Positions 1 through 57,400 of a stretch of DNA of 57,400 nt are shown here, piece by piece. The notes under the pieces are model-generated. The model searched no databases. It worked only from the letters and a program-made list of their open reading frames with translations, and had not been told where the DNA came from. This DNA is from a virus: the IMG/VR virus record IMGVR_UViG_3300018432_000015, positions 1 through 57,400 of that record; one strand, given 5' to 3'. Made by a program: the position numbers and the translations under genes. The stretch's first letter is position 1; each line of letters begins with the position of its first letter.

Positions 1-10
1 CGAAGACACA
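1..10. repeat. Left copy of 10-base terminal overlap
   Basis: CGAAGACACA at 1-10 is identical to the last ten bases (57391-57400). Joining the two copies keeps one long reading frame open in phase, so this is best read as the closing overlap of a circular or circularly permuted genome. It is not likely to be a biological repeat. Confidence 0.85.
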
Positions 11-1418
11 GCAGAGCACGCTCCTCATCAGCAAGTACGATGCCACGCAGGACGCGCTCGGCTCGTACGTGCCGCGCGATCTCGACCGGCTCAAGATGTT
101 TCAGCCGACGGAGTGGACCGTCGCGGGCGTGCAGGCGAAGATCGACGATATATACGACGACTTCGAGCGCAACGTGACGCGCATTCGGCAACGACGAGAC
201 ATGCACGTCGTGATCGACTTGGTGTATCACTCGCCGTTGCTCATCCGCATGGACAACCGGATCGTCAAGGGCTGGGTCGAGGGACTCATCGTGGGTGACT
301 CGGCCCAGGGCAAGACCGAAGCGTCGACATACATGATGAGGCACTATGGCCTCGGCGAGCGAATCGAGTGCAAGAACGCCACGGTGGCCGGACTTCTCGG
401 CGGCGTGCAGCAGCTCGGCACCGGGCGATGGATGGTCACGTGGGGCTTTATACCAACACACGACAAGCGGCTGGTGATCCTCGAAGAGCTGAAAGGTACC
501 AGCACGGAAGTCATCGCCAAGCTGACCGATATGCGCAGCAGCGGCATAGCAGAGCTGGCTAAGATCGAGAAGCGACGGACACACGCGCGGACTCGTATCC
601 TCGCGATCAGCAACCCACGATTTGACCGACAGATGAGCAGCTACAGCTTCGGTCTTGAGGCGGCTAAGGAGCTCATCGGCTCGCCGGAAGACTTGCGGCG
701 CTTCGACGTGGTGCATTTGGTCGCAGCGGACGAAGTCGACGCCGACGTCATCAACAAGCTCAACATGAACTTGAACGGTGATCACCCAAAGTTCGGGCCG
801 GAAGCATGCCGTTCTCTCGTCCTTTGGGCGTGGACGCGAGTGCCCGATCAGTGTATGATCCCCAAGGACACGGCCACCTTGGCATTGCAGCAAGCCACGC
901 AGATGTGCGAAGAGTTCAGCGACGTCATACCGATCGTGGACCGCGGCTCGATGCGCTACAAGCTCGCACGACTCGCGTCGGCGCTGGCCGCCCGCACATT
1001 CAGCACGGACGACGGCGAGTCGCTGGTCGTCCGGCCATGTCACGTCCAATGGGTGGCCGACTTCCTGCGCCGCACGTACAGCACGCGCGCGTTCGGCTAC
1101 CGCGAGTTCACCGACGCGGCGCGTTCCGTCGGTGCAATCAATGACCCAGACAAGATCAAGAAGCATTTCGCCGCGATGCCGTTCCCGAGCGAAGTGATCG
1201 AGTCGTTTCTGCGCGCGGACAAGCTAGACGTGCAAGACATACAGGACTGGACCGGGTGGGAGCGCGTCGAGTCGCTCGCGTTCATGTCGGTCTTGGTTCG
1301 GCAACACGCGATCAAGCGAGACTACAAGAGCTATCGAAAAACGGGTTCCTTTATTCAACTCCTGAAGTCCATGCAGCTGCCCGGCAAGCCGGACTTCATA
1401 CCAGAGGCGGACTACTGA
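1..1418 (+). CDS. Primase-helicase fusion, C-terminal part: MCM-like AAA+ helicase
   Basis: This is the 3' part of the gene beginning at 55983. Its frame is open from base 3, so the GTG at 69 is unlikely to be the true start. The MCM-family AAA+ order is visible: Walker A GDSAQGKT (Lys about residue 574 of the joined protein), an MCM-like KNATVAGLLGGVQQ segment, Walker B LVILEE, a sensor-1-type ISNPRF and an arginine-finger-like LRRFDVV. MCM proteins are hexameric DNA unwinding motors, and here the motor is presumably the phage replicative helicase. Known from the family: MCM signatures read GDPxxxKS, DEFDK, ANP and SRFD, so Walker B (EE for DE) is slightly divergent. The following small genes are tightly packed. 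The helicase assignment is strong from motif order; unwinding activity is inferred. Confidence 0.88.
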   Translation, partial: KTQQSTLLISKYDATQDALGSYVPRDLDRLKMFQPTEWTVAGVQAKIDDIYDDFERNVTRIRQRRDMHVVIDLVYHSPLLIRMDNRIVKGWVEGLIVGDSAQGKTEASTYMMRHYGLGERIECKNATVAGLLGGVQQLGTGRWMVTWGFIPTHDKRLVILEELKGTSTEVIAKLTDMRSSGIAELAKIEKRRTHARTRILAISNPRFDRQMSSYSFGLEAAKELIGSPEDLRRFDVVHLVAADEVDADVINKLNMNLNGDHPKFGPEACRSLVLWAWTRVPDQCMIPKDTATLALQQATQMCEEFSDVIPIVDRGSMRYKLARLASALAARTFSTDDGESLVVRPCHVQWVADFLRRTYSTRAFGYREFTDAARSVGAINDPDKIKKHFAAMPFPSEVIESFLRADKLDVQDIQDWTGWERVESLAFMSVLVRQHAIKRDYKSYRKTGSFIQLLKSMQLPGKPDFIPEADY

Positions 1419-1431
1419 TGGGAGGCTTTTG

Positions 1432-1647
1432 ATGCCAGGCGCATGGGGAAACTGCGAAGAATGCTTGGGCTTCGGCATACTCATGAGCGGCACGCTGTGC
1501 CCGCGCTGCGAGGGCACCGGCAACAAGTTGCTCGTGCTGAAGCAAGAAGCGACCACATCGATCCGTCAGTCGAGACTTCAAGCCGCATTGGAGCGGCAGC
1601 GACTGATGGACGAGCTTGACCGAAAGGAAGAACATGGACGGAATTAA
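1432..1647 (+). CDS. Small zinc-knuckle protein (DnaJ-like CxxCxGxG)
   Basis: A 71-residue protein. The ATG at 1432 is preferred over the TTG at 1429 because GGAGG (1421-1425) is six bases upstream. The N-terminal half carries CEECLGFG and CPRCEGTG, the paired CxxCxGxG knuckles of the DnaJ zinc domain. The second half is a charged helix. No J-domain is present, so it is not a DnaJ. It may bind zinc and mediate a protein contact. A protein with the same kind of knuckles lies at 13927. It overlaps the next gene by 14 bases. Specific function unknown. Confidence 0.8.
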   Translation: MPGAWGNCEECLGFGILMSGTLCPRCEGTGNKLLVLKQEATTSIRQSRLQAALERQRLMDELDRKEEHGRN

Positions 1648-1852
1648 TTTGCTCGAGAATGCGGTGGACGAGCTTCGGCGACGAGGCTGGTTCACTCGCG
1701 CACAGGCGACTCAAACAGGCTGGACCGTGACACTGGAGTGCGGCGTCGATGTATGGCCAGCCAAGTATCCTCGTCCCGTGGCGCACGGGTCGACGCTGAT
1801 GGCAGCGTTCGGGCGCGCCAAGGAGCTGTCACATGCCAACCCAGAAGAATAA
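1634..1852 (+). CDS. Hypothetical protein, 72 aa
   Basis: The start is the ATG at 1634, which has an AAGGAAG ribosome site just upstream; the in-frame TTG at 1616 has none. The N-terminus (LLENAVDELRRRGW) looks helical and the centre contains an aromatic patch (GWTVTLECGVDVWPAKY). I recognise no family. The gene overlaps its neighbours on both sides, consistent with one co-translated operon with the Nudix gene. Confidence 0.7.
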   Translation: MDGINLLENAVDELRRRGWFTRAQATQTGWTVTLECGVDVWPAKYPRPVAHGSTLMAAFGRAKELSHANPEE

Positions 1853-2351
1853 GTGGAAGGAGCCGGCGGTGCCGCGCACCGTCGTCCAGATGGCGCCGGT
1901 GGACAAGAACGGCATGGTGCTCGTGATGCACCGCGGACCAAACGTTCGGTCGATCCCGAACGTCTGGTCGTTTCCGTCAGGCATGCACGAGATCGGTGAG
2001 CGAATGGAAGAGTCGCTCGAGCGCGAGCTCCGCGAGGAGTACGACTTGCAAGCTATCGACTGCGCGATGGTCGGCCAGTACGAGAACATCGCGGGCGACT
2101 TGTGGGACCAAGAGCAGTACCACTGGGTGATCTCGCTTTACGTCGCGCTCGTCGAGGACGTCAAGAAGGCTGTCAACAAGGAACCAGACAAGCACGACCG
2201 AATGGAGTTCGTGCACTACACTGACTTGGTGACGCCGGCGTTCTGGGACGCGCATCGCTTTCACAACTCGTTTCACGAAGAGATGCGCGAAGGTCGGCAC
2301 CGACTGGCGTTGGCCGCGCAGACCCTCGTCCTCAAGGAAGTGATCGAATGA
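1833..2351 (+). CDS. Nudix hydrolase
   Basis: A 172-residue Nudix-family protein. The Nudix box is at residues 50-72: G50, E56, R64-E65-L66, E68-E69, with Asp71 where the family usually has Gly. The E68/E69 metal-binding glutamates are intact. Nudix enzymes hydrolyse nucleoside diphosphates linked to another moiety X (dNTPs, NDP-sugars, NAD or RNA caps). The substrate cannot be read from the sequence. Its position directly before a cytosine methyltransferase-like gene and a dCMP-modifying TS homologue would suit nucleotide-pool control, for example removal of an unmodified dNTP, but that is inference. It overlaps the next gene by 4 bases (ATGA). Confidence 0.88.
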   Translation: MPTQKNKWKEPAVPRTVVQMAPVDKNGMVLVMHRGPNVRSIPNVWSFPSGMHEIGERMEESLERELREEYDLQAIDCAMVGQYENIAGDLWDQEQYHWVISLYVALVEDVKKAVNKEPDKHDRMEFVHYTDLVTPAFWDAHRFHNSFHEEMREGRHRLALAAQTLVLKEVIE

Positions 2352-3586
2352 GTGACTTGACCGCGGTGGGAGTTCACGTGTTTGCGGGTGGGTTCGTCCG
2401 AGGCGTGCTGGATGCCGGGTGGACCGTGCCGCTTCAGCTCGAGGTTCACGGCTTCGGCGTGGAGTCGACAGAAGCGATGAACGGCGTGCAAGTGATAAAC
2501 GACGAGAACGCTAACTGGCCGAACGTCGATGCCGTGATGGCTGTATCTAACCCCCGTTGTACTGCTTTCAGCACGATCACGTCGGGCGACCGATACGTGC
2601 AGGGCAACACGCACGGCGCATTCGCGAAGCAGACCTGCGACATTCAGCAGCTCTGCGAGTACTCAGCTGGGCGACACGACTTCGTCATCTGGGAGTCCGT
2701 GCAGCAAGCATACAAGGCGAGCGGGCGCGAGCTGGTCGATCACTTGATCCGCACCGTCTTCGAGCCGCGGCACTACCGCGTGGCGCACGTGTTCATCAAC
2801 GCGGCCACGTTTGGAAACTGCCAGCAGCGCAAGCGATATTTCTTTGTGGCGTATCGCGACTCGTACAAATTCAACATCCAGCCGCCGCCGCTGTCGCACT
2901 ACTATTCGGTGCTGTACGACGTCCTGTGGGCTGGGCGGCACGTCGAAGGGAGAGCAGCCAAGCTATGGGACAACACCGGGGACTACGACGCCGACTGCTA
3001 CATCGAGCTCACAAAAGACGAGCAGCTCGTCGTGCCGATGCTGCCGAACGGGTGGGACTTGCACGCGATGGCGCGGCACGCGTATCATGCGCTACCAGAG
3101 AAGTACAAAACGCTGTGGGACACGCGGGCGAGCGACCTGCCGTTCTCGTTGCATGGAATCAATCGTTTGAACTGGCTTCGACCGTGCCCAACTCTGCACT
3201 CTTCAGCCGGGCGCTTCATTCATCCATCGCAGAACCGACCTCTCACGGTGGGTGAGCTGTCGGCCATCATGGGCTGGCCGAACATTCCAGTTGGGCCGCG
3301 GCCTGTTGCGCAGATCGCGAAGGGCATCGTGCCCGCCGTCGGAAAGTGGCTGGCCGAACAAGTCGAGCTCAGCTATCGCGGCCACTGGGGCCGTGACGAC
3401 TGGGAGAGCTCGTTCAACGACGCGACGGGCACTTGGGATGGACAGGATGCCGAGGGTCAGCTAGAGAAGACCTTTGACATGACCAAGTACGTCGGCAAGC
3501 AATTTGACTTAGAACGATACGACCGAGAGGCAAGAGACTCACACTCACGATGGAGAGCGCTAAGTGAACAGCTACGACGACGTTGA
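2348..3586 (+). CDS. C5-cytosine DNA methyltransferase-like protein
   Basis: A 412-residue protein with the C5-methyltransferase motif order: motif I-like FAGGFVRGV near the N-terminus, catalytic motif IV as NPRC with Cys71 (family PPC), motif VI-like WESV (family ENV), motif VIII-like GNCQQRKRYFF (family Q-x-R-x-R), and C-terminal LRPCPTLHSS and RPLTVGELSAIMGWP resembling motifs IX-X. The enzyme would transfer a methyl group from SAM to C5 of cytosine in DNA. The substitutions around motifs IV and VI leave room for an altered substrate. The start ATG overlaps the Nudix stop. The next gene is a TS homologue predicted to act on dCMP, so both may shape cytosine chemistry. The target sequence is unknown. 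Confidence 0.82.
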   Translation: MSDLTAVGVHVFAGGFVRGVLDAGWTVPLQLEVHGFGVESTEAMNGVQVINDENANWPNVDAVMAVSNPRCTAFSTITSGDRYVQGNTHGAFAKQTCDIQQLCEYSAGRHDFVIWESVQQAYKASGRELVDHLIRTVFEPRHYRVAHVFINAATFGNCQQRKRYFFVAYRDSYKFNIQPPPLSHYYSVLYDVLWAGRHVEGRAAKLWDNTGDYDADCYIELTKDEQLVVPMLPNGWDLHAMARHAYHALPEKYKTLWDTRASDLPFSLHGINRLNWLRPCPTLHSSAGRFIHPSQNRPLTVGELSAIMGWPNIPVGPRPVAQIAKGIVPAVGKWLAEQVELSYRGHWGRDDWESSFNDATGTWDGQDAEGQLEKTFDMTKYVGKQFDLERYDREARDSHSRWRALSEQLRRR

Positions 3587-4526
3587 CTCGATGTGGGCCG
3601 CGATGATCGACCACCTCCTCATGCATCCGACGCATGTTGAGGCACGAGTGGGCAGCGGGGCGATGAGCAATGAATTGATCGGGAGTCGCTGGGTGTTGAA
3701 GGACATCCGACGCAACTTCTTGACCAACGAGAGTCGCGCGGCCGATCCCGCGTACGCGAGCGCGGAGCTGCTGTGGTATCTCAGCCGCGAGAGCAGCGTC
3801 GAGATGCTGCTGCCCTACGCGCCGAGCTACAAGCGGTTCGCCGAGGACGACGGGCGCGCGCACGGCGCGTACGGTTCGCGGCTGGCGACAAACATTCAAG
3901 CATACAGACTTGCCAGTCGTAGCGAAGACAAAGAAAGCTGCGACCAGCTCGACTATGCTGTGCAGCGACTGCGACGTGACCCGAACACGCGACAGCTCGT
4001 GATCACCATGTGGAAAGCGGAGGACTTGATCACCGAGAACAAGCGCGATCTTCCTTGCACGGTGTGTTGGCAGTTCCTCGTGCGCGAGAACAATCTGCAT
4101 ATGGTCACGTACATGCGGTCCAATGACGTTTGGCTCGGTGTCCCGTACGACATCTATACCTTCTCGTGTATCCAATCTATGGTGGCCGACTCGCTCGGAC
4201 TCGGCTACGGAACGTATACGCACGTCGCCGGGTCGCTGCACATGTACGAGAAGAATCGCGACGACTGCTTCAACATACTGGAATACGGACCGCTGACGCC
4301 GACGCCACCACACGGATGGGAGCGATGCCCAGTAGAGGACGCCTGGATGGCCGTGGAGCATGAGAAATGCATACGAAAACAAGAACCGCGACCGAATCGA
4401 CCGGCCGTCCACGGGTGCTTGCTGGACTCCGTCATGTCGTGTGCAAGAAAGCTGGGCTTGCCCACGGACGTTCGCTCTCCAGCACTAACGAAAGGGTTTC
4501 AGAATGTTGACGCCCGTCGCTCTTAA
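3564..4526 (+). CDS. Thymidylate-synthase-family enzyme, probably dCMP hydroxymethylase or methylase
   Basis: A 320-residue TS-fold protein. The GTG at 3564 follows GGAGAG and overlaps the methyltransferase gene. Catalytic Cys165 lies in LPCTVCWQF, followed by the nucleotide-binding stretch RSNDVWLGVPYDIYTF and then GSLHMYEKN, which keeps the His and Tyr of TS. The position equivalent to E. coli Asn177 (PFNIASY) is Asp196 (PYDIYTF). Asp there is the hallmark of enzymes using dCMP rather than dUMP, such as T4 gp42. The genome also has ThyX for dTMP, so this enzyme is free to be dCMP-specific. Hydroxymethyl versus methyl product cannot be decided from sequence. The C-terminal tail (after about residue 270) is not TS-like and overlaps the inserted HNH gene. 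Confidence 0.85.
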   Translation: MNSYDDVDSMWAAMIDHLLMHPTHVEARVGSGAMSNELIGSRWVLKDIRRNFLTNESRAADPAYASAELLWYLSRESSVEMLLPYAPSYKRFAEDDGRAHGAYGSRLATNIQAYRLASRSEDKESCDQLDYAVQRLRRDPNTRQLVITMWKAEDLITENKRDLPCTVCWQFLVRENNLHMVTYMRSNDVWLGVPYDIYTFSCIQSMVADSLGLGYGTYTHVAGSLHMYEKNRDDCFNILEYGPLTPTPPHGWERCPVEDAWMAVEHEKCIRKQEPRPNRPAVHGCLLDSVMSCARKLGLPTDVRSPALTKGFQNVDARRS

Positions 4527-5019
4527 ATACTTCGAGCGAAACCGTTATAAGGGCAACGGTGCGTGGCTTGTCGAGAAGCTATGTGTTAGCAATGAAGGTT
4601 TCGCGTGGCGCTTGAACAAAGACGGTGAATGGGTGCAACAACGCGCAATGAAGCTCGATGATCGCGGACCTATTCCAATTTGCGTTCACGTACTCGAACA
4701 GTTTGGTCCGACAAAGCCAAATGACGGTAAACGATACGAGTGCTGCCATCGCGATGACAACCGCGCTCATAATCACATAGACAATTTATACTGGGGCACA
4801 CACGCACAAAACATGCATGACGCATCTGTTAATGGCAAAGCACGCGCGGGCATCCTCTTAGTTGATGAATCAGACATCGACGAAATGATAAAGTTGTATC
4901 AAGCAGGAATGCATATACACCAAGTTGCTGAAGAGCTCGGTTTCGGATATACCACAGTTCAAGGTTATTTGTCAAAACGCATCCAACTAAGATCGAAAGG
5001 AAGGGTAGTCACATTTTAA
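4504..5019 (+). CDS. HNH homing-type endonuclease
   Basis: A 171-residue protein. The central motif YECCHRDDNRAHNHIDNL, followed by YWGTHAQNMHDA, is the HNH module of free-standing phage homing endonucleases, with catalytic His and Asn and a WGT-xx-N tail. The C-terminal third (VAEELGFGYTTVQGYLSKRI) looks like a helix-turn-helix DNA-binding segment. The codons are clearly more AT-rich than in the flanking genes. It sits between the TS-like gene and the dNMP kinase, overlapping both. This suggests recent invasion of a two-gene unit; the downstream gene has lost any standard start codon. Such enzymes nick or cut an allele lacking the insertion. Confidence 0.85.
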   Translation: MLTPVALKYFERNRYKGNGAWLVEKLCVSNEGFAWRLNKDGEWVQQRAMKLDDRGPIPICVHVLEQFGPTKPNDGKRYECCHRDDNRAHNHIDNLYWGTHAQNMHDASVNGKARAGILLVDESDIDEMIKLYQAGMHIHQVAEELGFGYTTVQGYLSKRIQLRSKGRVVTF

Positions 5020-5591
5020 TCATCGAAGGCCCGGACACAGTAGGCAAGACGACGTTCGCAAAGACGTGCGTCCAGAAGCTCAATGAGGCCGGATGGCCAC
5101 ATATATACAGGCACCTGAGTCGGCTGCCCGAGACATGGCGTCAAGACGTCGTGTCCAACTACGCGCGGCTGATGAACTGCTACGTGGTCCAAGACCGTTT
5201 CCACTATTCCGAGCCCATGTATACAGCGGCCACGCGACCGAACGAACCGGCACTGCTCAGCCCGCGCGCATACGACCAGGTGGAGCGACAGCTTCGCAAC
5301 CACGCCTCGTTCACGGTCGTGATCACTGCCGATCCAGTCTTGCTCACGCAGCGATACGACATGCATCGCGAGATGTATTCGCTCCAGCAAGTCTTGGCCG
5401 TAAACAAGCTCTACATGGAAGCGGCGCGAGAAGGTCGCTGGGGCGCGTACAGCATGCCAGCGGACCTGTGGATTCACTGCACGGAGGACCAGCCATTCCC
5501 GCAGTGGGGCGAGCACCTCCAGCTTCATCTCTACTTGAATCGCCTCGCGCGGGACTTTCCGTACGCGGGCGCGACTAGGAGGATCGCTTGA
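5013..5591 (+). CDS. Deoxynucleoside monophosphate kinase (thymidylate-kinase-like)
   Basis: The frame begins at an ATT at 5013 (about 192 residues) and immediately gives LIIEGPDTVGKTTF, the P-loop of thymidylate/dNMP kinases (EGxDxxGKTT). It continues with a DR-type segment (VVQDRFHYSEP) and ends at 5591. No ATG, GTG or TTG lies in this frame between the stop at 4929 and the P-loop. ATT is the only plausible start, seven bases after GGAAGGG. It phosphorylates dNMPs to dNDPs; in modified-base phages the equivalent kinase (T4 gp1) acts on the modified dCMP. The missing normal start is probably a scar of the HNH insertion. The last bases overlap the next gene. Confidence 0.8.
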   Translation: MLIIEGPDTVGKTTFAKTCVQKLNEAGWPHIYRHLSRLPETWRQDVVSNYARLMNCYVVQDRFHYSEPMYTAATRPNEPALLSPRAYDQVERQLRNHASFTVVITADPVLLTQRYDMHREMYSLQQVLAVNKLYMEAAREGRWGAYSMPADLWIHCTEDQPFPQWGEHLQLHLYLNRLARDFPYAGATRRIA

Positions 5592-5914
5592 CAACTGAAC
5601 ACTTGATGACGGCCATCTGGACCGTCGTCCGCGAGGACAAGCTCGACATCCTGTGGCATGGCACGGCCAGACTCTTGGCCGCGCTGCGCCGCCGCGAGAA
5701 GTACGTCGAAGTGGCGGACTTCATCGAGGCCAAGATGGCGCGCGACGATCGGATCACCAAGAGCGCATTCATTCGCGCGCTGTTCGACTACTTCAAGGAT
5801 CAGCGAGTCATCGAGGCTCTGGACGACGCTCACAGGTGCAACCGTGAAGACGCTACCAAACGGCGGAAGGCTGGTCGAGCATCCAAGCGAATTGCCCGAC
5901 CTAAGAAACGCTGA
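5588..5914 (+). CDS. Hypothetical basic protein, 108 aa
   Basis: The TTG start at 5588 is supported by AGGAGG (5578-5583) and overlaps the kinase stop. The protein is helical and charged, and ends in a strongly basic tail (KRRKAGRASKRIARPKKR) that could bind nucleic acid. It overlaps the polymerase gene by 71 bases. I recognise no family. Position between dNMP kinase and DNA polymerase suggests a replication-associated role, which is inference only. Confidence 0.65.
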   Translation: MTTEHLMTAIWTVVREDKLDILWHGTARLLAALRRREKYVEVADFIEAKMARDDRITKSAFIRALFDYFKDQRVIEALDDAHRCNREDATKRRKAGRASKRIARPKKR

Positions 5915-7871
5915 TGACTTGTTCGGCGACTTCGAGACGACGAGTTGCGACGACGAGCTCGACTCGCTGAACCCGTGGCATCACTGTTGGGCGCTCGGAA
6001 TAGCTGTCACGACAGACAAGCACCAGGGCGCATGGTACGTGCCGCTCCGTCACCGACTCTACGGCGACGAGCAGAACATCCCGATTGAGATAGCGCGCGA
6101 GTGGTGGGCCGACACGCTGGGCACGGCTCGGTGCTGGTCCAATCACAACGTCAAGTACGACGCGCATGTCTCGGCCAACGACATGGGCTACGTTCCTGAC
6201 TGGCCGGAACAACAGCTCTTCTGCACGGTCGCGCACTCGAAGATCATCGACAGCGATCGACACTTCCGCGGCGGGTACGGGCTCGACGCGCTCAGCTTGT
6301 CTTGGCTGGGCGAGGACATCTCGGTGTACGGAGCGCTCATTGACCGATGGCGAGCGATCGGCAAGAAAAAGAGCAAGGACTTCGGTCGCATTCACATGAA
6401 CGACTGCGCGCTCTACGCGTGCCAGGATGTCATCACCAACAAGCGACTCAAGCGGTACATTCAAGCGCAACGTCATCCGGACTGCAACAGGGTGGCCGAG
6501 ATCGAGACGGACTTGACGTCGGTGCTCTTCGAGATGGAGCGCAACGGCATGCAGGTGGACCGGCTCGAGCTGATGAAGACCGAGCTCGAGATGTCGATGC
6601 GGCTTTTGCAGATCGACGAGATCATCAAGAAGCGAGTCGGGCGCTCGGTGAACTGGTCGAGCACCGATGACTTGTACGACCTGCTCATCAATCAGTTCGG
6701 CTTGCCGATTCTCGCGTGGACTGAAGAAGACGAAGAGGGACAACCCGCCGGCAATGCGAGCTTCGACAAGCACGCGCTTGCGGAATACGCACGTCATCCG
6801 CACGCGCCGCACGACGTGGTCGCACTGATTCAAGAGGCACGCTCGGCCACGCAGACGCTCGGGTTGTTTGTTCGGCCATACCAAGAGCTGGCCGATTCGC
6901 GCGGGCGCATGCACGGAGACTTCAATCAGACCGTACGTACCGGCCGCATGTCGATGCGTCGACCGAATCTCCAGCAGTGCAGCAGTGTGGCAAAGCGACT
7001 CATTCATCCGGCGGTGGGCAACGCGTTCTTGTCGGCGGACCAAAGTCAAATCGAATTTCGAGTGATCGTTCATTACATCGAGAATCAGCGCTGCATCGAC
7101 GTCTACAATTCAGACCCGGACACTGACTTCCATCAGTGGGTGGCGGAGTCGGCGGGCATGAAGCGAAAGCCGGCCAAGACGATGAACTTCATGATGGGCT
7201 ACGGTGGCGGCAAGAAGAAAGCCGTACGCGCGATGGCCAGCAACTTGAATGTGATCGGCGGCATCGTCGGCACGATCGACCAGATGGTGGCCGATGGGCG
7301 ACTGAACGAGAGCGATCGCTTGCGCGTGTTCGACATGATGTGCGTGCAGAAGGGCGAGGAGCTGTACGATGGGTACCATCGCAATTTACCCGAGCTGAAG
7401 CCGACGTCGCGCCGAGCAGCCGCCGTCTGCGCCGAGCGCGGGTACGTACGGAACTGGCACGGACGACATCGTCACTTGCCGAAGGACCACGCGCACAAGG
7501 CGTTCAACTCTCTGTGCCAAGGCGAAGCGGCCGACATCCAGAAGGAGCGCACGGTCGCGCTCGCCCGCGCGATCGAAGGAACGGAGCTGATGCTCGTCGG
7601 CAACGTTCATGACGAGATCGTCGTCGAGGGTCCCGCTGAATTGCTGGCCGACGAGCGGACGCAGCGAGCCATCGCTTGGATTCTCGAAACGCCCGACAAG
7701 CCACTGCGAGTTCCGCTCCGCACGGGAGTCGGAGTGAGCACTCAGCATTGGAAAGAGGCCAGCACCGACGCGAAAGATGGCGGAGCGAGCCGACCGATTC
7801 AATATGATGTTGGTCAGATCGACCGCGATGAGCCGCTGAGATTTCTGAAAAATGTTCGATTGTTAACATAG
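5844..7871 (+). CDS. polA: Family A DNA polymerase with 3'-5' exonuclease
   Basis: A 675-residue polymerase. The GTG at 5844 is chosen because the proofreading domain begins soon after; the frame stays open upstream but there it overlaps the previous gene out of phase. The exonuclease motif I is D29-x-E31 (FGDFETT). Polymerase motif A is SADQSQIEFR (Asp399), motif B is KPAKTMNFMMGYG, and motif C is NVHDEIVVEG (H589-D590-E591). There is no 5'-3' exonuclease domain, as in T7-type replicases. Motif A has Gln where most family members have Tyr (DYSQIE). The motif B Phe is retained, unlike the Leu or Tyr variants of some phages. This is presumably the replicative polymerase working with the primase-MCM protein. 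Confidence 0.93.
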   Translation: MKTLPNGGRLVEHPSELPDLRNADDLFGDFETTSCDDELDSLNPWHHCWALGIAVTTDKHQGAWYVPLRHRLYGDEQNIPIEIAREWWADTLGTARCWSNHNVKYDAHVSANDMGYVPDWPEQQLFCTVAHSKIIDSDRHFRGGYGLDALSLSWLGEDISVYGALIDRWRAIGKKKSKDFGRIHMNDCALYACQDVITNKRLKRYIQAQRHPDCNRVAEIETDLTSVLFEMERNGMQVDRLELMKTELEMSMRLLQIDEIIKKRVGRSVNWSSTDDLYDLLINQFGLPILAWTEEDEEGQPAGNASFDKHALAEYARHPHAPHDVVALIQEARSATQTLGLFVRPYQELADSRGRMHGDFNQTVRTGRMSMRRPNLQQCSSVAKRLIHPAVGNAFLSADQSQIEFRVIVHYIENQRCIDVYNSDPDTDFHQWVAESAGMKRKPAKTMNFMMGYGGGKKKAVRAMASNLNVIGGIVGTIDQMVADGRLNESDRLRVFDMMCVQKGEELYDGYHRNLPELKPTSRRAAAVCAERGYVRNWHGRHRHLPKDHAHKAFNSLCQGEAADIQKERTVALARAIEGTELMLVGNVHDEIVVEGPAELLADERTQRAIAWILETPDKPLRVPLRTGVGVSTQHWKEASTDAKDGGASRPIQYDVGQIDRDEPLRFLKNVRLLT

Positions 7872-8107
7872 ATAAGATAGGTAGTTTGGCTCTGGAAACC
7901 TGTCCAGAACCCTCTCAGATGGCCTCTCTGGCTGCTTGACTGGTTATACCAATGTTGGCCCTGGAGTGCCGAAGACCGCCTCCTATGCAGCCAATTTCGA
8001 CCAGTTCCGGCTCGAACCGACCGGAACCGGCACTTCGGACCAAAACCGGCTGCCAGATCGACGTCGAAAAAACTTTCACAAAAACGCTCACAATTTGCTC
8101 TCTGCTA
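7872..8107. other. Non-coding region after the polymerase with two inverted repeats
   Basis: No convincing gene is present. Just after the polymerase stop, TCTGGA (7891-7896) and TCCAGA (7903-7908) form a 6-bp hairpin with no T-tract, at best a weak terminator. Further on, GTTCCGG (8004-8010) and CCGGAAC (8021-8027) form a perfect 7-bp inverted repeat with a 10-base spacer. It lies about 80 bases before the next promoter's -35 and could be an operator. Short open frames here lack ribosome sites. Confidence 0.5.
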
Positions 8108-8136
8108 TTTACAAAGCCCGCTCGATAGTCGATATT
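8108..8136 (+). promoter_or_regulatory. Sigma-70-type promoter (8178 gene)
   Basis: The -35 TTTACA (8108-8113), a 17-base spacer and the -10 GATATT (8131-8136). It is followed by the shared leader GCATACTGGAGA at 8161-8172, whose GGAG serves as ribosome site for the ATG at 8178. Confidence 0.65.
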
Positions 8137-8177
8137 ACTTCTATCGGAATTGAACAACACGCATACTGGAGATCGAG

Positions 8178-8384
8178 ATGAAAGTGATCAAGAACATCCT
8201 GAAAACCTGCAATCGAGCAGCCCGCGGGGAAGTCTCGAATGCCGACGCGCTGGCAGAAATCGATGCTCTGGCTCGCAACTTCTTGCTCGCGAAACTGAAC
8301 GCGCGAGCCGACCAACTGAAGGCCTCGTTGACCGAACAAGGAGTGGATGTCGACGAACTGTTCCGAAGACTCGAAAATAATTAG
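8178..8384 (+). CDS. Hypothetical small helical protein, 68 aa
   Basis: The ATG at 8178 follows the TACTGGAGA leader. The protein is almost entirely helical and charged (NADALAEIDALARNFLLAKL...), with no motif I recognise. It is the first gene of a series (8178, 8487, 8932, 9547, 9836) of small separately spaced genes, most with their own promoter or leader. This suggests early expression. A host-takeover role is possible but unsupported. Confidence 0.75.
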   Translation: MKVIKNILKTCNRAARGEVSNADALAEIDALARNFLLAKLNARADQLKASLTEQGVDVDELFRRLENN

Positions 8385-8393
8385 TGGCTGCTG

Positions 8394-8421
8394 TGGACAG
8401 CCGCTCACCGCAGTATAGAAT
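8394..8421 (+). promoter_or_regulatory. Sigma-70-type promoter (8487 gene)
   Basis: The -35 TGGACA (8394-8399), a 16-base spacer and the -10 TAGAAT (8416-8421). The leader TACTGGAGA (8471-8479) precedes the ATG at 8487. Confidence 0.6.
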
Positions 8422-8486
8422 TGACTCATCGGCAGGTCGCTCCGATTTTCAAAGCGACCAAGACGAACGATACTGGAGACTGAATC

Positions 8487-8840
8487 ATGGCCAAGAAAAC
8501 CGCAGCCCCGAAGACCACTGCTCCCGCCGCCGAGACGAAAGCGAAGAAAGCAAAGACAGCGCGACCTGCAGTCAATGCGAAAGTCGCATATGATGCGCGG
8601 AACCAGATCATCGGTGCCGTCGAGATGCTGCAAATTGCCGGTCTGTCGAAAATGGCGGAAACGATCAAGCGAATGTGCGTTCGACTCGAAGCGATCAGTG
8701 AAGCCGAGGCCAAACGAGCCGAGACGAAAACCACGAAGCTCACCGAGAAGTTCCTCAAGCTGGCCGAAGAGGCCGCAAAGAGCGGGCTCGACGTTCGCGA
8801 CTTGGTCACGCAAATCCGAGTCGGTGAAGGCAGCAAATAA
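8487..8840 (+). CDS. Basic Lys/Ala-rich N-terminus plus coiled-coil protein, 117 aa
   Basis: The first 35 residues are Lys/Ala/Pro/Thr-rich (KKTAAPKTTAPAAETKAKKA), like the disordered basic tails of histone-like or nucleic-acid-binding proteins. The rest is a charged helix and probable coiled coil (LEAISEAEAKRAETKTTKL). It has its own promoter and TACTGGAGA leader. It resembles the 175-residue product at 8932 in organisation (basic Ala/Pro N-terminus, coiled coil, short C-terminus), so the two may be diverged relatives. A DNA-organising role is possible. No family recognised. Confidence 0.78.
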   Translation: MAKKTAAPKTTAPAAETKAKKAKTARPAVNAKVAYDARNQIIGAVEMLQIAGLSKMAETIKRMCVRLEAISEAEAKRAETKTTKLTEKFLKLAEEAAKSGLDVRDLVTQIRVGEGSK

Positions 8841-8866
8841 AGCCGAAACGCTGCTCGGGCGGCGTT

Positions 8867-8888
8867 CGCGGGACATTACCTACCCGCG
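8867..8888 (+). terminator. Intergenic GC hairpin
   Basis: CGCGGG (8867-8872) pairs perfectly with CCCGCG (8883-8888) around a 10-base loop, between the genes at 8487 and 8932. No T-run follows, so it may act in RNA stability or attenuation rather than as a classic terminator. Confidence 0.4.
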
Positions 8889-8931
8889 CTGATGAGGCAG
8901 GTACCTCGCTGAACCACAAGGACTCCGAATC

Positions 8932-9459
8932 ATGGCCAAAGCCACCCCGACCGCTCCCGTCGCTCCTCGCGCCCCGTCGCCCGTCTCCGCGCCCGTCGCC
9001 GGCCAAGCGCCGTCTGCCCGACCCGGCACGACCGAGCTGAAGGCAAAGAAGGAGAAAATCGTTCGCGTGACTCACCCGGCTCTCTCGCCCGACGCTGAAG
9101 GCAAGCCGACGGTCCAGCTCGAAGCGATCCCGCAGGACTTCGACGCGAAGCTGCACAAGCCGATCCGCCGGAAGGACCTGAAGGACGAAACGCTCCACTT
9201 CGATCTGCAAATTCAACGGCTCGAGAAGAAAATCACGGACCTGCGCCGCCAGAAGGAAGAGTCGAAGCAGCTCGGCTCCGTGAAGGACCGCGCTTCGGCC
9301 AAGAAGCTTCTGGCTCTCCAGAAGCGGATGGACGAGGTCACGAAAACGCTCGAGGCTTCGGGCACGGACGTCACCGCGCTGCTCGCCATGCTGAAGGCGA
9401 AGCAGAGCGAGAAGGCCGTCGAGCCGACCGCCACCGACGCGACCACGCCCGCCGCCTAG
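8932..9459 (+). CDS. Ala/Pro-rich N-terminus plus coiled-coil protein, 175 aa
   Basis: The start ATG at 8932 follows CAAGGA. Residues 1-35 are Ala/Pro/Val-rich and low in complexity, followed by a basic stretch (KAKKEKIVR). Residues 95-155 form a strongly predicted coiled coil (LQIQRLEKKITDLRRQKEE). The tail is Ala/Thr-rich. Its design parallels the preceding 117-residue protein. Function unknown. A hairpin follows the gene at 9479-9507. Confidence 0.78.
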   Translation: MAKATPTAPVAPRAPSPVSAPVAGQAPSARPGTTELKAKKEKIVRVTHPALSPDAEGKPTVQLEAIPQDFDAKLHKPIRRKDLKDETLHFDLQIQRLEKKITDLRRQKEESKQLGSVKDRASAKKLLALQKRMDEVTKTLEASGTDVTALLAMLKAKQSEKAVEPTATDATTPAA

Positions 9460-9478
9460 CGCGACACGGATCAACCAC

Positions 9479-9507
9479 CCGCCGCTGGGTTTTTCGACCA
9501 GCGGCGG
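9479..9507 (+). terminator. Perfect 10-bp hairpin between genes
   Basis: CCGCCGCTGG (9479-9488) and CCAGCGGCGG (9498-9507) are perfectly complementary around the loop GTTTTTCGA. The only T-run is inside the loop and no U-tract follows the stem, so it is not a textbook intrinsic terminator. It could act as a transcription pause, RNA processing or stability element, or a protein-binding hairpin. Confidence 0.6.
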
Positions 9508-9546
9508 AGACTTGTTCCGCTTTGCACATCACAACGGAGGGATTCC

Positions 9547-9762
9547 ATGATCACGCGCATAACGATCGAACTGGCCGACGCGAAGTCGGCAAAAGAGTTC
9601 GGCAAAGAGGTGGCCGAATCGCTGGACGGGCTCGCCGCTGCCGTCGCGCAGATGACGACCGACAAGAAGACGGTCACGCTCTCTTGGGACGAGTCGCTCG
9701 ACCCGACGGAGCTCCTCGAGGCGATGACTTCGGCCATCGAGGAGATGGACTGGGAGTTCTAG
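9547..9762 (+). CDS. Hypothetical acidic protein, 71 aa
   Basis: The ATG at 9547 is preceded by GGAGGG. The pattern is a beta-strand (MITRITIELA), a helix (SAKEFGKEVAESLDGLAAAVAQM), a strand (KKTVTLSW) and an acidic helix ending DWEF. This looks like a small alpha/beta fold. No family recognised. A consensus promoter for the next gene begins right after its stop. Confidence 0.75.
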   Translation: MITRITIELADAKSAKEFGKEVAESLDGLAAAVAQMTTDKKTVTLSWDESLDPTELLEAMTSAIEEMDWEF

Positions 9763-9764
9763 TA

Positions 9765-9793
9765 TTGACTCCCGCTCTCTGACTTGATATAAT
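9765..9793 (+). promoter_or_regulatory. Near-consensus sigma-70 promoter (9836 operon)
   Basis: TTGACT (9765-9770), a 17-base spacer and a perfect TATAAT (9788-9793). The leader GCATACTGGAGG (9816-9827) precedes the ATG at 9836. It likely drives the long overlapping run of genes from 9836 to about 17.4 kb. Confidence 0.85.
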
Positions 9794-9835
9794 AGATCAC
9801 TGGACGGTTCCACTAGCATACTGGAGGGATTCCCG

Positions 9836-10207
9836 ATGGCAGAGCCCATCATGCGCGCGAGCGACTACGCCGCCGCTATCGAAGACCAAGTCACTTTGGT
9901 CCGCTACTATCGGTCTCTCGCGCAAAGTCGCGAGTCGACCGAACGACAGATCGCCGAGTTCCGGCAACGAGCTGCCGAGTTCAACGCTTCGGCGGATCGA
10001 CTCGCGGCACAGCTCAACGACGCGCCCGGCCTCGAAGCCCGCGCGGTCGCAGAGATCAAGCGACTCCGCGAGGGCCAAGGCCTGCTGAAGGTCGAGTCCG
10101 GACTCAAGGCCGTGAACAAGCTGGCCGATCAACTGGCCGACTTGGACCCGGCTGCGCTGGCAGCAGTCATCGCTCAGCTCGAGAAGCTGCAAGGAGGTGC
10201 GAAGTGA
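9836..10207 (+). CDS. Hypothetical helical protein, 123 aa
   Basis: First gene behind the strongest promoter of this region, with the leader GCATACTGGAGG. It is helical throughout, with a long charged coiled-coil-like middle (ESTERQIAEFRQRAAEFNASADRL in part) and hydrophobic heptads at the C-terminus (LADLDPAALAAVIAQLEKL). Its stop overlaps the next ATG by 4 bases. No motif recognised. Confidence 0.75.
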   Translation: MAEPIMRASDYAAAIEDQVTLVRYYRSLAQSRESTERQIAEFRQRAAEFNASADRLAAQLNDAPGLEARAVAEIKRLREGQGLLKVESGLKAVNKLADQLADLDPAALAAVIAQLEKLQGGAK

Positions 10208-10479
10208 AAGACATTTTGATCAGATGCGGCTCCACGAGGTGGGTGATCGACGTCGATCACAACGGCACGGTGTGGTTCGTGTTCAATCGGTCAGCCGCGT
10301 TCGCGATGAGCGAAGATGATGCCGCTGAGATCATTCGCAAGTACGGTCGTCGCTTTCCAAAGATGCGGGCGGAGCCGCGATGGTCTGACGAAGAGCTGGC
10401 AGATGCGCGGCGCAGCGTTGCTGAGTTCGTCGAGCTGTCCCGCGAGCACAACGACTGCGGGCGGGAGGAGCGAGAATGA
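10204..10479 (+). CDS. Hypothetical protein, 91 aa
   Basis: ATG overlaps the previous stop and its own stop overlaps the next gene, so it is translationally coupled. The N-terminal half is strand-rich (ILIRCGSTRWVIDVDHNGTVWFVF); the C-terminal half is a charged helix. I do not recognise a family. It lies immediately upstream of the SprT-like protease gene and may be expressed with it. Confidence 0.72.
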   Translation: MKDILIRCGSTRWVIDVDHNGTVWFVFNRSAAFAMSEDDAAEIIRKYGRRFPKMRAEPRWSDEELADARRSVAEFVELSREHNDCGREERE

Positions 10480-11306
10480 CCGCGCTCGACAAGAAAATGG
10501 ACCGCGTCGTGGTGCCCGGGCTAACCGGCGCCCGCAAAGTCTACGTCCTCAAGCACCTCGGCGACGAGCGCAAGTTCGTTGCCGGGTCCGATTATCAACA
10601 AGTGACGACCAGCGATGAGCTGGCGTCGGCACAGCACTTTGCATCACGACTCGCGGCCAGAGGGTTCACTCTGAACGCGGACAAAGACAAACTGTTTGGC
10701 TTCGTCGCCGCCGAGTGGGATGTCGTCCAGATCGAGCTCGTGCCCGAGGAGCCGAAGATCGAAGTGATCGACGGTCTGATGGTCGAGGACCCGGTCGAGT
10801 GCGCGCGGAAACTGTGCGACCTGCACTTCAAGTACGCGGACCGCGTCGCCGCGTGGGTGCGAAAGGCGACGAACTACGTCGGAGACTACTCGCCGCCGAA
10901 GATCGTCGTCACCGCGCGCCCGCAGATGAACTGGACCGGGCTCTACTCGCCGACGGATCACACGTGTCACTACGTGCTCCCGATGGCGATGCTGAATCTG
11001 GGCCGGCCAATGCAAGACTACGAGGAGACAGTCGCGCACGAGGTGGTGCACGCGTACCAGCGGCTGTTCGTCGGCCAGGACATTAGGTCAGGCCACGGCG
11101 GCGACTTCTACGCCATGATGAGGCACGCCGCCCTGTGGCCGACGAAGACACATACGCACGCGCCGCTGCCGGGCGAGTTCCAGAAGTGCATACTGCTGTT
11201 CAAGAAATTGCAGAAACCTATCGAGCGTCTCGCCGAGGGCGGGCTGCTCGCGTCGCTGCCGTGTCAGATCGTGACAGAAAAACTCAAGCGGAGAGGGATA
11301 CAATGA
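10476..11306 (+). CDS. SprT-like zinc metallopeptidase
   Basis: A 276-residue protein. Zinc ligands are visible as H188-E189-V-V-H192 in VAHEVVHAYQ, with the third ligand His207 in SGHGGDFYAMM. This HExxH...HGxxF arrangement is typical of SprT/Spartan-type metallopeptidases. Cellular relatives (Spartan/DVC1) cut DNA-protein crosslinks; bacterial SprT is poorly understood. In a phage replication operon beside ligase, ThyX and a nuclease, a role in removing proteins from DNA is plausible but inferred. The N-terminal 120 residues are not recognised. Overlaps at both ends support the frame. Confidence 0.82.
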   Translation: MTALDKKMDRVVVPGLTGARKVYVLKHLGDERKFVAGSDYQQVTTSDELASAQHFASRLAARGFTLNADKDKLFGFVAAEWDVVQIELVPEEPKIEVIDGLMVEDPVECARKLCDLHFKYADRVAAWVRKATNYVGDYSPPKIVVTARPQMNWTGLYSPTDHTCHYVLPMAMLNLGRPMQDYEETVAHEVVHAYQRLFVGQDIRSGHGGDFYAMMRHAALWPTKTHTHAPLPGEFQKCILLFKKLQKPIERLAEGGLLASLPCQIVTEKLKRRGIQ

Positions 11307-11566
11307 GACCTTGCGAAATCAACTGCATCAACGTCAGTCGCTACGCGCCCGGACACAATGATCCACGACGGGCGGGCAAGTGGTTCTGGGAGCTCATCGG
11401 ATCGGATGGGACGAGCTGGTCGATGTGCAAGCCGTTGAAGCAACTCAAGCGCGTCGTGATGGACGCTGAGACGTTCCGATGCTTTAGCGGGCTGCCGCTT
11501 CGTAGCAGTCAACCCGAAGCACTCGTGTTGATCGGCCAGTTCAAGAGAAAGGTGGTGGCGTCGTGA
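11303..11566 (+). CDS. Hypothetical protein, 87 aa
   Basis: The ATG at 11303 overlaps the SprT-like stop (ATGA) after GAGAGGG. The protein begins MRPCEINCINVSRYAPGH, includes aromatic-rich KWFWELIGSDGTSW and has no recognised motif. Four-base overlap with the next gene. Confidence 0.72.
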   Translation: MRPCEINCINVSRYAPGHNDPRRAGKWFWELIGSDGTSWSMCKPLKQLKRVVMDAETFRCFSGLPLRSSQPEALVLIGQFKRKVVAS

Positions 11567-11754
11567 AACTTCTCAACCCACGATACCTCGGCGACGGTGT
11601 CTACATCACACTGTTGCCCGAGCTCGACAGCGTCATGCTGACGACCGGCCATCATGACGAAATGAATCCACAGTGCGAGAACGTCATCATCTTAGGACAC
11701 GCGGAGTTCAGCAATATGTTGCAATACTTACGAGAGGCAGAGGTGATCAAGTGA
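11563..11754 (+). CDS. Hypothetical protein, 63 aa
   Basis: A small protein beginning KLLNPRYLGDGVYITLLPELDS and continuing with LTTGHH. The pattern LGDGVYI...LTTGxH is one I associate with small conserved phage proteins of unknown function. It is translationally coupled at both ends, with the ligase GTG overlapping its stop. Confidence 0.75.
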   Translation: MKLLNPRYLGDGVYITLLPELDSVMLTTGHHDEMNPQCENVIILGHAEFSNMLQYLREAEVIK

Positions 11755-12707
11755 AACTCAAATGTAAAGTGGCCGCGCCGGGCGTCGTCGCTCGGTATGC
11801 ACAGGTGAAATTAGATGGTCACTGGGTGAGAGTGTCCCGGGGCGGCGTCGACATCAAGGTCGAGACATCGCACCCGACGGACATCACCGATCAGCTACCA
11901 GAACACATCTACGCAGCGCTATGGGAGAACCTGCCGCGGCACTCGGTCGCGCTCGGCGAGCTGTGGGTCCCCGACAAGCCGGCCAGCTGTGTCAAGACGG
12001 CGCTGAAGGGAAAGTGGCCGGAGCTCCAGATCACGTTCTTTGCGCTCGAGCAAATGGCCCCATCGTCGACTCGGCACATCGAGATCATGCCGCTCGAGGA
12101 AGTGCGACAATGGTTCGATCACTACAAGCTCAACTTCGCGCCGTTCGAGGTCATCGACGCGGTCCCGGTCGAGCTAGGCGAGGGTCAGCTCGAGCACTAC
12201 CGAGCACGGGCTCGCAGCATGGGTATCGAAGGCTGGGTGCTGAAGACTGGCAATCTGACCGGATGGCACAAGCTGAAGTGCGAGAACTCGATCGACGTCG
12301 TCGTCACGGGCGTCAAAGACGCTAAAGACGGTAAGTATCTCGGCCAAGTGGGATCGCTGCTGGTGAGCGTCACCGGCGACGGCGGCTTGAACTGGAACGA
12401 AATCGCGGCGGTGTCCGGGATGACCGACCGCGAGCGACTGAACATCACGGAGAAGTACGACGAGCTCGCGAGCAGCATCATCGGCAAGGTCTGCGAGATC
12501 GAGTACCAGCGCATGGACGCGCAGGGCCGACTAAGACATCCAAGATTCAAGCGATGGCGCGACGACAAGCCGGCCAAAGAGTGCGGCGTGGACCAGGACC
12601 CGGACCTGGAGCGCCGCTACGCGCGAGGCATGCGATTCGTCGAGACCGAGCCGATCAAGTTCATGCAAATCACGCCAGGAGCAGAACATGACGCAGGGCA
12701 TCAATGA
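11751..12707 (+). CDS. ATP-dependent DNA ligase
   Basis: A 318-residue ligase. The GTG at 11751 is chosen because it overlaps the previous stop and places the catalytic motif at a normal distance. Motif I is K20-L-D-G (VKLDGHWVRV), with Lys20 the predicted AMP acceptor. Further motifs are ALGELW (motif III region), EGWVLK (motif IV) and WHKLK (motif V), followed by an OB-fold region with GKVCEIEYQR near the C-terminus. It seals nicks using ATP and matches compact phage ligases in length. A host ligase is not needed for replication if this works. Neighbours are nucleotide and DNA-metabolism genes. Confidence 0.92.
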   Translation: MKLKCKVAAPGVVARYAQVKLDGHWVRVSRGGVDIKVETSHPTDITDQLPEHIYAALWENLPRHSVALGELWVPDKPASCVKTALKGKWPELQITFFALEQMAPSSTRHIEIMPLEEVRQWFDHYKLNFAPFEVIDAVPVELGEGQLEHYRARARSMGIEGWVLKTGNLTGWHKLKCENSIDVVVTGVKDAKDGKYLGQVGSLLVSVTGDGGLNWNEIAAVSGMTDRERLNITEKYDELASSIIGKVCEIEYQRMDAQGRLRHPRFKRWRDDKPAKECGVDQDPDLERRYARGMRFVETEPIKFMQITPGAEHDAGHQ

Positions 12708-12948
12708 GGTCCTCGCTCTCGGAGCGCGCTGTAAGACTCACAAGATCACCGTCTCGATGACCGCGATATGGCCGCGCGGCGTCAAGACGACATTGACTGC
12801 CGAGCCACGCATGAAGTACCCACTCGGCGAACCTTACGTCGGTCACTTCACGATCTTCGAAGTGGAGGATCATATGGCCGACAAGCATGACGAGATGTTG
12901 AAGAAGCTCGTCATGGACATGGAGACAAAGCTATGCTGTGCGCGCTGA
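12688..12948 (+). CDS. Hypothetical protein, 86 aa
   Basis: ATG after CAGGAGCAG, overlapping the ligase end by 20 bases. Mixed alpha/beta pattern with a C-terminal Met/Lys-rich helix (ADKHDEMLKKLVMDMETKL). No family recognised. It overlaps the tiny membrane-protein gene at 12933. Confidence 0.65.
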   Translation: MTQGINEVLALGARCKTHKITVSMTAIWPRGVKTTLTAEPRMKYPLGEPYVGHFTIFEVEDHMADKHDEMLKKLVMDMETKLCCAR

Positions 12949-13058
12949 TGACGGGAGCGCTCGGGATCGCGGTGTTGATTTCGCTGCTCTTCACGATGGG
13001 ACGACACAAGGCGCGCAGACGGTCTGCGCGCTGGCTTCGCGACTTGGAGAAAAGATGA
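12933..13058 (+). CDS. Tiny membrane protein, 41 aa
   Basis: A short gene with GGAG eight bases before the ATG at 12933. One hydrophobic segment (residues 3-22, rich in L, I, V, A, G) is followed by a very basic tail (GRHKARRRSARWLRDLEKR). By the positive-inside rule the C-terminus should be cytoplasmic. Its TGA overlaps the ThyX ATG (ATGA), which supports its reality. It could be a small early inner-membrane protein. No known family. Confidence 0.6.
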   Translation: MLCALMTGALGIAVLISLLFTMGRHKARRRSARWLRDLEKR

Positions 13059-13930
13059 TGAGACCCAGGACTTTCTTGGTGGGAGTGACGCAGCCGGACT
13101 TCGTTGGGCTGCAAGCGTATCTCGATCACACGGATCAAAGCGAATTCATGTTCGAGATCAGCGAGTATTTGGCCGAGCGACCCGGCGACCCGCTGTGCCT
13201 CGTGTCTTTCTATGCGAAGCTCTGCTACAAGAGCCTCGTCGAGGGCAAGAACGCAAACGTGACGCGGGTACGCTCGATCGAAGACAACTTGATCGCGACG
13301 ATAAAGTCCGGCCACGGAAGCGTGTTCGAGCACGTGTGGCTGAACTTCGTCACGACGGGATGCTCACGAGTGTTCACGCACGAGCTGGTCCGGCACCGTG
13401 TTGGGACGGCGTTCTCGCAGACAAGCGGGCGCTACGTGGCGATCGACAAGATCGACTTGGTCTTGCCACCAGAGCTGGAGAACGACGAACAGATGCACAC
13501 TTGCCCGAATTGCCAAGGGCGTGGTCCGATGCAAGACATGTTGCCGTGCGAATGGTGTCATGATCGCAGCCAGATCACCGTCGCAGAGTACATCAACATC
13601 TGCAACGTCGCTCAGACGAACTCGCTCAAAACGCTGCGTGAGATGCTCATCAAGCCCGACATGCCATTTGCTGAGAAGAAGCGACTCACCAGCGCGATCC
13701 GGCGGCTCGCTCCGAACGGGCAGGACAATGAGATCGGCTGGTCGTGCAATGTGCGGTCGTTCCGGCACCTGCTGGAGCTGCGCACGTCGCTGGCAGCCGA
13801 GTGGGAGATTCGGCAAGTGTTCTTCGACGTCGCAAAGATAGTCACGCAGCGCTGGCCGATGATGATGTATGGCGTCACTCCAGGCGAAGAAGTCGACGGA
13901 GTGACCGAACTGAAAGGGCTCAGGATATGA
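13055..13930 (+). CDS. thyX: Flavin-dependent thymidylate synthase ThyX with zinc-knuckle insertion
   Basis: A 291-residue protein; start ATG 13055 (or 13058) after TTGGAGA. The ThyX signature is RHRVGTAFSQTSGRY (R113-H-R), preceded by a typical VFEHVWLNF and HELV. The enzyme makes dTMP from dUMP with FAD, NADPH and methylene-THF. Unusually, CxxC pairs at 150/153 and 165/168 (CPNC, CEWC) sit in a DnaJ-like loop shortly after the signature. This would add a zinc site that I do not know from standard ThyX. With a separate ThyX the genome does not need its TS homologue for dTMP. Overlaps genes on both sides. Confidence 0.9.
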   Translation: MMRPRTFLVGVTQPDFVGLQAYLDHTDQSEFMFEISEYLAERPGDPLCLVSFYAKLCYKSLVEGKNANVTRVRSIEDNLIATIKSGHGSVFEHVWLNFVTTGCSRVFTHELVRHRVGTAFSQTSGRYVAIDKIDLVLPPELENDEQMHTCPNCQGRGPMQDMLPCEWCHDRSQITVAEYINICNVAQTNSLKTLREMLIKPDMPFAEKKRLTSAIRRLAPNGQDNEIGWSCNVRSFRHLLELRTSLAAEWEIRQVFFDVAKIVTQRWPMMMYGVTPGEEVDGVTELKGLRI

Positions 13931-14202
13931 AGTGCTCAAAGTGCGGCGGGTTCGGGTCCGTCGGTGACAGTGCTGAGGAGTGCGAGGCGTGCGGCGGCGA
14001 CGGGCTCGCCACGGCTCGCGACCGGGCAGACGCGATGATTGAAGCGTTCAAAGACGAGCTTGTCGCGTTCAACGCAGAGGCGCTCAACGACAAAGTCGAC
14101 AAGCTGGCTGCCGCGTGCGCACTGGCTGGAGCGGAAGGGGTCATCACCGGGTTGGCAGCCAATGCCATCTCTCAACTGGAGGCACTCAAGAAATGCGCGT
14201 GA
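13927..14202 (+). CDS. Small protein with DnaJ-like zinc knuckles, 91 aa
   Basis: ATG after CAGGAT, overlapping the ThyX stop. The N-terminus has CSKCGGFG and CEACGGDG, a pair of CxxCxGxG knuckles, followed by an Ala/Leu-rich helical domain (NDKVDKLAAACALAGAEGVI). It resembles the 71-residue protein at 1432 and the zinc loop inside the adjacent ThyX. Possibly an adaptor for a partner protein; function unknown. GGAGG in its last codons serves the next gene. Confidence 0.75.
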   Translation: MKCSKCGGFGSVGDSAEECEACGGDGLATARDRADAMIEAFKDELVAFNAEALNDKVDKLAAACALAGAEGVITGLAANAISQLEALKKCA

Positions 14203-15443
14203 GTATCTACGAGCCCGATCCTCGAATCTGCGGCCCGGGCACCTGGGCGCGGCACTTGAGGCAAGGGTTCCGCGACCTCGGCCACGAGTGCGACGTGGTC
14301 ACGTTCACCCGCTTGGGCAAGCGCTCGCCCAACTGGGGCCGGATCGAGAAAGCGAAGGGCTCGTCGATGAGCTGCTCGCTGGTGCCCGACGTCTGTGCTA
14401 AGCTGGCCGAGGCGCACGACGTGCTGAACAGCTATGACTTGGTCGTCCTCGCTGACGTCAAGACATCGCCGTTGGACAATGCGGCGCTGAAAGACCCGAT
14501 GCTCGACGAACCGACGTACCTGACGGTGCTGCGGAAGACGCGGACCAAGTGGGCGTCGGCTCTGCACGAGCGATGGTACTTCGCGCCGCCCGATCCTGTT
14601 CCGCCCGGCGTGTCCGAGCGCAGCGGATCGCCGTTCATCAACGAATTGCTGGCACTCGACAGCTTCAGCGGTTTCGTCATGGCGCACTCTGCCGACTTCG
14701 ACAAGTACTGCGGGGCCTTGCAGCGATGCCGCAAGGTACTTCGGCCGCTCCCGTTCTCGTTGGAGCACTCTGAAGCGCAGGCAATGAAGCCGCGCGACCC
14801 ACTGACGTTCGCCGTGATCGGGCGCATGGTGCCGACCAAGCACCGGCACGTGACGAACGAGATGCTGACGCGCGGGATGTTGAAGAATGCTCACGCGCAC
14901 TACGGTGGAGGATGCGTCTGCACACACGGCCCGAGCGACACGTACGTCATGCAGGAGCGCCTCGGTCAGGATGGGTGGGCGACCGACTGGGGCGACGACG
15001 GCGTGCGGAAGACGAAGCCGTTCGAAGCTTGGCACGAGAACGGGAACGTCGTCGAATATCACGGCGCATACGTCGATCCGTACGAAGTGCTCCAGCACGC
15101 GCGATGCCACGTCGGGATTACCGACTGCGACTTCAGCGGCGGGCTGTTGGAGTTTGCCACGCTTGAGGCCATTGACTGCGGGTGCTTGCCGATCGTCACG
15201 CGGCCCTTTGTGCCCGACTTCGGCACCCAATGCGAACTGGGCGTGATCGAGCGCGAGTTCCGGAAGTTTGGCCACCGAGCTTGCAAAGACGAAAGCAATG
15301 CTCTCTACGAAGAGATGGCCGAGCTCGTCGCGGATGCTAGCAGACGGTGGGGCGCTGACGTGATTCAGCACAACCGCGAATGCATTCGCGTCGAAAATGA
15401 CCCGAGGGAACAGGCCAAGACACTCATTGAAGGAGCGCTTTGA
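14193..15443 (+). CDS. GT-B-type glycosyltransferase (GT4-like)
   Basis: A 416-residue protein; ATG 14193 follows GGAGG. The N-terminus (VSIYEPDPRICGPGTWARHL) resembles the first Rossmann half with the Gly-rich acceptor loop. The second half starts at LTFAVIGRMVPTKH and includes VEYHGAYVDPYEVLQHARC and the sugar-nucleotide region SGGLLEFATLEAIDCGCLPIV (GT4 pattern E-x7-E). A retaining glycosyltransferase is likely. The acceptor is unknown: glucosylation of modified bases, as T4 does to hydroxymethylcytosine, is attractive given the dCMP-type TS homologue, but modification of host surface or phage proteins cannot be excluded. Overlaps the CsrA-like gene by one base. Confidence 0.78.
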   Translation: MRVSIYEPDPRICGPGTWARHLRQGFRDLGHECDVVTFTRLGKRSPNWGRIEKAKGSSMSCSLVPDVCAKLAEAHDVLNSYDLVVLADVKTSPLDNAALKDPMLDEPTYLTVLRKTRTKWASALHERWYFAPPDPVPPGVSERSGSPFINELLALDSFSGFVMAHSADFDKYCGALQRCRKVLRPLPFSLEHSEAQAMKPRDPLTFAVIGRMVPTKHRHVTNEMLTRGMLKNAHAHYGGGCVCTHGPSDTYVMQERLGQDGWATDWGDDGVRKTKPFEAWHENGNVVEYHGAYVDPYEVLQHARCHVGITDCDFSGGLLEFATLEAIDCGCLPIVTRPFVPDFGTQCELGVIEREFRKFGHRACKDESNALYEEMAELVADASRRWGADVIQHNRECIRVENDPREQAKTLIEGAL

Positions 15444-15697
15444 TGCTGGCAGTGAAGCAGAGACCAGACCAACCGCTGGTGATCGGCGACGTCATCGTGT
15501 ATGTTCGGCCAGACGGCGCAGACGTACATGTTTCGATCGACGCGCCGCGCAGCGTCAACATCCGCCGGGGCGACTTGGTGGAGCAAGACCTCGACCGCGC
15601 GGGATACAAGAGAGTGGGACCAGACCGATGGCAAAGTTACCGTGGGCCGATCCTGACCACTCGGCAAGCGCTCGCGGTCGTGGGAGCATTGGGATGA
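15443..15697 (+). CDS. CsrA-like RNA-binding regulator
   Basis: An 84-residue protein. Residues 1-50 follow the CsrA/RsmA pattern: short N-terminal strand (MLAVKQRPDQPLVIGD), a central VIVYVRPDGADVHVSI strand pair, then DAPRSVNIRRGDLV, corresponding to the CsrA I-x-A-P-x-x-V-x-V-x-R-x-E-I/V stretch that contacts RNA. About 35 extra residues follow (RAGYKRVGPDRWQSY...). CsrA dimers bind GGA motifs in mRNA leaders and block or stabilise translation. A phage copy could repress host or phage messages. Shared phage leaders with ACTGGAG are candidate targets. Confidence 0.72.
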   Translation: MLAVKQRPDQPLVIGDVIVYVRPDGADVHVSIDAPRSVNIRRGDLVEQDLDRAGYKRVGPDRWQSYRGPILTTRQALAVVGALG

Positions 15698-15897
15698 ACA
15701 ACCAACTCGAACGCTTGCGAGCGCATCGCGTGCTCGAAGTGATGCCCGTGTTCGGAGGAGTCAGGTTCACGGACGGCTGCGACTTGTACTTCACGGAAGA
15801 ACTGACGCCCGACGAGGTGGACCAACTCGCCGACGAACTGCGCTCGATCGCGGCCACAGTGAGAAAGGAGCAAGATGATGCCATCAAGCGTCTCTGA
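15694..15897 (+). CDS. Hypothetical protein, 67 aa
   Basis: ATG overlaps the previous stop (ATGA). It is a compact alpha/beta protein with strands around VMPVFGGVRFTDGCDLYF and a helix TPDEVDQLADELRSIAATV. No family recognised. It overlaps the nuclease gene by 23 bases. Confidence 0.7.
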   Translation: MNNQLERLRAHRVLEVMPVFGGVRFTDGCDLYFTEELTPDEVDQLADELRSIAATVRKEQDDAIKRL

Positions 15898-16381
15898 GTG
15901 CGAATGGACGCGAGGCATCTGCAACGAGCTGACGCGCTGCGGGGCGAAGGTGTTCACGAACCAGAAGTCGTACGTCGTGGGCGGAGCACGCGGCACGAAG
16001 CTCGCACAGCCGAGCCAGAGCGGCTGGCCCGACCGCTGGGTTGCGCATGTGTGCTGGACCGGCTGGCTCGAGTTCAAGGGCTTGAAAACGAAGCTCGAGC
16101 CTTTGCAGGCAAAGACGATCCGCGAGATAGAGGAGCGGTGGCCGGGCGGAGCATACGTCTGTCGGCAACACCCGGACGGCTTGACGCTGAGCGGGTGGGA
16201 CGAGAGGCCGCTGCTCGTGACGCAGGGAACAGCAGAGCATCTCTTGCTCGCGCTACTTGCGCTTCAGATGCGCGAGCGAGAGTGGGTAGAGGATCGGCAA
16301 CGCAAGATAGCGTCGGTTGCCGGGAAATTAGCTGACAGGATTCGAGCGCGGGGCGAGGCTCCGGAGGCTTACGTGTTTTGA
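15875..16381 (+). CDS. VRR-NUC-type PD-(D/E)xK nuclease
   Basis: A 168-residue protein. Start ATG 15875 (doubled) follows AAAGGAG. The signature SGWPDRW...WLEFKG followed by LEPLQAKTI gives the PD, ExK and Gln positions of the VRR-NUC branch of PD-(D/E)xK nucleases, which cleave branched or flapped DNA (as in FAN1 and phage structure-specific nucleases). An additional C-terminal helical part follows. In a compact replication operon it may resolve recombination or replication intermediates. Its final base is shared with the next ATG. Confidence 0.8.
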   Translation: MMPSSVSECEWTRGICNELTRCGAKVFTNQKSYVVGGARGTKLAQPSQSGWPDRWVAHVCWTGWLEFKGLKTKLEPLQAKTIREIEERWPGGAYVCRQHPDGLTLSGWDERPLLVTQGTAEHLLLALLALQMREREWVEDRQRKIASVAGKLADRIRARGEAPEAYVF

Positions 16382-16587
16382 TGAGTGACATCAAGCAATC
16401 GTGCGAAAGCTGCACACACTACCATCCTGTGGACAAAGAGCGCCTTGTACCCGGACAACGCTTGATGAAAATTGGTGAGTGCATGAACAAAGAGTGTGCG
16501 TGGCACGGTATGAAGCGAGCACCGAGTGAGGGCATTTTTTGCCCAGACTACAGTAATATAGGGCCGTTCGTATGTGGTACAGAGTGA
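16381..16587 (+). CDS. Cys-rich small protein, 68 aa
   Basis: The ATG at 16381 overlaps the nuclease TGA. Six cysteines, including CESC near the N-terminus and paired Cys in the middle (GECMNKEC), plus His residues, suggest a zinc-binding fold. Base composition is somewhat richer in A/T than its neighbours. Overlaps the next gene by 16 bases. Function unknown. Confidence 0.7.
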   Translation: MSDIKQSCESCTHYHPVDKERLVPGQRLMKIGECMNKECAWHGMKRAPSEGIFCPDYSNIGPFVCGTE

Positions 16588-16796
16588 CGCTCGCGACTGG
16601 CCCGGGATGGGTCGGCCAGTCATTGATCGCACACTGCCGGCGAGCCGATGGACTGGTGAACAGAACTCTGGTAGTGTCAGGAGGTTGGGTTTGCGCGATG
16701 CCGACGCAGATGATTCATGCGCTCGCGGCCAGCTGGGAAGAAGAGACTGACAAGGAGATATTAGCATGTCTAGAGAAGAGATTGAAGCCGAGATAG
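16572..16796 (+). CDS. Hypothetical protein, 74 aa
   Basis: ATG within the end of the preceding gene. The N-terminal half is strand-like (WYRVTLATGPGWVGQSLIAH); the C-terminal half contains a helix with EEETDKEILACLEKRL. No recognised motif. It overlaps the next gene by 31 bases; its frame is supported mainly by the continuous coupled arrangement. Confidence 0.6.
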   Translation: MWYRVTLATGPGWVGQSLIAHCRRADGLVNRTLVVSGGWVCAMPTQMIHALAASWEEETDKEILACLEKRLKPR

Positions 16797-17422
16797 CGGG
16801 CTTGGAAACGACGCTCGCGCAGACGAATCTTGAGAGCGTGAAACGGATGCTCGAGAAGGAGCTGGCGAAGCTGCGCAAGCAGATCGAGCCGAAGCGCGGG
16901 CGTGGTCGGCCAGCGCTTGATAAAGCGGACGTCTACAAGCGAGAGATGGAGCGCCTCGAGATGAAAGAGGCGGCGAAGCGCGATTTCAGGCGCCGCCAGG
17001 AAGAAGAGAATCTTCGTCGGCTCGAGACTCTGCCGAACAAGCGCGGGCGATGGTTTTCCGTTGATGACGATGAGCGAGTGATTGATGTCAGCGAGTATGG
17101 CACTTACATCAATGTCGTGGATGGTGAGCTGAAGGGCGCGACTCACAAGGTGGCCGATTTGGACGGTGAGTGGGAGTACTTGTCGCCGTCGCCGACGTTC
17201 AAAACTGTCACTCGTGTGGCCACCGAGAGCGAAGAACACGCGCTTTTGACGAAGAAATACCGCGCGCGGGCGAATGAACTGTTCGACATCGGCCAGAAAC
17301 CGTGTGGGAACTACAAGTGCGACGCAACATTGGTTTATGTTGACCCGGCGCGATTTTGTGTGGTTTGTGAGAGCGAGCGAAAATTCGGCCAGAATGAAGA
17401 AAAACAGGGACTGCCAAAATGA
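16766..17422 (+). CDS. Coiled-coil protein with AT-hook-like motif and C-terminal zinc site, 218 aa
   Basis: Residues 1-45 and 60-90 form charged helices or coiled coils. Between them lies KRGRGRPALDK, which contains the AT-hook core RGRP that binds the minor groove of AT-rich DNA. The C-terminal part has PCGNYKC and later CVVC, two cysteine pairs likely forming a zinc ribbon. A DNA-binding role is suggested. The AT-rich inverted repeat immediately downstream (17474-17596) would be a natural ligand for an AT-hook protein, though this is inference. It is the last gene of the long operon starting at 9836. Confidence 0.75.
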   Translation: MSREEIEAEIAGLETTLAQTNLESVKRMLEKELAKLRKQIEPKRGRGRPALDKADVYKREMERLEMKEAAKRDFRRRQEEENLRRLETLPNKRGRWFSVDDDERVIDVSEYGTYINVVDGELKGATHKVADLDGEWEYLSPSPTFKTVTRVATESEEHALLTKKYRARANELFDIGQKPCGNYKCDATLVYVDPARFCVVCESERKFGQNEEKQGLPK

Positions 17423-17473
17423 CAGTCTGTTGGTACGATTGGACTTATGTTAATCGGGTTTTGTTCCATCTGG

Positions 17474-17596
17474 GCCGGAGTTAGAAGGTGATATATAAGA
17501 GTCAACTGTGATTTTCATTAATTATATTCCGTTTTTTGTATTAAACATTAATGAAAATAGGGGTTGGTCTTATATAATCCTTTGGCCAACTCCGGC
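17474..17596. repeat. Nested inverted repeat, candidate origin or structural element
   Basis: Three pairs of arms are nested and collinear. GCCGGAGTT (17474-17482) pairs with AACTCCGGC (17588-17596). TATATAAGA (17492-17500) pairs with TCTTATATA (17568-17576), with CAAC/GTTG beside it. ATTTTCATTAAT (17511-17522) pairs with ATTAATGAAAAT (17547-17558). All three pairs are perfect. The 24-base centre contains a run of six T. The element could extrude as a cruciform or fold as one long RNA hairpin. Confidence 0.8.
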
Positions 17597-17641
17597 AAAC
17601 GTGGGTACAAAACCCGAAAGCTCGGTCGCAAAAATTTCGAT

Positions 17642-17682
17642 CAAGTTCACTCTCATCGCTCCCAAGTTCACTCTCGTCGTTC
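17642..17682 (+). repeat. Tandem 20-base direct repeat upstream of the 17683 gene
   Basis: CAAGTTCACTCTCATCGCTC (17642-17661) recurs as CAAGTTCACTCTCGTCGTTC (17663-17682), 18 of 20 bases identical with a 21-base period, ending directly at the ATG. Two-turn spacing suggests an operator for a regulator; it replaces a normal ribosome site. Confidence 0.65.
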
Positions 17683-18114
17683 ATGGAACCTGAAACGAAA
17701 ATCGTGTCCGGCTTCGAAGTGCTCGCGCCGCGCGGCGAAGTCAAGCATCGTCGTGGTGACTTCGTGCTGGCCGATCGCACTCTTGGCGGGCCGCGCACGT
17801 CGCCCGAAACAGATGACTTGAAAAACACGATCGAAGAAGCGGAAGATCGCACGCGACGCGCGGAGATGAGAGAGGCAAATCGCTTGATGAGAGCCAAGCG
17901 AAAGCGCGAAAAGAAGAGGGCCGAATACAACCGCGCGCGTGACGAAGAGTTGCTTCCGCACATCCCGGCAGACATGGTGTGCTTGCTGTGCAAGCGTCAC
18001 AAGCCCAGGCGTCAGCAGTGGCTGCTCATCGCGCTACGAGAGTTTCCCGACATGCCGTTCGCGTGTTGCTCGGGATGCGCGCGCAGGTTGCAGACAGTTG
18101 GAGCAGTGAAGTAG
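17683..18114 (+). CDS. Hypothetical basic protein with C-terminal zinc-ribbon-like site, 143 aa
   Basis: The ATG at 17683 has no Shine-Dalgarno; a tandem repeat lies in its place, so translation may be controlled or the message leaderless. The centre is a basic helix (RREAM-type, KRKREKKRAEYNRARDEELL) and the C-terminus has CLLC and later CCSGC, two cysteine pairs likely binding zinc. Nucleic-acid binding is plausible. No family recognised. It ends four bases before the -35 of the next promoter. Confidence 0.7.
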   Translation: MEPETKIVSGFEVLAPRGEVKHRRGDFVLADRTLGGPRTSPETDDLKNTIEEAEDRTRRAEMREANRLMRAKRKREKKRAEYNRARDEELLPHIPADMVCLLCKRHKPRRQQWLLIALREFPDMPFACCSGCARRLQTVGAVK

Positions 18115-18117
18115 CTG

Positions 18118-18146
18118 TTGACTCATTGTCGCGGTTGTAGTATAGA
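18118..18146 (+). promoter_or_regulatory. Sigma-70-type promoter (18156 operon)
   Basis: TTGACT (18118-18123), a 17-base spacer and TATAGA (18141-18146), only nine bases before the ATG at 18156. The transcript leader would therefore be extremely short or absent. Confidence 0.75.
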
Positions 18147-18155
18147 GGACAAATC

Positions 18156-18716
18156 ATGAGAACACTCTTGGTGGCCGAACGATTCAACATCGGCGCGCGA
18201 TGGTCGCACGCCGACAAGCTCATCGCTGGCGGGCGATACGAGCGGTGGCTCCAGTTCTCGATGGACGTGGGTGCGTACGGGACGGGCATGACGGAGCGCA
18301 ATCGTCGCAACGACATCGGGAAGAACAAGCTTCGCAGCATCGGGTGTCGCTATGATCGCGCGCTGAACATGCTCCCGCCCGGGCCGGTCAGCGCGTGGGA
18401 ACTGCAGGCCGCTCGGCTCGTGGCCGACGAGCTGCGTCGTCTGATCGTGACGGCTCACGAGGAGACACATCTCGACATGGAGCCGCGCTTCGCCGAGTGG
18501 CTCTTCGATCGTGTGATACTCGTCGGCAAGCGCGTCGCCGCCGCGATGGAAGCAGACGTCGGGTTCTTCGAGCCCATCGGAGGATGCATCGTCGTTCCGC
18601 ATCCATCTGGCCGAAACTTGTGGTGGAACAACGCGCAAGCGATCGCGCATGGTCGCGCTAAGATGGAGGGATTCCTATGTGGCTATTCACTAAGCACGGA
18701 TTCTACAGCGTCGTGA
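18156..18716 (+). CDS. Uracil-DNA-glycosylase-superfamily-like protein
   Basis: A 186-residue protein. The N-terminus LLVAERFNIG resembles motif A of UDG-fold proteins (GExPG-like), and near the C-terminus VVPHPSGRNLWWNN (His149) resembles the UDG/MUG motif B (HPSxxN). A conserved middle (ILVGKRVAAAM) fits a strand-helix of that fold. UDG-superfamily enzymes excise damaged or modified bases. The canonical motif A catalytic residues are not clearly present, so it may be a divergent or non-catalytic member. It might relate to base modification. Family assignment is moderate; substrate unknown. First gene behind the promoter at 18118. Confidence 0.5.
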   Translation: MRTLLVAERFNIGARWSHADKLIAGGRYERWLQFSMDVGAYGTGMTERNRRNDIGKNKLRSIGCRYDRALNMLPPGPVSAWELQAARLVADELRRLIVTAHEETHLDMEPRFAEWLFDRVILVGKRVAAAMEADVGFFEPIGGCIVVPHPSGRNLWWNNAQAIAHGRAKMEGFLCGYSLSTDSTAS

Positions 18717-19009
18717 AGCATGAGTCGAAGGAGCTCTTCATGGTGCGCGCGCGATGTCGTGGCCACCTCGAGAAGCTCATCGATGTGTGCTCGTTGAGCG
18801 AAAACGTTGTCGAGACGCCCGACAATGATTATCGGTTTCGCATTACGGTCGGCGCCGCCGCTCTGTCGCTCATCGTGGAGGACCTCGCGATGGAGATCGA
18901 CTACCCGAACTTCAAGGACGCTTGCAAGAAGGACGTCGCGTACCACTCAGCGCTGCACACAGTGTGGAACGCCATGTGGGTGTATGAGAAGAAAATCAAT
19001 GGTTCTTAG
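18677..19009 (+). CDS. Conserved hypothetical protein, 110 aa
   Basis: ATG after GGAGGG, overlapping the previous gene by 40 bases. The N-terminus MWLFTKHGFYSVVKH, followed by VRARCRGHLEKL, matches a pattern I recall from small uncharacterised proteins in bacteria and phages (W-L-F-T-x-x-G-F-x-S-V-V). The role is unknown. The C-terminus YHSALHTVWNAMW is aromatic and helical. Confidence 0.75.
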   Translation: MWLFTKHGFYSVVKHESKELFMVRARCRGHLEKLIDVCSLSENVVETPDNDYRFRITVGAAALSLIVEDLAMEIDYPNFKDACKKDVAYHSALHTVWNAMWVYEKKINGS

Positions 19010-19199
19010 AACAAACGACTCGCCCGACGCGAACGGGCGCGTGCCTCAGCCGGACGACGTGCGTTGGAGCATCACGCTTCCGCTCGAGAACGGCGAATCG
19101 TTGACGGTGTTCATGGGCAAGCAGGGCAGAGACATCCTGTTCGGAATGTTGGTGGCCGAAGACACAGATGACGAAAGAGAAGCGCGTGATGCTCATTAA
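18999..19199 (+). CDS. Hypothetical protein, 66 aa
   Basis: ATG at 18999 overlaps the end of the preceding gene; the ribosome site is weak (GAGAAGAAAA). Middle section strand-like (VRWSITLPLENGESLTVFM), followed by an acidic tail (EDTDDEREARD). No recognised family. It overlaps the next gene by 11 bases. Confidence 0.6.
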   Translation: MVLRTNDSPDANGRVPQPDDVRWSITLPLENGESLTVFMGKQGRDILFGMLVAEDTDDEREARDAH

Positions 19200-19401
19200 A
19201 GTCTACTACGCGTCGGGCGATCCCGTCCGGCACTTGATCGCGCAAGCGCTCTGTCATCGATTTCACGATGACAAGCAGAAGATGGCCGAAGTCATTGTGT
19301 GGCTGCGCGAGCGCGATCCCGACGGCAACTGGGACGCGGGTTGTGCAGAGAAGAATCTTCCTCGTAGAATACTGGAGAACATCAGTGAACGAATTGAATG
19401 A
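19189..19401 (+). CDS. Hypothetical protein, 70 aa
   Basis: Start ATG 19189 is preferred because AAGAGAAG precedes it and the product then opens MLIKVYYASGDP; an earlier in-frame ATG at 19168 lacks a ribosome site. Mixed alpha/beta, with a helix around IAQALCHRF. The TAGAATACTGGAGA element for the next gene lies inside its 3' end. Confidence 0.6.
   Translation: MLIKVYYASGDPVRHLIAQALCHRFHDDKQKMAEVIVWLRERDPDGNWDAGCAEKNLPRRILENISERIE
19370..19378 (+). promoter_or_regulatory. Shared leader motif TACTGGAGA (19385 gene)
   Basis: TACTGGAGA precedes the GTG at 19385. A TAGAAT just upstream (19365-19370) could be a -10, but the -35 is poor. This is the same leader as at six other early genes. Confidence 0.6.
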
Positions 19402-19717
19402 TACTAACAGCACGAACAGCATCTTCGAGAAGGTCGAGGGTGAGCCCGCGTGGACGCTGAGCGAAGAGCTTCAGTGGCACTTGACGAATGCTGTTCGCAA
19501 CCCGATCAAGCTTGCGCGCGAGCGCTTCGGTGACAAGATCGGCAGCGACGTCGAGGCCGAGCAGAAGCGGCAAGGGCCTGCCGAGTTCGTTCGCGTCATG
19601 AAGTTCTTCAACGCACACTACCTGGGTGACGACCTTCCGGCGTGCATGAAGACAGAGTTCGTCGAGAAAGAGGCCGAGGCCACGCGATTCGTGGCCGCAT
19701 TGTTGGGAGACGGATGA
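19385..19717 (+). CDS. Hypothetical protein, 110 aa
   Basis: The GTG at 19385 is seven bases after GGAG of the shared leader. Helical, with ELQWHLTNAVRNPIKLARERFG and VRVMKFFNAHYLG segments. No known motif. It ends with an ATGATG overlap to the next gene. Confidence 0.7.
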   Translation: MNELNDTNSTNSIFEKVEGEPAWTLSEELQWHLTNAVRNPIKLARERFGDKIGSDVEAEQKRQGPAEFVRVMKFFNAHYLGDDLPACMKTEFVEKEAEATRFVAALLGDG

Positions 19718-20301
19718 TGGGAGACATGCCTAAGTACAGACAGATGCTTCACGAGATCAAAGAAGCGCTCGAGCAGCGAGACGCGCTTGAACAAGAGCTT
19801 GGCTCGATCAGAGCAACGCTTGTCGTCAACTTCGGCAAGGATGGTCGCAAGCTATGCGGCGTCGAAGTCGAGCATGAGCGCTTGAGCACGCACGGGTTCA
19901 TGGTCGAAGTGCTCGAGCTGCTGAGCGCCGCGCCGATGCATACCGCATTGAAGAAGCTGGCCGAACGATGGCGCTACAACGCCAAGTGTCGCGATCCCGG
20001 CTTGTCAGAATATGATTCGACGATCGCGGCGCTTAATGCGTGTTCCAGGGAACTCGAGATGACGCTGGCCGAGCCACACATGCAGCACGTCGTCTGCAAC
20101 ACGCCGACGGTGACGCTTGATACCACGGGCGCGCAGGACGTCACGGTGCGCAATAGCTGGAACACACATCGCACGTTCGAGCACGAACTTCTGTTCGGCC
20201 ACTCTGCGGGCAAGCCCTTTTCATGCTTCGACGAGTGTGTACCCGAAGAAGTGAAGATCGAAGTTGGGAGTCGAATCAAGGGCGGCTATTACAAGCAATG
20301 A
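19714..20301 (+). CDS. Hypothetical protein, 195 aa
   Basis: ATG after GGGAGACGG and overlapping the previous stop. The N-terminal 35 residues are a charged helix (MLHEIKEALEQRDALEQEL). The middle part is mixed and the C-terminus strand-rich (HVVCNTPTVTLDTTGAQDVTV). I recognise no family. Tight coupling on both sides supports expression in the 18-21 kb operon. Confidence 0.7.
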   Translation: MMGDMPKYRQMLHEIKEALEQRDALEQELGSIRATLVVNFGKDGRKLCGVEVEHERLSTHGFMVEVLELLSAAPMHTALKKLAERWRYNAKCRDPGLSEYDSTIAALNACSRELEMTLAEPHMQHVVCNTPTVTLDTTGAQDVTVRNSWNTHRTFEHELLFGHSAGKPFSCFDECVPEEVKIEVGSRIKGGYYKQ

Positions 20302-20498
20302 TCACGCCCAACAAAGACGACTACTATGTTCATTTTGACTGCGGGTGTGTCGCCGTGATGCACGCGCCCGCGTACAGATCGCGCTCGCTTCACTGCCCCG
20401 GCGGTCATTGGCACGAGACAGCCGAGGTGCGCGAGATGTGGGCGATTGCTCGCGAGGCGATGAACAAAGACTTCGCGCGAAGGAGCGCTCTCAATTGA
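20298..20498 (+). CDS. Hypothetical Cys/His-containing protein, 66 aa
   Basis: ATG overlaps the previous stop. The segment YYVHFDCGCVAVMHA followed by LHCPGGHWHE contains three Cys and several His and could bind a metal. No family recognised. It overlaps a possible 29-codon gene at 20495. Confidence 0.65.
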   Translation: MITPNKDDYYVHFDCGCVAVMHAPAYRSRSLHCPGGHWHETAEVREMWAIAREAMNKDFARRSALN

Positions 20499-20584
20499 AG
20501 AAGGCTCCCGTCAAGTGGACCGACGACGGCGGCATCTGGCATGACCAGCCGCACTACTGGACGCCATCGCATCGTTACTGGTGA
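20495..20584 (+). CDS. Possible tiny protein, 29 aa
   Basis: TTG start at 20495 overlaps the previous stop, with AAGGAG nine bases upstream. The product is short and aromatic (WTDDGGIWHDQ, then WTPSHRYW). Coupled translation supports it, but the length makes it uncertain. Confidence 0.4.
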   Translation: MKKAPVKWTDDGGIWHDQPHYWTPSHRYW

Positions 20585-20646
20585 CGGCGCGACAAGCGCT
20601 TGGTGCTCACCGGACGTCATCGACGATTCAGGAGGAAGCGACACCG

Positions 20647-21207
20647 ATGACCGATCCCGACCCAGAGCTGCTCGAGCTCGCCTGGGAGTTCCTCGCGCAA
20701 GAGTGGGAGGTGCTCCAGAAGATGTGTGCCATCGCCGCGCGCAAGGACCGCCTGCGTCGCGACACGTGGGAAGAGGCGATGAGCGAGGTGGCTCTGCGCT
20801 TGCCTGAAGTGATGTGGAGCTATGATCCCACGCGTGGCCGATCGCTGCGCTCGCACGTGATCGGCAACATCAGGTGGTACCTCTACAAGATGTTCGTCTC
20901 TGAAAGAGACGGCCGAAACGTCGACCGAGCGAAGCGCGGGTTCGAGGTCATCGCCCAGGAGCGAGTCTTAGTAGTGCTCGACGACAAGTCGGAACTTTTT
21001 GACTGGGACGAAGTACAATATGTCTTGGATAAGCTTCATCCCTTTCATGCCAGCGTCCTCAAGCTGTACTACATGTCGGGTCTCACCTACGAAGAGATCG
21101 GCGGCGTGCTCGAGTGCAGCAAGAGCGCCGCTCGCAAGAGAGTGATCGAAGCGCTGACTATCGCGCAGGAACATGCTCGTGGCCTCGACGCAAGAACGGC
21201 TGACTAA
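20647..21207 (+). CDS. Sigma-70-family RNA polymerase sigma factor
   Basis: A 186-residue protein; ATG 20647 follows AGGAGG. A region-2-like segment (YDPTRGRSLRSHVIGNIRWYLYK) is the core-binding and -10 recognition part; a region-4 helix-turn-helix follows at the C-terminus (FHASVLKLYYMSGLTYEEI, GGVLECSKSAARKRV). No region 1 or 3 is visible, so it resembles ECF-type or small phage sigma factors. It lies immediately before the late region and could redirect host RNA polymerase to late promoters, as T4 gp55 does. The GGAGTACAATACTG elements at 26351 and 40691 are candidate targets; this is inference. Confidence 0.82.
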   Translation: MTDPDPELLELAWEFLAQEWEVLQKMCAIAARKDRLRRDTWEEAMSEVALRLPEVMWSYDPTRGRSLRSHVIGNIRWYLYKMFVSERDGRNVDRAKRGFEVIAQERVLVVLDDKSELFDWDEVQYVLDKLHPFHASVLKLYYMSGLTYEEIGGVLECSKSAARKRVIEALTIAQEHARGLDARTAD

Positions 21208-21385
21208 GCTTCGCGCGCGCTACCGCGCATTGCTCGAGCAGCTCGATGCCGCCGAGACTCCGCAGAAACGCAACGAGCTGACGGCGCGAAAGAATCAAGC
21301 ATTGCGAGACATTCAAACCGTCGCCGCGTTCGTGCGGCAAGAAGAACTTGACCAAAGGATAGCCAATGAGCGCGCAGCACCATGA
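21173..21385 (+). CDS. Hypothetical coiled-coil protein, 70 aa
   Basis: ATG after CAGGA, inside the end of the sigma gene (35-base overlap). A single long charged helix (RLTKLRARYRALLEQLDAAE) suggests a coiled coil. It could be a small partner of the sigma factor or a structural chaperone; nothing decisive is visible. Confidence 0.6.
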   Translation: MLVASTQERLTKLRARYRALLEQLDAAETPQKRNELTARKNQALRDIQTVAAFVRQEELDQRIANERAAP

Positions 21386-21773
21386 AGCCCACGTTCGTCG
21401 TCCGAGCGAGGACATCGATCCGGAGACGATGCAGATGCTCAACGAGCTGATGGCTCGCATCAACGAGTACGACGGGCAGATTCGTCAGCTCCCGGACTCG
21501 ACTGACCCGGAGTCGGCAATCCGCCAGCTTGCCGCCGAGCGCAACGAAGTGCAGCGCGAGTACGATGAGCTTGCCGCCGACGTTCGCCGCGGCCGCACCG
21601 TTCGTGACCTCGATGGACTCCGCGCGCAGGAAGACGAGCTGACCGCCGAGCGCGATCAACTCGTGCTCGCGCAGAATGCGCCGTTCACCGGCAGCGCTCC
21701 CGAGGCGAGCGGTGGCGAGTCGGCCGTTCCTGAAGGTGTCATCGACAGCAACGGACCGCACGCGCGAGTATGA
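21366..21773 (+). CDS. Coiled-coil protein, 135 aa
   Basis: Overlaps the previous gene by 20 bases. Mostly charged helix with heptad character (MLNELMARINEYDGQIRQL and later DELTAERDQLVLAQ) and a flexible Gly/Pro/Ser-rich tail. No family recognised. Its stop overlaps the next ATG. Confidence 0.7.
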   Translation: MSAQHHEAHVRRPSEDIDPETMQMLNELMARINEYDGQIRQLPDSTDPESAIRQLAAERNEVQREYDELAADVRRGRTVRDLDGLRAQEDELTAERDQLVLAQNAPFTGSAPEASGGESAVPEGVIDSNGPHARV

Positions 21774-21964
21774 TCACCGTCGAGTGCCTCATGTGCGGGC
21801 AGGAAACGGACTACTCGGGCACGCTCAATGACATGCTCGACGTCGTCTGCCCGCACTGCAACGTAAGAACTAGAATAGTGGCGACGCCTCTCAACGTGGA
21901 GCCGCCGGAAGACAACAGAAGCTCCTTCCATGGCTCGACAGCTCACGTCAGGTCGCTTTCTTAG
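21770..21964 (+). CDS. Zinc-ribbon-like small protein, 64 aa
   Basis: Two CxxC pairs (CLMCGQE and CPHCNVR) separated by about 20 residues form a classic zinc-ribbon spacing. The rest is a Pro/Ser-rich tail. It overlaps the following gene by 35 bases. Function unknown; nucleic-acid or protein binding is plausible. Confidence 0.72.
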   Translation: MITVECLMCGQETDYSGTLNDMLDVVCPHCNVRTRIVATPLNVEPPEDNRSSFHGSTAHVRSLS

Positions 21965-22472
21965 CCAAGCGCTCTGCGACCGAATGAAAGAGCTGGCCGG
22001 ACGCACGCCCGCTCAGCTGCTCGATCTAAGCGACGAACTTCGCCTCGCCAAGTGCACCATGGACGACGTGTCCATGATGTACGACATGACGAAGAAGGCG
22101 TACGAGCTCGCCGATGAGGGAAGCGAGCAGCAGGCGGCGGCGCTCAACGCGACGATACAAGTTGGCGCGATGGTGCGAGAAGTGGCCGAAGAGATCGGGT
22201 GCGTCGCGGGACGCGCTGCAGGCGCGATGGCAGCGGCTCGGCACTTCATCGGCGTACAGAACGTCGGGTTGCTCGTCGCGCAGATGATCACCATCGTCAA
22301 CGACGAGGTGAAGAGTCCCGAAGCTCAGCGGCGCATTGCTCAGCGCTTGAGCGAAGTGCACATCCCGGACAACGGCAATCGCGGCACCACGATCACGCCC
22401 GACATGGAAGCCGCGCAGATGGACGACAGCATTCCGCGCATTGCGTACATTCAAGAAGAGGATGTAGCATGA
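21930..22472 (+). CDS. Hypothetical helical protein, 180 aa
   Basis: Begins MARQLTSGRFLSQALCDRMKELAGR. Helices dominate, with an Ala/Gly-rich central section (GCVAGRAAGAMAAARHFIG). It is the last gene before the fibre region. I do not recognise it. A small terminase role can be neither supported nor excluded. Its stop overlaps the ATG of the broken signal-peptide frame at 22469. Confidence 0.65.
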   Translation: MARQLTSGRFLSQALCDRMKELAGRTPAQLLDLSDELRLAKCTMDDVSMMYDMTKKAYELADEGSEQQAAALNATIQVGAMVREVAEEIGCVAGRAAGAMAAARHFIGVQNVGLLVAQMITIVNDEVKSPEAQRRIAQRLSEVHIPDNGNRGTTITPDMEAAQMDDSIPRIAYIQEEDVA

Positions 22473-22558
22473 CCCCCCCCAAACCAAAACACTCCTGCTC
22501 ACCCTGCTCGTGCTCGTTGGCTCAGCCTCCGCGCAGCGACAGCTTAGGTAGCGGCTGA
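22469..22558 (+). pseudogene. Out-of-frame signal-peptide gene start with poly-C tract
   Basis: The ATG at 22469 overlaps the previous stop (ATGA) with AGAGGA upstream, so it is a coupled start. As sequenced, the tract of eight C (22473-22480) leads into a 29-residue Cys/Pro/Ser-rich product. With one extra C, the frame becomes a typical signal peptide: MTPPQTKT, then LLLTLLVLVGSASA, then Q, followed soon by a stop near 22550. The present state is either a phase-variable off state, a dead remnant of an earlier adhesin gene or a sequencing miscount. Confidence 0.55.
22473..22480 (+). repeat. Homopolymeric C8 tract
   Basis: Eight C in a row immediately after a start codon, at a position where plus or minus one base decides whether a signal peptide is translated. 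Such tracts are prone to slippage. Confidence 0.9.
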
Positions 22559-22621
22559 CGGCAAAACATAACCGAACCAATCATCACCGGATTTTGACCA
22601 AACCCACGCGGGTTCCCAGAA

Positions 22622-25600
22622 ATGACCAGAACAAAAACATCATTCACGACGCTGTTCGCGACAGCCATCCTGTCGCTGCTGTGCGGCCACGCTCACGCCC
22701 AGCTGGCAAGCAACCTGGTTTCATATTGGTCGCTCGATGAAGCCAGCGGCAACGCGATTGACGCGCATGGGGCGAATGACCTGACCGACACCAACACTGT
22801 CGGTTCTGCCGCTGGAAAGGTCGGCAACTGTCGCGACTTTGAGAAAGATGCGAATGAATATTTTTCAATCGCCGACAACGCTGGCCTGCGCACAGGCGAC
22901 ATTGACTTCTCTTTTGCCGCATGGGTGAAAATGGAGTCCAAAAACTCCTTCCCCCAAATTCTTAGCAAATGGGGCGGGAGTGGCGATGCCGAATACGCGC
23001 TTGGCTACGAATCTGGGAGCGACCGACTTTCTTTTTCGGTGTCCTCTACCGGAAGCAATACGGTGACGGCTGTTGCTAACACCCTCGGCTCTCCATCCAC
23101 CGGAACATGGTACTTCGTGGCTGGCGGCCACAATGCGACCACGAACGAAATCTGGATTTCCGTAAACGCTGGAACACCGAACACGACTTCACACTCAGCA
23201 GGTGTTGCTGTTGGCGCTGCTCCATTCCTTATTGGCGAACTGGGCGGCTTCGTTGGCCTGGCAGGCGGTGAGTGGGACGGTCTTATTGACGAGTTGGGGT
23301 TTTGGAAGCGAGACATCCGCAGCGACTTGTCGGAGTTGTACAACGCCGGGTCTGGACGGGACTACGACTACATCATCAATGGGCCTTCATTCGCAGCCGG
23401 CACGCTATCTCTAGTATCTAAAGCAAACACCAGCATTACGGGCTCTTGGACCGCCGCTACCGATGGCGTCGGAACTGTCACCAATCAGTTGCAAATCGAC
23501 GATGGTGGAGGATGGGACGACGTAACTGGCGCGACTAGCAGTCCCGGCACGGCGACGGGGCTGACCGACGCCACCGAATATGATCTTCGCGTTGCCTACA
23601 TCGACGACAATGAAACGGTTTACAGCAACACGGTCACGGTCACGACCGAGGCCGACCCGACGCTCGTTGCTACTCAGATTACGCTTGTCGCCCAAGGCAC
23701 AACCACAGCCACGCTCTGCGCTCATCCGGTCGGCGGCATCAAAAGCGATTCGGCAACCTATCAGTGGTATCGGTCAACCACTCAAGGCTTCACGCCGGGC
23801 GGCGGCAATATCATCAGCGGGGCGACTTCGCGCACGATCTCTGAGACAGGACTAACTAGCAACACGCTGTATTACTACGTGCTGCGGGCGACCAAATGGG
23901 GTGTCACAGTTGACTACCCAGAGTTCGACGTTCTCACTCGTGGGGCCGCGGTTGGCCTGCCAGTTGTGGACGACACCTCTGGCACAAACGGCGTGAACAA
24001 CACGCTGGCCGGAACCGTCACCTGGAATCATACGTGCAGCGGGACGAATCGCGGGCTGTTCGTGTCGCTACATCAAGTCGTCGATCCGGGGGTTCCGGTC
24101 ACTGCTACTTATGGCGGCGTTTCGCTGGTCCCGTTCGCTTGGCGGGCTTACGGTGGCGGCGTTTTCAACATCTTGTTCAAGCTTGTGAATCCGCCGCTGG
24201 GTGAACATGCGATCGTCGTCAACTGGGGCCACGTCGAGGGCGGTTATCAGCCGGTGTTCTCGGCGATCTCCGTAAAGGATTGGGACACGATTGCGCAGCA
24301 CGGTCAGATAACGATCTCGCCTTCCAGCACTGGCGATCCCGTCTCGCTAACGCTGAGTGATTATGAGGCTGGCGACCTTGCTTTAGGCATCGCCACTGCT
24401 GGTGCAAATCTCTTGGAAGGCGCTGGCATGGCGCTGGCAATTGAGCAGGCCAGTGAAAGTTCCGGTGCCTATACGTCTATCGTCACCGCCACGCAAGCGG
24501 GACTCTCTTGGACCGGCACTGGCGGCGGCGGTTGGGTGGTCGTCGGCATGTCGCTGAGTCCGGTTGGATCGGGCGGCACGCGACCCGTGCCGGCCATTGA
24601 GCGCTTCGAGGAGCGGATGGTTGGTGGTGCTGACGGTCAAGCCGCGGGGGCTATCACAGCCTACGACAACTGGCAACTCAACGAAGACCCGAATGAGGAT
24701 GAAGTGACGGATGTGTGGGGTGAAAACGGGGATTACACCTTCTACTACGCCGGGACGAAGGTGCTTTACGACATCGGGGATTACCTCGGAGTCACGACCT
24801 ACGACGAAGGGGCAACCAAACAGTTGTACGTTCGAGATCGGGCATACGAGCAGCCGACTGGGTACTTCATAGGTGGCAAGACTTGGGAAATTTTCACCGA
24901 CTCAGCAACCGTTGACCATGCGAACACGAGCGATGCGAATGATTTGGTGATTGTTGAGGGACTGCGGGACACGCCGCCATACGCAGCAGACGGTCAGACC
25001 GCGCTGGAAAGCACAGCACTCAGCCGCGAGAACGCCTATCACCTGATGTCGCACCTGAATGGTGACATCCTGGGGATCGCGGCTCGCACTACGAAAAAGA
25101 ACGAGCTAATCGCCAACGCCAAGAGCCACATGGTTCAGTGGTTCACGACCCGAACATGGGTTGGGGTGGACGAGCAATTCTCGCCCTTTATGGTTGGGCT
25201 GACCGCTGAGGCGCTGATTCGCCACCATGCAGTGACCAACGATCCTGAAGTTCTGCCACTCATCAAGGCCGCCTGCGACTATCTCTGGGACGACGCTTGG
25301 GACCCCGAAACTCTGGGGATGCTCTACCAGCTCAACGACGACGCGAGCCCCGAACAAGGCGGGCCGCGATACACGAGCGGTAGCCCTGTGCTCAACAACC
25401 TCATCGCCAAAATGTATGCCTGGGTCGCCGTCCAAACCGGCGACCAAGCCCAGATGGATCGTGCCGAGTGGCTGTTTGCCGGTTCTGCGATCAACGGAGC
25501 TTACCTATACGGCAAGCAGTTCAATCAGGCGCATTGGCTCACGCTGGGTTCGACTGGCACGCTGGCCATGCGGGAAGAGTTTTATGAACCGGAGGCAGGG

Positions 25601-25720
25601 CCGCTTCCAAGCACGAACACCGGCGACCGCATGCGCAAACTACTGCGGCCATTCTGCCCGCCTGTCTTCCCGCGTCGTCGCCGTCGCAAGACTGAAACAG
25701 ACACCGCAACTGCTGCTTAA
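22622..25720 (+). CDS. Large secreted or fibre-like protein with LamG domain
   Basis: A 1032-residue protein. Residues 1-26 are a signal peptide ending HAHA, followed by a LamG/concanavalin-like domain (about 28-240: VSYWSLDEASGN, SFAAWVKM and LIDELGFWKRDI are typical). Fn3-like beta domains follow (about 255-430), then a beta-rich part, then after about residue 660 a helical domain resembling an alpha/alpha toroid (LMSHLNGD, AYLWDDAWD-type stretches). The C-terminus is basic (FPRRRRRKTE). Carbohydrate binding or receptor recognition is likely. A Sec signal on a phage fibre is unusual, and the ATG lacks a clear Shine-Dalgarno. The style resembles secreted proteins of Planctomycetes or Verrucomicrobia, suggesting host-derived import. 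Confidence 0.75.
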   Translation: MTRTKTSFTTLFATAILSLLCGHAHAQLASNLVSYWSLDEASGNAIDAHGANDLTDTNTVGSAAGKVGNCRDFEKDANEYFSIADNAGLRTGDIDFSFAAWVKMESKNSFPQILSKWGGSGDAEYALGYESGSDRLSFSVSSTGSNTVTAVANTLGSPSTGTWYFVAGGHNATTNEIWISVNAGTPNTTSHSAGVAVGAAPFLIGELGGFVGLAGGEWDGLIDELGFWKRDIRSDLSELYNAGSGRDYDYIINGPSFAAGTLSLVSKANTSITGSWTAATDGVGTVTNQLQIDDGGGWDDVTGATSSPGTATGLTDATEYDLRVAYIDDNETVYSNTVTVTTEADPTLVATQITLVAQGTTTATLCAHPVGGIKSDSATYQWYRSTTQGFTPGGGNIISGATSRTISETGLTSNTLYYYVLRATKWGVTVDYPEFDVLTRGAAVGLPVVDDTSGTNGVNNTLAGTVTWNHTCSGTNRGLFVSLHQVVDPGVPVTATYGGVSLVPFAWRAYGGGVFNILFKLVNPPLGEHAIVVNWGHVEGGYQPVFSAISVKDWDTIAQHGQITISPSSTGDPVSLTLSDYEAGDLALGIATAGANLLEGAGMALAIEQASESSGAYTSIVTATQAGLSWTGTGGGGWVVVGMSLSPVGSGGTRPVPAIERFEERMVGGADGQAAGAITAYDNWQLNEDPNEDEVTDVWGENGDYTFYYAGTKVLYDIGDYLGVTTYDEGATKQLYVRDRAYEQPTGYFIGGKTWEIFTDSATVDHANTSDANDLVIVEGLRDTPPYAADGQTALESTALSRENAYHLMSHLNGDILGIAARTTKKNELIANAKSHMVQWFTTRTWVGVDEQFSPFMVGLTAEALIRHHAVTNDPEVLPLIKAACDYLWDDAWDPETLGMLYQLNDDASPEQGGPRYTSGSPVLNNLIAKMYAWVAVQTGDQAQMDRAEWLFAGSAINGAYLYGKQFNQAHWLTLGSTGTLAMREEFYEPEAGPLPSTNTGDRMRKLLRPFCPPVFPRRRRRKTETDTATAA

Positions 25721-25736
25721 ACGAAAGGGTTGAACG

Positions 25737-26168
25737 ATGAACCGAATGCACGGGTGGATCGCGGCTGGGATGCTAGCGCTGGCGCTGCTGGCCGCGTACG
25801 CCAGCGCAGTCACGCGCCAGCCTATCGCGCAGTCGGCTGCCGCGCAGGTTGCCATCCAGCGGATGAGCGCGAGCACCAGTCTCGCGATTCATACCGACTT
25901 GGCGTCGTGCGATGCGCTGGACAATCGAAACCTCGCCGCGTGCCGCATCAAGATTCCGGCCAGCGTCACCGCGATCGCGTTCTATGAGTGCGACACCGCC
26001 GACGGGACGTATACTGCTTCGCGCGCGTCGGACGGGACTGCGGCTGCAATCGCCACGACGGTGGCCGGCGACTGGTACGACTTCCCGGCGTCGACGTTCG
26101 GCGCGGCGTACATCAAAGTCGTGTCAACTGGCTCAACAGGCACGGCGATCATCGTCGTGAAGACTTAG
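25737..26168 (+). CDS. Signal-peptide-bearing beta-rich protein, 143 aa
   Basis: ATG after GAAAGGG. Residues 1-25 form a signal peptide or membrane anchor (basic MNRMHG, then a hydrophobic stretch ending AYASA). The mature part is beta-rich with a cysteine pair (SCDALDNRNLAAC) and patterns such as SVTAIAFYECDTADGTY. It resembles small phage-encoded carbohydrate-binding or fibre-associated domains. It lies directly after the LamG gene, and the pair may act together at the cell surface. No specific family. Confidence 0.65.
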   Translation: MNRMHGWIAAGMLALALLAAYASAVTRQPIAQSAAAQVAIQRMSASTSLAIHTDLASCDALDNRNLAACRIKIPASVTAIAFYECDTADGTYTASRASDGTAAAIATTVAGDWYDFPASTFGAAYIKVVSTGSTGTAIIVVKT

Positions 26169-26174
26169 ACACAA

Positions 26175-26345
26175 ATGCCTGACGACGCAGACGATCTCGG
26201 TCTCGCTCTCGAAGAAGAGTCTTCGACGAGCGTCTTCGTGTCGGTAGAAGACGGGCTCGCAGTGGCACTCGACGAGTCCGCTCTAGGCTGGCCGACCACT
26301 CATGACGTGCACGTCGTCTTGTTCGACGTCGAGATCGTTCGCTAG
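26175..26345 (+). CDS. 56-aa protein sharing the repeat of the 27241 fibre
   Basis: A short gene (ATG 26175), very acidic, containing DDLGLALEE, SVFVSVED and DGLAVALDE. These match the D-x-L-x-V-x-[IL]-x-[DE] unit repeated about 22 times in the protein at 27241. It has no strong ribosome site but immediately follows the previous gene. It may be a cropped paralogue, or a leftover or donor cassette for repeat exchange. Confidence 0.55.
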   Translation: MPDDADDLGLALEEESSTSVFVSVEDGLAVALDESALGWPTTHDVHVVLFDVEIVR

Positions 26346-26350
26346 GTCGA

Positions 26351-26366
26351 GGAGTACAATACTGTC
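26351..26366 (+). promoter_or_regulatory. Late-type element GGAGTACAATACTG (26367 gene)
   Basis: GGAGTACAATACTGTCATG ends at the start codon and matches 18 of 19 bases at 40691. TACAAT looks like a -10 element. No -35 is recognisable at 16-18 bases upstream. It may be a late promoter read by the phage sigma factor, with GGAG as a distant ribosome site. Confidence 0.55.
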
Positions 26367-26555
26367 ATGTTGCAAGCCGAACTCCCGAAACTCGAAGTCG
26401 GCGTCCAGTCATTTCGCTGCGTGAAGACGAACGACGGCGAGGCACATCCGTTCGAGATCGTCGAAGGCGGCGATGGCTTGCCGGTGACGATCACGCAGTT
26501 CGATGAGAAGACCGGCGTCGCGCTCGGCCAAGTGGTAACTTACCCGGACCCGTAG
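26367..26555 (+). CDS. Hypothetical protein, 62 aa
   Basis: The ATG at 26367 directly follows the late-type element. The product looks beta-rich (VGVQSFRCVKTNDGEAHPFEI and LPVTITQFDEKTG). No family known. Position suggests a small structural or fibre-associated component. Confidence 0.65.
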   Translation: MLQAELPKLEVGVQSFRCVKTNDGEAHPFEIVEGGDGLPVTITQFDEKTGVALGQVVTYPDP

Positions 26556-26556
26556 C

Positions 26557-26844
26557 ATGAAGATCAAGACTCTCGTACGTGGTTCGGACGGCTCTCGCGA
26601 ATACGAAGCGGGCGAAGTTCTCGAAGGAGACTCGCAGCACGCGCGTGTTCTTCTGTTCAACAACCTGGCCGAACCTCTCGACGAGCAAGCGCAGCGCATC
26701 TTCGACGAGATGAACGAAATGACGGAAGAAGAGTGGGAAGCCAGCCCGCTCAAGTCACATGCGCACTGGGATCGCGGCGACGAAGAGCGCGCCGCGGCTG
26801 CTGCGCCCGAGCCCGATCCGGTGCCACCCTCTCGAAGGAAGTAA
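26557..26844 (+). CDS. Hypothetical acidic protein, 95 aa
   Basis: Starts one base after the previous stop. N-terminus strand-like (KIKTLVRGSDGSREY), centre an acidic helix, and C-terminus Ala/Pro-rich (AAAAPEPDPVPPSRRK), a flexible tail. Function unknown; likely virion-associated by location. Confidence 0.65.
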   Translation: MKIKTLVRGSDGSREYEAGEVLEGDSQHARVLLFNNLAEPLDEQAQRIFDEMNEMTEEEWEASPLKSHAHWDRGDEERAAAAAPEPDPVPPSRRK

Positions 26845-26846
26845 CG

Positions 26847-27227
26847 ATGCCCTTGACGAATGCAGGCCGCGATCACATCGCGGCGGTGGTGCACGGATTC
26901 TCGGGCACCGCGTTCAACAACGCGAACGCCTATCTCGGTGTCGGCGACAGCTCGACGGCGTTCGCGGCCGCGCAGACCGACCTCCAGGCGGCGTCGAACA
27001 AGCTTCGCAAGGCGATGGACGCCACGTACCCGCAACAGGCAGCGAACGTCATCACGCTGCAAGCCACCTTTGCGTCGGGCGATGCCAACTGGGTATGGAA
27101 CGAGTTCGGCACGTTCAACGCGTCGAGTGCAGGCACGATGCTCCAGCGCAAGGTGAGCGCGCTCGGCACCAAAGCGTCGGGCCAGACGTGGCAGTTTCAA
27201 GTCGTGCTGACCTACAGCAACCCGTAA
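26847..27227 (+). CDS. Phage structural protein, fibre-associated, 126 aa
   Basis: ATG after GAAGGAAG. MPLTNAGRDHIAAVVHG followed by YLGVGDSSTAFAAAQTDLQ matches a recurrent phage pattern in which an LTxxGRxxIA start is followed by a GVGxGxTA loop. I associate it with baseplate or fibre-linked proteins. The rest is beta-rich with an FGTFNASSAGTMLQRK segment. It sits immediately upstream of the repeat fibre and probably belongs to the same adhesion apparatus. Confidence 0.7.
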   Translation: MPLTNAGRDHIAAVVHGFSGTAFNNANAYLGVGDSSTAFAAAQTDLQAASNKLRKAMDATYPQQAANVITLQATFASGDANWVWNEFGTFNASSAGTMLQRKVSALGTKASGQTWQFQVVLTYSNP

Positions 27228-27240
27228 GGGTAAGCATCTT

Positions 27241-29256
27241 GTGCCATCGCAGGGACCATACAGTCCCGCCAGCATTGTAAATAACAATACTGGCGGATTG
27301 ACCAACTGCCCTTGGGTCAATCCTTCCAACGCTGGCGCGTCAGACAACGCGTATGCCGAATCGGGAGTATTGCCCGGCGGCGGCACGTTCAGCAACCTAT
27401 CTGACTTTCTAGTCGCCACTGACTTTGGCTTCACAATTCCAACGAATGCCACAATCGATGGCATCTTGGTCGAAGCCGAAGTAAGCACCGACACGACGGG
27501 TGATGTCGTTCGCTTTCGCGCGAATCTCAAGAATGTTGGCGGTGGCAATCGCGACAAGAACCCGTACACAGTTCCAGGAAGCGACACGTATGAGTCTTTC
27601 GGCGGTGCCGCAGACTTGTGGAGCTCGTCGGCTATATATTCAGGAGTGAACTCAAGCACTTTTGGTGTTCAGTTTCAGCTCGCGTCTATTGCCGCTGGCG
27701 GTGACGCGCTGAATTTCCCAGTCAAGTGCGATCACATTCGCATAACGGTGTACTACACCGAAGCGACTATCACCAACAAGAACGCCGCTGACTCGCTCGA
27801 TGTTCAATTCTCCAGTGAGGCAGGTTCGCCGCGCTTCATAGATGCAGATGCAGACACGCTGGCGAGCGCAATCAGTGAAGCAGAAGTCGCGACAGTCAAG
27901 CCGTCTTCGACTGATTCGCTGGCAGTTGCTATCACCGATGCTGGTGCATTCATCGCAAAGCCGGTGTCGACCGACACACTATCTGTCGCACTGAGCGAAA
28001 CGGAAGACGTGACAGTAGGGCCGCTCGACACCGACACGCTCAATGTAGCGATCAGCGATGATCAGGTTGTTGGCATCGACGGGCTCTTCACCAGCACCGA
28101 CGCGCTCGCTATATCGCTCAACGAAGTAGAGTTTGCCGGATCATTCACGCCCGACAGTGACAGTATCGCCGTCGCGTTCAGCGATGAAGATACCGACTTG
28201 CTCATCACGACGCACAAGTCGGCGAACGACACAGTGTTGTCTGAGATTAGCGACGAGTTCGGTCATGACTTTGGACGCGTCGAGACTGACACGTTGTCTG
28301 TCGCGATCACAGAGTCGCAGCTGGCGACCGGCATCTTCGCTGAAGCGGATACGCTAGCATCATCGATGGCCGAAACAATGCTCGCGATCGAGCGACATCC
28401 GGACACTGAATCGCTCGCCGTCGCGATCGCTGACGCACCGCTGACCGGCATCACCGTTCACAACGACGATGCGCTCGGCGTGCGCATCGGCGATGCAGCC
28501 GTGTACGGCGTCATCATCTTTGAGGACGATGCTGACATCGACGTCGCGATCACTGAGACGCTCACGTACGAACGCGCTTGGATTGTATTCGACGCGATCG
28601 ACGTCACAGTGACCGAGACTCACACTACAAGCGTCGATGCATTCGGTGGCGACTTCGTCAACGTTCGACTAGCCGATATGCCGCTCGCGACGCGCGCGCT
28701 CGGTGACGCGGACGCGCTGGCTGTCGTGATCGTCGATGTCGGTACGGCAGTCGGAACCACGCACGGCACAGACGCGTTGGCGGTTGCAATCGCGGATGTC
28801 GCCACCGACGAAGAGATTCCGTTTGTCAAGACGCAGGGCGATGCTCTGTCTGTCACACTCCCCGAAGCCACGGCCATCGCTCGAGAGACCGCAGCCACTG
28901 ACGCGATGGCCGTGGCGATCGGAGAGGTTTGGTCGACTCAGTATGTCGCATTGGCTGGTGCGGACACGCTCGCTGTTGCACTGAGCGAGTTGGCTGCGGT
29001 TTCGCGCGAAGTGACGACAGCTGATGTGCTTGCTCTCTCGCTGGCCGAAGCCACCACGCCGCTCACGCTGAGACTTGTCGGCATCGATGCGCTCGGCATC
29101 GCGTTCCAATACGAGACGCCGATCATCTTTACTGCCGGTCCTGTCGTCGACTCGTTTATCTTCGAGTTCGTCGCGCCGGTCGTTGAAGCTGACCTCGAGC
29201 TCGCGCAACTGTTCAATGCGGATGTGATCTTGCAGGGACCAAGAAAGCGTCTCTAG
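27241..29256 (+). CDS. Repeat-built fibre protein, 671 aa
   Basis: GTG start at 27241, preceded by AGGGTAAG. Residues 1-180 form a globular beta domain (VNNNTGGLTNCPW, ATIDGILVEAEVSTD and HIRITVYYTE). Residues about 185-625 hold roughly 22 repeats of about 20 residues built on D-[TAS]-[LIM]-x-V-x-[IL]-x-[DE], for example DTLSVALSE, DSLAVAITD and DALAVAIAD, separated by variable linkers. Regular short strands like this usually form an elongated beta shaft. A short C-terminal segment ends GPRKRL. It is likely a tail fibre or head fibre. Repeat number could vary by recombination. No signal peptide is present. Confidence 0.75.
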   Translation: MPSQGPYSPASIVNNNTGGLTNCPWVNPSNAGASDNAYAESGVLPGGGTFSNLSDFLVATDFGFTIPTNATIDGILVEAEVSTDTTGDVVRFRANLKNVGGGNRDKNPYTVPGSDTYESFGGAADLWSSSAIYSGVNSSTFGVQFQLASIAAGGDALNFPVKCDHIRITVYYTEATITNKNAADSLDVQFSSEAGSPRFIDADADTLASAISEAEVATVKPSSTDSLAVAITDAGAFIAKPVSTDTLSVALSETEDVTVGPLDTDTLNVAISDDQVVGIDGLFTSTDALAISLNEVEFAGSFTPDSDSIAVAFSDEDTDLLITTHKSANDTVLSEISDEFGHDFGRVETDTLSVAITESQLATGIFAEADTLASSMAETMLAIERHPDTESLAVAIADAPLTGITVHNDDALGVRIGDAAVYGVIIFEDDADIDVAITETLTYERAWIVFDAIDVTVTETHTTSVDAFGGDFVNVRLADMPLATRALGDADALAVVIVDVGTAVGTTHGTDALAVAIADVATDEEIPFVKTQGDALSVTLPEATAIARETAATDAMAVAIGEVWSTQYVALAGADTLAVALSELAAVSREVTTADVLALSLAEATTPLTLRLVGIDALGIAFQYETPIIFTAGPVVDSFIFEFVAPVVEADLELAQLFNADVILQGPRKRL

Positions 29257-29265
29257 AGTACAATA
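29256..29265 (+). promoter_or_regulatory. Late-type element GAGTACAATA (29275 gene)
   Basis: GAGTACAATA overlaps the stop codon of the fibre gene and lies ten bases before the ATG at 29275. It matches the core of the elements at 26351 and 40691. GTAGGATG provides a weak ribosome site. Confidence 0.5.
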
Positions 29266-29274
29266 GATCGTAGG

Positions 29275-29604
29275 ATGGACTACATCAAGCGCGGCGACGA
29301 TTTCCAGTTCCTCGCCAAGTCGGTGCACAGCCGTCGCACGCAAGCACTCCTGCCATCGGCAACGGTGGCGTGGCGCTTGATCACGAAAGGTGGCGCGGCG
29401 TTAGGAGCCGGAAGCACCGGCAACATGACGCAGTATGATGTCGACAACAATCATTTCGAAGCGTTTGTCCCGCGCGCGCTCACGGCCACGCTGGACAAGT
29501 ATGGTCAGTATGTCCTCGAGATCGTCGTCACCAATTCCGGCCTCCAGACCACCAAGCAGATAGAGCTCACCGCTGTGGATGTCGTCCCAGCGGTCGCACC
29601 ATAG
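29275..29604 (+). CDS. Hypothetical structural protein, 109 aa
   Basis: Product begins MDYIKRGDDFQFLAKSV and contains ATVAWRLITKGGAALGAG, then strand-rich segments with KYGQYVLEIVVTNSG. The pattern (GDDF...W.L...Y.LEI) looks like the small Ig-like or baseplate-wedge domains found in phage structural proteins. Specific role unknown. Confidence 0.65.
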   Translation: MDYIKRGDDFQFLAKSVHSRRTQALLPSATVAWRLITKGGAALGAGSTGNMTQYDVDNNHFEAFVPRALTATLDKYGQYVLEIVVTNSGLQTTKQIELTAVDVVPAVAP

Positions 29605-29614
29605 GAGAAGCAGC

Positions 29615-29830
29615 GTGGAAGCGAACATCGAGGCCTTCATCGCCGGCGAGGGCAACGCCGTTACGTTCAGCCGGAACGAGACCGACCATGTCTTGTGCGT
29701 TGCGCGCGTGGGCGAAGAGGGAGCAACGTACGAAGGTGTCGGCAATACACCGTTCGCCGCGTTGTTCACCGCCGCGACCAAGGCACAGCAAGAGACGACG
29801 CGCAGTGCGAATCCTCATCTCGAGCCATGA
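29615..29830 (+). CDS. Hypothetical protein, 71 aa
   Basis: The GTG at 29615 is chosen because AGGAG precedes it by seven bases. Beta-hairpin-like stretches (NAVTFSRNETDHVLCVARVG) followed by a helix (NTPFAALFTAATKAQQET). No family recognised. Its stop overlaps the ATG of the metallopeptidase gene. Confidence 0.65.
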   Translation: MEANIEAFIAGEGNAVTFSRNETDHVLCVARVGEEGATYEGVGNTPFAALFTAATKAQQETTRSANPHLEP

Positions 29831-30693
29831 TCGAAGACGCACAGATCATCGAGTGGTTGCTTCGCTACGGCTATCTTCCCAAGGAAGAAGCTCTCGGCGC
29901 CGCATTGACTCTTCAAGACAATGTCGTGCGCGATGCCGTTGCTCATGCGCAAGAGTTCGGCTTCTATCCGCTCAACGCAATCTGCATGCTGCGTCACGGG
30001 CGTCCATTGACTTCCGACGGCGACATTGGACCGGCCACTCGAGAGCTCTTCTCGCTCGAGCGCTGCGAGGTCCCTGACTTCGGCTCGATGAGCGGACGCG
30101 GTGGTGGTGGAAGCTGGCCGATCCTGTGCCAGAAGAGCGGCATCAAGATGTTCGTCGACTTGACGAACTGTCCCGTACGCGAAGCATGGCCGCAGATACT
30201 CGTCGACGTCGTCGAGGCGTATCGTTTGATGGGTCTGCGAGTCATACAAGTCAACTCGCTCGCGGAGTGCAACGTCCATGTGTACTGGCGCTCGTTCTTC
30301 GGCGGCACCATCGGGTTGGCCGAATTCAACGGCCGCACTTGCGTCGACCGCGTGTTCTGCTCGATGAGCATGTCGTATCGCGGTGAGAATCGCGGCCTGT
30401 TCAAGCACGAGTTCGGACACAACTGCAACTTGAATCACACGCGCGGCGGCACGATGAACCCGTACATCATCGCCGAGCAACACCCGAGAGCATTCTGGAC
30501 TCCGGGCGATCCCAGCTATTCAACACTTGTTCGATACTTCGATGGCATTCCAGTCGGCGAGCCGGGCCCGGGCCCGGGTCCGGGTCCGGGTCCGGGTCCG
30601 GTCGATCCGCCGCCGCCACCGCCACTGCCCACACCTGAACCACGTCCGCGCCGTCCGCTGTTGGACTGGTTGTGGAAATGGTTCTCCACTTGA
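29827..30693 (+). CDS. Matrixin-like (metzincin) metallopeptidase with cysteine-switch propeptide
   Basis: A 288-residue protein. An N-terminal helical PG-binding/propeptide-like domain ends with GDIGPATRELF and LERCEVPDFG (Cys80), which parallels the matrix-metalloproteinase cysteine switch (PRCGxPD) that blocks the zinc. The catalytic motif is H194-E-F-G-H198-N-C-N-L-N-H204, a complete metzincin HExxHxxxxxH, followed by GTMNP (Met-turn, Met210). After about residue 240 come a Gly-Pro repeat, a Pro-rich linker and a Trp-rich tail (LLDWLWKWFST). No signal peptide is visible. A virion-associated or secreted peptidase acting on host surface protein or at lysis is likely; a self-inhibited zymogen in a phage is unusual. 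Confidence 0.82.
   Translation: MIEDAQIIEWLLRYGYLPKEEALGAALTLQDNVVRDAVAHAQEFGFYPLNAICMLRHGRPLTSDGDIGPATRELFSLERCEVPDFGSMSGRGGGGSWPILCQKSGIKMFVDLTNCPVREAWPQILVDVVEAYRLMGLRVIQVNSLAECNVHVYWRSFFGGTIGLAEFNGRTCVDRVFCSMSMSYRGENRGLFKHEFGHNCNLNHTRGGTMNPYIIAEQHPRAFWTPGDPSYSTLVRYFDGIPVGEPGPGPGPGPGPGPVDPPPPPPLPTPEPRPRRPLLDWLWKWFST
30562..30600 (+). repeat. Hexamer tandem repeat encoding Gly-Pro linker
   Basis: Six tandem copies of CCGGGC or CCGGGT (two then four) followed by CCG encode alternating Pro and Gly in the metallopeptidase. The repeat can expand or contract in steps of two residues without shifting the frame. Confidence 0.9.
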
Positions 30694-30705
30694 GAGGCTC
30701 ATGAC

Positions 30706-31083
30706 ATGACGAAGGCGATTCCGTCCGAAGGCAACGCAGGCGTTCGTGAGAACGTCGCGCAAGCACGTGAACTGCTGGAGAAGATTCTTTCCTTCGGCCC
30801 GCAAGTTCCTGAGTTCACGAATCACATCCAGGTGGCCGGCACCGAGCTAATGGCCGCGAAAGAGATGGTAAGCAAGCACTTCGGTCTCGGTCACCAGACG
30901 ATCACGATCACCATCGAAGAAGTCTGCGAGCAAGATCAAGAGTGCAAGCGGCTTGTCGAGCGCATTGAACAGCAGACGGGCGTCAGCGCCGGCGATCGCA
31001 AAGGCTTCCGGGACATTTTGACGATGCTGCTCCAAAACCCTGCGCTCATCACGCTGCTGCTGAGCTGGTTCAAAACGACCTGA
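30706..31083 (+). CDS. Hypothetical protein with C-terminal hydrophobic segment, 125 aa
   Basis: Helical protein with an amphipathic centre and a hydrophobic C-terminus (ILTMLLQNPALITLLLSWF) that may be a membrane segment. A tail-anchored topology would be unusual for a structural protein. Because peptidase, holin-like and protease genes surround it, a lysis-related role is possible. No family recognised. Confidence 0.6.
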   Translation: MTKAIPSEGNAGVRENVAQARELLEKILSFGPQVPEFTNHIQVAGTELMAAKEMVSKHFGLGHQTITITIEEVCEQDQECKRLVERIEQQTGVSAGDRKGFRDILTMLLQNPALITLLLSWFKTT

Positions 31084-31141
31084 GCTGCAAAGCGACGCGG
31101 CGCGTGTTGGTGACTTGACATTAGTTTCTCTGGAGGCTCAC

Positions 31142-31897
31142 ATGAGATCGCTGCTGTTCTTGTTGATCGCGACGTCGGCGCTTGCGCAGGTGCCGCCGAC
31201 TGTTCCGTCGTCGCCGCCGACCGAGGCGACGCGAGTCTACCCGTCGAAGTCCGAGCTTGCAGTGGCCGTGCTTCGCTCGCGCGAGGCGAAGAGCCAGTGG
31301 CGAGTCTTTGCGATCGACTTCGACCAGCGAACGTTCGTTAACGTGCAGCCGGAAGTGATCGAAGATGGCATGACCTGCGTCATTGAAGGACCAGCCGGGT
31401 CTCAATGTGCAGTCATGCGCTTCGGTCCTGACGGCACGCAGAAAGACACGAACGTCATCGTGCTCGGCGGCGCTCGGCCACCTCCGAAGCCGCCGGTGAC
31501 GACCCCGGAGAACCCAACAAACCCTCCTCTACCCGCACCCGGGCTTCCGCTGACCGGGATGCGGGTTCTCATCTTGGAGGAGCGGAACCCCGCATCGCCT
31601 CTCCCTCTGACGCTCCAGCGAGCGCTACAGTCGCGAGAAGTCCAAACGTATTTGGACATCAAAGCGCTCAACTCGGACGGGTCCCGCCGATGGCGCCGGC
31701 TCGACCCAACGTCGTCGCTGGCCAACCTATCTCCCGAGTGGCAAGCCCTCCGAGCGGCGGTGCCAACTACTATCGACCAGCCTCAGGTGGTAATCGCGGG
31801 CTCTTCGGCTGGCGGCGTTGAAACCGTTGCGTTCGTCGGACCGTATCCCGACGACGAAGCGAAGGCGCTTGAGTTATTCAAGAAGTACGGCGGCTAA
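31142..31897 (+). CDS. Secreted protein with Pro-rich linker, 251 aa
   Basis: The ATG at 31142 has GGAGG five bases upstream. Residues 1-16 are a clear signal peptide (MRSLLFLLIATSALAQ). The mature protein has an N-terminal beta domain (about 20-110), a Pro/Thr linker (PPPKPPVTTPENPTNPPLPAP) and a C-terminal domain with MRVLILEERNPASPLPL, WQALRAAVP and VVIAGSSAGGVETVAFVG. The last part has the layout of a thioredoxin-like or small alpha/beta fold, but no active-site cysteines. I recall similar architectures in Planctomycetes-linked sequences. Function unknown; exported through Sec. Confidence 0.65.
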   Translation: MRSLLFLLIATSALAQVPPTVPSSPPTEATRVYPSKSELAVAVLRSREAKSQWRVFAIDFDQRTFVNVQPEVIEDGMTCVIEGPAGSQCAVMRFGPDGTQKDTNVIVLGGARPPPKPPVTTPENPTNPPLPAPGLPLTGMRVLILEERNPASPLPLTLQRALQSREVQTYLDIKALNSDGSRRWRRLDPTSSLANLSPEWQALRAAVPTTIDQPQVVIAGSSAGGVETVAFVGPYPDDEAKALELFKKYGG

Positions 31898-32220
31898 TGT
31901 CGATGAACGCAGCAGACGAGCGAGCCAGCGAGCTTGAAGCGGCGGCCGAGAGATTGGCCTCGGTCAAGCTCGCATCGGACGAGCTGAGGTTCGCGCGCGA
32001 AGAGCGTCGTGAGAAGCGAAGAGAGACTCGAATCATCATCCTGGGACTGTTTGTCGCGCTGCCAGGAATCATCGGAGCTTGCGTCGGCGGCGCGAACATG
32101 GTCAAGTTGGACACAACGCACGACTTGGTGAACAGTCGAATGACTGAGCTGCTGGAGATAGTTGGAAAGAAGAGTCACGCAGAAGGCGTCGTCGAAGGCC
32201 GAAACACGAAAGGCAAGTAG
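31897..32220 (+). CDS. Single-pass membrane protein, holin-region type, 107 aa
   Basis: N-terminal charged coiled coil (ELEAAAERLASVKLASDELR), one transmembrane segment (about 46-66: IIILGLFVALPGIIGACVGG), then a short domain with DTTHDLVNSRMTELLEIVGK. The VNSRMTEL segment is one I have seen in small phage membrane proteins encoded near lysis genes. It shares one base with the previous stop. It could be a holin, a lysis regulator or another membrane protein. Confidence 0.6.
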   Translation: MSMNAADERASELEAAAERLASVKLASDELRFAREERREKRRETRIIILGLFVALPGIIGACVGGANMVKLDTTHDLVNSRMTELLEIVGKKSHAEGVVEGRNTKGK

Positions 32221-32221
32221 C

Positions 32222-33133
32222 ATGGCAAGCAAGATCATCACGGCACTGGACATCGATCCGCGCATCCAAGTCATCACCGACGACAACTGGCGCGATGCCG
32301 TCGTGCCGCCGTCGTCAACCGGCGAGGAGTGGTCGGCCACCGGATACGTCCCGCGCGACGAGCATGCGCAGCCGTACGGCGCGGTCGTCGGAAGCACGAC
32401 GATCCCAGCTTGGGTGATGAGCCAGTACGGGACGCGTCAAGCGCGCAAGGAACGGATGGCCGAGCTCAAGGCCAAAGGCATGCGCGTGCAGGACATCTTG
32501 CAGCGCGCCATCGAGCGGACTGGCAAAAATAAGTACGTCGGGCTCAACCAGAACCCAACAAACTATTGTTGGACGTACGGGCTGATTCACCAGATCATGG
32601 CCGAGCGTGAGATGAACGGCGAACCGTTTCTTCGCTTGTCGCCCTACAGCGTCGCATGCATCGTCAAGAACTTTCAGAATCAAGGCGGCTGGGGCACGCA
32701 AGCTTGCCAACAGATCATCAAGGACGGCGTGGCGACAGAAGAATTCTGGCCAATGGAACGGCCCGGCATGAGCGCGTCCGAGCGCAGCGCGGCTAACATG
32801 AACGCGATCCGCAACGGCCGCCAGTATCTCCAGACGTCGCGTGCGAACGCCGCGCTGAAGAAGGTGACCGAGTACTGGGAACTTAAGCCGCGCAGTTGGG
32901 AAGAGAAGGCCGCGTGTCTCTGCATTCCGCATCCGGTCGCGTCCGGCTACAACTGGATGGGTCATGAGCGCTGCTCAATCGACTTGTGCGAATTGTCGAA
33001 CGGCGACGAAGGCTGCGTTGACCAAGATTCGTACACGCAAGACGGTGGACTCGACCTGAAGATTCTCTCGTCCAGTCGTGGGGCCGCGGACGACCAGGTG
33101 GTCGCACTCGTGTCACAGCCCAGCGACGTTTAA
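32222..33133 (+). CDS. Papain-like cysteine protease
   Basis: A 303-residue protein. Catalytic Cys116 lies in NPTNYCWTYGLI, equivalent to papain's C-W-A-F. GGWGTQACQQIIKDGVATEEFWP matches the papain GG...A...GI...YP segment. His248 in NWMGHERCSI corresponds to the G-H-A-V catalytic His. The oxyanion-hole Gln equivalent is probably Asn113, upstream of the Cys. The N-terminal 100 residues precede the protease fold. No signal peptide. Papain-fold proteases are rare in phages; maturation of virion proteins, host-protein cleavage or lysis are possible. The ribosome site is weak (AAAGGCAAG). Confidence 0.75.
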   Translation: MASKIITALDIDPRIQVITDDNWRDAVVPPSSTGEEWSATGYVPRDEHAQPYGAVVGSTTIPAWVMSQYGTRQARKERMAELKAKGMRVQDILQRAIERTGKNKYVGLNQNPTNYCWTYGLIHQIMAEREMNGEPFLRLSPYSVACIVKNFQNQGGWGTQACQQIIKDGVATEEFWPMERPGMSASERSAANMNAIRNGRQYLQTSRANAALKKVTEYWELKPRSWEEKAACLCIPHPVASGYNWMGHERCSIDLCELSNGDEGCVDQDSYTQDGGLDLKILSSSRGAADDQVVALVSQPSDV

Positions 33134-33146
33134 GTAGGAGGCTCTC

Positions 33147-33314
33147 GTGAAGTTTGTATTGTCACTGCTGCTCGTGGCGCTGTTCGTCGGCGACGCGAGC
33201 GCATTCTGCGGCGGTCGAGCTCGTGCTCGTCGCGCTGCTCGTCGGTCGTCTGTTTCGTCGATACAAAGCGCTCCCGTCGGCGCGTGCCATGGAAGCGCAT
33301 GCAATTTCCGCTGA
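33147..33314 (+). CDS. Small secreted basic protein, 55 aa
   Basis: The GTG at 33147 follows AGGAGG. A signal peptide (MKFVLSLLLVALFVGDASA) is followed by an Arg/Ala/Ser-rich mature part with three cysteines (FCGGRARARRAARRSS, then ACHGSACNF). It is an exported cationic peptide, possibly periplasmic. It lacks a lipobox, so it is not an obvious spanin. Ends before a strong hairpin. Confidence 0.6.
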   Translation: MKFVLSLLLVALFVGDASAFCGGRARARRAARRSSVSSIQSAPVGACHGSACNFR

Positions 33315-33336
33315 AGTGTTTGCCAGTCGTGAGCCG

Positions 33337-33384
33337 GGCGTCGGGCAGGTAGGGAGGCAACTTCTTAGCCTGCCCGACGTCTTT
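33337..33384 (+). terminator. Rho-independent-like terminator
   Basis: CGTCGGGCAGG (33339-33349) and CCTGCCCGACG (33369-33379) are perfectly complementary over 11 bp, extended by one G-U and one G-C pair. The loop is 19 bases and a short TTT follows at 33382-33384. It separates the secreted-protein region from the head module, though late transcription could read through. Confidence 0.7.
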
Positions 33385-33402
33385 ATGGAGCCTTGAAACG
33401 CA

Positions 33403-33933
33403 ATGCACATCGAAGACATCGTGAAAGCTTTTGTCATCTATGTTGCACCGTTCGTCATCTGGACGATGACGATGCTTGCGCAGGTGCCGGTGCTCGAGCC
33501 TGGACTCGTCCAATTGATCGGCAACGGTCTCACGATCGTTGTGCTCGCTTGGTACGTCGTGTACGACGTGCGGACGCGGACGCCGGCGATGATCACGGCT
33601 TTCAAGGAAGAGCAGGCTGAAGCGCGCAAGATGGCGACTGCTCAGCTGATGGCTTTCGCGATCGAGCAGAACGCGCAACGAGCAGCTGCCGAGGCAGCAT
33701 TGGACAAAGTGCGCGCTCTGTTCATGCAAGAGCAAGCACAGATGCGCGAAGCGTTCTCTCGAGAGCATTCGAAGATTCACGAGCACTACCGCGAAGAGCT
33801 AGCCGACTATCGCGCCATGGTCAGCGACCTCATGGGCAAATTTCGCGACGCGGTCCACGACGTACGCGGCGTGGGTCAGCAAGTGGTCGGCGCGGCCGAT
33901 CTAGCGGTGAAAGAAGTGTCCAAGAAGCTATGA
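33403..33933 (+). CDS. Membrane protein with two TM segments and coiled coil (holin-like)
   Basis: A 176-residue protein. Two hydrophobic segments at about residues 8-26 and 36-54 are separated by a short turn, then a long charged helical or coiled-coil domain extends to the C-terminus (KMATAQLMAFAIEQNAQRAAAEAAL...). The layout fits a class II-type holin with an enlarged cytoplasmic domain, but sequence alone does not prove pore formation. It directly precedes and overlaps the terminase gene, and follows protease and secreted genes consistent with a lysis cluster. Confidence 0.5.
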   Translation: MHIEDIVKAFVIYVAPFVIWTMTMLAQVPVLEPGLVQLIGNGLTIVVLAWYVVYDVRTRTPAMITAFKEEQAEARKMATAQLMAFAIEQNAQRAAAEAALDKVRALFMQEQAQMREAFSREHSKIHEHYREELADYRAMVSDLMGKFRDAVHDVRGVGQQVVGAADLAVKEVSKKL

Positions 33934-35204
33934 TGCCGCTCACGCCAGCATGGTTCCCGCTCAAGCCGCATCCGGTGCAGTCGGATTTGTGGCGCACGAG
34001 CTCGCGCTTTGTGGCAGTATATGCGGGCCGTGGTTCCGGCAAGACGCTTCTGGCTCGTCGACGAGTGGTGCGCTTCCTCAACGTCAAAAAACCTTGGCCG
34101 GACCCGATCTACTTCTACGCGCTTCCAACGCGCGACCAAGCGCGACGCGTCGCGTGGCCGGCGCTGAAGGCTCTCGTGCCCAAGCATTGGCTGACAACGG
34201 AACCGAGCGAGAGCGAGATGAGCATCTCGACGATCTTCGGCTCAAAGCTCTACCTTGTCGGGATGGACAAGCCGCAGCGCATCGAAGGCAACCAATGGGA
34301 TGGAGGCGTCATCGATGAATCTTCTGATCATAAGCCAAAGTCATTCGATCTCAGTGTACGACCGGCGCTCTCTCATCGCAATGGTTGGTGCTGGCGCATT
34401 GGTGTCCCAAAAAGAACTGGCTGCGGCGCGATTGACTTTAAAGAGTGGTGCCTTGACCGAGCAGAAGCAACTTTCACGTGGCCGAGCGAAGACATCCTGC
34501 CGCCCGAAGAGATTGCTGAAGCGCAGGCGCAGCTAGACCCGCGGGATTTCAACGAGCAGTATCGAGCGAGTTGGGAGACTGCATCCGGTCTCGTGTTCCA
34601 CGCGTTCTCGGATGTCTTGAACGTCAACCCGAAAGTACAATACAACCGAGACTTGCCGCTTCTCGTCGGGTCGGACTTCAATGTCGATCCTATGGCGTGG
34701 GTGGTCGCGCAGCAGTTCGGCCCTGAGATGCATGTGCTCGATGAGCTCTTCCTTCGCAACTCGAATACGCAGCTCGCTCTCGCGGAATTGCACCGTCGCT
34801 ACGCGAGTCATACTGCGGGCGTTCGCTTTTACGGCGATGCAACAGGACGCGCGCGCAAGACTTCCGCGACGGAATCCGACTACGTGCAGATCAGAAACTT
34901 CGCCGGCTTCAAAGATTCGAAGGTGTTCTATCCGCGGGCGAACCCGGCGGTGGCCGACCGATTCGCCGCAACCAATGCGATGTTCTGCAACGCAGCTGGC
35001 GTGCATCGTTTGTACATTCATCCGCGATGCAAGAATTTGATCAAAGACCTCACCAATCGGGCGTACAAGCCTGGGAGCAACGAGCCCGATGATCATGGCG
35101 ACGTCGGTCACATAACGGACGCGCTTGGTTACCTGATATATTGGCTGCACCCGCTGCACGTGAAGTTGTTCGACAAGGCGCCCGAAGTCAGGATGATTCA
35201 GTAA
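33930..35204 (+). CDS. terL: Terminase large subunit
   Basis: A 424-residue protein. The ATPase domain has Walker A GRGSGKT (Lys38) and Walker B-like GGVIDESSD. The RNase-H-like nuclease domain has LVGSDFNVDP, FYGDATG and GHITDALGYLIY, providing the acidic metal ligands. The protein translocates DNA into the prohead and cuts concatemers. No small terminase is recognisable just upstream, so the partner is either a divergent gene elsewhere or not needed. It is followed by the portal gene after seven bases and overlaps the holin-like gene. Confidence 0.92.
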   Translation: MMPLTPAWFPLKPHPVQSDLWRTSSRFVAVYAGRGSGKTLLARRRVVRFLNVKKPWPDPIYFYALPTRDQARRVAWPALKALVPKHWLTTEPSESEMSISTIFGSKLYLVGMDKPQRIEGNQWDGGVIDESSDHKPKSFDLSVRPALSHRNGWCWRIGVPKRTGCGAIDFKEWCLDRAEATFTWPSEDILPPEEIAEAQAQLDPRDFNEQYRASWETASGLVFHAFSDVLNVNPKVQYNRDLPLLVGSDFNVDPMAWVVAQQFGPEMHVLDELFLRNSNTQLALAELHRRYASHTAGVRFYGDATGRARKTSATESDYVQIRNFAGFKDSKVFYPRANPAVADRFAATNAMFCNAAGVHRLYIHPRCKNLIKDLTNRAYKPGSNEPDDHGDVGHITDALGYLIYWLHPLHVKLFDKAPEVRMIQ

Positions 35205-35211
35205 AATACGC

Positions 35212-36624
35212 ATGAGTCTACTCAGCTCAATCCGAAGCTTCATCGGTCGTCGTCCGGCGATGTCACTTGACCTCGATCCCGGCGTCGAGCCTCATGTCCC
35301 ACGCGTCGAGTGGACCGGCCCGCAGTCGGGCGAGCGCATCGGAATGGAGGGCTCGCTTTCGAAGCAGCACGATCTTGGTCTGAACTTTTACAAGAAAGTT
35401 CGCAAGATTCGTCGCGACCCGACGATCAAGCTTGCGCGTGAATTCGCCGTCGCTCCGTTCCTCGCGGCCAAATGGTCCTACGATGCGGATGACACCGCGC
35501 CCGAAGGAGCAAAGGAACTCGTCGAGAAGGCGATGAACAAAGTGCGCAACACTCTGCTGCGCACGTCGGTCCTCGGCTGCATCGACTACGGATGGCAATC
35601 GTTCGAGAAGATATGGGTCGATGGACCCGACGGTCATTGGGGCTTCGAGCTCAAGCCGCTGATGCCCGACATCACCGAGATCATCGTCGACCCGAAGACC
35701 GGCAAGTACGTTGGGCTCGAACAGAACCCACTGACCATCGGCGGCGTGCGATTCGGGTTCGAGGACAAAGTGTTCCTGTCATCGAACAATGCAGTGCTCA
35801 TCAACATCGACGTCGAGGGCACGGGTTGGTACGGTGAGCCCGTCATGAAGGCGCTCGAGCAGCTGTGGGATGAGCAGCAAGGTATCCAGAAATCCGCGCG
35901 CAAGTACGATGCAAAAGTGGCCGGATCACACTGGGTCGTGTATTACCCGCTCGGCGTGTCGAAACTGAACGGTCAAGACGTCGACAACGGCGAGGTGGCT
36001 GCGACGCTCATCAAGAACATCGAAGCCATGGGCGGCATCGCGATTCCACGCTCGGTCGTTGAAGTCACTGACTCGCTGAACGCAGCGGCAGGCAACAACG
36101 AAGCTCTCATGTGGAAGGTCGAGCTGCTGTCCGACGAGGGCAGCGGGCAGGCGCCGTTCCTCGAGCGATTCAAGTATCTCGACACGCTGAAGGTGCGCGC
36201 GTTCGGATTCCCGGAGCGAGCGATGCTCGAGGGCCAGTTCGGCACCAAGGCGGAAGCCGAGGCGCATGCCGACTTGGCGCTAGTCAATCTCGAGTGCAAG
36301 CACGAGATGTACTGCGAACAATTCAATCGGCAACTGGTCGAGTCGTTCCTCGAGTACAACTACGGCCCGGAGTGCTGCGACTGCATTCGAATCAAGCCGG
36401 CACCGCTGGCCGACCGTGACAAGGCGATGCTGACCGAACTATACAAGCTGCTGCTGGCCAGTCCCGAAGCCTTCGCTGCGGAGCTGCCCAGCATCGATCT
36501 CAAGGCCATACGAGATCGGATCGGGGTCCCGGAAGCCGCCTTCGTGCCGACATACCAAGACGACATGACAGCCTTGGATGGCTTCGAGGAGCCTCTCATG
36601 GAGCCATTCGATGTCGTACAGTAG
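35212..36624 (+). CDS. Portal protein (DUF935/Mu gp29-like)
   Basis: A 470-residue protein. The segment SVLGCIDYGWQSFEKIWVDGPDGHWGFELKPLMPDI, followed by QNPLTIGGVRF, matches the DUF935/Mu gp29-type portal pattern (crossing helix, then wing). The portal ring forms the DNA entry vertex and the connector of head and tail. Its location between large terminase and a DUF1320-type connector fits. The C-terminal helix region is shown by DRDKAMLTELYKLLLAS. A GTAAAATACG sequence lies just before the ATG. Confidence 0.87.
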   Translation: MSLLSSIRSFIGRRPAMSLDLDPGVEPHVPRVEWTGPQSGERIGMEGSLSKQHDLGLNFYKKVRKIRRDPTIKLAREFAVAPFLAAKWSYDADDTAPEGAKELVEKAMNKVRNTLLRTSVLGCIDYGWQSFEKIWVDGPDGHWGFELKPLMPDITEIIVDPKTGKYVGLEQNPLTIGGVRFGFEDKVFLSSNNAVLINIDVEGTGWYGEPVMKALEQLWDEQQGIQKSARKYDAKVAGSHWVVYYPLGVSKLNGQDVDNGEVAATLIKNIEAMGGIAIPRSVVEVTDSLNAAAGNNEALMWKVELLSDEGSGQAPFLERFKYLDTLKVRAFGFPERAMLEGQFGTKAEAEAHADLALVNLECKHEMYCEQFNRQLVESFLEYNYGPECCDCIRIKPAPLADRDKAMLTELYKLLLASPEAFAAELPSIDLKAIRDRIGVPEAAFVPTYQDDMTALDGFEEPLMEPFDVVQ

Positions 36625-37099
36625 CGTCGATGACCTATACAACTTGTTCGGTCGCATCAACATTCGCAAGTGGGCCGATCTGGACAACCACGGCGACGAT
36701 GATACCATCGACGCTCGCGTCGCGTGGGCGCTCGAACAAGCGAACGACGAATTGAATTCTCGCCTGGCTCGTAGTCCGTACCAGTTCCCACTCACGGGAA
36801 CGATCCCACCGATCGTCAAGCGCGTCGAGGGCTATCTGGCGGCGATGTTGCTCAACGAAGGCCGGTCGATCACGGATACGGACGAAGACGTCGGTGACCT
36901 GAAGAGCATCGCCAAGCGAGTCATGGCGTTCGTCAATGGAGTGAAGCTAGGTACGATACAGATCACCGGGATCACTCCGGTCGTGGCTGCGACTGAGATA
37001 CCGTTCGCCGTGAACGACTTCCCGCAGGTGCGCTTTCCGGCCACTGAAGAGACGTGGTATGATTCGTTCTATCGCGAATGGGAAGGGTGGGACCTATGA
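36611..37099 (+). CDS. Head-tail connector (DUF1320/Mu gp36-like)
   Basis: A 162-residue protein. The opening MSYSSVDDLYNLFGRINIRKWADL and the internal RVAWALEQANDELNSRLARSPY resemble the DUF1320 family (Mu gp36), which forms helical connector subunits at the head-tail interface. The start ATG overlaps the portal end by 14 bases. Later residues are helical, with a short beta part (PQVRFPATEETWYDSFY). Confidence 0.78.
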   Translation: MSYSSVDDLYNLFGRINIRKWADLDNHGDDDTIDARVAWALEQANDELNSRLARSPYQFPLTGTIPPIVKRVEGYLAAMLLNEGRSITDTDEDVGDLKSIAKRVMAFVNGVKLGTIQITGITPVVAATEIPFAVNDFPQVRFPATEETWYDSFYREWEGWDL

Positions 37100-37247
37100 A
37101 CATCATCTTGCTGTTGATCTTGCTTCTCATTCTCTTCGGCGCTCTCCCCGCGTGGCCACACTCGCGCGGCTGGGATACGGACCGAGCGGCCTCGTTGGGG
37201 TGCTGCTCATTATCTTGATCATCTTGCTCGTGCTGGGGAGAATATGA
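37096..37247 (+). pseudogene. DUF3309-like membrane protein with a frameshift
   Basis: From the ATG at 37096 the frame reads a hydrophobic segment (NIILLLILLLILFGALPAW), then PHSRGW. It then runs into an unrelated tail and stops at 37216. The next frame, entered by a one-base shift within GGCTGGGATACGG (37172-37184), continues GYGPSGLVGVLLIILIILL and GRI, stopping at 37247. Together these are the two halves of the DUF3309 pattern (PxWPHSRxWGYGPSG...). The shift needs one extra G, so it is a disrupted gene, an indel error or a minus-one recoding site. Confidence 0.65.
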
Positions 37248-37582
37248 GTCACTTGACACCAGAAGCAGAGGAGCGCGTCGCACTAAAGGTTGCCATGGCC
37301 GAAGTGCGATGGCGCTACGTCGACCAGCTCATGAAGACGTGTTTCGCAGGTCTCAAAGACCTCGCGCTCGTCGGCGTGTCGCTGTACACGATACAGGTCC
37401 AGAGCGTGAACTCCGGCAAGCTGGACAAAGCCGCAGCAGTAGCCGAAGTCGCCGCTGCCGAAGCGTCGGAAGCAAAGACGACGCTCAACGCGAGCATCCT
37501 TGAGCGTCGTGAGCAGATGACGGAGTTGGGAGCAAAGATCGACGCACATCCGATGGCCGCATCAGCGGCACCACCAGAATGA
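37244..37582 (+). CDS. Hypothetical protein, 112 aa
   Basis: The ATG at 37244 overlaps the DUF3309-like stop. The N-terminus is helical with VRWRYVDQLMKTCFAG, then a possible short hydrophobic stretch (LKDLALVGVSLYTIQVQ). The C-terminus is Ala/Glu-rich (AAAVAEVAAAEASEAKTTL). Function unknown; head-module location. Confidence 0.65.
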   Translation: MSHLTPEAEERVALKVAMAEVRWRYVDQLMKTCFAGLKDLALVGVSLYTIQVQSVNSGKLDKAAAVAEVAAAEASEAKTTLNASILERREQMTELGAKIDAHPMAASAAPPE

Positions 37583-37845
37583 GTGAACAAGCAAGAGACG
37601 AAGATGGGAAGTTCGCGTCCGGCAGTGGTGGCGGTAGCAGCCACAAAGTGCCTCTGCCGAAGAACCCGAAAAAGATCACCATCGCCCACGCGCAGCGAGC
37701 GCTCAGCGAGATGGGCGGCGAGCTTGGTTCTGCATCGTTCGACGGGAACAGCGTGTCGTATCAAGTCAAGCTTCCCGGCGGCAAGAGCCAGACGATGAGC
37801 GTCGATGACTTGAAAAAATACGTGTACTCTCGTCGAGCGTCATGA
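37579..37845 (+). CDS. Small protein with PRDE-x-GxFASG motif, 88 aa
   Basis: The N-terminus ARDEDGKFASGSGGGSSH matches a motif typical of phage head-morphogenesis proteins ([PA]RD[ED]xGxFxSG), which reappears in the next protein as QPRDERGQWASG. The C-terminal 55 residues are alpha/beta (ITIAHAQRALSEMGG). The role is probably linked to prohead assembly. Its stop overlaps the next ATG. Confidence 0.7.
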   Translation: MSEQARDEDGKFASGSGGGSSHKVPLPKNPKKITIAHAQRALSEMGGELGSASFDGNSVSYQVKLPGGKSQTMSVDDLKKYVYSRRAS

Positions 37846-40670
37846 GCAATCTCACCAAGTCGCCGAAACAGCTCGCGCGTCGCGGCCAAGCAGACATCGG
37901 CAAAGTCGAGCGGATCGCCGTCGCGGCTGCCTCGCGAGCCATGACGCGGGTGTGCCAGGCGGCGATCCGCAGCTTCTTGAGTCACAGTGAGTTCAACGCG
38001 CGCGGTGCGGTCATGAACGAGCTGGCTCCGGTGCTGGTCCGTGCCAGCGCCGTCATGCACGCCGCCGGCCAGCGGCGCAGCTTGCTGATGATGCGGCAAG
38101 CGTGCAGCAAGTGCGAGCGCGATGAGCTACGTCAGCGGCTCGAGCTCGACCTCTTCAGCACGGTCGAGAAGCTCGTCAAGAAGACTCTCAACGTCAACAC
38201 GAACGTTCTGAAGCAGCAGTACGGGCCGGGCATCGCCAAAACGCTCGACAAATTTGCCAGCAAGGTCGAGACCAAGGTCAGGAAGAAAGTCGGCGAGCTC
38301 ATCATGGCCGGCTCGCCGACGAAGCAAGCAGTTGAAGAGTTGCGCGAGATGCTCGACGACATGGGCGCCGGCGGCGTGAAGGAGACCGCGCTCGAGACGG
38401 TGTTTCGCACCCAGCTCCAGACCGCGTTCAATGCCGGACGCTGGCAAGAAGATCAAGACCCTGACATCCAAGAGATTCTCTGGGGCTACAAGTACGTTAC
38501 CGCAGGCGATGACCGTGTGAGAGAATCACACATGGCATGGGACGGCGTCACGCTTCCGAAGGATCATGAGTTCTGGCTTACTCACTGGCCTCCCAACGGA
38601 TGGAACTGTCGCTGCCAAGTGATTCCGATCTTCGACGAAAGAAAAATCGTCGAGCCCGACGAGGATATCATGCCCGACGAGGGTTTCGAGGGCAACGCTG
38701 GAATACTGTTCGGTGACTTCTCTCGACGCGCGACCAAGCCAGTCTTCTCCCTCGAGTACAATCCCGACCAACCACGCGACGAACGAGGCCAATGGGCTAG
38801 CGGGCCGAGCGGCGTCGTCAACACCGTGAAGCAGCTCGGCGGATCGACCGGCGCGCGACTCGTCAAGGACTCCAAGGGCAAGCAGTGGGTCGCGAAAGGC
38901 GGCGGCTCGCCCGGCCACGCCAAGAACGAATATCACGCCAACAAAGTGTACGACGCGATGGGCGTGTCCGTACCCGACTCGCATTTCTACCAACAAGAGC
39001 TTCACACCGAGTACAAGTCGCCAGGAGAGTACAAGCCATTGGCCGAGTTGAAGGGCGAGCAGCGAGAGCAAGCCCTGGCGACGATCCGCGAGCGCTTCGT
39101 GGCCGACGCGATGCTCGGCAACTGGGACGTCGTCGGCCAAGACGAAGACAACATTCTCGTTCACACGCTGGACCCGTCGGACGTGCTCCGAGTCGATAAT
39201 GGCGGCACATTCGACTATCGCGCGCAGGGCGGCGACAAGGGCGACGCATGGAACGGTGACTTGAAGGAACTGGACACGATGCGTTCGGTGACGAAAGGGC
39301 CCGCCGGCAAAATTTTCAGTGAGGTGACCGACGAAGACATCCAGAAACAGGGACATGCACTCTTAAAGAAGAAGGACGAGATCATGGCGGCGGTGCCCGA
39401 CAAGCACAAGGCCGTCATGGAGCAGCGGTTCAAGACGCTTGAGAAACGCATCGGCGCTGAGCCACCGAAGCTGAAAGAGACACATACATTTCACAAGGCG
39501 AAGTCGCTCGATGACAAGATCGCGAATCTCAAAGCGATCAAAGACGTCAAGCTCAATCCCATCCAGCTGAAGAAAGTCGCGCTGCTCAATGACGACCCGA
39601 AGCAACTAGTGTTGCCGAAGTCGTTCACGCCCGAGCAGATCGCGGCTGTCAAGGCGCACTTCGGTCACACGGGCGAGCCGAAGCTCGTCGTCGCCAGCAA
39701 GGCGCTCGAAAGCAAGATGAAGGAGCTCGGAGTCGCGAGCGCGCACGAACTGTGGCATGGTAAGCCGGTCACGCAGAGCGAGAAAGCGATCGCGGTCAAG
39801 CAAGCGAAGACGCCGGCTGAGAAGAATCACGCCGACGGGCTGAAGGTGGAGGCCGCGAAGCCGGCCACGCTGACGGAGGGTCAGAGCTACGCGGGTGACC
39901 CGAAGTTTGAGCGGCACAAGATCGAGAACGGTGCAAAGTATGTACTCAGATTGGAGAAGGGAAGCTACAGTACAGAAAGAACAGAAGAAGCTCTCCAGAA
40001 ACTGACCAGCACAGAAAAGAAACACATCGATGCCTGGCAAGGCGGCGCGCAGAAATCCTACAGAGATTCAGAAGCGGCGGGCTTTGGCGACAAAGACCCA
40101 AAGGTGATCGCGATCAACAAGGGTCTTGACAAGTGCGCGAAGTTCGAAGGTGTGACTTATCGTGGCGTCATGCACATCAAGCCGGGCACGGAGTACTATG
40201 CGGCGTTGACCAGCGTCGGCAGCGAGGTTGAGTTCACGGCCAACGCTTGTTCTTCGCGAGACTCTGCGACAGCGGCAAGCTTCTCCGGCGGTGTTGCAGT
40301 GATGCGAATAGCTGGCCGAACTGGCGCGTGTATTGAGGACTTAGACAAGCACGGTGGTGACTTCAAAAATGAACACGAAGTCGTCCAGCGCGCGAAGACG
40401 AACTACCGTGTGGTGGGCGTATCGCACGACGTTGAGTTCAACCTATACAAGAATGTAGCACACGGCACGCGCAAAGTCGCCGTCGTGATCGACCTCGAGG
40501 AAATCGAGCCGACCGGCAAGGCGAAGCCGCTGATGCTCGCGAATCAACTGTTCATTGAGCTCGCGCTCGACAAGAGCGAGCCGCACGGGACGCGGTTCGT
40601 CGAGGACGAGCCGGAGAAGTTCATGGTGGTTCGTTGGTCTCCGGAAGCGTTGTTCGACGACGAAGCGTAG
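37842..40670 (+). CDS. MuF head protein fused to kinase-like domain and ADP-ribosyltransferase
   Basis: A 942-residue multidomain protein. MuF domain at about 180-265: ETALETVFRTQLQTAFNAGR, then WPPNGWNCRC. A second PRDE-type linker is at about 310. A HipA/PI3K-like kinase domain covers about 325-540 (QLGGSTGARLVKD, WVAKGGG, LGNWDVVGQDEDNILVH and DNGGTFDYRAQG). A linker precedes the C-terminal R-S-E-type ADP-ribosyltransferase: Arg774 in VTYRGVM, ACSSRDSATAASF, and E844-x-E846 in KNEHEVVQRAKTNYRVVGV. MuF proteins enter the prohead and can be ejected with DNA, so the enzymatic domains would be delivered at infection, as T4 Alt is. The STS element is degenerate (ACSS). Confidence 0.82.
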   Translation: MSNLTKSPKQLARRGQADIGKVERIAVAAASRAMTRVCQAAIRSFLSHSEFNARGAVMNELAPVLVRASAVMHAAGQRRSLLMMRQACSKCERDELRQRLELDLFSTVEKLVKKTLNVNTNVLKQQYGPGIAKTLDKFASKVETKVRKKVGELIMAGSPTKQAVEELREMLDDMGAGGVKETALETVFRTQLQTAFNAGRWQEDQDPDIQEILWGYKYVTAGDDRVRESHMAWDGVTLPKDHEFWLTHWPPNGWNCRCQVIPIFDERKIVEPDEDIMPDEGFEGNAGILFGDFSRRATKPVFSLEYNPDQPRDERGQWASGPSGVVNTVKQLGGSTGARLVKDSKGKQWVAKGGGSPGHAKNEYHANKVYDAMGVSVPDSHFYQQELHTEYKSPGEYKPLAELKGEQREQALATIRERFVADAMLGNWDVVGQDEDNILVHTLDPSDVLRVDNGGTFDYRAQGGDKGDAWNGDLKELDTMRSVTKGPAGKIFSEVTDEDIQKQGHALLKKKDEIMAAVPDKHKAVMEQRFKTLEKRIGAEPPKLKETHTFHKAKSLDDKIANLKAIKDVKLNPIQLKKVALLNDDPKQLVLPKSFTPEQIAAVKAHFGHTGEPKLVVASKALESKMKELGVASAHELWHGKPVTQSEKAIAVKQAKTPAEKNHADGLKVEAAKPATLTEGQSYAGDPKFERHKIENGAKYVLRLEKGSYSTERTEEALQKLTSTEKKHIDAWQGGAQKSYRDSEAAGFGDKDPKVIAINKGLDKCAKFEGVTYRGVMHIKPGTEYYAALTSVGSEVEFTANACSSRDSATAASFSGGVAVMRIAGRTGACIEDLDKHGGDFKNEHEVVQRAKTNYRVVGVSHDVEFNLYKNVAHGTRKVAVVIDLEEIEPTGKAKPLMLANQLFIELALDKSEPHGTRFVEDEPEKFMVVRWSPEALFDDEA

Positions 40671-40690
40671 AGAAACTAGCGTACGCGAGG

Positions 40691-40706
40691 GGAGTACAAT
40701 ACTGAC
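40691..40706 (+). promoter_or_regulatory. Late-type element GGAGTACAATACTG (40707 gene)
   Basis: GGAGTACAATACTGACATG ends at the start codon and differs by one base from the element at 26351. TACAAT resembles a -10 box; no -35 is seen. A late promoter is the likely reading. Confidence 0.6.
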
Positions 40707-41861
40707 ATGATCGAGGCCTTTCCGTTCAACACGGTGCTCTGCTTGGAGAACGGCGAGGCCCTCACGGCCACGTCAGACCCGCTCGAGTTCTGGAAGGAAG
40801 TGGCCCATGAAGGTGACTTCGTCAAGGACACCGGATCGAGTCGCATCAGCTTTCGGATCACGAAGGGCATGATGGACCACTGGCACAAGACCTTCGGCGA
40901 AATGTCGAAGGATGGACTGTCAGTGCCGGTCCCAGTCGAGCACACGCGCGACCCCGAGAAGCGTCGAGCGACGGTGGTCGAGTTCGCCCGCAAGCCGAAC
41001 AAGCGCGGCCTGGATGCCCTGTACGCGCGAATCAAATTTCGCGACGCTGATTCGGCCAAGCTTGCGAAGACTGCGAACGTCAGCATCTTCGTTCCGAAGA
41101 AGGCGACGAACGGTCACGGCAAAGACTACGTGATGCCCATCGAACACTTGGCGCTGACTGACTACCCAGTGCTCCACGATCTGGAGCCGTTCCAAGCCAT
41201 CGCTTTGTCGATGGTTTCTGAAGGAGACACCGAAGTGACGCTTCGCGAACTCGCAACTCAAGCCGGCATCGATCCGTCCATCACTGACGAGCAGCAGCTC
41301 ATGCTCGCTCTCTCGCAAAAGATCGTTCAACTGAAAGGCCCGCCGCAGCAGCCGCCCGGTGCGCAGCAAGCCGGCCCGCCGCGTCCGCCAGCTTACGGGC
41401 CACCGCGTCCGGGCTTCGGCGCCAGCGCCAGCAAGGGCCAGGTGGCCGAAGAGTCGCAGCCGCTGACCGGCTTGCTGCCGCTGACCGGCTTGCTGCCGCT
41501 GACCGGCTTGCTGCTCAGCACGCTCAAGAATGCGCGCAAGGTTCAGCTCGACGCGCTCAGCGTCGGCGACGGCGCTCGCATCACGCCGGCTGTTCGCAAG
41601 AAGCTCGAGGAGCGATTCGTCACCGACGATGCTCTCGCTTTCTCGCACGTCGAAGGCTTCGACGACGGCTTCGAGGTCACGCTCGAAGCGTTGGCCGCGA
41701 ACCCGCCGATCAATCGCGCCGGCAAGACGGGCGCCCAGTCTGGGATCGCGCTGTCGAAGGACGGCACCGAGTCGTTCGACAAGCAGGGCGCCGATAGCCC
41801 GCTTGTCAAGGACATGGAGTCGCGCAACAAGACCGGCGGCAGCAACCGCATGTACATGTAG
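40707..41861 (+). CDS. Prohead protease/scaffold (Mu gpI-like)
   Basis: A 384-residue protein. The N-terminal 150 residues (ITKGMMDHWHKTFGEMSKDG, then LSVPVPVEHTRDPEKRRATVVEF and LAKTANVSIFVPK) resemble the Mu gpI-type phage protease fold, with His79 in PVEHT a candidate catalytic residue. From about residue 190 the protein is a scaffold-like helical and Pro/Gln-rich region, including three tandem PLTGLL repeats. Its own late-type element would uncouple expression from the MuF gene. It directly precedes decoration and capsid genes, the normal order. Confidence 0.72.
   Translation: MIEAFPFNTVLCLENGEALTATSDPLEFWKEVAHEGDFVKDTGSSRISFRITKGMMDHWHKTFGEMSKDGLSVPVPVEHTRDPEKRRATVVEFARKPNKRGLDALYARIKFRDADSAKLAKTANVSIFVPKKATNGHGKDYVMPIEHLALTDYPVLHDLEPFQAIALSMVSEGDTEVTLRELATQAGIDPSITDEQQLMLALSQKIVQLKGPPQQPPGAQQAGPPRPPAYGPPRPGFGASASKGQVAEESQPLTGLLPLTGLLPLTGLLLSTLKNARKVQLDALSVGDGARITPAVRKKLEERFVTDDALAFSHVEGFDDGFEVTLEALAANPPINRAGKTGAQSGIALSKDGTESFDKQGADSPLVKDMESRNKTGGSNRMYM
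41460..41513 (+). repeat. Triple 18-bp tandem repeat in protease/scaffold gene
   Basis: CCGCTGACCGGCTTGCTG occurs three times without mismatch (41460-41477, 41478-41495, 41496-41513), encoding three PLTGLL units. Expansion or loss by slippage would leave the frame intact. Confidence 0.95.
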
Positions 41862-41909
41862 CGCCGCGCTCGCGAGGCGGTTTGCTAACACATCTAGGAG
41901 ACTACGCAG

Positions 41910-42347
41910 ATGGCGATCAGCTCGTCCCTCACCAAGGGCAAAGTCCTCGGTGACATTTTCAAGTGGCTCTTGCACCCAGGCTTCAACCTGGTGAGCGCGA
42001 AGCTGGTCAACCCAGTCGCGGTCGTGCAGGCGCTCACGTCGCCGGCTGGTCTGCCCGTCAAGGCGAGCGGCGCGAACTACGTCATCGTTCAGGCGACCGA
42101 CGAAGCCAACGCCATCGGTCTGTTGTACCACGACAAGCCGATCGCGCTCGCGGCTTCAGGCACGAGCGACTTGCTCTATCCATTCTTGATTCGCGGCCCG
42201 GCGCTCATCGACAAAGACGCGCTTCCGACTCACGACGTGGCCGCGACTCCAGTCGCGTACACGAATGCAACGCTGGTGACGGCGTATGCTGCTCGAAACA
42301 TCATCGCGATGAGCGAGCCAACCAAGACCTCGACGCAGACCACCTAA
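41910..42347 (+). CDS. Head decoration protein, 145 aa
   Basis: ATG at 41910 after TAGGAGACT. The segment VVQALTSPAGLPVKASGANYVIV, followed by GLLYHDKPIALAASGTSDLLYPFLIRGPALI, is typical of lambda gpD-like decoration proteins (a beta-rich trimer that caps the capsid). Position between scaffold/protease and capsid fits. Confidence 0.75.
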   Translation: MAISSSLTKGKVLGDIFKWLLHPGFNLVSAKLVNPVAVVQALTSPAGLPVKASGANYVIVQATDEANAIGLLYHDKPIALAASGTSDLLYPFLIRGPALIDKDALPTHDVAATPVAYTNATLVTAYAARNIIAMSEPTKTSTQTT

Positions 42348-42401
42348 GCAAACGGCTAGGTCGCGCGTCACACTCAGGATTCACTCAGGAGAGCCATCGA
42401 G

Positions 42402-43415
42402 ATGCTGGACGTCTTCAACACGAACGCCTTCAACACGGTCAGCATGACCGCGGCCATCGAGAAGGCGCCGTATATGCCGAGTCGAATCGGCAAGCTCGGG
42501 CTTTTCAAAGTCAAGGGCATCAGCACACTTTCCGTCGCCGTCGAGGAGACGCAGGGCAAGCTGAGTCTTCTGCTGAACAAGGCTCGCGGCACTATGCCGA
42601 TCACGATGCCGCCCAAGACGCGCAAGGTGCGAACATTCCCGGTCTTTCACTTCCCGGCGAATGACGCGGTGATGGCCGACGAAGTGCAGGGCGTGCGCTC
42701 GTTCGGCAGCGAGGATGCACTCGAGTCGGTCACGGCCAAAGTGAACGAGAAGCTGGCCGACATGCGGCAGAGCATGGAACTGACGCACGAGTGGCTGCGC
42801 ATCGGCGCGATCACCGGCAACGTTCTCGACGGCGATGCGAGCACGGTGCTCTACAATCTGTTCACCGAATTCAATCTCACGCAGACGAACGTGAACTTCA
42901 CCTTCACGTCGGGCACGTTCAGCGTTCGCGGGGCAGTTCTGACCGTCATTCGCGCGATGGAAGATGCGCTGGGCATGACGTCGTACACCGGTATAACGGC
43001 CATCTGCGGTGACGCCTTCTTCGATGCGCTCATCGCACATGCAAGCGTGGCCGGAGCCTACGAGAAGTGGCAGGTCGGCACGTCGCAGATTCCGATGAGC
43101 ATGCGCGATCCGAACGAACAGCGCGAAGGGTTTACCTTCGCCGGCGTCGAGTGGATCAACTACCGCGGAACGATCGGTGGCTCGCGCTTCGTCGCGACTG
43201 ACAAGTGCCGATTCTTCCCGACCGGCGTCAACGACCTGTTCCACGCGTACTTTGCGCCGGCCCCGTTCGTCGAGACGGTGAACACGATCGGCAAGCCGAT
43301 CTACGCGAAGCAAGAAGTCATGCGGTTCGACGTCGGCGTCGAGCTGCACGCTAACTCCAGTCCGCTTCTCATCTGCACGCGCCCGCAAGTTCTCGTGCAG
43401 GGCACCGCGAACTGA
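42402..43415 (+). CDS. Major capsid protein (lambda gpE-like)
   Basis: A 337-residue protein; ATG 42402 follows CAGGAGAG. The N-terminal segment MLDVFNTNAFNTVSMTAAIEK, KTRKVRTFPVFHFPANDAV and the C-terminal FAPAPFVETVNTIGKPIYAK are characteristic of lambda gpE-type capsid proteins (HK97 fold). The length matches the family. It is cleaved or uncleaved depending on the protease upstream; no obvious N-terminal delta domain is present. Its neighbours are decoration and head-completion genes. Confidence 0.9.
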   Translation: MLDVFNTNAFNTVSMTAAIEKAPYMPSRIGKLGLFKVKGISTLSVAVEETQGKLSLLLNKARGTMPITMPPKTRKVRTFPVFHFPANDAVMADEVQGVRSFGSEDALESVTAKVNEKLADMRQSMELTHEWLRIGAITGNVLDGDASTVLYNLFTEFNLTQTNVNFTFTSGTFSVRGAVLTVIRAMEDALGMTSYTGITAICGDAFFDALIAHASVAGAYEKWQVGTSQIPMSMRDPNEQREGFTFAGVEWINYRGTIGGSRFVATDKCRFFPTGVNDLFHAYFAPAPFVETVNTIGKPIYAKQEVMRFDVGVELHANSSPLLICTRPQVLVQGTAN

Positions 43416-43418
43416 TGA

Positions 43419-43997
43419 ATGATCACGGCCACTGTCACAATCGACCTTGGCCCGCTCGTTAAGTTCAAGACCGCCTTGGAAAATGACCTGAGGCGGTCGA
43501 GCAACAAGCACATCCGAGCGGCGTTCAAGAAATGGGCCGCTCGGTATCGAGCGTTCTTGCGGGAGCGATACAGCATCTTGTCTCGCGGCGGCGGCGAGTG
43601 GCCGCCTCTGGCGACGTCTACGCTGCTCGGTCGCCGCGGCTATCGAGCCGCTCTCAAGAAGGCGACCAAGAAAAAGAAGTTCGTCGCGCCCAAGGTCGCG
43701 ATACTCATCGACACGGGAACACTCTTTGGTTCGCTCGATCCAGTGTTCAAAGGCAAGCCCGGCCAGTTCGAGCACGACATCGACTACGGCATCTCGGTGG
43801 GCTACGGTGGCAACGGCCCACACCCGAGCAGCCCAGCGCTGACAGTGCAGCAGATCGCCATGTTCCACCAGAAAGGTGGGCCGAGACTCCCGCAGCGCAC
43901 AATCATCGTGCCACCTGACCAGATCACGATGGATGGCATGGCGAAGGACATGACGGAAGCGTTGATTCGCATGAGCAAGGAGACCGGCTGCTCATGA
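43419..43997 (+). CDS. Phage virion morphogenesis/tail completion protein
   Basis: A 192-residue protein; ATG 43419 lies three bases after the capsid stop. SILSRGGGEWPPLATSTLLGRR, LIDTGTLFGSLDP and LTVQQIAMFHQKGGPRLPQR, with a P-x-R-T/P-like end, follow the Mu gpG/phage virion morphogenesis pattern of neck or tail-completion proteins. It overlaps the next gene by four bases. Confidence 0.78.
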   Translation: MITATVTIDLGPLVKFKTALENDLRRSSNKHIRAAFKKWAARYRAFLRERYSILSRGGGEWPPLATSTLLGRRGYRAALKKATKKKKFVAPKVAILIDTGTLFGSLDPVFKGKPGQFEHDIDYGISVGYGGNGPHPSSPALTVQQIAMFHQKGGPRLPQRTIIVPPDQITMDGMAKDMTEALIRMSKETGCS

Positions 43998-44524
43998 ACG
44001 ACGCGCCCGCTTTCAACCCGTTCACGCTCGTATACGACGCGCTGTGGGACCTCGCTATGCGCAGCGGCGATTTGCGCACCCGTGTGCGCGAAGGCAATCG
44101 CATCAGTTTCGGATCGCCGACAAACTCCAACCCGACCAAGCCGCAGATCGCCGCGGGAGACTTGCCGGAGCTCGTGCTCGTCGTGCGGTCGATGTCGGCC
44201 AACTTGCACAACACCAGTAGCGGCTCGATGTGCACGCGAGAGTACGCATGGCAGATCAGCGGCGGTGACTACCGATACAGTCAAACGCTCGCGCCGCTCG
44301 AGTGGGAGCTGTTCTGCGCGATGGCCGGATGGCGTAAGACTCTCACAGAGTTGCGCTGGCGCGATGTGGCATTCTGCAAGAAAATGACGCTCAACGGCGG
44401 GCAGACCGGGCTCAGCGACCCACAAAACAATCGAAACATCATTGGCTGGTCAGCGGTGTGGACTCTCAGCGTGGAGATGCACTTCAAGCAAGAGCATCTG
44501 GACGACGAAATAAAGGAAGATTGA
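43994..44524 (+). CDS. Tail completion or minor tail protein, 176 aa
   Basis: ATG overlaps the previous stop. Mixed alpha/beta with FNPFTLVYDALWDLAMRSGD at the N-terminus, followed by VLVVRSMSANLHNTSSGS and a C-terminal WTLSVEMHFKQE. Placement between the morphogenesis protein and tail tube suggests the tail-terminator or connector role. No clear family by eye. Confidence 0.65.
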   Translation: MNDAPAFNPFTLVYDALWDLAMRSGDLRTRVREGNRISFGSPTNSNPTKPQIAAGDLPELVLVVRSMSANLHNTSSGSMCTREYAWQISGGDYRYSQTLAPLEWELFCAMAGWRKTLTELRWRDVAFCKKMTLNGGQTGLSDPQNNRNIIGWSAVWTLSVEMHFKQEHLDDEIKED

Positions 44525-44525
44525 A

Positions 44526-45383
44526 ATGGGACTGCACTCAGGCAAGTGGGCCGCCGTCAACGGCATCAGCACCGTCCGGAGCTGGTCGATCAACGAGCGG
44601 CAAGCGCCCGCTCGTGGGATCGCCAGCAACACGGGCATGGCGCCCGTTCGCAAGAAGGGCGTGTTCTCGTGGGATGGGTCGTACAACGCGTACGGCGCGA
44701 CGCCCGCGGCGATGCCCGGCCAGCTTTTCAACTTCGTGGGCTATGGCGCGCCGGATGACGACGTCAGCGGCAACGGTCAGCGCTACGAAGGCAACGGAAT
44801 GGTGAGTGGAATATCGCTCACGTGGGACTGGGCGTCGGGCGGATTCATCGGCCACACCGTCAACTTCGCCGGCGACATGGCTCTTGCCAAGACGAGCGGC
44901 GCGCTGCCAGTCGATGCAACCGCGCCCGACATGCCGACGATCGCACTGTGCAAGATTCAAACTGGAAGCGTGGCCGAAACTGGCTACACGGACATTCCGA
45001 ACGTCACGAATGTGACGCTGAACATCAGCTGCGCGCTCCAAGCGGCGGTGAATTCGAGCACCATCGTCGGCGGCAAGCTGTGGACCGCGCAGAAGTCTGG
45101 GCCAATAGACTGGTCGCTGACCATCGCGCAGCAGGACAATGACCGGCTGGCGTCGATCCCGTTCGACATCGGGGACAATCGCAGCATCAAGATTTTCACT
45201 GACGCCTCGCTGTTCTGGCTGCTCAAGTGGGGTCACTGCCGCGGGTTCGAAGGACTGACAGCCGATCGCGAGAGCGGTGCGCTGCTCGCTCGGACGATCA
45301 ACTTCGACATGACCGCCGTCGATACTGCTGACCTCGGGACCGTGACCGATCCGTCGGGCACAGAATGGTGGCCGTTCGCATGA
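44526..45383 (+). CDS. Major tail tube protein (probable)
   Basis: A 285-residue beta-rich protein starting two bases after the previous gene. KKGVFSWDGSYNAYGATPAAMPG, the repeating strand pattern through GFIGHTVNFAGDMAL and the later MTAVDTADLG fit tail tube proteins. The location directly before the frameshifted chaperone and tape measure is the standard place for the tube gene. Assignment is by context plus fold pattern. Confidence 0.7.
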   Translation: MGLHSGKWAAVNGISTVRSWSINERQAPARGIASNTGMAPVRKKGVFSWDGSYNAYGATPAAMPGQLFNFVGYGAPDDDVSGNGQRYEGNGMVSGISLTWDWASGGFIGHTVNFAGDMALAKTSGALPVDATAPDMPTIALCKIQTGSVAETGYTDIPNVTNVTLNISCALQAAVNSSTIVGGKLWTAQKSGPIDWSLTIAQQDNDRLASIPFDIGDNRSIKIFTDASLFWLLKWGHCRGFEGLTADRESGALLARTINFDMTAVDTADLGTVTDPSGTEWWPFA

Positions 45384-45880
45384 GCGATCATTCAAAGTTA
45401 GTCGCCGCGCCGGCGGAGCTGCGGCTCGGCGAGCTCACGATTTACATCGCGCCCTTGTCCGATATGGACATGTGCGAGTTGAACGAGTGGGTGCGAGCGC
45501 GGTACATCGCCAATGCGGACAAAGCTGGCCGAATATCCGGCGAGACTGCATGGAAGCAGATGATGACATTCGCGATGGATCGCGCAATGGAGTTGACGTG
45601 GACGGCTCCGCCCGGTTCGCGGCTCATGGCTACCGAGGAGGGCATTGTTCAACTCGTGTGGCAGTGCTGCAAGCGACACACGCCGGGCTTGACCAGAGAA
45701 CAGATTTGGACGGCAATGCTCGACCCGAAGAACATCGCCATGTTTCATGAGAGATTCGCGAGGCACAACTCGGTGCCTATCTCGAAGGAGGTGCAACCTG
45801 GTAAGGTGACCCGCCCTACTCGAAGGAGGAATGGTACTCCAGCCTCCACAGAGCGACGGGCATCACGTACGAAGAGATAG
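45380..45880 (+). CDS. Tail assembly chaperone, upstream frame
   Basis: A 166-residue product. ATG overlaps the tube gene stop. Residues 1-130 are a helical chaperone-like domain (LGELTIYIAPLSDMDMCELNEW, AWKQMMTFAMDRAM and TPGLTREQIWTAML). The last 30 residues (RPTRRRNGTPASTERRASRTKR) are basic and unlike the rest, and a second frame reads sensibly at the same place, so the true long product probably uses a frameshift near 45805. This G/GT arrangement is conserved in long-tailed phages. Confidence 0.75.
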   Translation: MSDHSKLVAAPAELRLGELTIYIAPLSDMDMCELNEWVRARYIANADKAGRISGETAWKQMMTFAMDRAMELTWTAPPGSRLMATEEGIVQLVWQCCKRHTPGLTREQIWTAMLDPKNIAMFHERFARHNSVPISKEVQPGKVTRPTRRRNGTPASTERRASRTKR

Positions 45881-45996
45881 CTCGCATGACGCCGTACCAG
45901 CAGTGGTCGCTGGCGAACGGTGGCAAGCAGACAGACAAAGAGATCAAGTTCGACACGCAAGCTGAGTATGAAGCATGGCTGGCCCAGAAGTCGTAA
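45805..45996 (+). CDS. Tail assembly chaperone, frameshift extension
   Basis: The minus-one frame is open from just after the TAA at 45802-45804 to the stop at 45994-45996, 63 codons. It reads GDPPYSKEEWYSSLHRATGI, then TYEEIARMTPYQQWSLANG, which looks like the T extension of chaperones. It has no good start codon until an internal ATG at 45887. The shift must occur within about 45803-45830. CTCGAAGGAGG precedes it at 45781 and recurs at 45819, and an internal Shine-Dalgarno can stimulate minus-one shifting. No classical slippery heptamer is seen. Confidence 0.65.
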   Translation, partial: GDPPYSKEEWYSSLHRATGITYEEIARMTPYQQWSLANGGKQTDKEIKFDTQAEYEAWLAQKS

Positions 45997-47516
45997 CACA
46001 TCTTCGCACGCGCGACGACGTGACTCAAGAGCTTGGGCGCTTGGAAGGCACGTTCAATCGCTTCGGCAACGGGATCGAATCGCAGTTCAAGCGGCTAGGC
46101 GGCGTCATCGCGGGAGCCTTCGCGGTAAATCAGATCGTGGCATTCGGTAAAGAGAGCGTGCAGGCGTTCAGCGAAGCACAGGACGCGGAGTCGAAATATG
46201 TCGCAATGCGCAAAGCGTCCAACAACGCAACCGGCATTGCTGTCGAGCAGATGAAAGAGTTGGCCGCGTCCATCCAAGCGACTACGCGTCACGAAGACGA
46301 TCACATCATCTCGGTCGCGGCCACGCTTCTCAAGTACAACAACTTGACGGACGACGTGTTTCCGCGGACCATCAAGCTCGCTGCCGACATGGCGGAGATA
46401 TTCGGCTCGCTGGACGGCGCGGCAGCTCAGCTTGGCCGAGCCCTCAACGACCCGATGTCCGGCATGCGCATCTTGCGAATGGCGGGCGTCGAGCTCACCG
46501 ACGAGCTCAAGGATCAGATCAAGACTCTCACCGACACCGGCCAAACGGCGGCTGCGCAGGAAGTCATCTTCGGCGAGCTCGAGAAGCGCTTCGGCGGGCT
46601 CGGCAAAGCGATGGGCGACACGTTCTCCGGCCAGCTAGAGAAACTGAACAACCAGTTCGGCGACATCAAGGAGACCATCGGCGAAGCATTGGTGCCGGCC
46701 ATCGAAGCGGTCTTGCCGAAGCTGAGCGATTTCGCCGCACGCTTCAAGATTGCGATGGATGTGCCGACCACGGCCATGAACAATTTGCCGAGTGCACAGA
46801 AGAGCGCGACGCCCGGCATCTTCTCCGGCGTCACCGGCGCCATCAGCAACATGACGGGCGCGGCCAGCGACATGGGCATCAATGCGATGGCCAATCTCGA
46901 CACCGCGGCCAAGTTGGGCGGTGGCATCGCGTCGATGGCGTTCGGCGAGACTGCATTCGGCGCAGACTTGGTGAAAGACGCGATCGAGACGTTCGAGAAG
47001 CGTCAAGAGAAGTTCGCGCAGGGCGGTCCGAAAGAGCCGGTGATCAAGCCCGAGCACGACCAGAAGTACGAGGAGATGTTCGGCGGCGAAGCGTGGCTCA
47101 AGGGTCTCGAGAACAAGGCGAAAGAATTCGAGAAGGGCGTAGAGGACATGCTCAAAGTCGAGGACGAAGTCATCAAGGCGCAGCAAGAAGCGGCGGAAAA
47201 GTGGGAAGAGAATCAGAAGAAGGTGGCCGAAGACATCGATAAGATGAATCGCGAGGACTGGGGCGTCGAGACGAAACCGAAAGACACGTCGTTCCAGTCG
47301 AGCATCTCGAGCATGCAGGACACGTTCAACCGCATCAGCGCGGCCGCGTCGTCGCGCGAGGAGAAGCCCGAAGACAAGATCATCAAGGTCAACAAGGAGA
47401 CCACGAAGGAAGTGGTGGGCCGACTGGATAAAGCGGTGGAAGCACTCAACACCACCGCGCCGAAGCTTGACGAGGTGAACAGGTCAATCCGCGAGATGGA
47501 CACGGGACTAGCATAG
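45975..47516 (+). CDS. Tail tape measure protein
   Basis: A 513-residue protein; ATG 45975 overlaps the chaperone extension. Residues 30-260 show the typical tape measure core (GGVIAGAFAVNQIVAFGKESV, ALNDPMSGMRILRMAGVELTD and GQLEKLNNQFGDIKETIGEALVPAI), followed by a Gly/Ala/Met-rich segment and charged coiled coils. Tape measures set tail length; by the usual rule of about 0.15 nm per residue this suggests a tail of roughly 75 nm, short for a siphovirus. No lysozyme or peptidase domain is seen. Confidence 0.85.
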   Translation: MAGPEVVTHLRTRDDVTQELGRLEGTFNRFGNGIESQFKRLGGVIAGAFAVNQIVAFGKESVQAFSEAQDAESKYVAMRKASNNATGIAVEQMKELAASIQATTRHEDDHIISVAATLLKYNNLTDDVFPRTIKLAADMAEIFGSLDGAAAQLGRALNDPMSGMRILRMAGVELTDELKDQIKTLTDTGQTAAAQEVIFGELEKRFGGLGKAMGDTFSGQLEKLNNQFGDIKETIGEALVPAIEAVLPKLSDFAARFKIAMDVPTTAMNNLPSAQKSATPGIFSGVTGAISNMTGAASDMGINAMANLDTAAKLGGGIASMAFGETAFGADLVKDAIETFEKRQEKFAQGGPKEPVIKPEHDQKYEEMFGGEAWLKGLENKAKEFEKGVEDMLKVEDEVIKAQQEAAEKWEENQKKVAEDIDKMNREDWGVETKPKDTSFQSSISSMQDTFNRISAAASSREEKPEDKIIKVNKETTKEVVGRLDKAVEALNTTAPKLDEVNRSIREMDTGLA

Positions 47517-47520
47517 TAGC

Positions 47521-48315
47521 ATGGGACTTTACACGACCAACACGAATGCGCACGAGGTGCTGAACACCCAGCGCGAAGACTACGATGCCGACAACGGCAG
47601 CGCGAATGCTGCGGTTACGCTCATCGTTCCTGCGGCAGATCGGTACATCATCGTCAGCGAGATTCTCGCGAACGCATATGTCTGGCCACACGGTGCCAAT
47701 CCGGCCATCGCGAGCAAGATTGGAATCGTGCCAGCGCCCAACAGCAACGCGACCGAAGTCAACGGCACACTGCTATATGACTTCTATCATCTCAACATCG
47801 CGTACACGACCAAGAAGCCGGAAGGCGGGCAGACCACCGACGGCGATGGCAACGTGTACAGCGAAGAGCTCGTCCCGCTCACCGAGCACCAGACGCTCGA
47901 CTACAATGACTATGAATGGGACAACAGCAATCCGCTCAAAGAGGGCGAAGCACCGACGAAGATCGTTCGCTCGTTCAACTACGTGCGCACCATCTTCAAC
48001 TTGCAGCCGCCGCTCTCGGGCTCGCTGCTCGATGCACCCGGATGCGTCAACAACGCGGCGTTCTTGAGCCCGTCGCTCGGCATGTTCTTCCCGGCAGAAT
48101 CACTGCTTTTCGGCGATCCCAAGATCAGCCGTCAGTACTCGCTCACGACTGGCTTCAGCGGCATCACGCTTCAGACTTCGTTCGCGTTTCGCAAAGACGG
48201 ATGGAACAAGTTCTGGCGAGCGAAGACAAACGCTTGGGCCGAGATCAAAAAGAAATCAGACGGCGCCGTCGTCAAGCCTTATCCGCCCATTGACTTCTCG
48301 TTCTTGCTGTTCTGA
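47521..48315 (+). CDS. Distal or minor tail protein, 264 aa
   Basis: Starts five bases after the tape measure stop. N-terminus MGLYTTNTNAHEVLNTQR; beta-rich middle (AAVTLIVPAADRYIIVSEIL); C-terminus SFAFRKDGWNKFWRAKTNAW. Position suggests the distal tail or baseplate hub-type protein. No family recognised. It shares one base with the next ATG. Confidence 0.65.
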   Translation: MGLYTTNTNAHEVLNTQREDYDADNGSANAAVTLIVPAADRYIIVSEILANAYVWPHGANPAIASKIGIVPAPNSNATEVNGTLLYDFYHLNIAYTTKKPEGGQTTDGDGNVYSEELVPLTEHQTLDYNDYEWDNSNPLKEGEAPTKIVRSFNYVRTIFNLQPPLSGSLLDAPGCVNNAAFLSPSLGMFFPAESLLFGDPKISRQYSLTTGFSGITLQTSFAFRKDGWNKFWRAKTNAWAEIKKKSDGAVVKPYPPIDFSFLLF

Positions 48316-49028
48316 TGCCAGAGAATCCGGCTGGTCTGATGCACTATGCGCGCGGCGAGCGGCTCCGAGCCGATACCGTGAACGCACTCATCGACGCGAT
48401 CCAGCGCGGCGACTTCGACGTGCGGCGCGCGCCGTCGCGCGAGTGGCCAATTCCGTTCAAGAACACCAACGTGGCGGAGATGCCTGCGTTCGGAGTGGCC
48501 GAGATCAAGAGCCCGCTCGTCATAGCGGACATGCTCGGCTGCAATGTCGACAAAGTGCCCGGCAGCAACGCGGAGCTTCGTCGACGCTACTTGGTCAACG
48601 GACCGACTCCCGCGCGGGCGAGCGGCACCGGATGGGGTTGCCTGCTGGAGTCGGCCAACTGGATTCTCTACGAGACTGGCGACGGCGTGCCGGATGTCAA
48701 CAGCGAGTGGGGCGTGGTGCCGGGAAGTTGGAAGATCGGTAAAGATCGCTATGGCTTCCGACCACGCGGTGCGACGCAGTCGAAGTACGGTGGCGTGGTA
48801 CTGGCCGACCAGCACGAGCTCACCAACGTACTGTGCAAGGCCGCGAGCGTCCCGTGGGAAGTTGGCAGCGACAAGACCGTGAATGTCTGGAAGAAAAATT
48901 TTTCGGCCACCACGAGCATGACCGTCACGCTGGCGCGAAACTATACGACGAAGATCAGCAACACCAACGACGAGCTCGTCGGGACGTGGTACGCGGGCGG
49001 GCTCGTCGTCGCCAAGTTGAAGTGCTAG
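48315..49028 (+). CDS. Minor tail/baseplate protein, 237 aa
   Basis: Product begins MPENPAGLMHYARGERLRADTV, followed by a strand-rich region (PIPFKNTNVAEMPAFGVAEI) and a beta-rich C-terminus. The opening YARGERLRADTVNALIDAI resembles phage proteins that begin with a short LRAxxxN...I helix before a beta-sandwich. Virion-associated by location. Confidence 0.65.
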   Translation: MPENPAGLMHYARGERLRADTVNALIDAIQRGDFDVRRAPSREWPIPFKNTNVAEMPAFGVAEIKSPLVIADMLGCNVDKVPGSNAELRRRYLVNGPTPARASGTGWGCLLESANWILYETGDGVPDVNSEWGVVPGSWKIGKDRYGFRPRGATQSKYGGVVLADQHELTNVLCKAASVPWEVGSDKTVNVWKKNFSATTSMTVTLARNYTTKISNTNDELVGTWYAGGLVVAKLKC

Positions 49029-49029
49029 C

Positions 49030-49701
49030 ATGAGCTTAACATTCTGTCACTGCTGCAAGCGACCTATCGGCATTGACCAACTTGCCTCTTCCTGGCAGAG
49101 CGGTGCGCTGTCGTGGGTCTTCTTGTCGGAATATGCACCGATCACCTTCGTAGAGTGGCTGTCCACCGACATCGCGGCGTTGGATCAAGTTCACGTGATC
49201 TTTGCTGGCAACCGCAGCGAGTGCGGCAACGCGATTAGGTTCGCGGAGGCCGACTGGCCGGCAGTGCGCGCGTGGATCGAGGCGGGCGGTCGCTTTCATC
49301 TCGCGACAGAACACTCGGGCAATCATCCGGAAGTCGGCGGCGAGTACGAGACTGGATTCAAATGCCTTCAAGACATGGCGCGAGTGAACGCTTTCATCGC
49401 GGCGATGGGCGGTACGATGACATATCGCGGCGGCGATTTTGTGGATAACAGCATTGCCACGCCCGGTACTGCGCTCATCGCCACGGTCAACAGCTACGTT
49501 AATAATCGCATCGGGCATCTCGAACCAGGATCGGGCAAAATCGTCTTCACGGGCAACATCTCGGGCAAAACTGCGATGGTGGCCGAAAAGTTAGGCAACG
49601 GCTTTCTCTTCGTTGAGGGCGACAGCAACTCATTCGGCGGCACGACTCCTAATAATTATTACTACAAGCTGTGGCACGACGCGGACGACGAAATTTACTG
49701 A
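49030..49701 (+). CDS. Hypothetical tail-region protein, 223 aa
   Basis: Starts two bases after the previous stop. N-terminus FCHCCKRPIGIDQ (three Cys). An alpha/beta domain (VHVIFAGNRSECGNAIRFAEADW, VRAWIEAGGRFHLATEHSG and GFLFVEGDSN) has the look of a Rossmann-like or glutamine-amidotransferase-like fold used in surface proteins, without visible catalytic residues. It is the last gene of the late transcript; a strong promoter follows at 49709. Confidence 0.6.
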   Translation: MSLTFCHCCKRPIGIDQLASSWQSGALSWVFLSEYAPITFVEWLSTDIAALDQVHVIFAGNRSECGNAIRFAEADWPAVRAWIEAGGRFHLATEHSGNHPEVGGEYETGFKCLQDMARVNAFIAAMGGTMTYRGGDFVDNSIATPGTALIATVNSYVNNRIGHLEPGSGKIVFTGNISGKTAMVAEKLGNGFLFVEGDSNSFGGTTPNNYYYKLWHDADDEIY

Positions 49702-49708
49702 TTCGCTA

Positions 49709-49737
49709 TTGACACACTCTTCACGATCTGCTATAAT
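49709..49737 (+). promoter_or_regulatory. Perfect-consensus sigma-70 promoter (49779 gene)
   Basis: TTGACA (49709-49714), a 17-base spacer and TATAAT (49732-49737) match the consensus at every base. The leader TACTGGAGA (49764-49772) precedes the ATG at 49779. It is the best promoter in the genome and begins the early or replication region after the tail module. Confidence 0.92.
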
Positions 49738-49778
49738 AGCCGACGTCAGGTCTGCATACCGAATACTGGAGAATCAGA

Positions 49779-50435
49779 ATGAAGCCGCTCATCGTGCACC
49801 CGGACGATTACGTCCAAGCTCATGCCGTCGACGCCGCGACGGAAATCGCCGACGCATTTTGCGAGGCAAATCATCTTCCGTTCGCGCACATCGCTCCACG
49901 CGACTGCCGCGGATACCGCGGGTACTACCGCGCTCACAAGAACGTCATCGGGAAGTTCTGGCAAGGATATGTCTACTATGATCCAAGCGGGTGCATTCGG
50001 CCAGTCAAAGTTCCCGGCTACAAGTGGAGCTTCACCGGCTACAAAGCGGACAACACCGCACCTGGTGTCATCGCGCACGAGATCGGCCACCACGTCTGGG
50101 AGTGCCGCGTGCGCATGGACGATGGCCGACGTCATCACTGGACGCACGAGCAGCTTGAGAACTACTGGGCCGAACACCGCGCAAGCGAGCGCGACGTGAC
50201 GAGCTATGGCGCCACCTGCGTGGCCGAAGACTTCGCTGAGACGGTGAAGCTGTTCGTGCTGAACCCGGACTTGCTGCGGCTCGGGCGTCCTCGCCGCTGG
50301 TCGATGCTTGTGGACGGATTCGGACTTCAGCCTGTCATCGACGCCGACTGGCAGACCGTCTTGCAGAACGCGCACGAGAAATTGCTGGCAGCCGCGGGAA
50401 ATTTTATTTCGACTGGACAGGTGGACTCCGAATAG
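49779..50435 (+). CDS. Zinc metallopeptidase (HEIGHH), 218 aa
   Basis: The ATG at 49779 follows the TACTGGAGA leader of a perfect promoter. The catalytic motif is H100-E101-I-G-H104-H105 in GVIAHEIGHHVWE, with a likely third ligand Glu150 or Glu154 in AEDFAETVKLFV (gluzincin-like E-D-x-x-E). No signal peptide. It would be made very early and strongly, so a cytoplasmic host or phage protein is a more likely target than cell wall. Cys47 and Cys63 are present but no propeptide switch is obvious. Confidence 0.78.
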   Translation: MKPLIVHPDDYVQAHAVDAATEIADAFCEANHLPFAHIAPRDCRGYRGYYRAHKNVIGKFWQGYVYYDPSGCIRPVKVPGYKWSFTGYKADNTAPGVIAHEIGHHVWECRVRMDDGRRHHWTHEQLENYWAEHRASERDVTSYGATCVAEDFAETVKLFVLNPDLLRLGRPRRWSMLVDGFGLQPVIDADWQTVLQNAHEKLLAAAGNFISTGQVDSE

Positions 50436-50450
50436 CCGATACAGTATAGT
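50422..50450 (+). promoter_or_regulatory. Sigma-70-type promoter (50493 operon)
   Basis: TGGACT (50422-50427), a 17-base spacer and TATAGT (50445-50450), with the leader GCATACTGGAGA at 50474-50485 before the ATG at 50493. It overlaps the 3' end of the metallopeptidase gene and likely drives the helicase operon. Confidence 0.7.
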
Positions 50451-50492
50451 AGTCAGATCAGACGTGACCCTTAGCATACTGGAGACTGGACA

Positions 50493-51110
50493 ATGACGGA
50501 AGCATTCATACGATCGGTCAAGCTCGTCACGGCGGGCAAGATGCAGTTCCAAGTGGTGGACTGCAAGACGGGCAAAATTCTGCGGATGGCGAGCTGCTCG
50601 CTTCCGAAGCTGGTCAACGGCATGCGAGCCGAGGCCGCCGGATCGCACAAGGCACGGGCACTGCTTGCTCGCTGGTGCATGAACAACGGTGTGATGATGG
50701 TGGACGAGCCGAAGATGATCATCTGCGAGCAGGAAGACACGACTGCTCGCGCCGTGCGGCTCGTGGAAGAGAAGCGTGTTGATCGCACGCTGGTCATTCT
50801 CGACGAGAGTCACGATGCCAGTCCCGCCATCAAAGCCGCGCTGCTTGACATGCGCTCGGGAGGCGGTCGCGCGGCGATGAAGCGACAAGACTTCGTTACT
50901 GGCAATCAAGCGTACGTCGTGCTCGGCGGCGAATGGGAAGGTTGGGTTGAGATCGTCAGCATCGACGACGACGGCGAGTACTTCGAGTTCAAGTGGCCGA
51001 AGGACGTCTATCGCGGCATCACGGCGCCATGTGAACGAATCGACGCGAGTCTCAGCTACATTGCTTCGCTCCAAGAAATCAGCTATGACCGGTCAGGAGG
51101 TGGCCGATGA
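50493..51110 (+). CDS. Hypothetical protein, 205 aa
   Basis: ATG at 50493 after the leader. Mixed alpha/beta with SVKLVTAGKMQFQVVDCKTG at the N-terminus, then VDRTLVILDESHDASPAIK and a C-terminal strand-rich part (GEWEGWVEIVSID). I recognise no domain. It is coupled to the SNF2 helicase gene by a 4-base overlap and could be a partner of it. Confidence 0.7.
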   Translation: MTEAFIRSVKLVTAGKMQFQVVDCKTGKILRMASCSLPKLVNGMRAEAAGSHKARALLARWCMNNGVMMVDEPKMIICEQEDTTARAVRLVEEKRVDRTLVILDESHDASPAIKAALLDMRSGGGRAAMKRQDFVTGNQAYVVLGGEWEGWVEIVSIDDDGEYFEFKWPKDVYRGITAPCERIDASLSYIASLQEISYDRSGGGR

Positions 51111-53092
51111 GAGCGATGTCCGACGCTACAGCAGCGATGCTGACGCCGATCAACCTCTCGCCGACTGACCGGCTCGAGCTCGAGATCGACAAGGAGCAGA
51201 AACGCTTCCGCGCGCGAGTGTTCGGCGCGGAATCAAACGGCATGCGGAACTGGCCGAGCATCACAGCCCGCCAAGCGTGGCAGGCCCGCATTCCCGAGAA
51301 GAAGCAGCTCGACGGTGCGAACCTCTGGCAGATCGCAGCCACCGACTACACCGCCGAGATCATCAACGCGACGTGGCCGAAGGACCAGCTCGTCTTCGCC
51401 GACGAGAAGTCACGCTTGGTGTTCGCTGGACTGCTGCTCGAGACTACTATACAGGACCAGATTGCCGAAGCATACGCGCAGTTCAAATTCAACGGCACAC
51501 TGCCCGACGAATGCGACGAGCTCGAGCTTCATCCGAATCCTCTGCTTCAGCTCAAGGGCTACCAGAAGTTCGCGCTGTGGGCTTCGATGCGAGCTCGCGG
51601 CTACAATCTGTTCATGGAGCAAGGAACGGGCAAGACTCCCGTCAGCGTCGCTCGCATCATGAACGAGTGCCGTCGCAATAGACTGGCTGGCGACGATCAC
51701 ATGCTCCGCGTGCTGGTCGTCTGCCCGAAGAACGTGCGGCTGAACTGGCAGCGAGAACTGTGCAAGTTCTGCACGCGACCCGGCAAAGTGGAGATCATCA
51801 AGGGCGGCTTCATGGACCGCACGTCGATGATCATCGAAGCGATGCTGCCCGACGGCGACTCGCAGTGGTCGGCCTGCGTGATGTCCTACGAGGGAATGTG
51901 CAAGACATGGGAGACCCTCGAACACTTCCAGTGGGACTTGGTCATTCTCGACGAGGGTCACTACATCAAGTGGCCGCTTACGCAGCGAGCGCAGTACTCG
52001 TTCAAGCTGCGCGAGGTGGCGAAGTCTCGTATGGTGCTGACAGGCACGCCCATCTGCAATTCACCGCTTGACATCTACTCACTGTTCGAGTTTGACGGCG
52101 AGGGTTGGTCCGGCTTCCAGGACTACAAAGCGTTCAAGGAGTTCTACGGAGTGTTCGTGCCGACGGACGGCGACGGTCACTCGAAGCTCGTCGCGATTCA
52201 GAACAAGCCGTTCATGCAAGAGCGGCTCGCTCGGACGTCGTTCATCATCACGAAGAAGGAGGCTCTGCCTGACCTTCCCGAGAAGGTGTACGACGTCATC
52301 GAGGCAGATATGACCGATCAGCAGCGCAACGCGTACGCGGCGCTGGCCGAGAAGATGCTGCTCGAGATTGAGAGCGAAATGGCCGACACTCGCAACAAGA
52401 CGATGACAGTGCAAAACATCCTGACGAAGCTGCTTCGGCTCGCTCAGGTCTGCGCCGGCTATGTCGTCTGGGACGAAGTGGTCGACCCGAACTCGCTCGA
52501 GGTAGTCCAATCGAAGAGCCTCGAATACTTCGAGAAAAACCCGAAGCTCGACGAACTGGTCGCGCAGCTGAAGGACAAGACGCCGCAGCAGAAGACGATC
52601 GTGTGGGCCTGCTTTGTTCCGGCCATCAAGCAGATCAGCGAGCGGCTCACCGCCGAAGGCATCCGTCACGTGACGTTCTACGGCGGCACGAAGGACGACG
52701 ATCGTGCCGAGGCGGAACGGTTGTTCAACTATGATCCTGACGTGCGAGTGGTCGTCGCGAATCCCGCCGCCGGCGGCACCGGGCTGAACCTGCTCGGCCA
52801 CCCGCCGGACGTCGAAGAGAGCCGCAACGTCGATACCGACTGCGACCACCACATCTACTATGCGTGCAACTGGTCCTACGTCCAGCGCGCGCAGAGCGAA
52901 GATCGGTCGCACCGGATCGGCACGCGCAAGTCGGTGAGGATCAGCGACCTCGTCATACCCGAGACGCTGGACGAGGACATCCGCGTGCGAGTCCTCGAGA
53001 AGAAATTGATGGCTCTCGACATCGCCGACATCCGGGAGATACTTCAGTCTGTGATAACGGGACTGGGAAAGAGAGGGTCCGATGAGACCTAG
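51107..53092 (+). CDS. SNF2-family DNA helicase/translocase
   Basis: A 661-residue superfamily 2 protein. LKGYQKFALWASMRARGYNL is the SNF2 Q-motif-like entry, MEQGTGKT is motif I (Lys176), LVVCPKNVRLNW is motif Ia, VILDEGHYIKW is motif II (DEGH), and MVLTGTPICNSPLDIYSLF is motif III. The C-lobe has TIVWACFVPAIKQI, NPAAGGTGLNLLG (motif V-like) and QRAQSEDRSHRIGTRKSV (motif VI, QxxxRxxRxG). SNF2 proteins move along duplex DNA to remodel complexes; phage versions assist replication or recombination. Promoter and leader are upstream at 50422. Confidence 0.9.
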   Translation: MRAMSDATAAMLTPINLSPTDRLELEIDKEQKRFRARVFGAESNGMRNWPSITARQAWQARIPEKKQLDGANLWQIAATDYTAEIINATWPKDQLVFADEKSRLVFAGLLLETTIQDQIAEAYAQFKFNGTLPDECDELELHPNPLLQLKGYQKFALWASMRARGYNLFMEQGTGKTPVSVARIMNECRRNRLAGDDHMLRVLVVCPKNVRLNWQRELCKFCTRPGKVEIIKGGFMDRTSMIIEAMLPDGDSQWSACVMSYEGMCKTWETLEHFQWDLVILDEGHYIKWPLTQRAQYSFKLREVAKSRMVLTGTPICNSPLDIYSLFEFDGEGWSGFQDYKAFKEFYGVFVPTDGDGHSKLVAIQNKPFMQERLARTSFIITKKEALPDLPEKVYDVIEADMTDQQRNAYAALAEKMLLEIESEMADTRNKTMTVQNILTKLLRLAQVCAGYVVWDEVVDPNSLEVVQSKSLEYFEKNPKLDELVAQLKDKTPQQKTIVWACFVPAIKQISERLTAEGIRHVTFYGGTKDDDRAEAERLFNYDPDVRVVVANPAAGGTGLNLLGHPPDVEESRNVDTDCDHHIYYACNWSYVQRAQSEDRSHRIGTRKSVRISDLVIPETLDEDIRVRVLEKKLMALDIADIREILQSVITGLGKRGSDET

Positions 53093-53495
53093 AGTGTTCA
53101 TGCTCATGGAGCACCGCAATGTCGACGTCAGCAGCGCGTCGTCGTTCGGCCAACTGATTTATCTATTTGCCAACGGCGAGTCGCGTCCTACGTTCTGGGA
53201 CCCAGCATTCATCGATGAAGCGATACATCGGCTATGGACGCGGGAGTTCGATCCGGCTATAGATTATTTCATGGTGGCCGGACACATGGCCCCGCTGGTG
53301 AAGCTGTGCTGCGCGCTGACACAAGTCTATCCGAGCACGCGGGGATTGTTCTGGGACTCGATCGAAGCACGCTACGTCGCGCAACCGTTACTCATACTGG
53401 AGACCGTCGATGATGAACCCACTGTTGGTCAAGTTGTTCCGGGAAGCGCGAGCGATGCACGAGTCGCTCGTGACGGCCGACGCAGAACTGCGTAG
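53082..53495 (+). CDS. Hypothetical protein, 137 aa
   Basis: ATG at 53082 overlaps the helicase end by 11 bases. Alpha-rich middle (FWDPAFIDEAIHRLWTREFD and DYFMVAGHMAPLVKLCCALTQ). The last 28 codons overlap the next gene by 86 bases, so the C-terminus may be less constrained. No family recognised. Confidence 0.6.
   Translation: MRPRVFMLMEHRNVDVSSASSFGQLIYLFANGESRPTFWDPAFIDEAIHRLWTREFDPAIDYFMVAGHMAPLVKLCCALTQVYPSTRGLFWDSIEARYVAQPLLILETVDDEPTVGQVVPGSASDARVARDGRRRTA
53393..53403 (+). promoter_or_regulatory. Shared leader motif CATACTGGAGA (53410 gene)
   Basis: CATACTGGAGA lies seven bases before the ATG at 53410, inside the preceding gene. No convincing -35/-10 is seen nearby, so this copy may act at translation rather than transcription. 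Confidence 0.65.
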
Positions 53496-53985
53496 GCTAA
53501 TCAATCAAACGCCGTGTCGCGAGACACAGGCAGATACGGCGTACGCGCTGCGCGAGACGTCGAAGTTCGCGGACGACGTGCGTAAGCGGTGCGACGAGCT
53601 GAGCGCGCTCGCGCAGCGACTCGCCTGCGTTCTCTCGGTGGCCGAACAAAACACAAGCACGATTCGCACGGAGCGCTGCTCGGCCACGCTAGACATCAAG
53701 AGCATCGCGACCATTCCGAAGCAGTCGACTCATCCCGAGCAGTTCGCACAGCTGATGGAATACCTCGGTGTCGCGCGGCATCTCTGGGAAGTGCCGAACG
53801 AGGCCGAAGTTGAGGAAGAGAGCGAGCGCATGCACGCGATCGTGAAGCCACACTTCCCGGGTCTCGTCCAGCACCTCAACCGGATGATGGCGGAGGGCAA
53901 GCCGCTGCCGCCGGGCCTCGACCTCGACAAGACGTACAACGACTATCGCCTCATCATTCGCAAAAAGAAGGGAGTCACGGAATGA
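53410..53985 (+). CDS. Hypothetical protein, 191 aa
   Basis: The ATG at 53410 (doubled) is set by the shared leader. Largely helical: ARAMHESLVTADAELRRLIN, then a helix around YALRETSKFADDVRKRCDEL. The C-terminus is mixed, ending with IIRKKKGVTE. No motif identified. It overlaps the next gene by four bases. Confidence 0.7.
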   Translation: MMNPLLVKLFREARAMHESLVTADAELRRLINQTPCRETQADTAYALRETSKFADDVRKRCDELSALAQRLACVLSVAEQNTSTIRTERCSATLDIKSIATIPKQSTHPEQFAQLMEYLGVARHLWEVPNEAEVEEESERMHAIVKPHFPGLVQHLNRMMAEGKPLPPGLDLDKTYNDYRLIIRKKKGVTE

Positions 53986-54194
53986 ACGAGCCTCGCTTCA
54001 TGCGCGTCACCAGCAAGCAAGGACGCGTTTACTTGATAAACATCGAGAGCGTAATGCATGTCGTTGACGACTCAGACGGCGTGAACGTCTTTTGGTCCAG
54101 CAGATGTGGACAAGAGGGTTCGAAGTATCTATGCATACGAGAGTCCATCGAAGACGTCAAGCGAATGCTTGACGGCACTTATATCTGTAAATGA
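53982..54194 (+). CDS. Hypothetical protein, 70 aa
   Basis: ATG overlaps the previous stop. Strand-rich start (FMRVTSKQGRVYLINIESVM), then SDGVNVFWSSRCGQEGSKYLC and a C-terminal helix. This is reminiscent of small SH3-like or Tudor-like folds but not recognisable. More AT-rich than its neighbours. Confidence 0.65.
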   Translation: MNEPRFMRVTSKQGRVYLINIESVMHVVDDSDGVNVFWSSRCGQEGSKYLCIRESIEDVKRMLDGTYICK

Positions 54195-54264
54195 ACTCGA
54201 CCAGCGCTGAACTGACGGCGCATCGCTGGCCGACAACACATGCCGTCTTCACAGGAGCCATCAC

Positions 54265-55116
54265 ATGGCAAAAGCAGTTCCAGCAACAGTAGAGAAGACC
54301 GGCGGACTAGCAGCGACGATGCCGGACTTCCTCGCGCGATCGGAGGGCGACGGCAACCTCCGCGAGATGAAGCAGTACGTGATACTGCCTCGTCTCAAGG
54401 TGGTGCAAGCGCTCTCGCGCGAGCCGTTTCGACCACGCTTCAACGAGGGCGACGTGGTCGCGACGCCCGTCATGATCCCGGTGTCCGAAGGCTCGAAGCC
54501 CGGCGACGTTCTGTTCCACTTGGTGCCGATCCTGTTCTATCCTGAGTGGATCAGTTGGAACCCGCGCAACGCGGGCCTCCCGGCGATCAAGGAGCGATCG
54601 TACGACCCGCGGTCGCAGATCGCGATCAAAGCGCGCAACGCGGACACGCGGCGTGAGCCGATTCCAGGACGCGTGGATGGGAACAACCAGCCGCTCATGG
54701 TGAGGCACCTCGAGCACCTCAACTTCGTGTTCGACTTGTGCAGCCCCGCTGAGCACGAGCTGGCCGGAATGCCGTTGACGATGTCGTTCGCTTCGGGCGA
54801 GCATCAGGCGGGCTCGCGTTTCTCGACGCTCATCTCGACGCGCAAGGCGAAGTGGTCCTTCGGTTGCGTGTTCGCGTGCAAGCTCGCGCAGCGCACGAAC
54901 GAGAAAGGCCGGTGGATGGGACTGGACATCGACAATCCCGAGCCGGCCAGCGGCATCTCGCCCTGGGTGACCGACAACGCGAAGTTCGATCAGTACATGG
55001 CCGCGTACCGAGAGTACAAGGAAGTGTACGACGACCGACGCTTGCAGGTCAATATGGACGACTTGGAGGACCCTGAAGTCGAAGTGACTGGTGCCGCCGC
55101 CGAGACGAAGTACTAG
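54265..55116 (+). CDS. Conserved phage protein, possible ssDNA-binding protein, 283 aa
   Basis: ATG after CAGGAG. The N-terminus is Ala/Thr-rich. YVILPRLKVVQALSREPF, GDVLFHLVPILFYPEWISWNP and HLEHLNFVFDL form a conserved core that I recall from uncharacterised phage replication-region proteins. SFASGEHQAGSRFSTLISTRK follows. The C-terminal tail is acidic (DDLEDPEVEV), as in ssDNA-binding proteins that recruit partners. It sits just before the primase-helicase gene. An SSB-like function is plausible but unproven. Confidence 0.6.
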   Translation: MAKAVPATVEKTGGLAATMPDFLARSEGDGNLREMKQYVILPRLKVVQALSREPFRPRFNEGDVVATPVMIPVSEGSKPGDVLFHLVPILFYPEWISWNPRNAGLPAIKERSYDPRSQIAIKARNADTRREPIPGRVDGNNQPLMVRHLEHLNFVFDLCSPAEHELAGMPLTMSFASGEHQAGSRFSTLISTRKAKWSFGCVFACKLAQRTNEKGRWMGLDIDNPEPASGISPWVTDNAKFDQYMAAYREYKEVYDDRRLQVNMDDLEDPEVEVTGAAAETKY

Positions 55117-55136
55117 CGGTGATTTCCCACCGAGTG

Positions 55137-55165
55137 CATGCAAGACCGCTTCGGGCGATTGCATG
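55137..55165. repeat. Short inverted repeat CATGCAA/TTGCATG
   Basis: CATGCAA (55137-55143) and TTGCATG (55159-55165) are perfect 7-bp arms with a 15-base spacer, in the gap between 55116 and 55227. Possibly an operator or RNA stem. It stands before the terminator-like stem at 55185. Confidence 0.5.
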
Positions 55166-55184
55166 AGGGTCGACCTGGGATACA

Positions 55185-55217
55185 CTGGCGGGTGGTGACT
55201 CGGACCTGCCAGATTTT
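55185..55217 (+). terminator. Intrinsic-terminator-like hairpin
   Basis: CTGGCGGGT (55185-55193) pairs with ACCTGCCAG (55204-55212) over nine positions with one G-U, loop of ten bases, followed by ATTTT. It would end or attenuate the helicase/SSB-like transcript before the 55227 gene. Confidence 0.65.
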
Positions 55218-55226
55218 GAGGCTCAC

Positions 55227-55661
55227 ATGGGATGCGACATTCACGTACACGTTGAAGTCAAGCACGAGACGCTCGGCTGGCTTCACTACAATCACCCGCG
55301 CGTCGAGCGCAGCTACGCGCTGTTCTACGCGATGGCCGGCGTCAGGCCGAGCGATGATTGGAAACACGATGTCATCGCACAGCCACGCGGATTACCTGAC
55401 GATGCCAACGTTACGACGCGGCTCGACTACGAAAAATGGGACGGCGATGCGCACACGGCGAGCTGGCTCGAGCGCGACGACATCAAGAAGCTTGAGAAAT
55501 GGTTGAACGAATGGACAGCGAAGCATGATGTTAGGGACAGATGGTGCCCGCTCGAGAGTCGCTTCGGTTATCTATTCGGCAACAGTTTAGCATTCAATCG
55601 CGACGAAAGCTATCCGTCTTGGATGACCGACGTGAGACTTGTGTTCTGGTTCGACAACTGA
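55227..55661 (+). CDS. Conserved hypothetical protein (MGCDIH family), 144 aa
   Basis: ATG at 55227, preceded by GAGG. It starts MGCDIHVHVEVKHETLGWLHY and includes FYAMAGVRPSDDW and AQPRGLPDDANV. The MGCDIH opening, with PRGLP in the middle, is a recurring pattern in phage and bacterial proteins of unknown function. Acidic and aromatic; a possible metal-binding Cys/His start. Function unknown. Confidence 0.75.
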   Translation: MGCDIHVHVEVKHETLGWLHYNHPRVERSYALFYAMAGVRPSDDWKHDVIAQPRGLPDDANVTTRLDYEKWDGDAHTASWLERDDIKKLEKWLNEWTAKHDVRDRWCPLESRFGYLFGNSLAFNRDESYPSWMTDVRLVFWFDN

Positions 55662-55713
55662 GCTTGAGCCCTCCTGCCCACAAGTCACTACGGCCGTCTA
55701 ACGAGCACGAGTG

Positions 55714-55732
55714 GCCTCTGTTGGGCAGAGGC
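55714..55732 (+). terminator. Small GC hairpin
   Basis: GCCTCTG (55714-55720) and CAGAGGC (55726-55732) are perfect 7-bp arms around TTGGG. A CATCTTC follows, only weakly U-rich. It may attenuate transcription between the 55227 and 55764 genes. Confidence 0.45.
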
Positions 55733-55763
55733 TCATCTTCGTACACTCATAGCATACTGAACA

Positions 55764-55982
55764 ATGAAAATCAAGATAACACTGAAGCATCTCTTCATCG
55801 TATTGGGCGAAGGAGTCATCGATGTCGATCCATCGAGGCTATCATGCTCACCAAAAGAATTACGATCGGCAACAGCCCTAGAAAACGACGCGCATAAAGT
55901 AAAGCGATGGTTGCTGGAGATGGAGCAAGCAGCCAATGCTGGCCGAGACATCAGGATGCACCTCGAGCTCCTCGAGGATTAA
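55764..55982 (+). CDS. Hypothetical protein, 72 aa
   Basis: ATG at 55764 follows GCATACTGAA (55752-55761), a degenerate copy of the shared leader that has lost GGAG. Strand-like start (MKIKITLKHLFIVLGEGVIDV), then a charged helix (LLEMEQAANAGRDIRMHLEL). No family recognised. It is immediately followed by the primase-helicase ATG. Confidence 0.6.
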   Translation: MKIKITLKHLFIVLGEGVIDVDPSRLSCSPKELRSATALENDAHKVKRWLLEMEQAANAGRDIRMHLELLED

Positions 55983-57400
55983 ATGGCTCGGAAGCTGACG
56001 GAAATCTCGGTCATCGCTGAACTCGAACGCGCGGGCGTTTACTACGAGTACAGCGGCTCCGAAGACGTCAAGATCAAGTGTCCGTTTCACGACGATGAGA
56101 ATCCGTCGTGTGACGTTTCGATCCACAAGCGGCTTTTCAAATGCAAAGCCGCCGGCTGCCGTGTCAACAAAGGCGACATAGTCACGCTGCTATCGGGCAT
56201 CGTCAATCGTCCGAGAGCTGTCGTCCTTGAAGAACTGGCCACTCGCTATGACCTCGGCGACGTCAAGATCGTTGAGATGGAAGTGATCATGCGGTGGCAC
56301 GCGGCCATCTGGCCAGCCGGGCCGCTGCTGAGCGAACTGCGGAAGCGAGCCGTCACCGACGAGGACATCCGACAGTACTTCCTGGGCGAAGACCAGGGAC
56401 GCATAACGATACCAATCCCGAACGAGCGCGGCGACTACGTCAATGTGCGTCGCTATCTGCCCGGCGCACCCGGCAACGAGAAGATGAAGAACCTGCGTGG
56501 CCGTGGGTCCGCGCTGTGGTTCCCGGTCGAGCAGCTGAAGTACGATCACGTGCTGCTCTGCGGCGGCGAGATGAAAGCTATTGTAGCCGCCCGGCTGCTG
56601 AATCCGCACGGCATCGGCGCGGCGTGCATGACCCTCAACGAGGACTTGCTCCCGTCGCATCTGCTCAAGAAGCTGGCCGGAAAGCGAGTGGACGTCTGTT
56701 TCGACATCGACTCGCACGGTCGCATCGCCGCCGAGAAGAACTGCATCGCGCTGGTCCCGCTGGCTTCTGAGACGCATGACATACTGCTGCCGCTGGACAT
56801 CGAGAAGCATCCGAAAGGCGACATCAACGACTTCGTGGCAGAGGGCGGCGATCTATATGACTTGCTGCTGAAGAGCGATCCGTGGTCGGGTCCCGCGCGC
56901 GGCTTGCAGCTGCGCGACGAAGACCCGGTCAAGCTGCACATGTCTGAAGCAATACGCGCCAAGAACGCGGCCAGGCGAGTCTCGGTCACCGGCCTGGTCA
57001 CGGCCATGGTAGACGCGCCGTACGTCGTGCCCAAGACGGTCATCGTCAAATGCGATAAGTCCATGAACTTCTGCTCTCTCTGCCCAGTCTGGAACTCGAC
57101 CGATGCGAAGTTCGACATACATCCCGAGCACCCGGCGATTCTTTCGATGGTGTCGGCTACTAAGAGTCAGATTCCTGAGGCCATCATGGAGGGCGTCGGC
57201 ATCCCGCGAATGTGCCGCGTATGTGAGTTCGACGTCGAGAGCTATTTCAACGCCGAGGACGCACGACTGAGCCCGCAGCTCGAGATCACCGAGCGCGCAG
57301 CCGACCAGAAACTACAGCCAGCGATATGCATCGGAGAGGGACTCGAGCTCAACGAAGCGTACGAATTAGTTGGCCGGATGTACCCGCACCCGAAGACACA
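55983..57400 (+). CDS. Primase-helicase fusion, N-terminal part: CHC2 zinc finger and TOPRIM primase, MCM N-terminal-like region
   Basis: ATG follows the previous stop directly. A CHC2 zinc finger holds C33-PFH36 and C54...C59 (KCPFHDDENPSCD, then FKCKAAGC). A TOPRIM domain follows with CGGEMKA (Glu196) and the FDIDSHG acidic pair (D241, D243). Then DINDFVAEGG ends the primase half. Residues about 290-520 have two cysteine pairs (C364/C367 and C411/C414) and strand-rich stretches like the zinc-bearing OB domain of MCM proteins. The frame runs off the edge and continues at base 3 (end stop 1418), giving about 941 residues. It synthesises RNA primers and unwinds the fork. DnaG-type primase joined to MCM rather than a RecA-type helicase is unusual. 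Confidence 0.88.
   Translation, partial: MARKLTEISVIAELERAGVYYEYSGSEDVKIKCPFHDDENPSCDVSIHKRLFKCKAAGCRVNKGDIVTLLSGIVNRPRAVVLEELATRYDLGDVKIVEMEVIMRWHAAIWPAGPLLSELRKRAVTDEDIRQYFLGEDQGRITIPIPNERGDYVNVRRYLPGAPGNEKMKNLRGRGSALWFPVEQLKYDHVLLCGGEMKAIVAARLLNPHGIGAACMTLNEDLLPSHLLKKLAGKRVDVCFDIDSHGRIAAEKNCIALVPLASETHDILLPLDIEKHPKGDINDFVAEGGDLYDLLLKSDPWSGPARGLQLRDEDPVKLHMSEAIRAKNAARRVSVTGLVTAMVDAPYVVPKTVIVKCDKSMNFCSLCPVWNSTDAKFDIHPEHPAILSMVSATKSQIPEAIMEGVGIPRMCRVCEFDVESYFNAEDARLSPQLEITERAADQKLQPAICIGEGLELNEAYELVGRMYPHPKT
57391..57400. repeat. Right copy of 10-base terminal overlap
   Basis: CGAAGACACA, identical to bases 1-10. Removing one copy joins codons K-T from this end to Q-Q-S-T in the first bases without a frame change. 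Confidence 0.85.

Follow-up and report, generated by a model that had tools for sequence, protein, structure and literature searches.

A DnaG-type primase and an MCM helicase encoded as one phage gene across the ends of a genome record

Two incomplete reading frames, one at each end of a phage genome record, raise the question of whether they are halves of a single gene and, if so, what kind of replication protein this gene encodes. The window analyzed here is the whole 57,400-bp virus record IMGVR_UViG_3300018432_000015, for which an initial annotation had proposed a DnaG-type primase fused to an MCM-like helicase and split by the record ends. The first frame begins with an ATG at 55983 and reaches the window end without a stop codon, while the second runs without interruption from base 3 until its stop codon at 1418. 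Comparison of the ends revealed an exact 10-bp overlap, CGAAGACACA, whose copies (57391-57400 and 1-10) would be the same bases in the closed molecule. This is the sole exact end overlap among lengths of 3 to 299 bases, and the probability of a random exact overlap of at least 10 bases is about 1e-6. Plain end-to-end concatenation places the halves in different frames and gives a 571-aa product. Removal of one 10-bp copy, however, leaves a single ORF of 941 codons on the plus strand, which runs from 55983 to 57400 (residues 1-472 plus two bases of codon 473, in an open frame) and then from 11 to 1418 (the rest of codon 473 to the stop), in a closed genome of 57,390 bp. The 941-residue product predicted initially is right, given collapse of the overlap, which that prediction had omitted; the frame is indeed open at base 3, where the continuation had been placed, but the joined gene resumes at base 11.

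Relatives of the gene support this junction. The circular 56,278-bp phage genome MW202657 carries the same gene unbroken at 27488-30334. With an alignment as query, 384 IMG/VR stretches were found to carry a relative of the gene, and the best 80 of these were examined; both protein parts lie in one ORF in 72 of the 80, the other eight leaving the contig end, and 68 complete ORFs were retained for sequence comparison. Across the join, 30 residues align without gaps in 74 of 75 relatives, with a mean identity of 48%, as illustrated by window GRMYPHPKTQQSTLLISKY aligned with GRMYPHPKTQQTTLLISKY of relative L016. Furthermore, the protein family PHROG 18685 is matched at positions 378-547 by the 3' end of the window and at 546-1007 by its 5' end. 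Because the end overlap restores the frame and the relatives carry the gene uninterrupted, the join was accepted; these sequence comparisons confirm that the window ends are contiguous, as had been supposed, and that the primase-MCM is one gene. The same gene in Bacillus phage BSTP10 (L133, 3335-5451) is cut by the ends of a record marked as circularly permuted and thus appears only as a misc_feature.

By profile and predicted fold, the N-terminal half is a DnaG-type primase. A CHC2-type DnaG zinc ribbon, already recognized as a zinc finger in the initial annotation, is encoded at 56061-56252 (plus strand, residues 27-90) and matches Pfam PF01807 at 1.4e-8, with 34.9 bits against a cut-off of 24.9; its zinc ligands C33, H36, C54, and C59 are conserved in 54-56 of 56 aligned rows. 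It is followed at 56280-56882 (plus strand, about residues 100-300) by a DnaG RNA-polymerase domain with the TOPRIM fold. Although the Pfam TOPRIM models score below their cut-offs on the window protein, the TOPRIM domain claimed at the outset is clear from the family profile and from the fold. Over the TOPRIM part, this profile matches 2au3, 1nui, and 5vaz, and it reaches Aquifex DnaG at 3.7e-21 and T7 gp4 at 1.1e-7. An AlphaFold2 model built from the window’s own N half (pLDDT 92.1) has Aquifex DnaG, Twinkle, S. aureus DnaG, and T7 gp4 as its top Foldseek matches in the PDB (E-values of 9e-13 for 2au3 and 2.7e-7 for 4e2k). These primase matches are followed by MCM N-terminal domains, aligned over about 160 columns.

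The TOPRIM site itself has changed. The catalytic EGxxD of motif I is absent from the window, where the variant GGEMK stands in its place (56562-56576, plus strand, from alignment and profile); in the profile alignment, G194 falls on the first glutamate of the T7 gp4 EGEID and K198 on its aspartate. The DxD of motif II (D241 and D243; 56703-56711, plus strand) is retained in 56 and 55 of 56 rows, and the aspartates of the third acidic motif, GDIND (D280 and D283; 56817-56831, plus strand), in 53 and 51. In the same rows, G195-E196 of motif I is invariant and DxD nearly so. Among 76 sequences, motif I reads GGExK in 54, EGExK in 10, and EGExD in nine. The window and its relatives form a drift series from EGExD through EGExK to GGExK, in which GE does not vary. 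Paenibacillus phage SV21 (L009, 4134-6926) encodes a highly divergent TOPRIM-MCM, with a branch of 4.4 and AGEKD as motif I.

Since the window, like most of its close relatives, has G and K where the canonical E and D would stand, catalysis is not assured: in the GGExK branch, either the metal site may have been rewired around E196, or catalysis may have been lost as in animal Twinkle. If it were lost, the primase domain could serve in DNA binding or loading, as in Twinkle, and priming would fall to host DnaG or to transcripts. The drift of EGxxD to EGExK and GGExK (the latter in 54 of the 76 sequences) is in line with loss, as is the appearance of Twinkle as a top fold match; animal Twinkle lost primase activity via changes in its primase domain (PMC3610141). 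Against this stand the zinc ligands, the GE of motif I, DxD, and the third acidic motif, which are 91-100% conserved over the 56 divergent rows, with R156 and K167 likewise kept. Joint retention of the zinc ribbon and the metal site is not what one would expect of a decayed domain, and no other CHC2 primase is encoded. Loss of catalysis in the window branch is consequently judged unlikely, and retained primase activity is clearly favored, because all other site residues and the zinc ribbon are conserved.

The remainder of the protein is, according to sequence profiles and structure models, a complete MCM subunit with an N-tier, an AAA+ motor, and a winged helix. The N-tier is assigned to about residues 315-480 (from 56925 to 57400 on the plus strand, finishing just past the window end), as the N-half model matches MCM N-terminal domains, that of human MCM8 included, and the region is homologous to the N-tier of MCM proteins fused to an archaeo-eukaryotic primase (AEP). 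Cysteines C357, C364, C367, and C411 are invariant in all 56 rows; these are the paired cysteines noted initially, which are present but belong to the MCM N-tier and not to the primase. The motor matches Pfam MCM PF00493 (1.1e-6, 28.4 bits against a cut-off of 23.3). Its motifs, which include every one named in the initial annotation (GDSAQGKT, LVILEE, ISNPRF, and LRRFDVV), stand in MCM order on the plus strand: Walker A GDSAQGKT (294-317, from Pfam and motif alignment), the helix-2 insert region GGVQQLGTGRWMVTWG (399-446), Walker B RLVILEE (468-488, motif alignment), the pre-sensor-1 beta hairpin GIAELAKIEKRRTHA (543-587), sensor 1 ILAISNPRF (597-623, motif alignment), and the arginine finger LRRFDVV at the position of the MCM SRFD (693-713, profile and motif alignment). 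The full-length model is that of relative L013 (pLDDT 90.7, pTM 0.70), in which the strand pairs 596-601/604-609 and 644-647/653-656 form the beta hairpin of the helix-2 insert and the pre-sensor-1 hairpin, respectively. Helices and a beta wing in this model point to a C-terminal winged-helix region at 1134-1397 (plus strand).

An origin of the AAA+ half in another pre-sensor-1-insert family (MoxR, BchI, or DUF927) is very improbable. The motor is divergent, with Pfam MCM E-values of only 1e-3 to 1e-6 for several members, and a few BFVD matches carry MoxR-like names; nevertheless, hmmscan at E<=1 returns MCM alone, PDB profile matches outside the primase part are MCM only, and MCM chains make up all 50 PDB matches listed by Foldseek for the L013 model, mostly over 550-700 columns with the N-tier included. 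The profile test proposed initially for the AAA+ part has thus pointed to MCM, and non-MCM families were rejected on these three lines of evidence. Least probable of all, and already refuted by the relatives, is the existence of separate primase and MCM-like ATPase genes at the ends of a linear genome, unjoined in nature: IMG/VR classes the record as linear and simple concatenation is out of frame, but the 10-bp overlap restores the frame exactly, the N half stops inside the MCM N-tier, the gene is uninterrupted in all relatives, and BSTP10 shows a similar split in a circularly permuted record. Profiles, folds, and relatives thus agree on the proposed fusion of a DnaG-type primase with an MCM-like helicase.

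MCM rings move 3'→5' along the leading strand. As in the window protein, the primase of T7 gp4 and DnaB lies N-terminally, but on a face that trails, and it is the lagging strand that threads the ring. Given these geometries, the DnaG-type primase of the fusion would meet the excluded strand rather than the threaded one. The window protein is probably a one-chain replicative primase-helicase in which a DnaG-type primase is carried by a complete MCM subunit. By analogy with other MCMs, six copies are expected to assemble into a ring that, led by its N-tier face, unwinds 3'→5' along the leading-strand template. The excluded lagging strand would exit beside this face, directly into the tethered primase domains, where the zinc ribbon would read the start site, TOPRIM would make the primer, and the phage PolA-family polymerase would extend it. 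Primer synthesis by a TOPRIM domain with GGExK replacing EGxxD is the least certain of these steps. Fused just before the N-tier, the primase would occupy, within one chain, the position of Pol alpha-primase on eukaryotic CMG, a placement for which part of PMC12593628 offers support. Additionally, BcMCM, a relative of the motor that carries an AEP, acts as a 3'-5' helicase, a primase, and a polymerase (PMC4538821).

The replication genes of the window and its relatives are in keeping with such a role. A DnaB_C search found no DnaB helicase in the window, nor was one found in 14 related viral records, some of which may be fragments, so that absence there is not proof. The window has no match to the AEP primase PF01896. 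Each of the 14 related records has one CHC2 ribbon, and relative G008 encodes one further TOPRIM protein. The window encodes a PolA-family polymerase (5658-7868), and so do 14 of 14 related records; a DNA ligase (11673-12704) and an SNF2-type helicase (51107-53089) are also present in the window. Going by gene names read from translations, SNF2, two small genes, TOPRIM-MCM, MazG, and PolA form a block in a Robiginitomaculum MAG contig (L131), and a similar block occurs in MW202657. From the conserved block, the PolA gene, the lack of DnaB, and the single CHC2 ribbon, we infer that TOPRIM-MCM is most likely the main replicative primase-helicase of PolA-encoding, DnaB-less phages.

Other features of the window were also recorded. 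It encodes two unrelated thymidylate synthases, of ThyA type (PF00303) and ThyX type (PF02511), at 3564-4523 and 12938-13927, and a C5 cytosine-specific DNA methylase (2348-3583) that adjoins a NUDIX hydrolase and a thymidylate synthase. Two long ORFs of 1032 and 671 aa (22622-25717 and 27241-29253) have no Pfam or PHROG match, and the 1032-aa ORF has an apparent signal peptide at its start.

The motor is not always paired with the same primase. In Bacillus phage vB_BboS-125 and in another 34 IMG/VR loci, TOPRIM is replaced by an AEP, which was identified by Pfam PF01896 in vB_BboS-125 and by full-length similarity in the other loci; the MCM N-tier and motor are joined to AEP at L006 (4581-7664) and L093-L127. 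The TOPRIM-MCM N-tier profile matches the AEP-MCM N-tier with E-values of 1e-32 to 1e-36, which indicates that motor and N-tier are common to both and that the primase alone differs. Sequence comparison thus portrays a swap of primases on one motor, TOPRIM on the one hand and the AEP of BcMCM-like prophages on the other. AEP-MCMs form one clade with 100/100 support. The rooted tree nests them among the TOPRIM-MCMs but gives no firm direction for the swap, as its root depends on a very distant outgroup and a topology with a single TOPRIM clade also passes the AU test (p-AU 0.485).

The family is also far from rare, contrary to the initial annotation: hundreds of phage contigs carry the fusion. 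Relatives occur in about 50 phage records (Microbacterium, Bacillus, Weizmannia, Arthrobacter, and Paenibacillus), mostly annotated as primase or primase/helicase, and Microbacterium phage annotators already use the label 'DNA primase/helicase'. All complete proteins checked are TOPRIM-MCM except the AEP clade. A query of the viral contigs with a window half alone found no close relative. In the genome collection, a single-protein search gave no match and an alignment search gave two Robiginitomaculum MAG contigs, insufficient to name a host. In Thermoanaerobacterium phage THSA-485A (CP003186, 32942-33592), a protein annotated as DUF927, the MCM-like helicase family of SCCmec, matches the TOPRIM primase half and is possibly another TOPRIM fusion. 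AEP-MCM fusions have been described (PMC5862659, PMC4538821), TOPRIM-MCM not among them; no description of TOPRIM-MCM was found in the literature searched, and an earlier survey outside that literature may mention it. The architecture is in public genomes yet unnamed, and the window holds one member of a large family.

The fusion unites systems that are usually separate, a bacterial primase and an archaeal/eukaryotic helicase, and could offer a simple, one-gene model for primase placement on the leading side of an MCM ring. We tentatively propose, with confidence falling somewhat short of even, a widespread and undescribed class of phage replisome with DnaG in the leading face of MCM, a working GGExK TOPRIM, and exchanged primases. 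The fusion also provides a natural way to test whether the type of primase and the polarity of the motor are independent, and its conserved TOPRIM change opens a question of DnaG catalysis to direct testing. The results also suggest a function for PHROG 18685, until now annotated as 'unknown function', and show that labels like 'DNA directed DNA polymerase' or 'DNA primase small subunit' need correction.

Among known systems, the AEP-MCMs of BcMCM type (the B. cereus prophage MCM and vB_BboS-125) resemble the window protein in their MCM motor, homologous N-tier, N-terminal primase fusion, and role as a phage replication gene, but their primase is an AEP (PF01896) non-homologous to TOPRIM and they form a separate, 100%-supported clade. 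T7 gp4 and Twinkle share the CHC2 ribbon and RNA-polymerase/TOPRIM primase placed, within a single chain, N-terminal to a replicative helicase; their motor, however, is of RecA/DnaB type and moves 5'→3', whereas that of the window is an MCM AAA+ ring expected to move 3'→5'. Members of PHROG 18685 in Microbacterium phages (Krampusvirus), BSP7 (Bacillus), Youna2 (Weizmannia), and Wollypog (Arthrobacter), none of which is called MCM in the literature searched, have the same architecture but retain the canonical EGExD in motif I, in contrast to the GGExK of the window. Finally, archaeal and eukaryotic MCM with primase share the N-tier, AAA+ motor, and winged helix, with a primase at the N-tier face; there the primase is a separate AEP complex, whereas in the window protein it is a fused DnaG.
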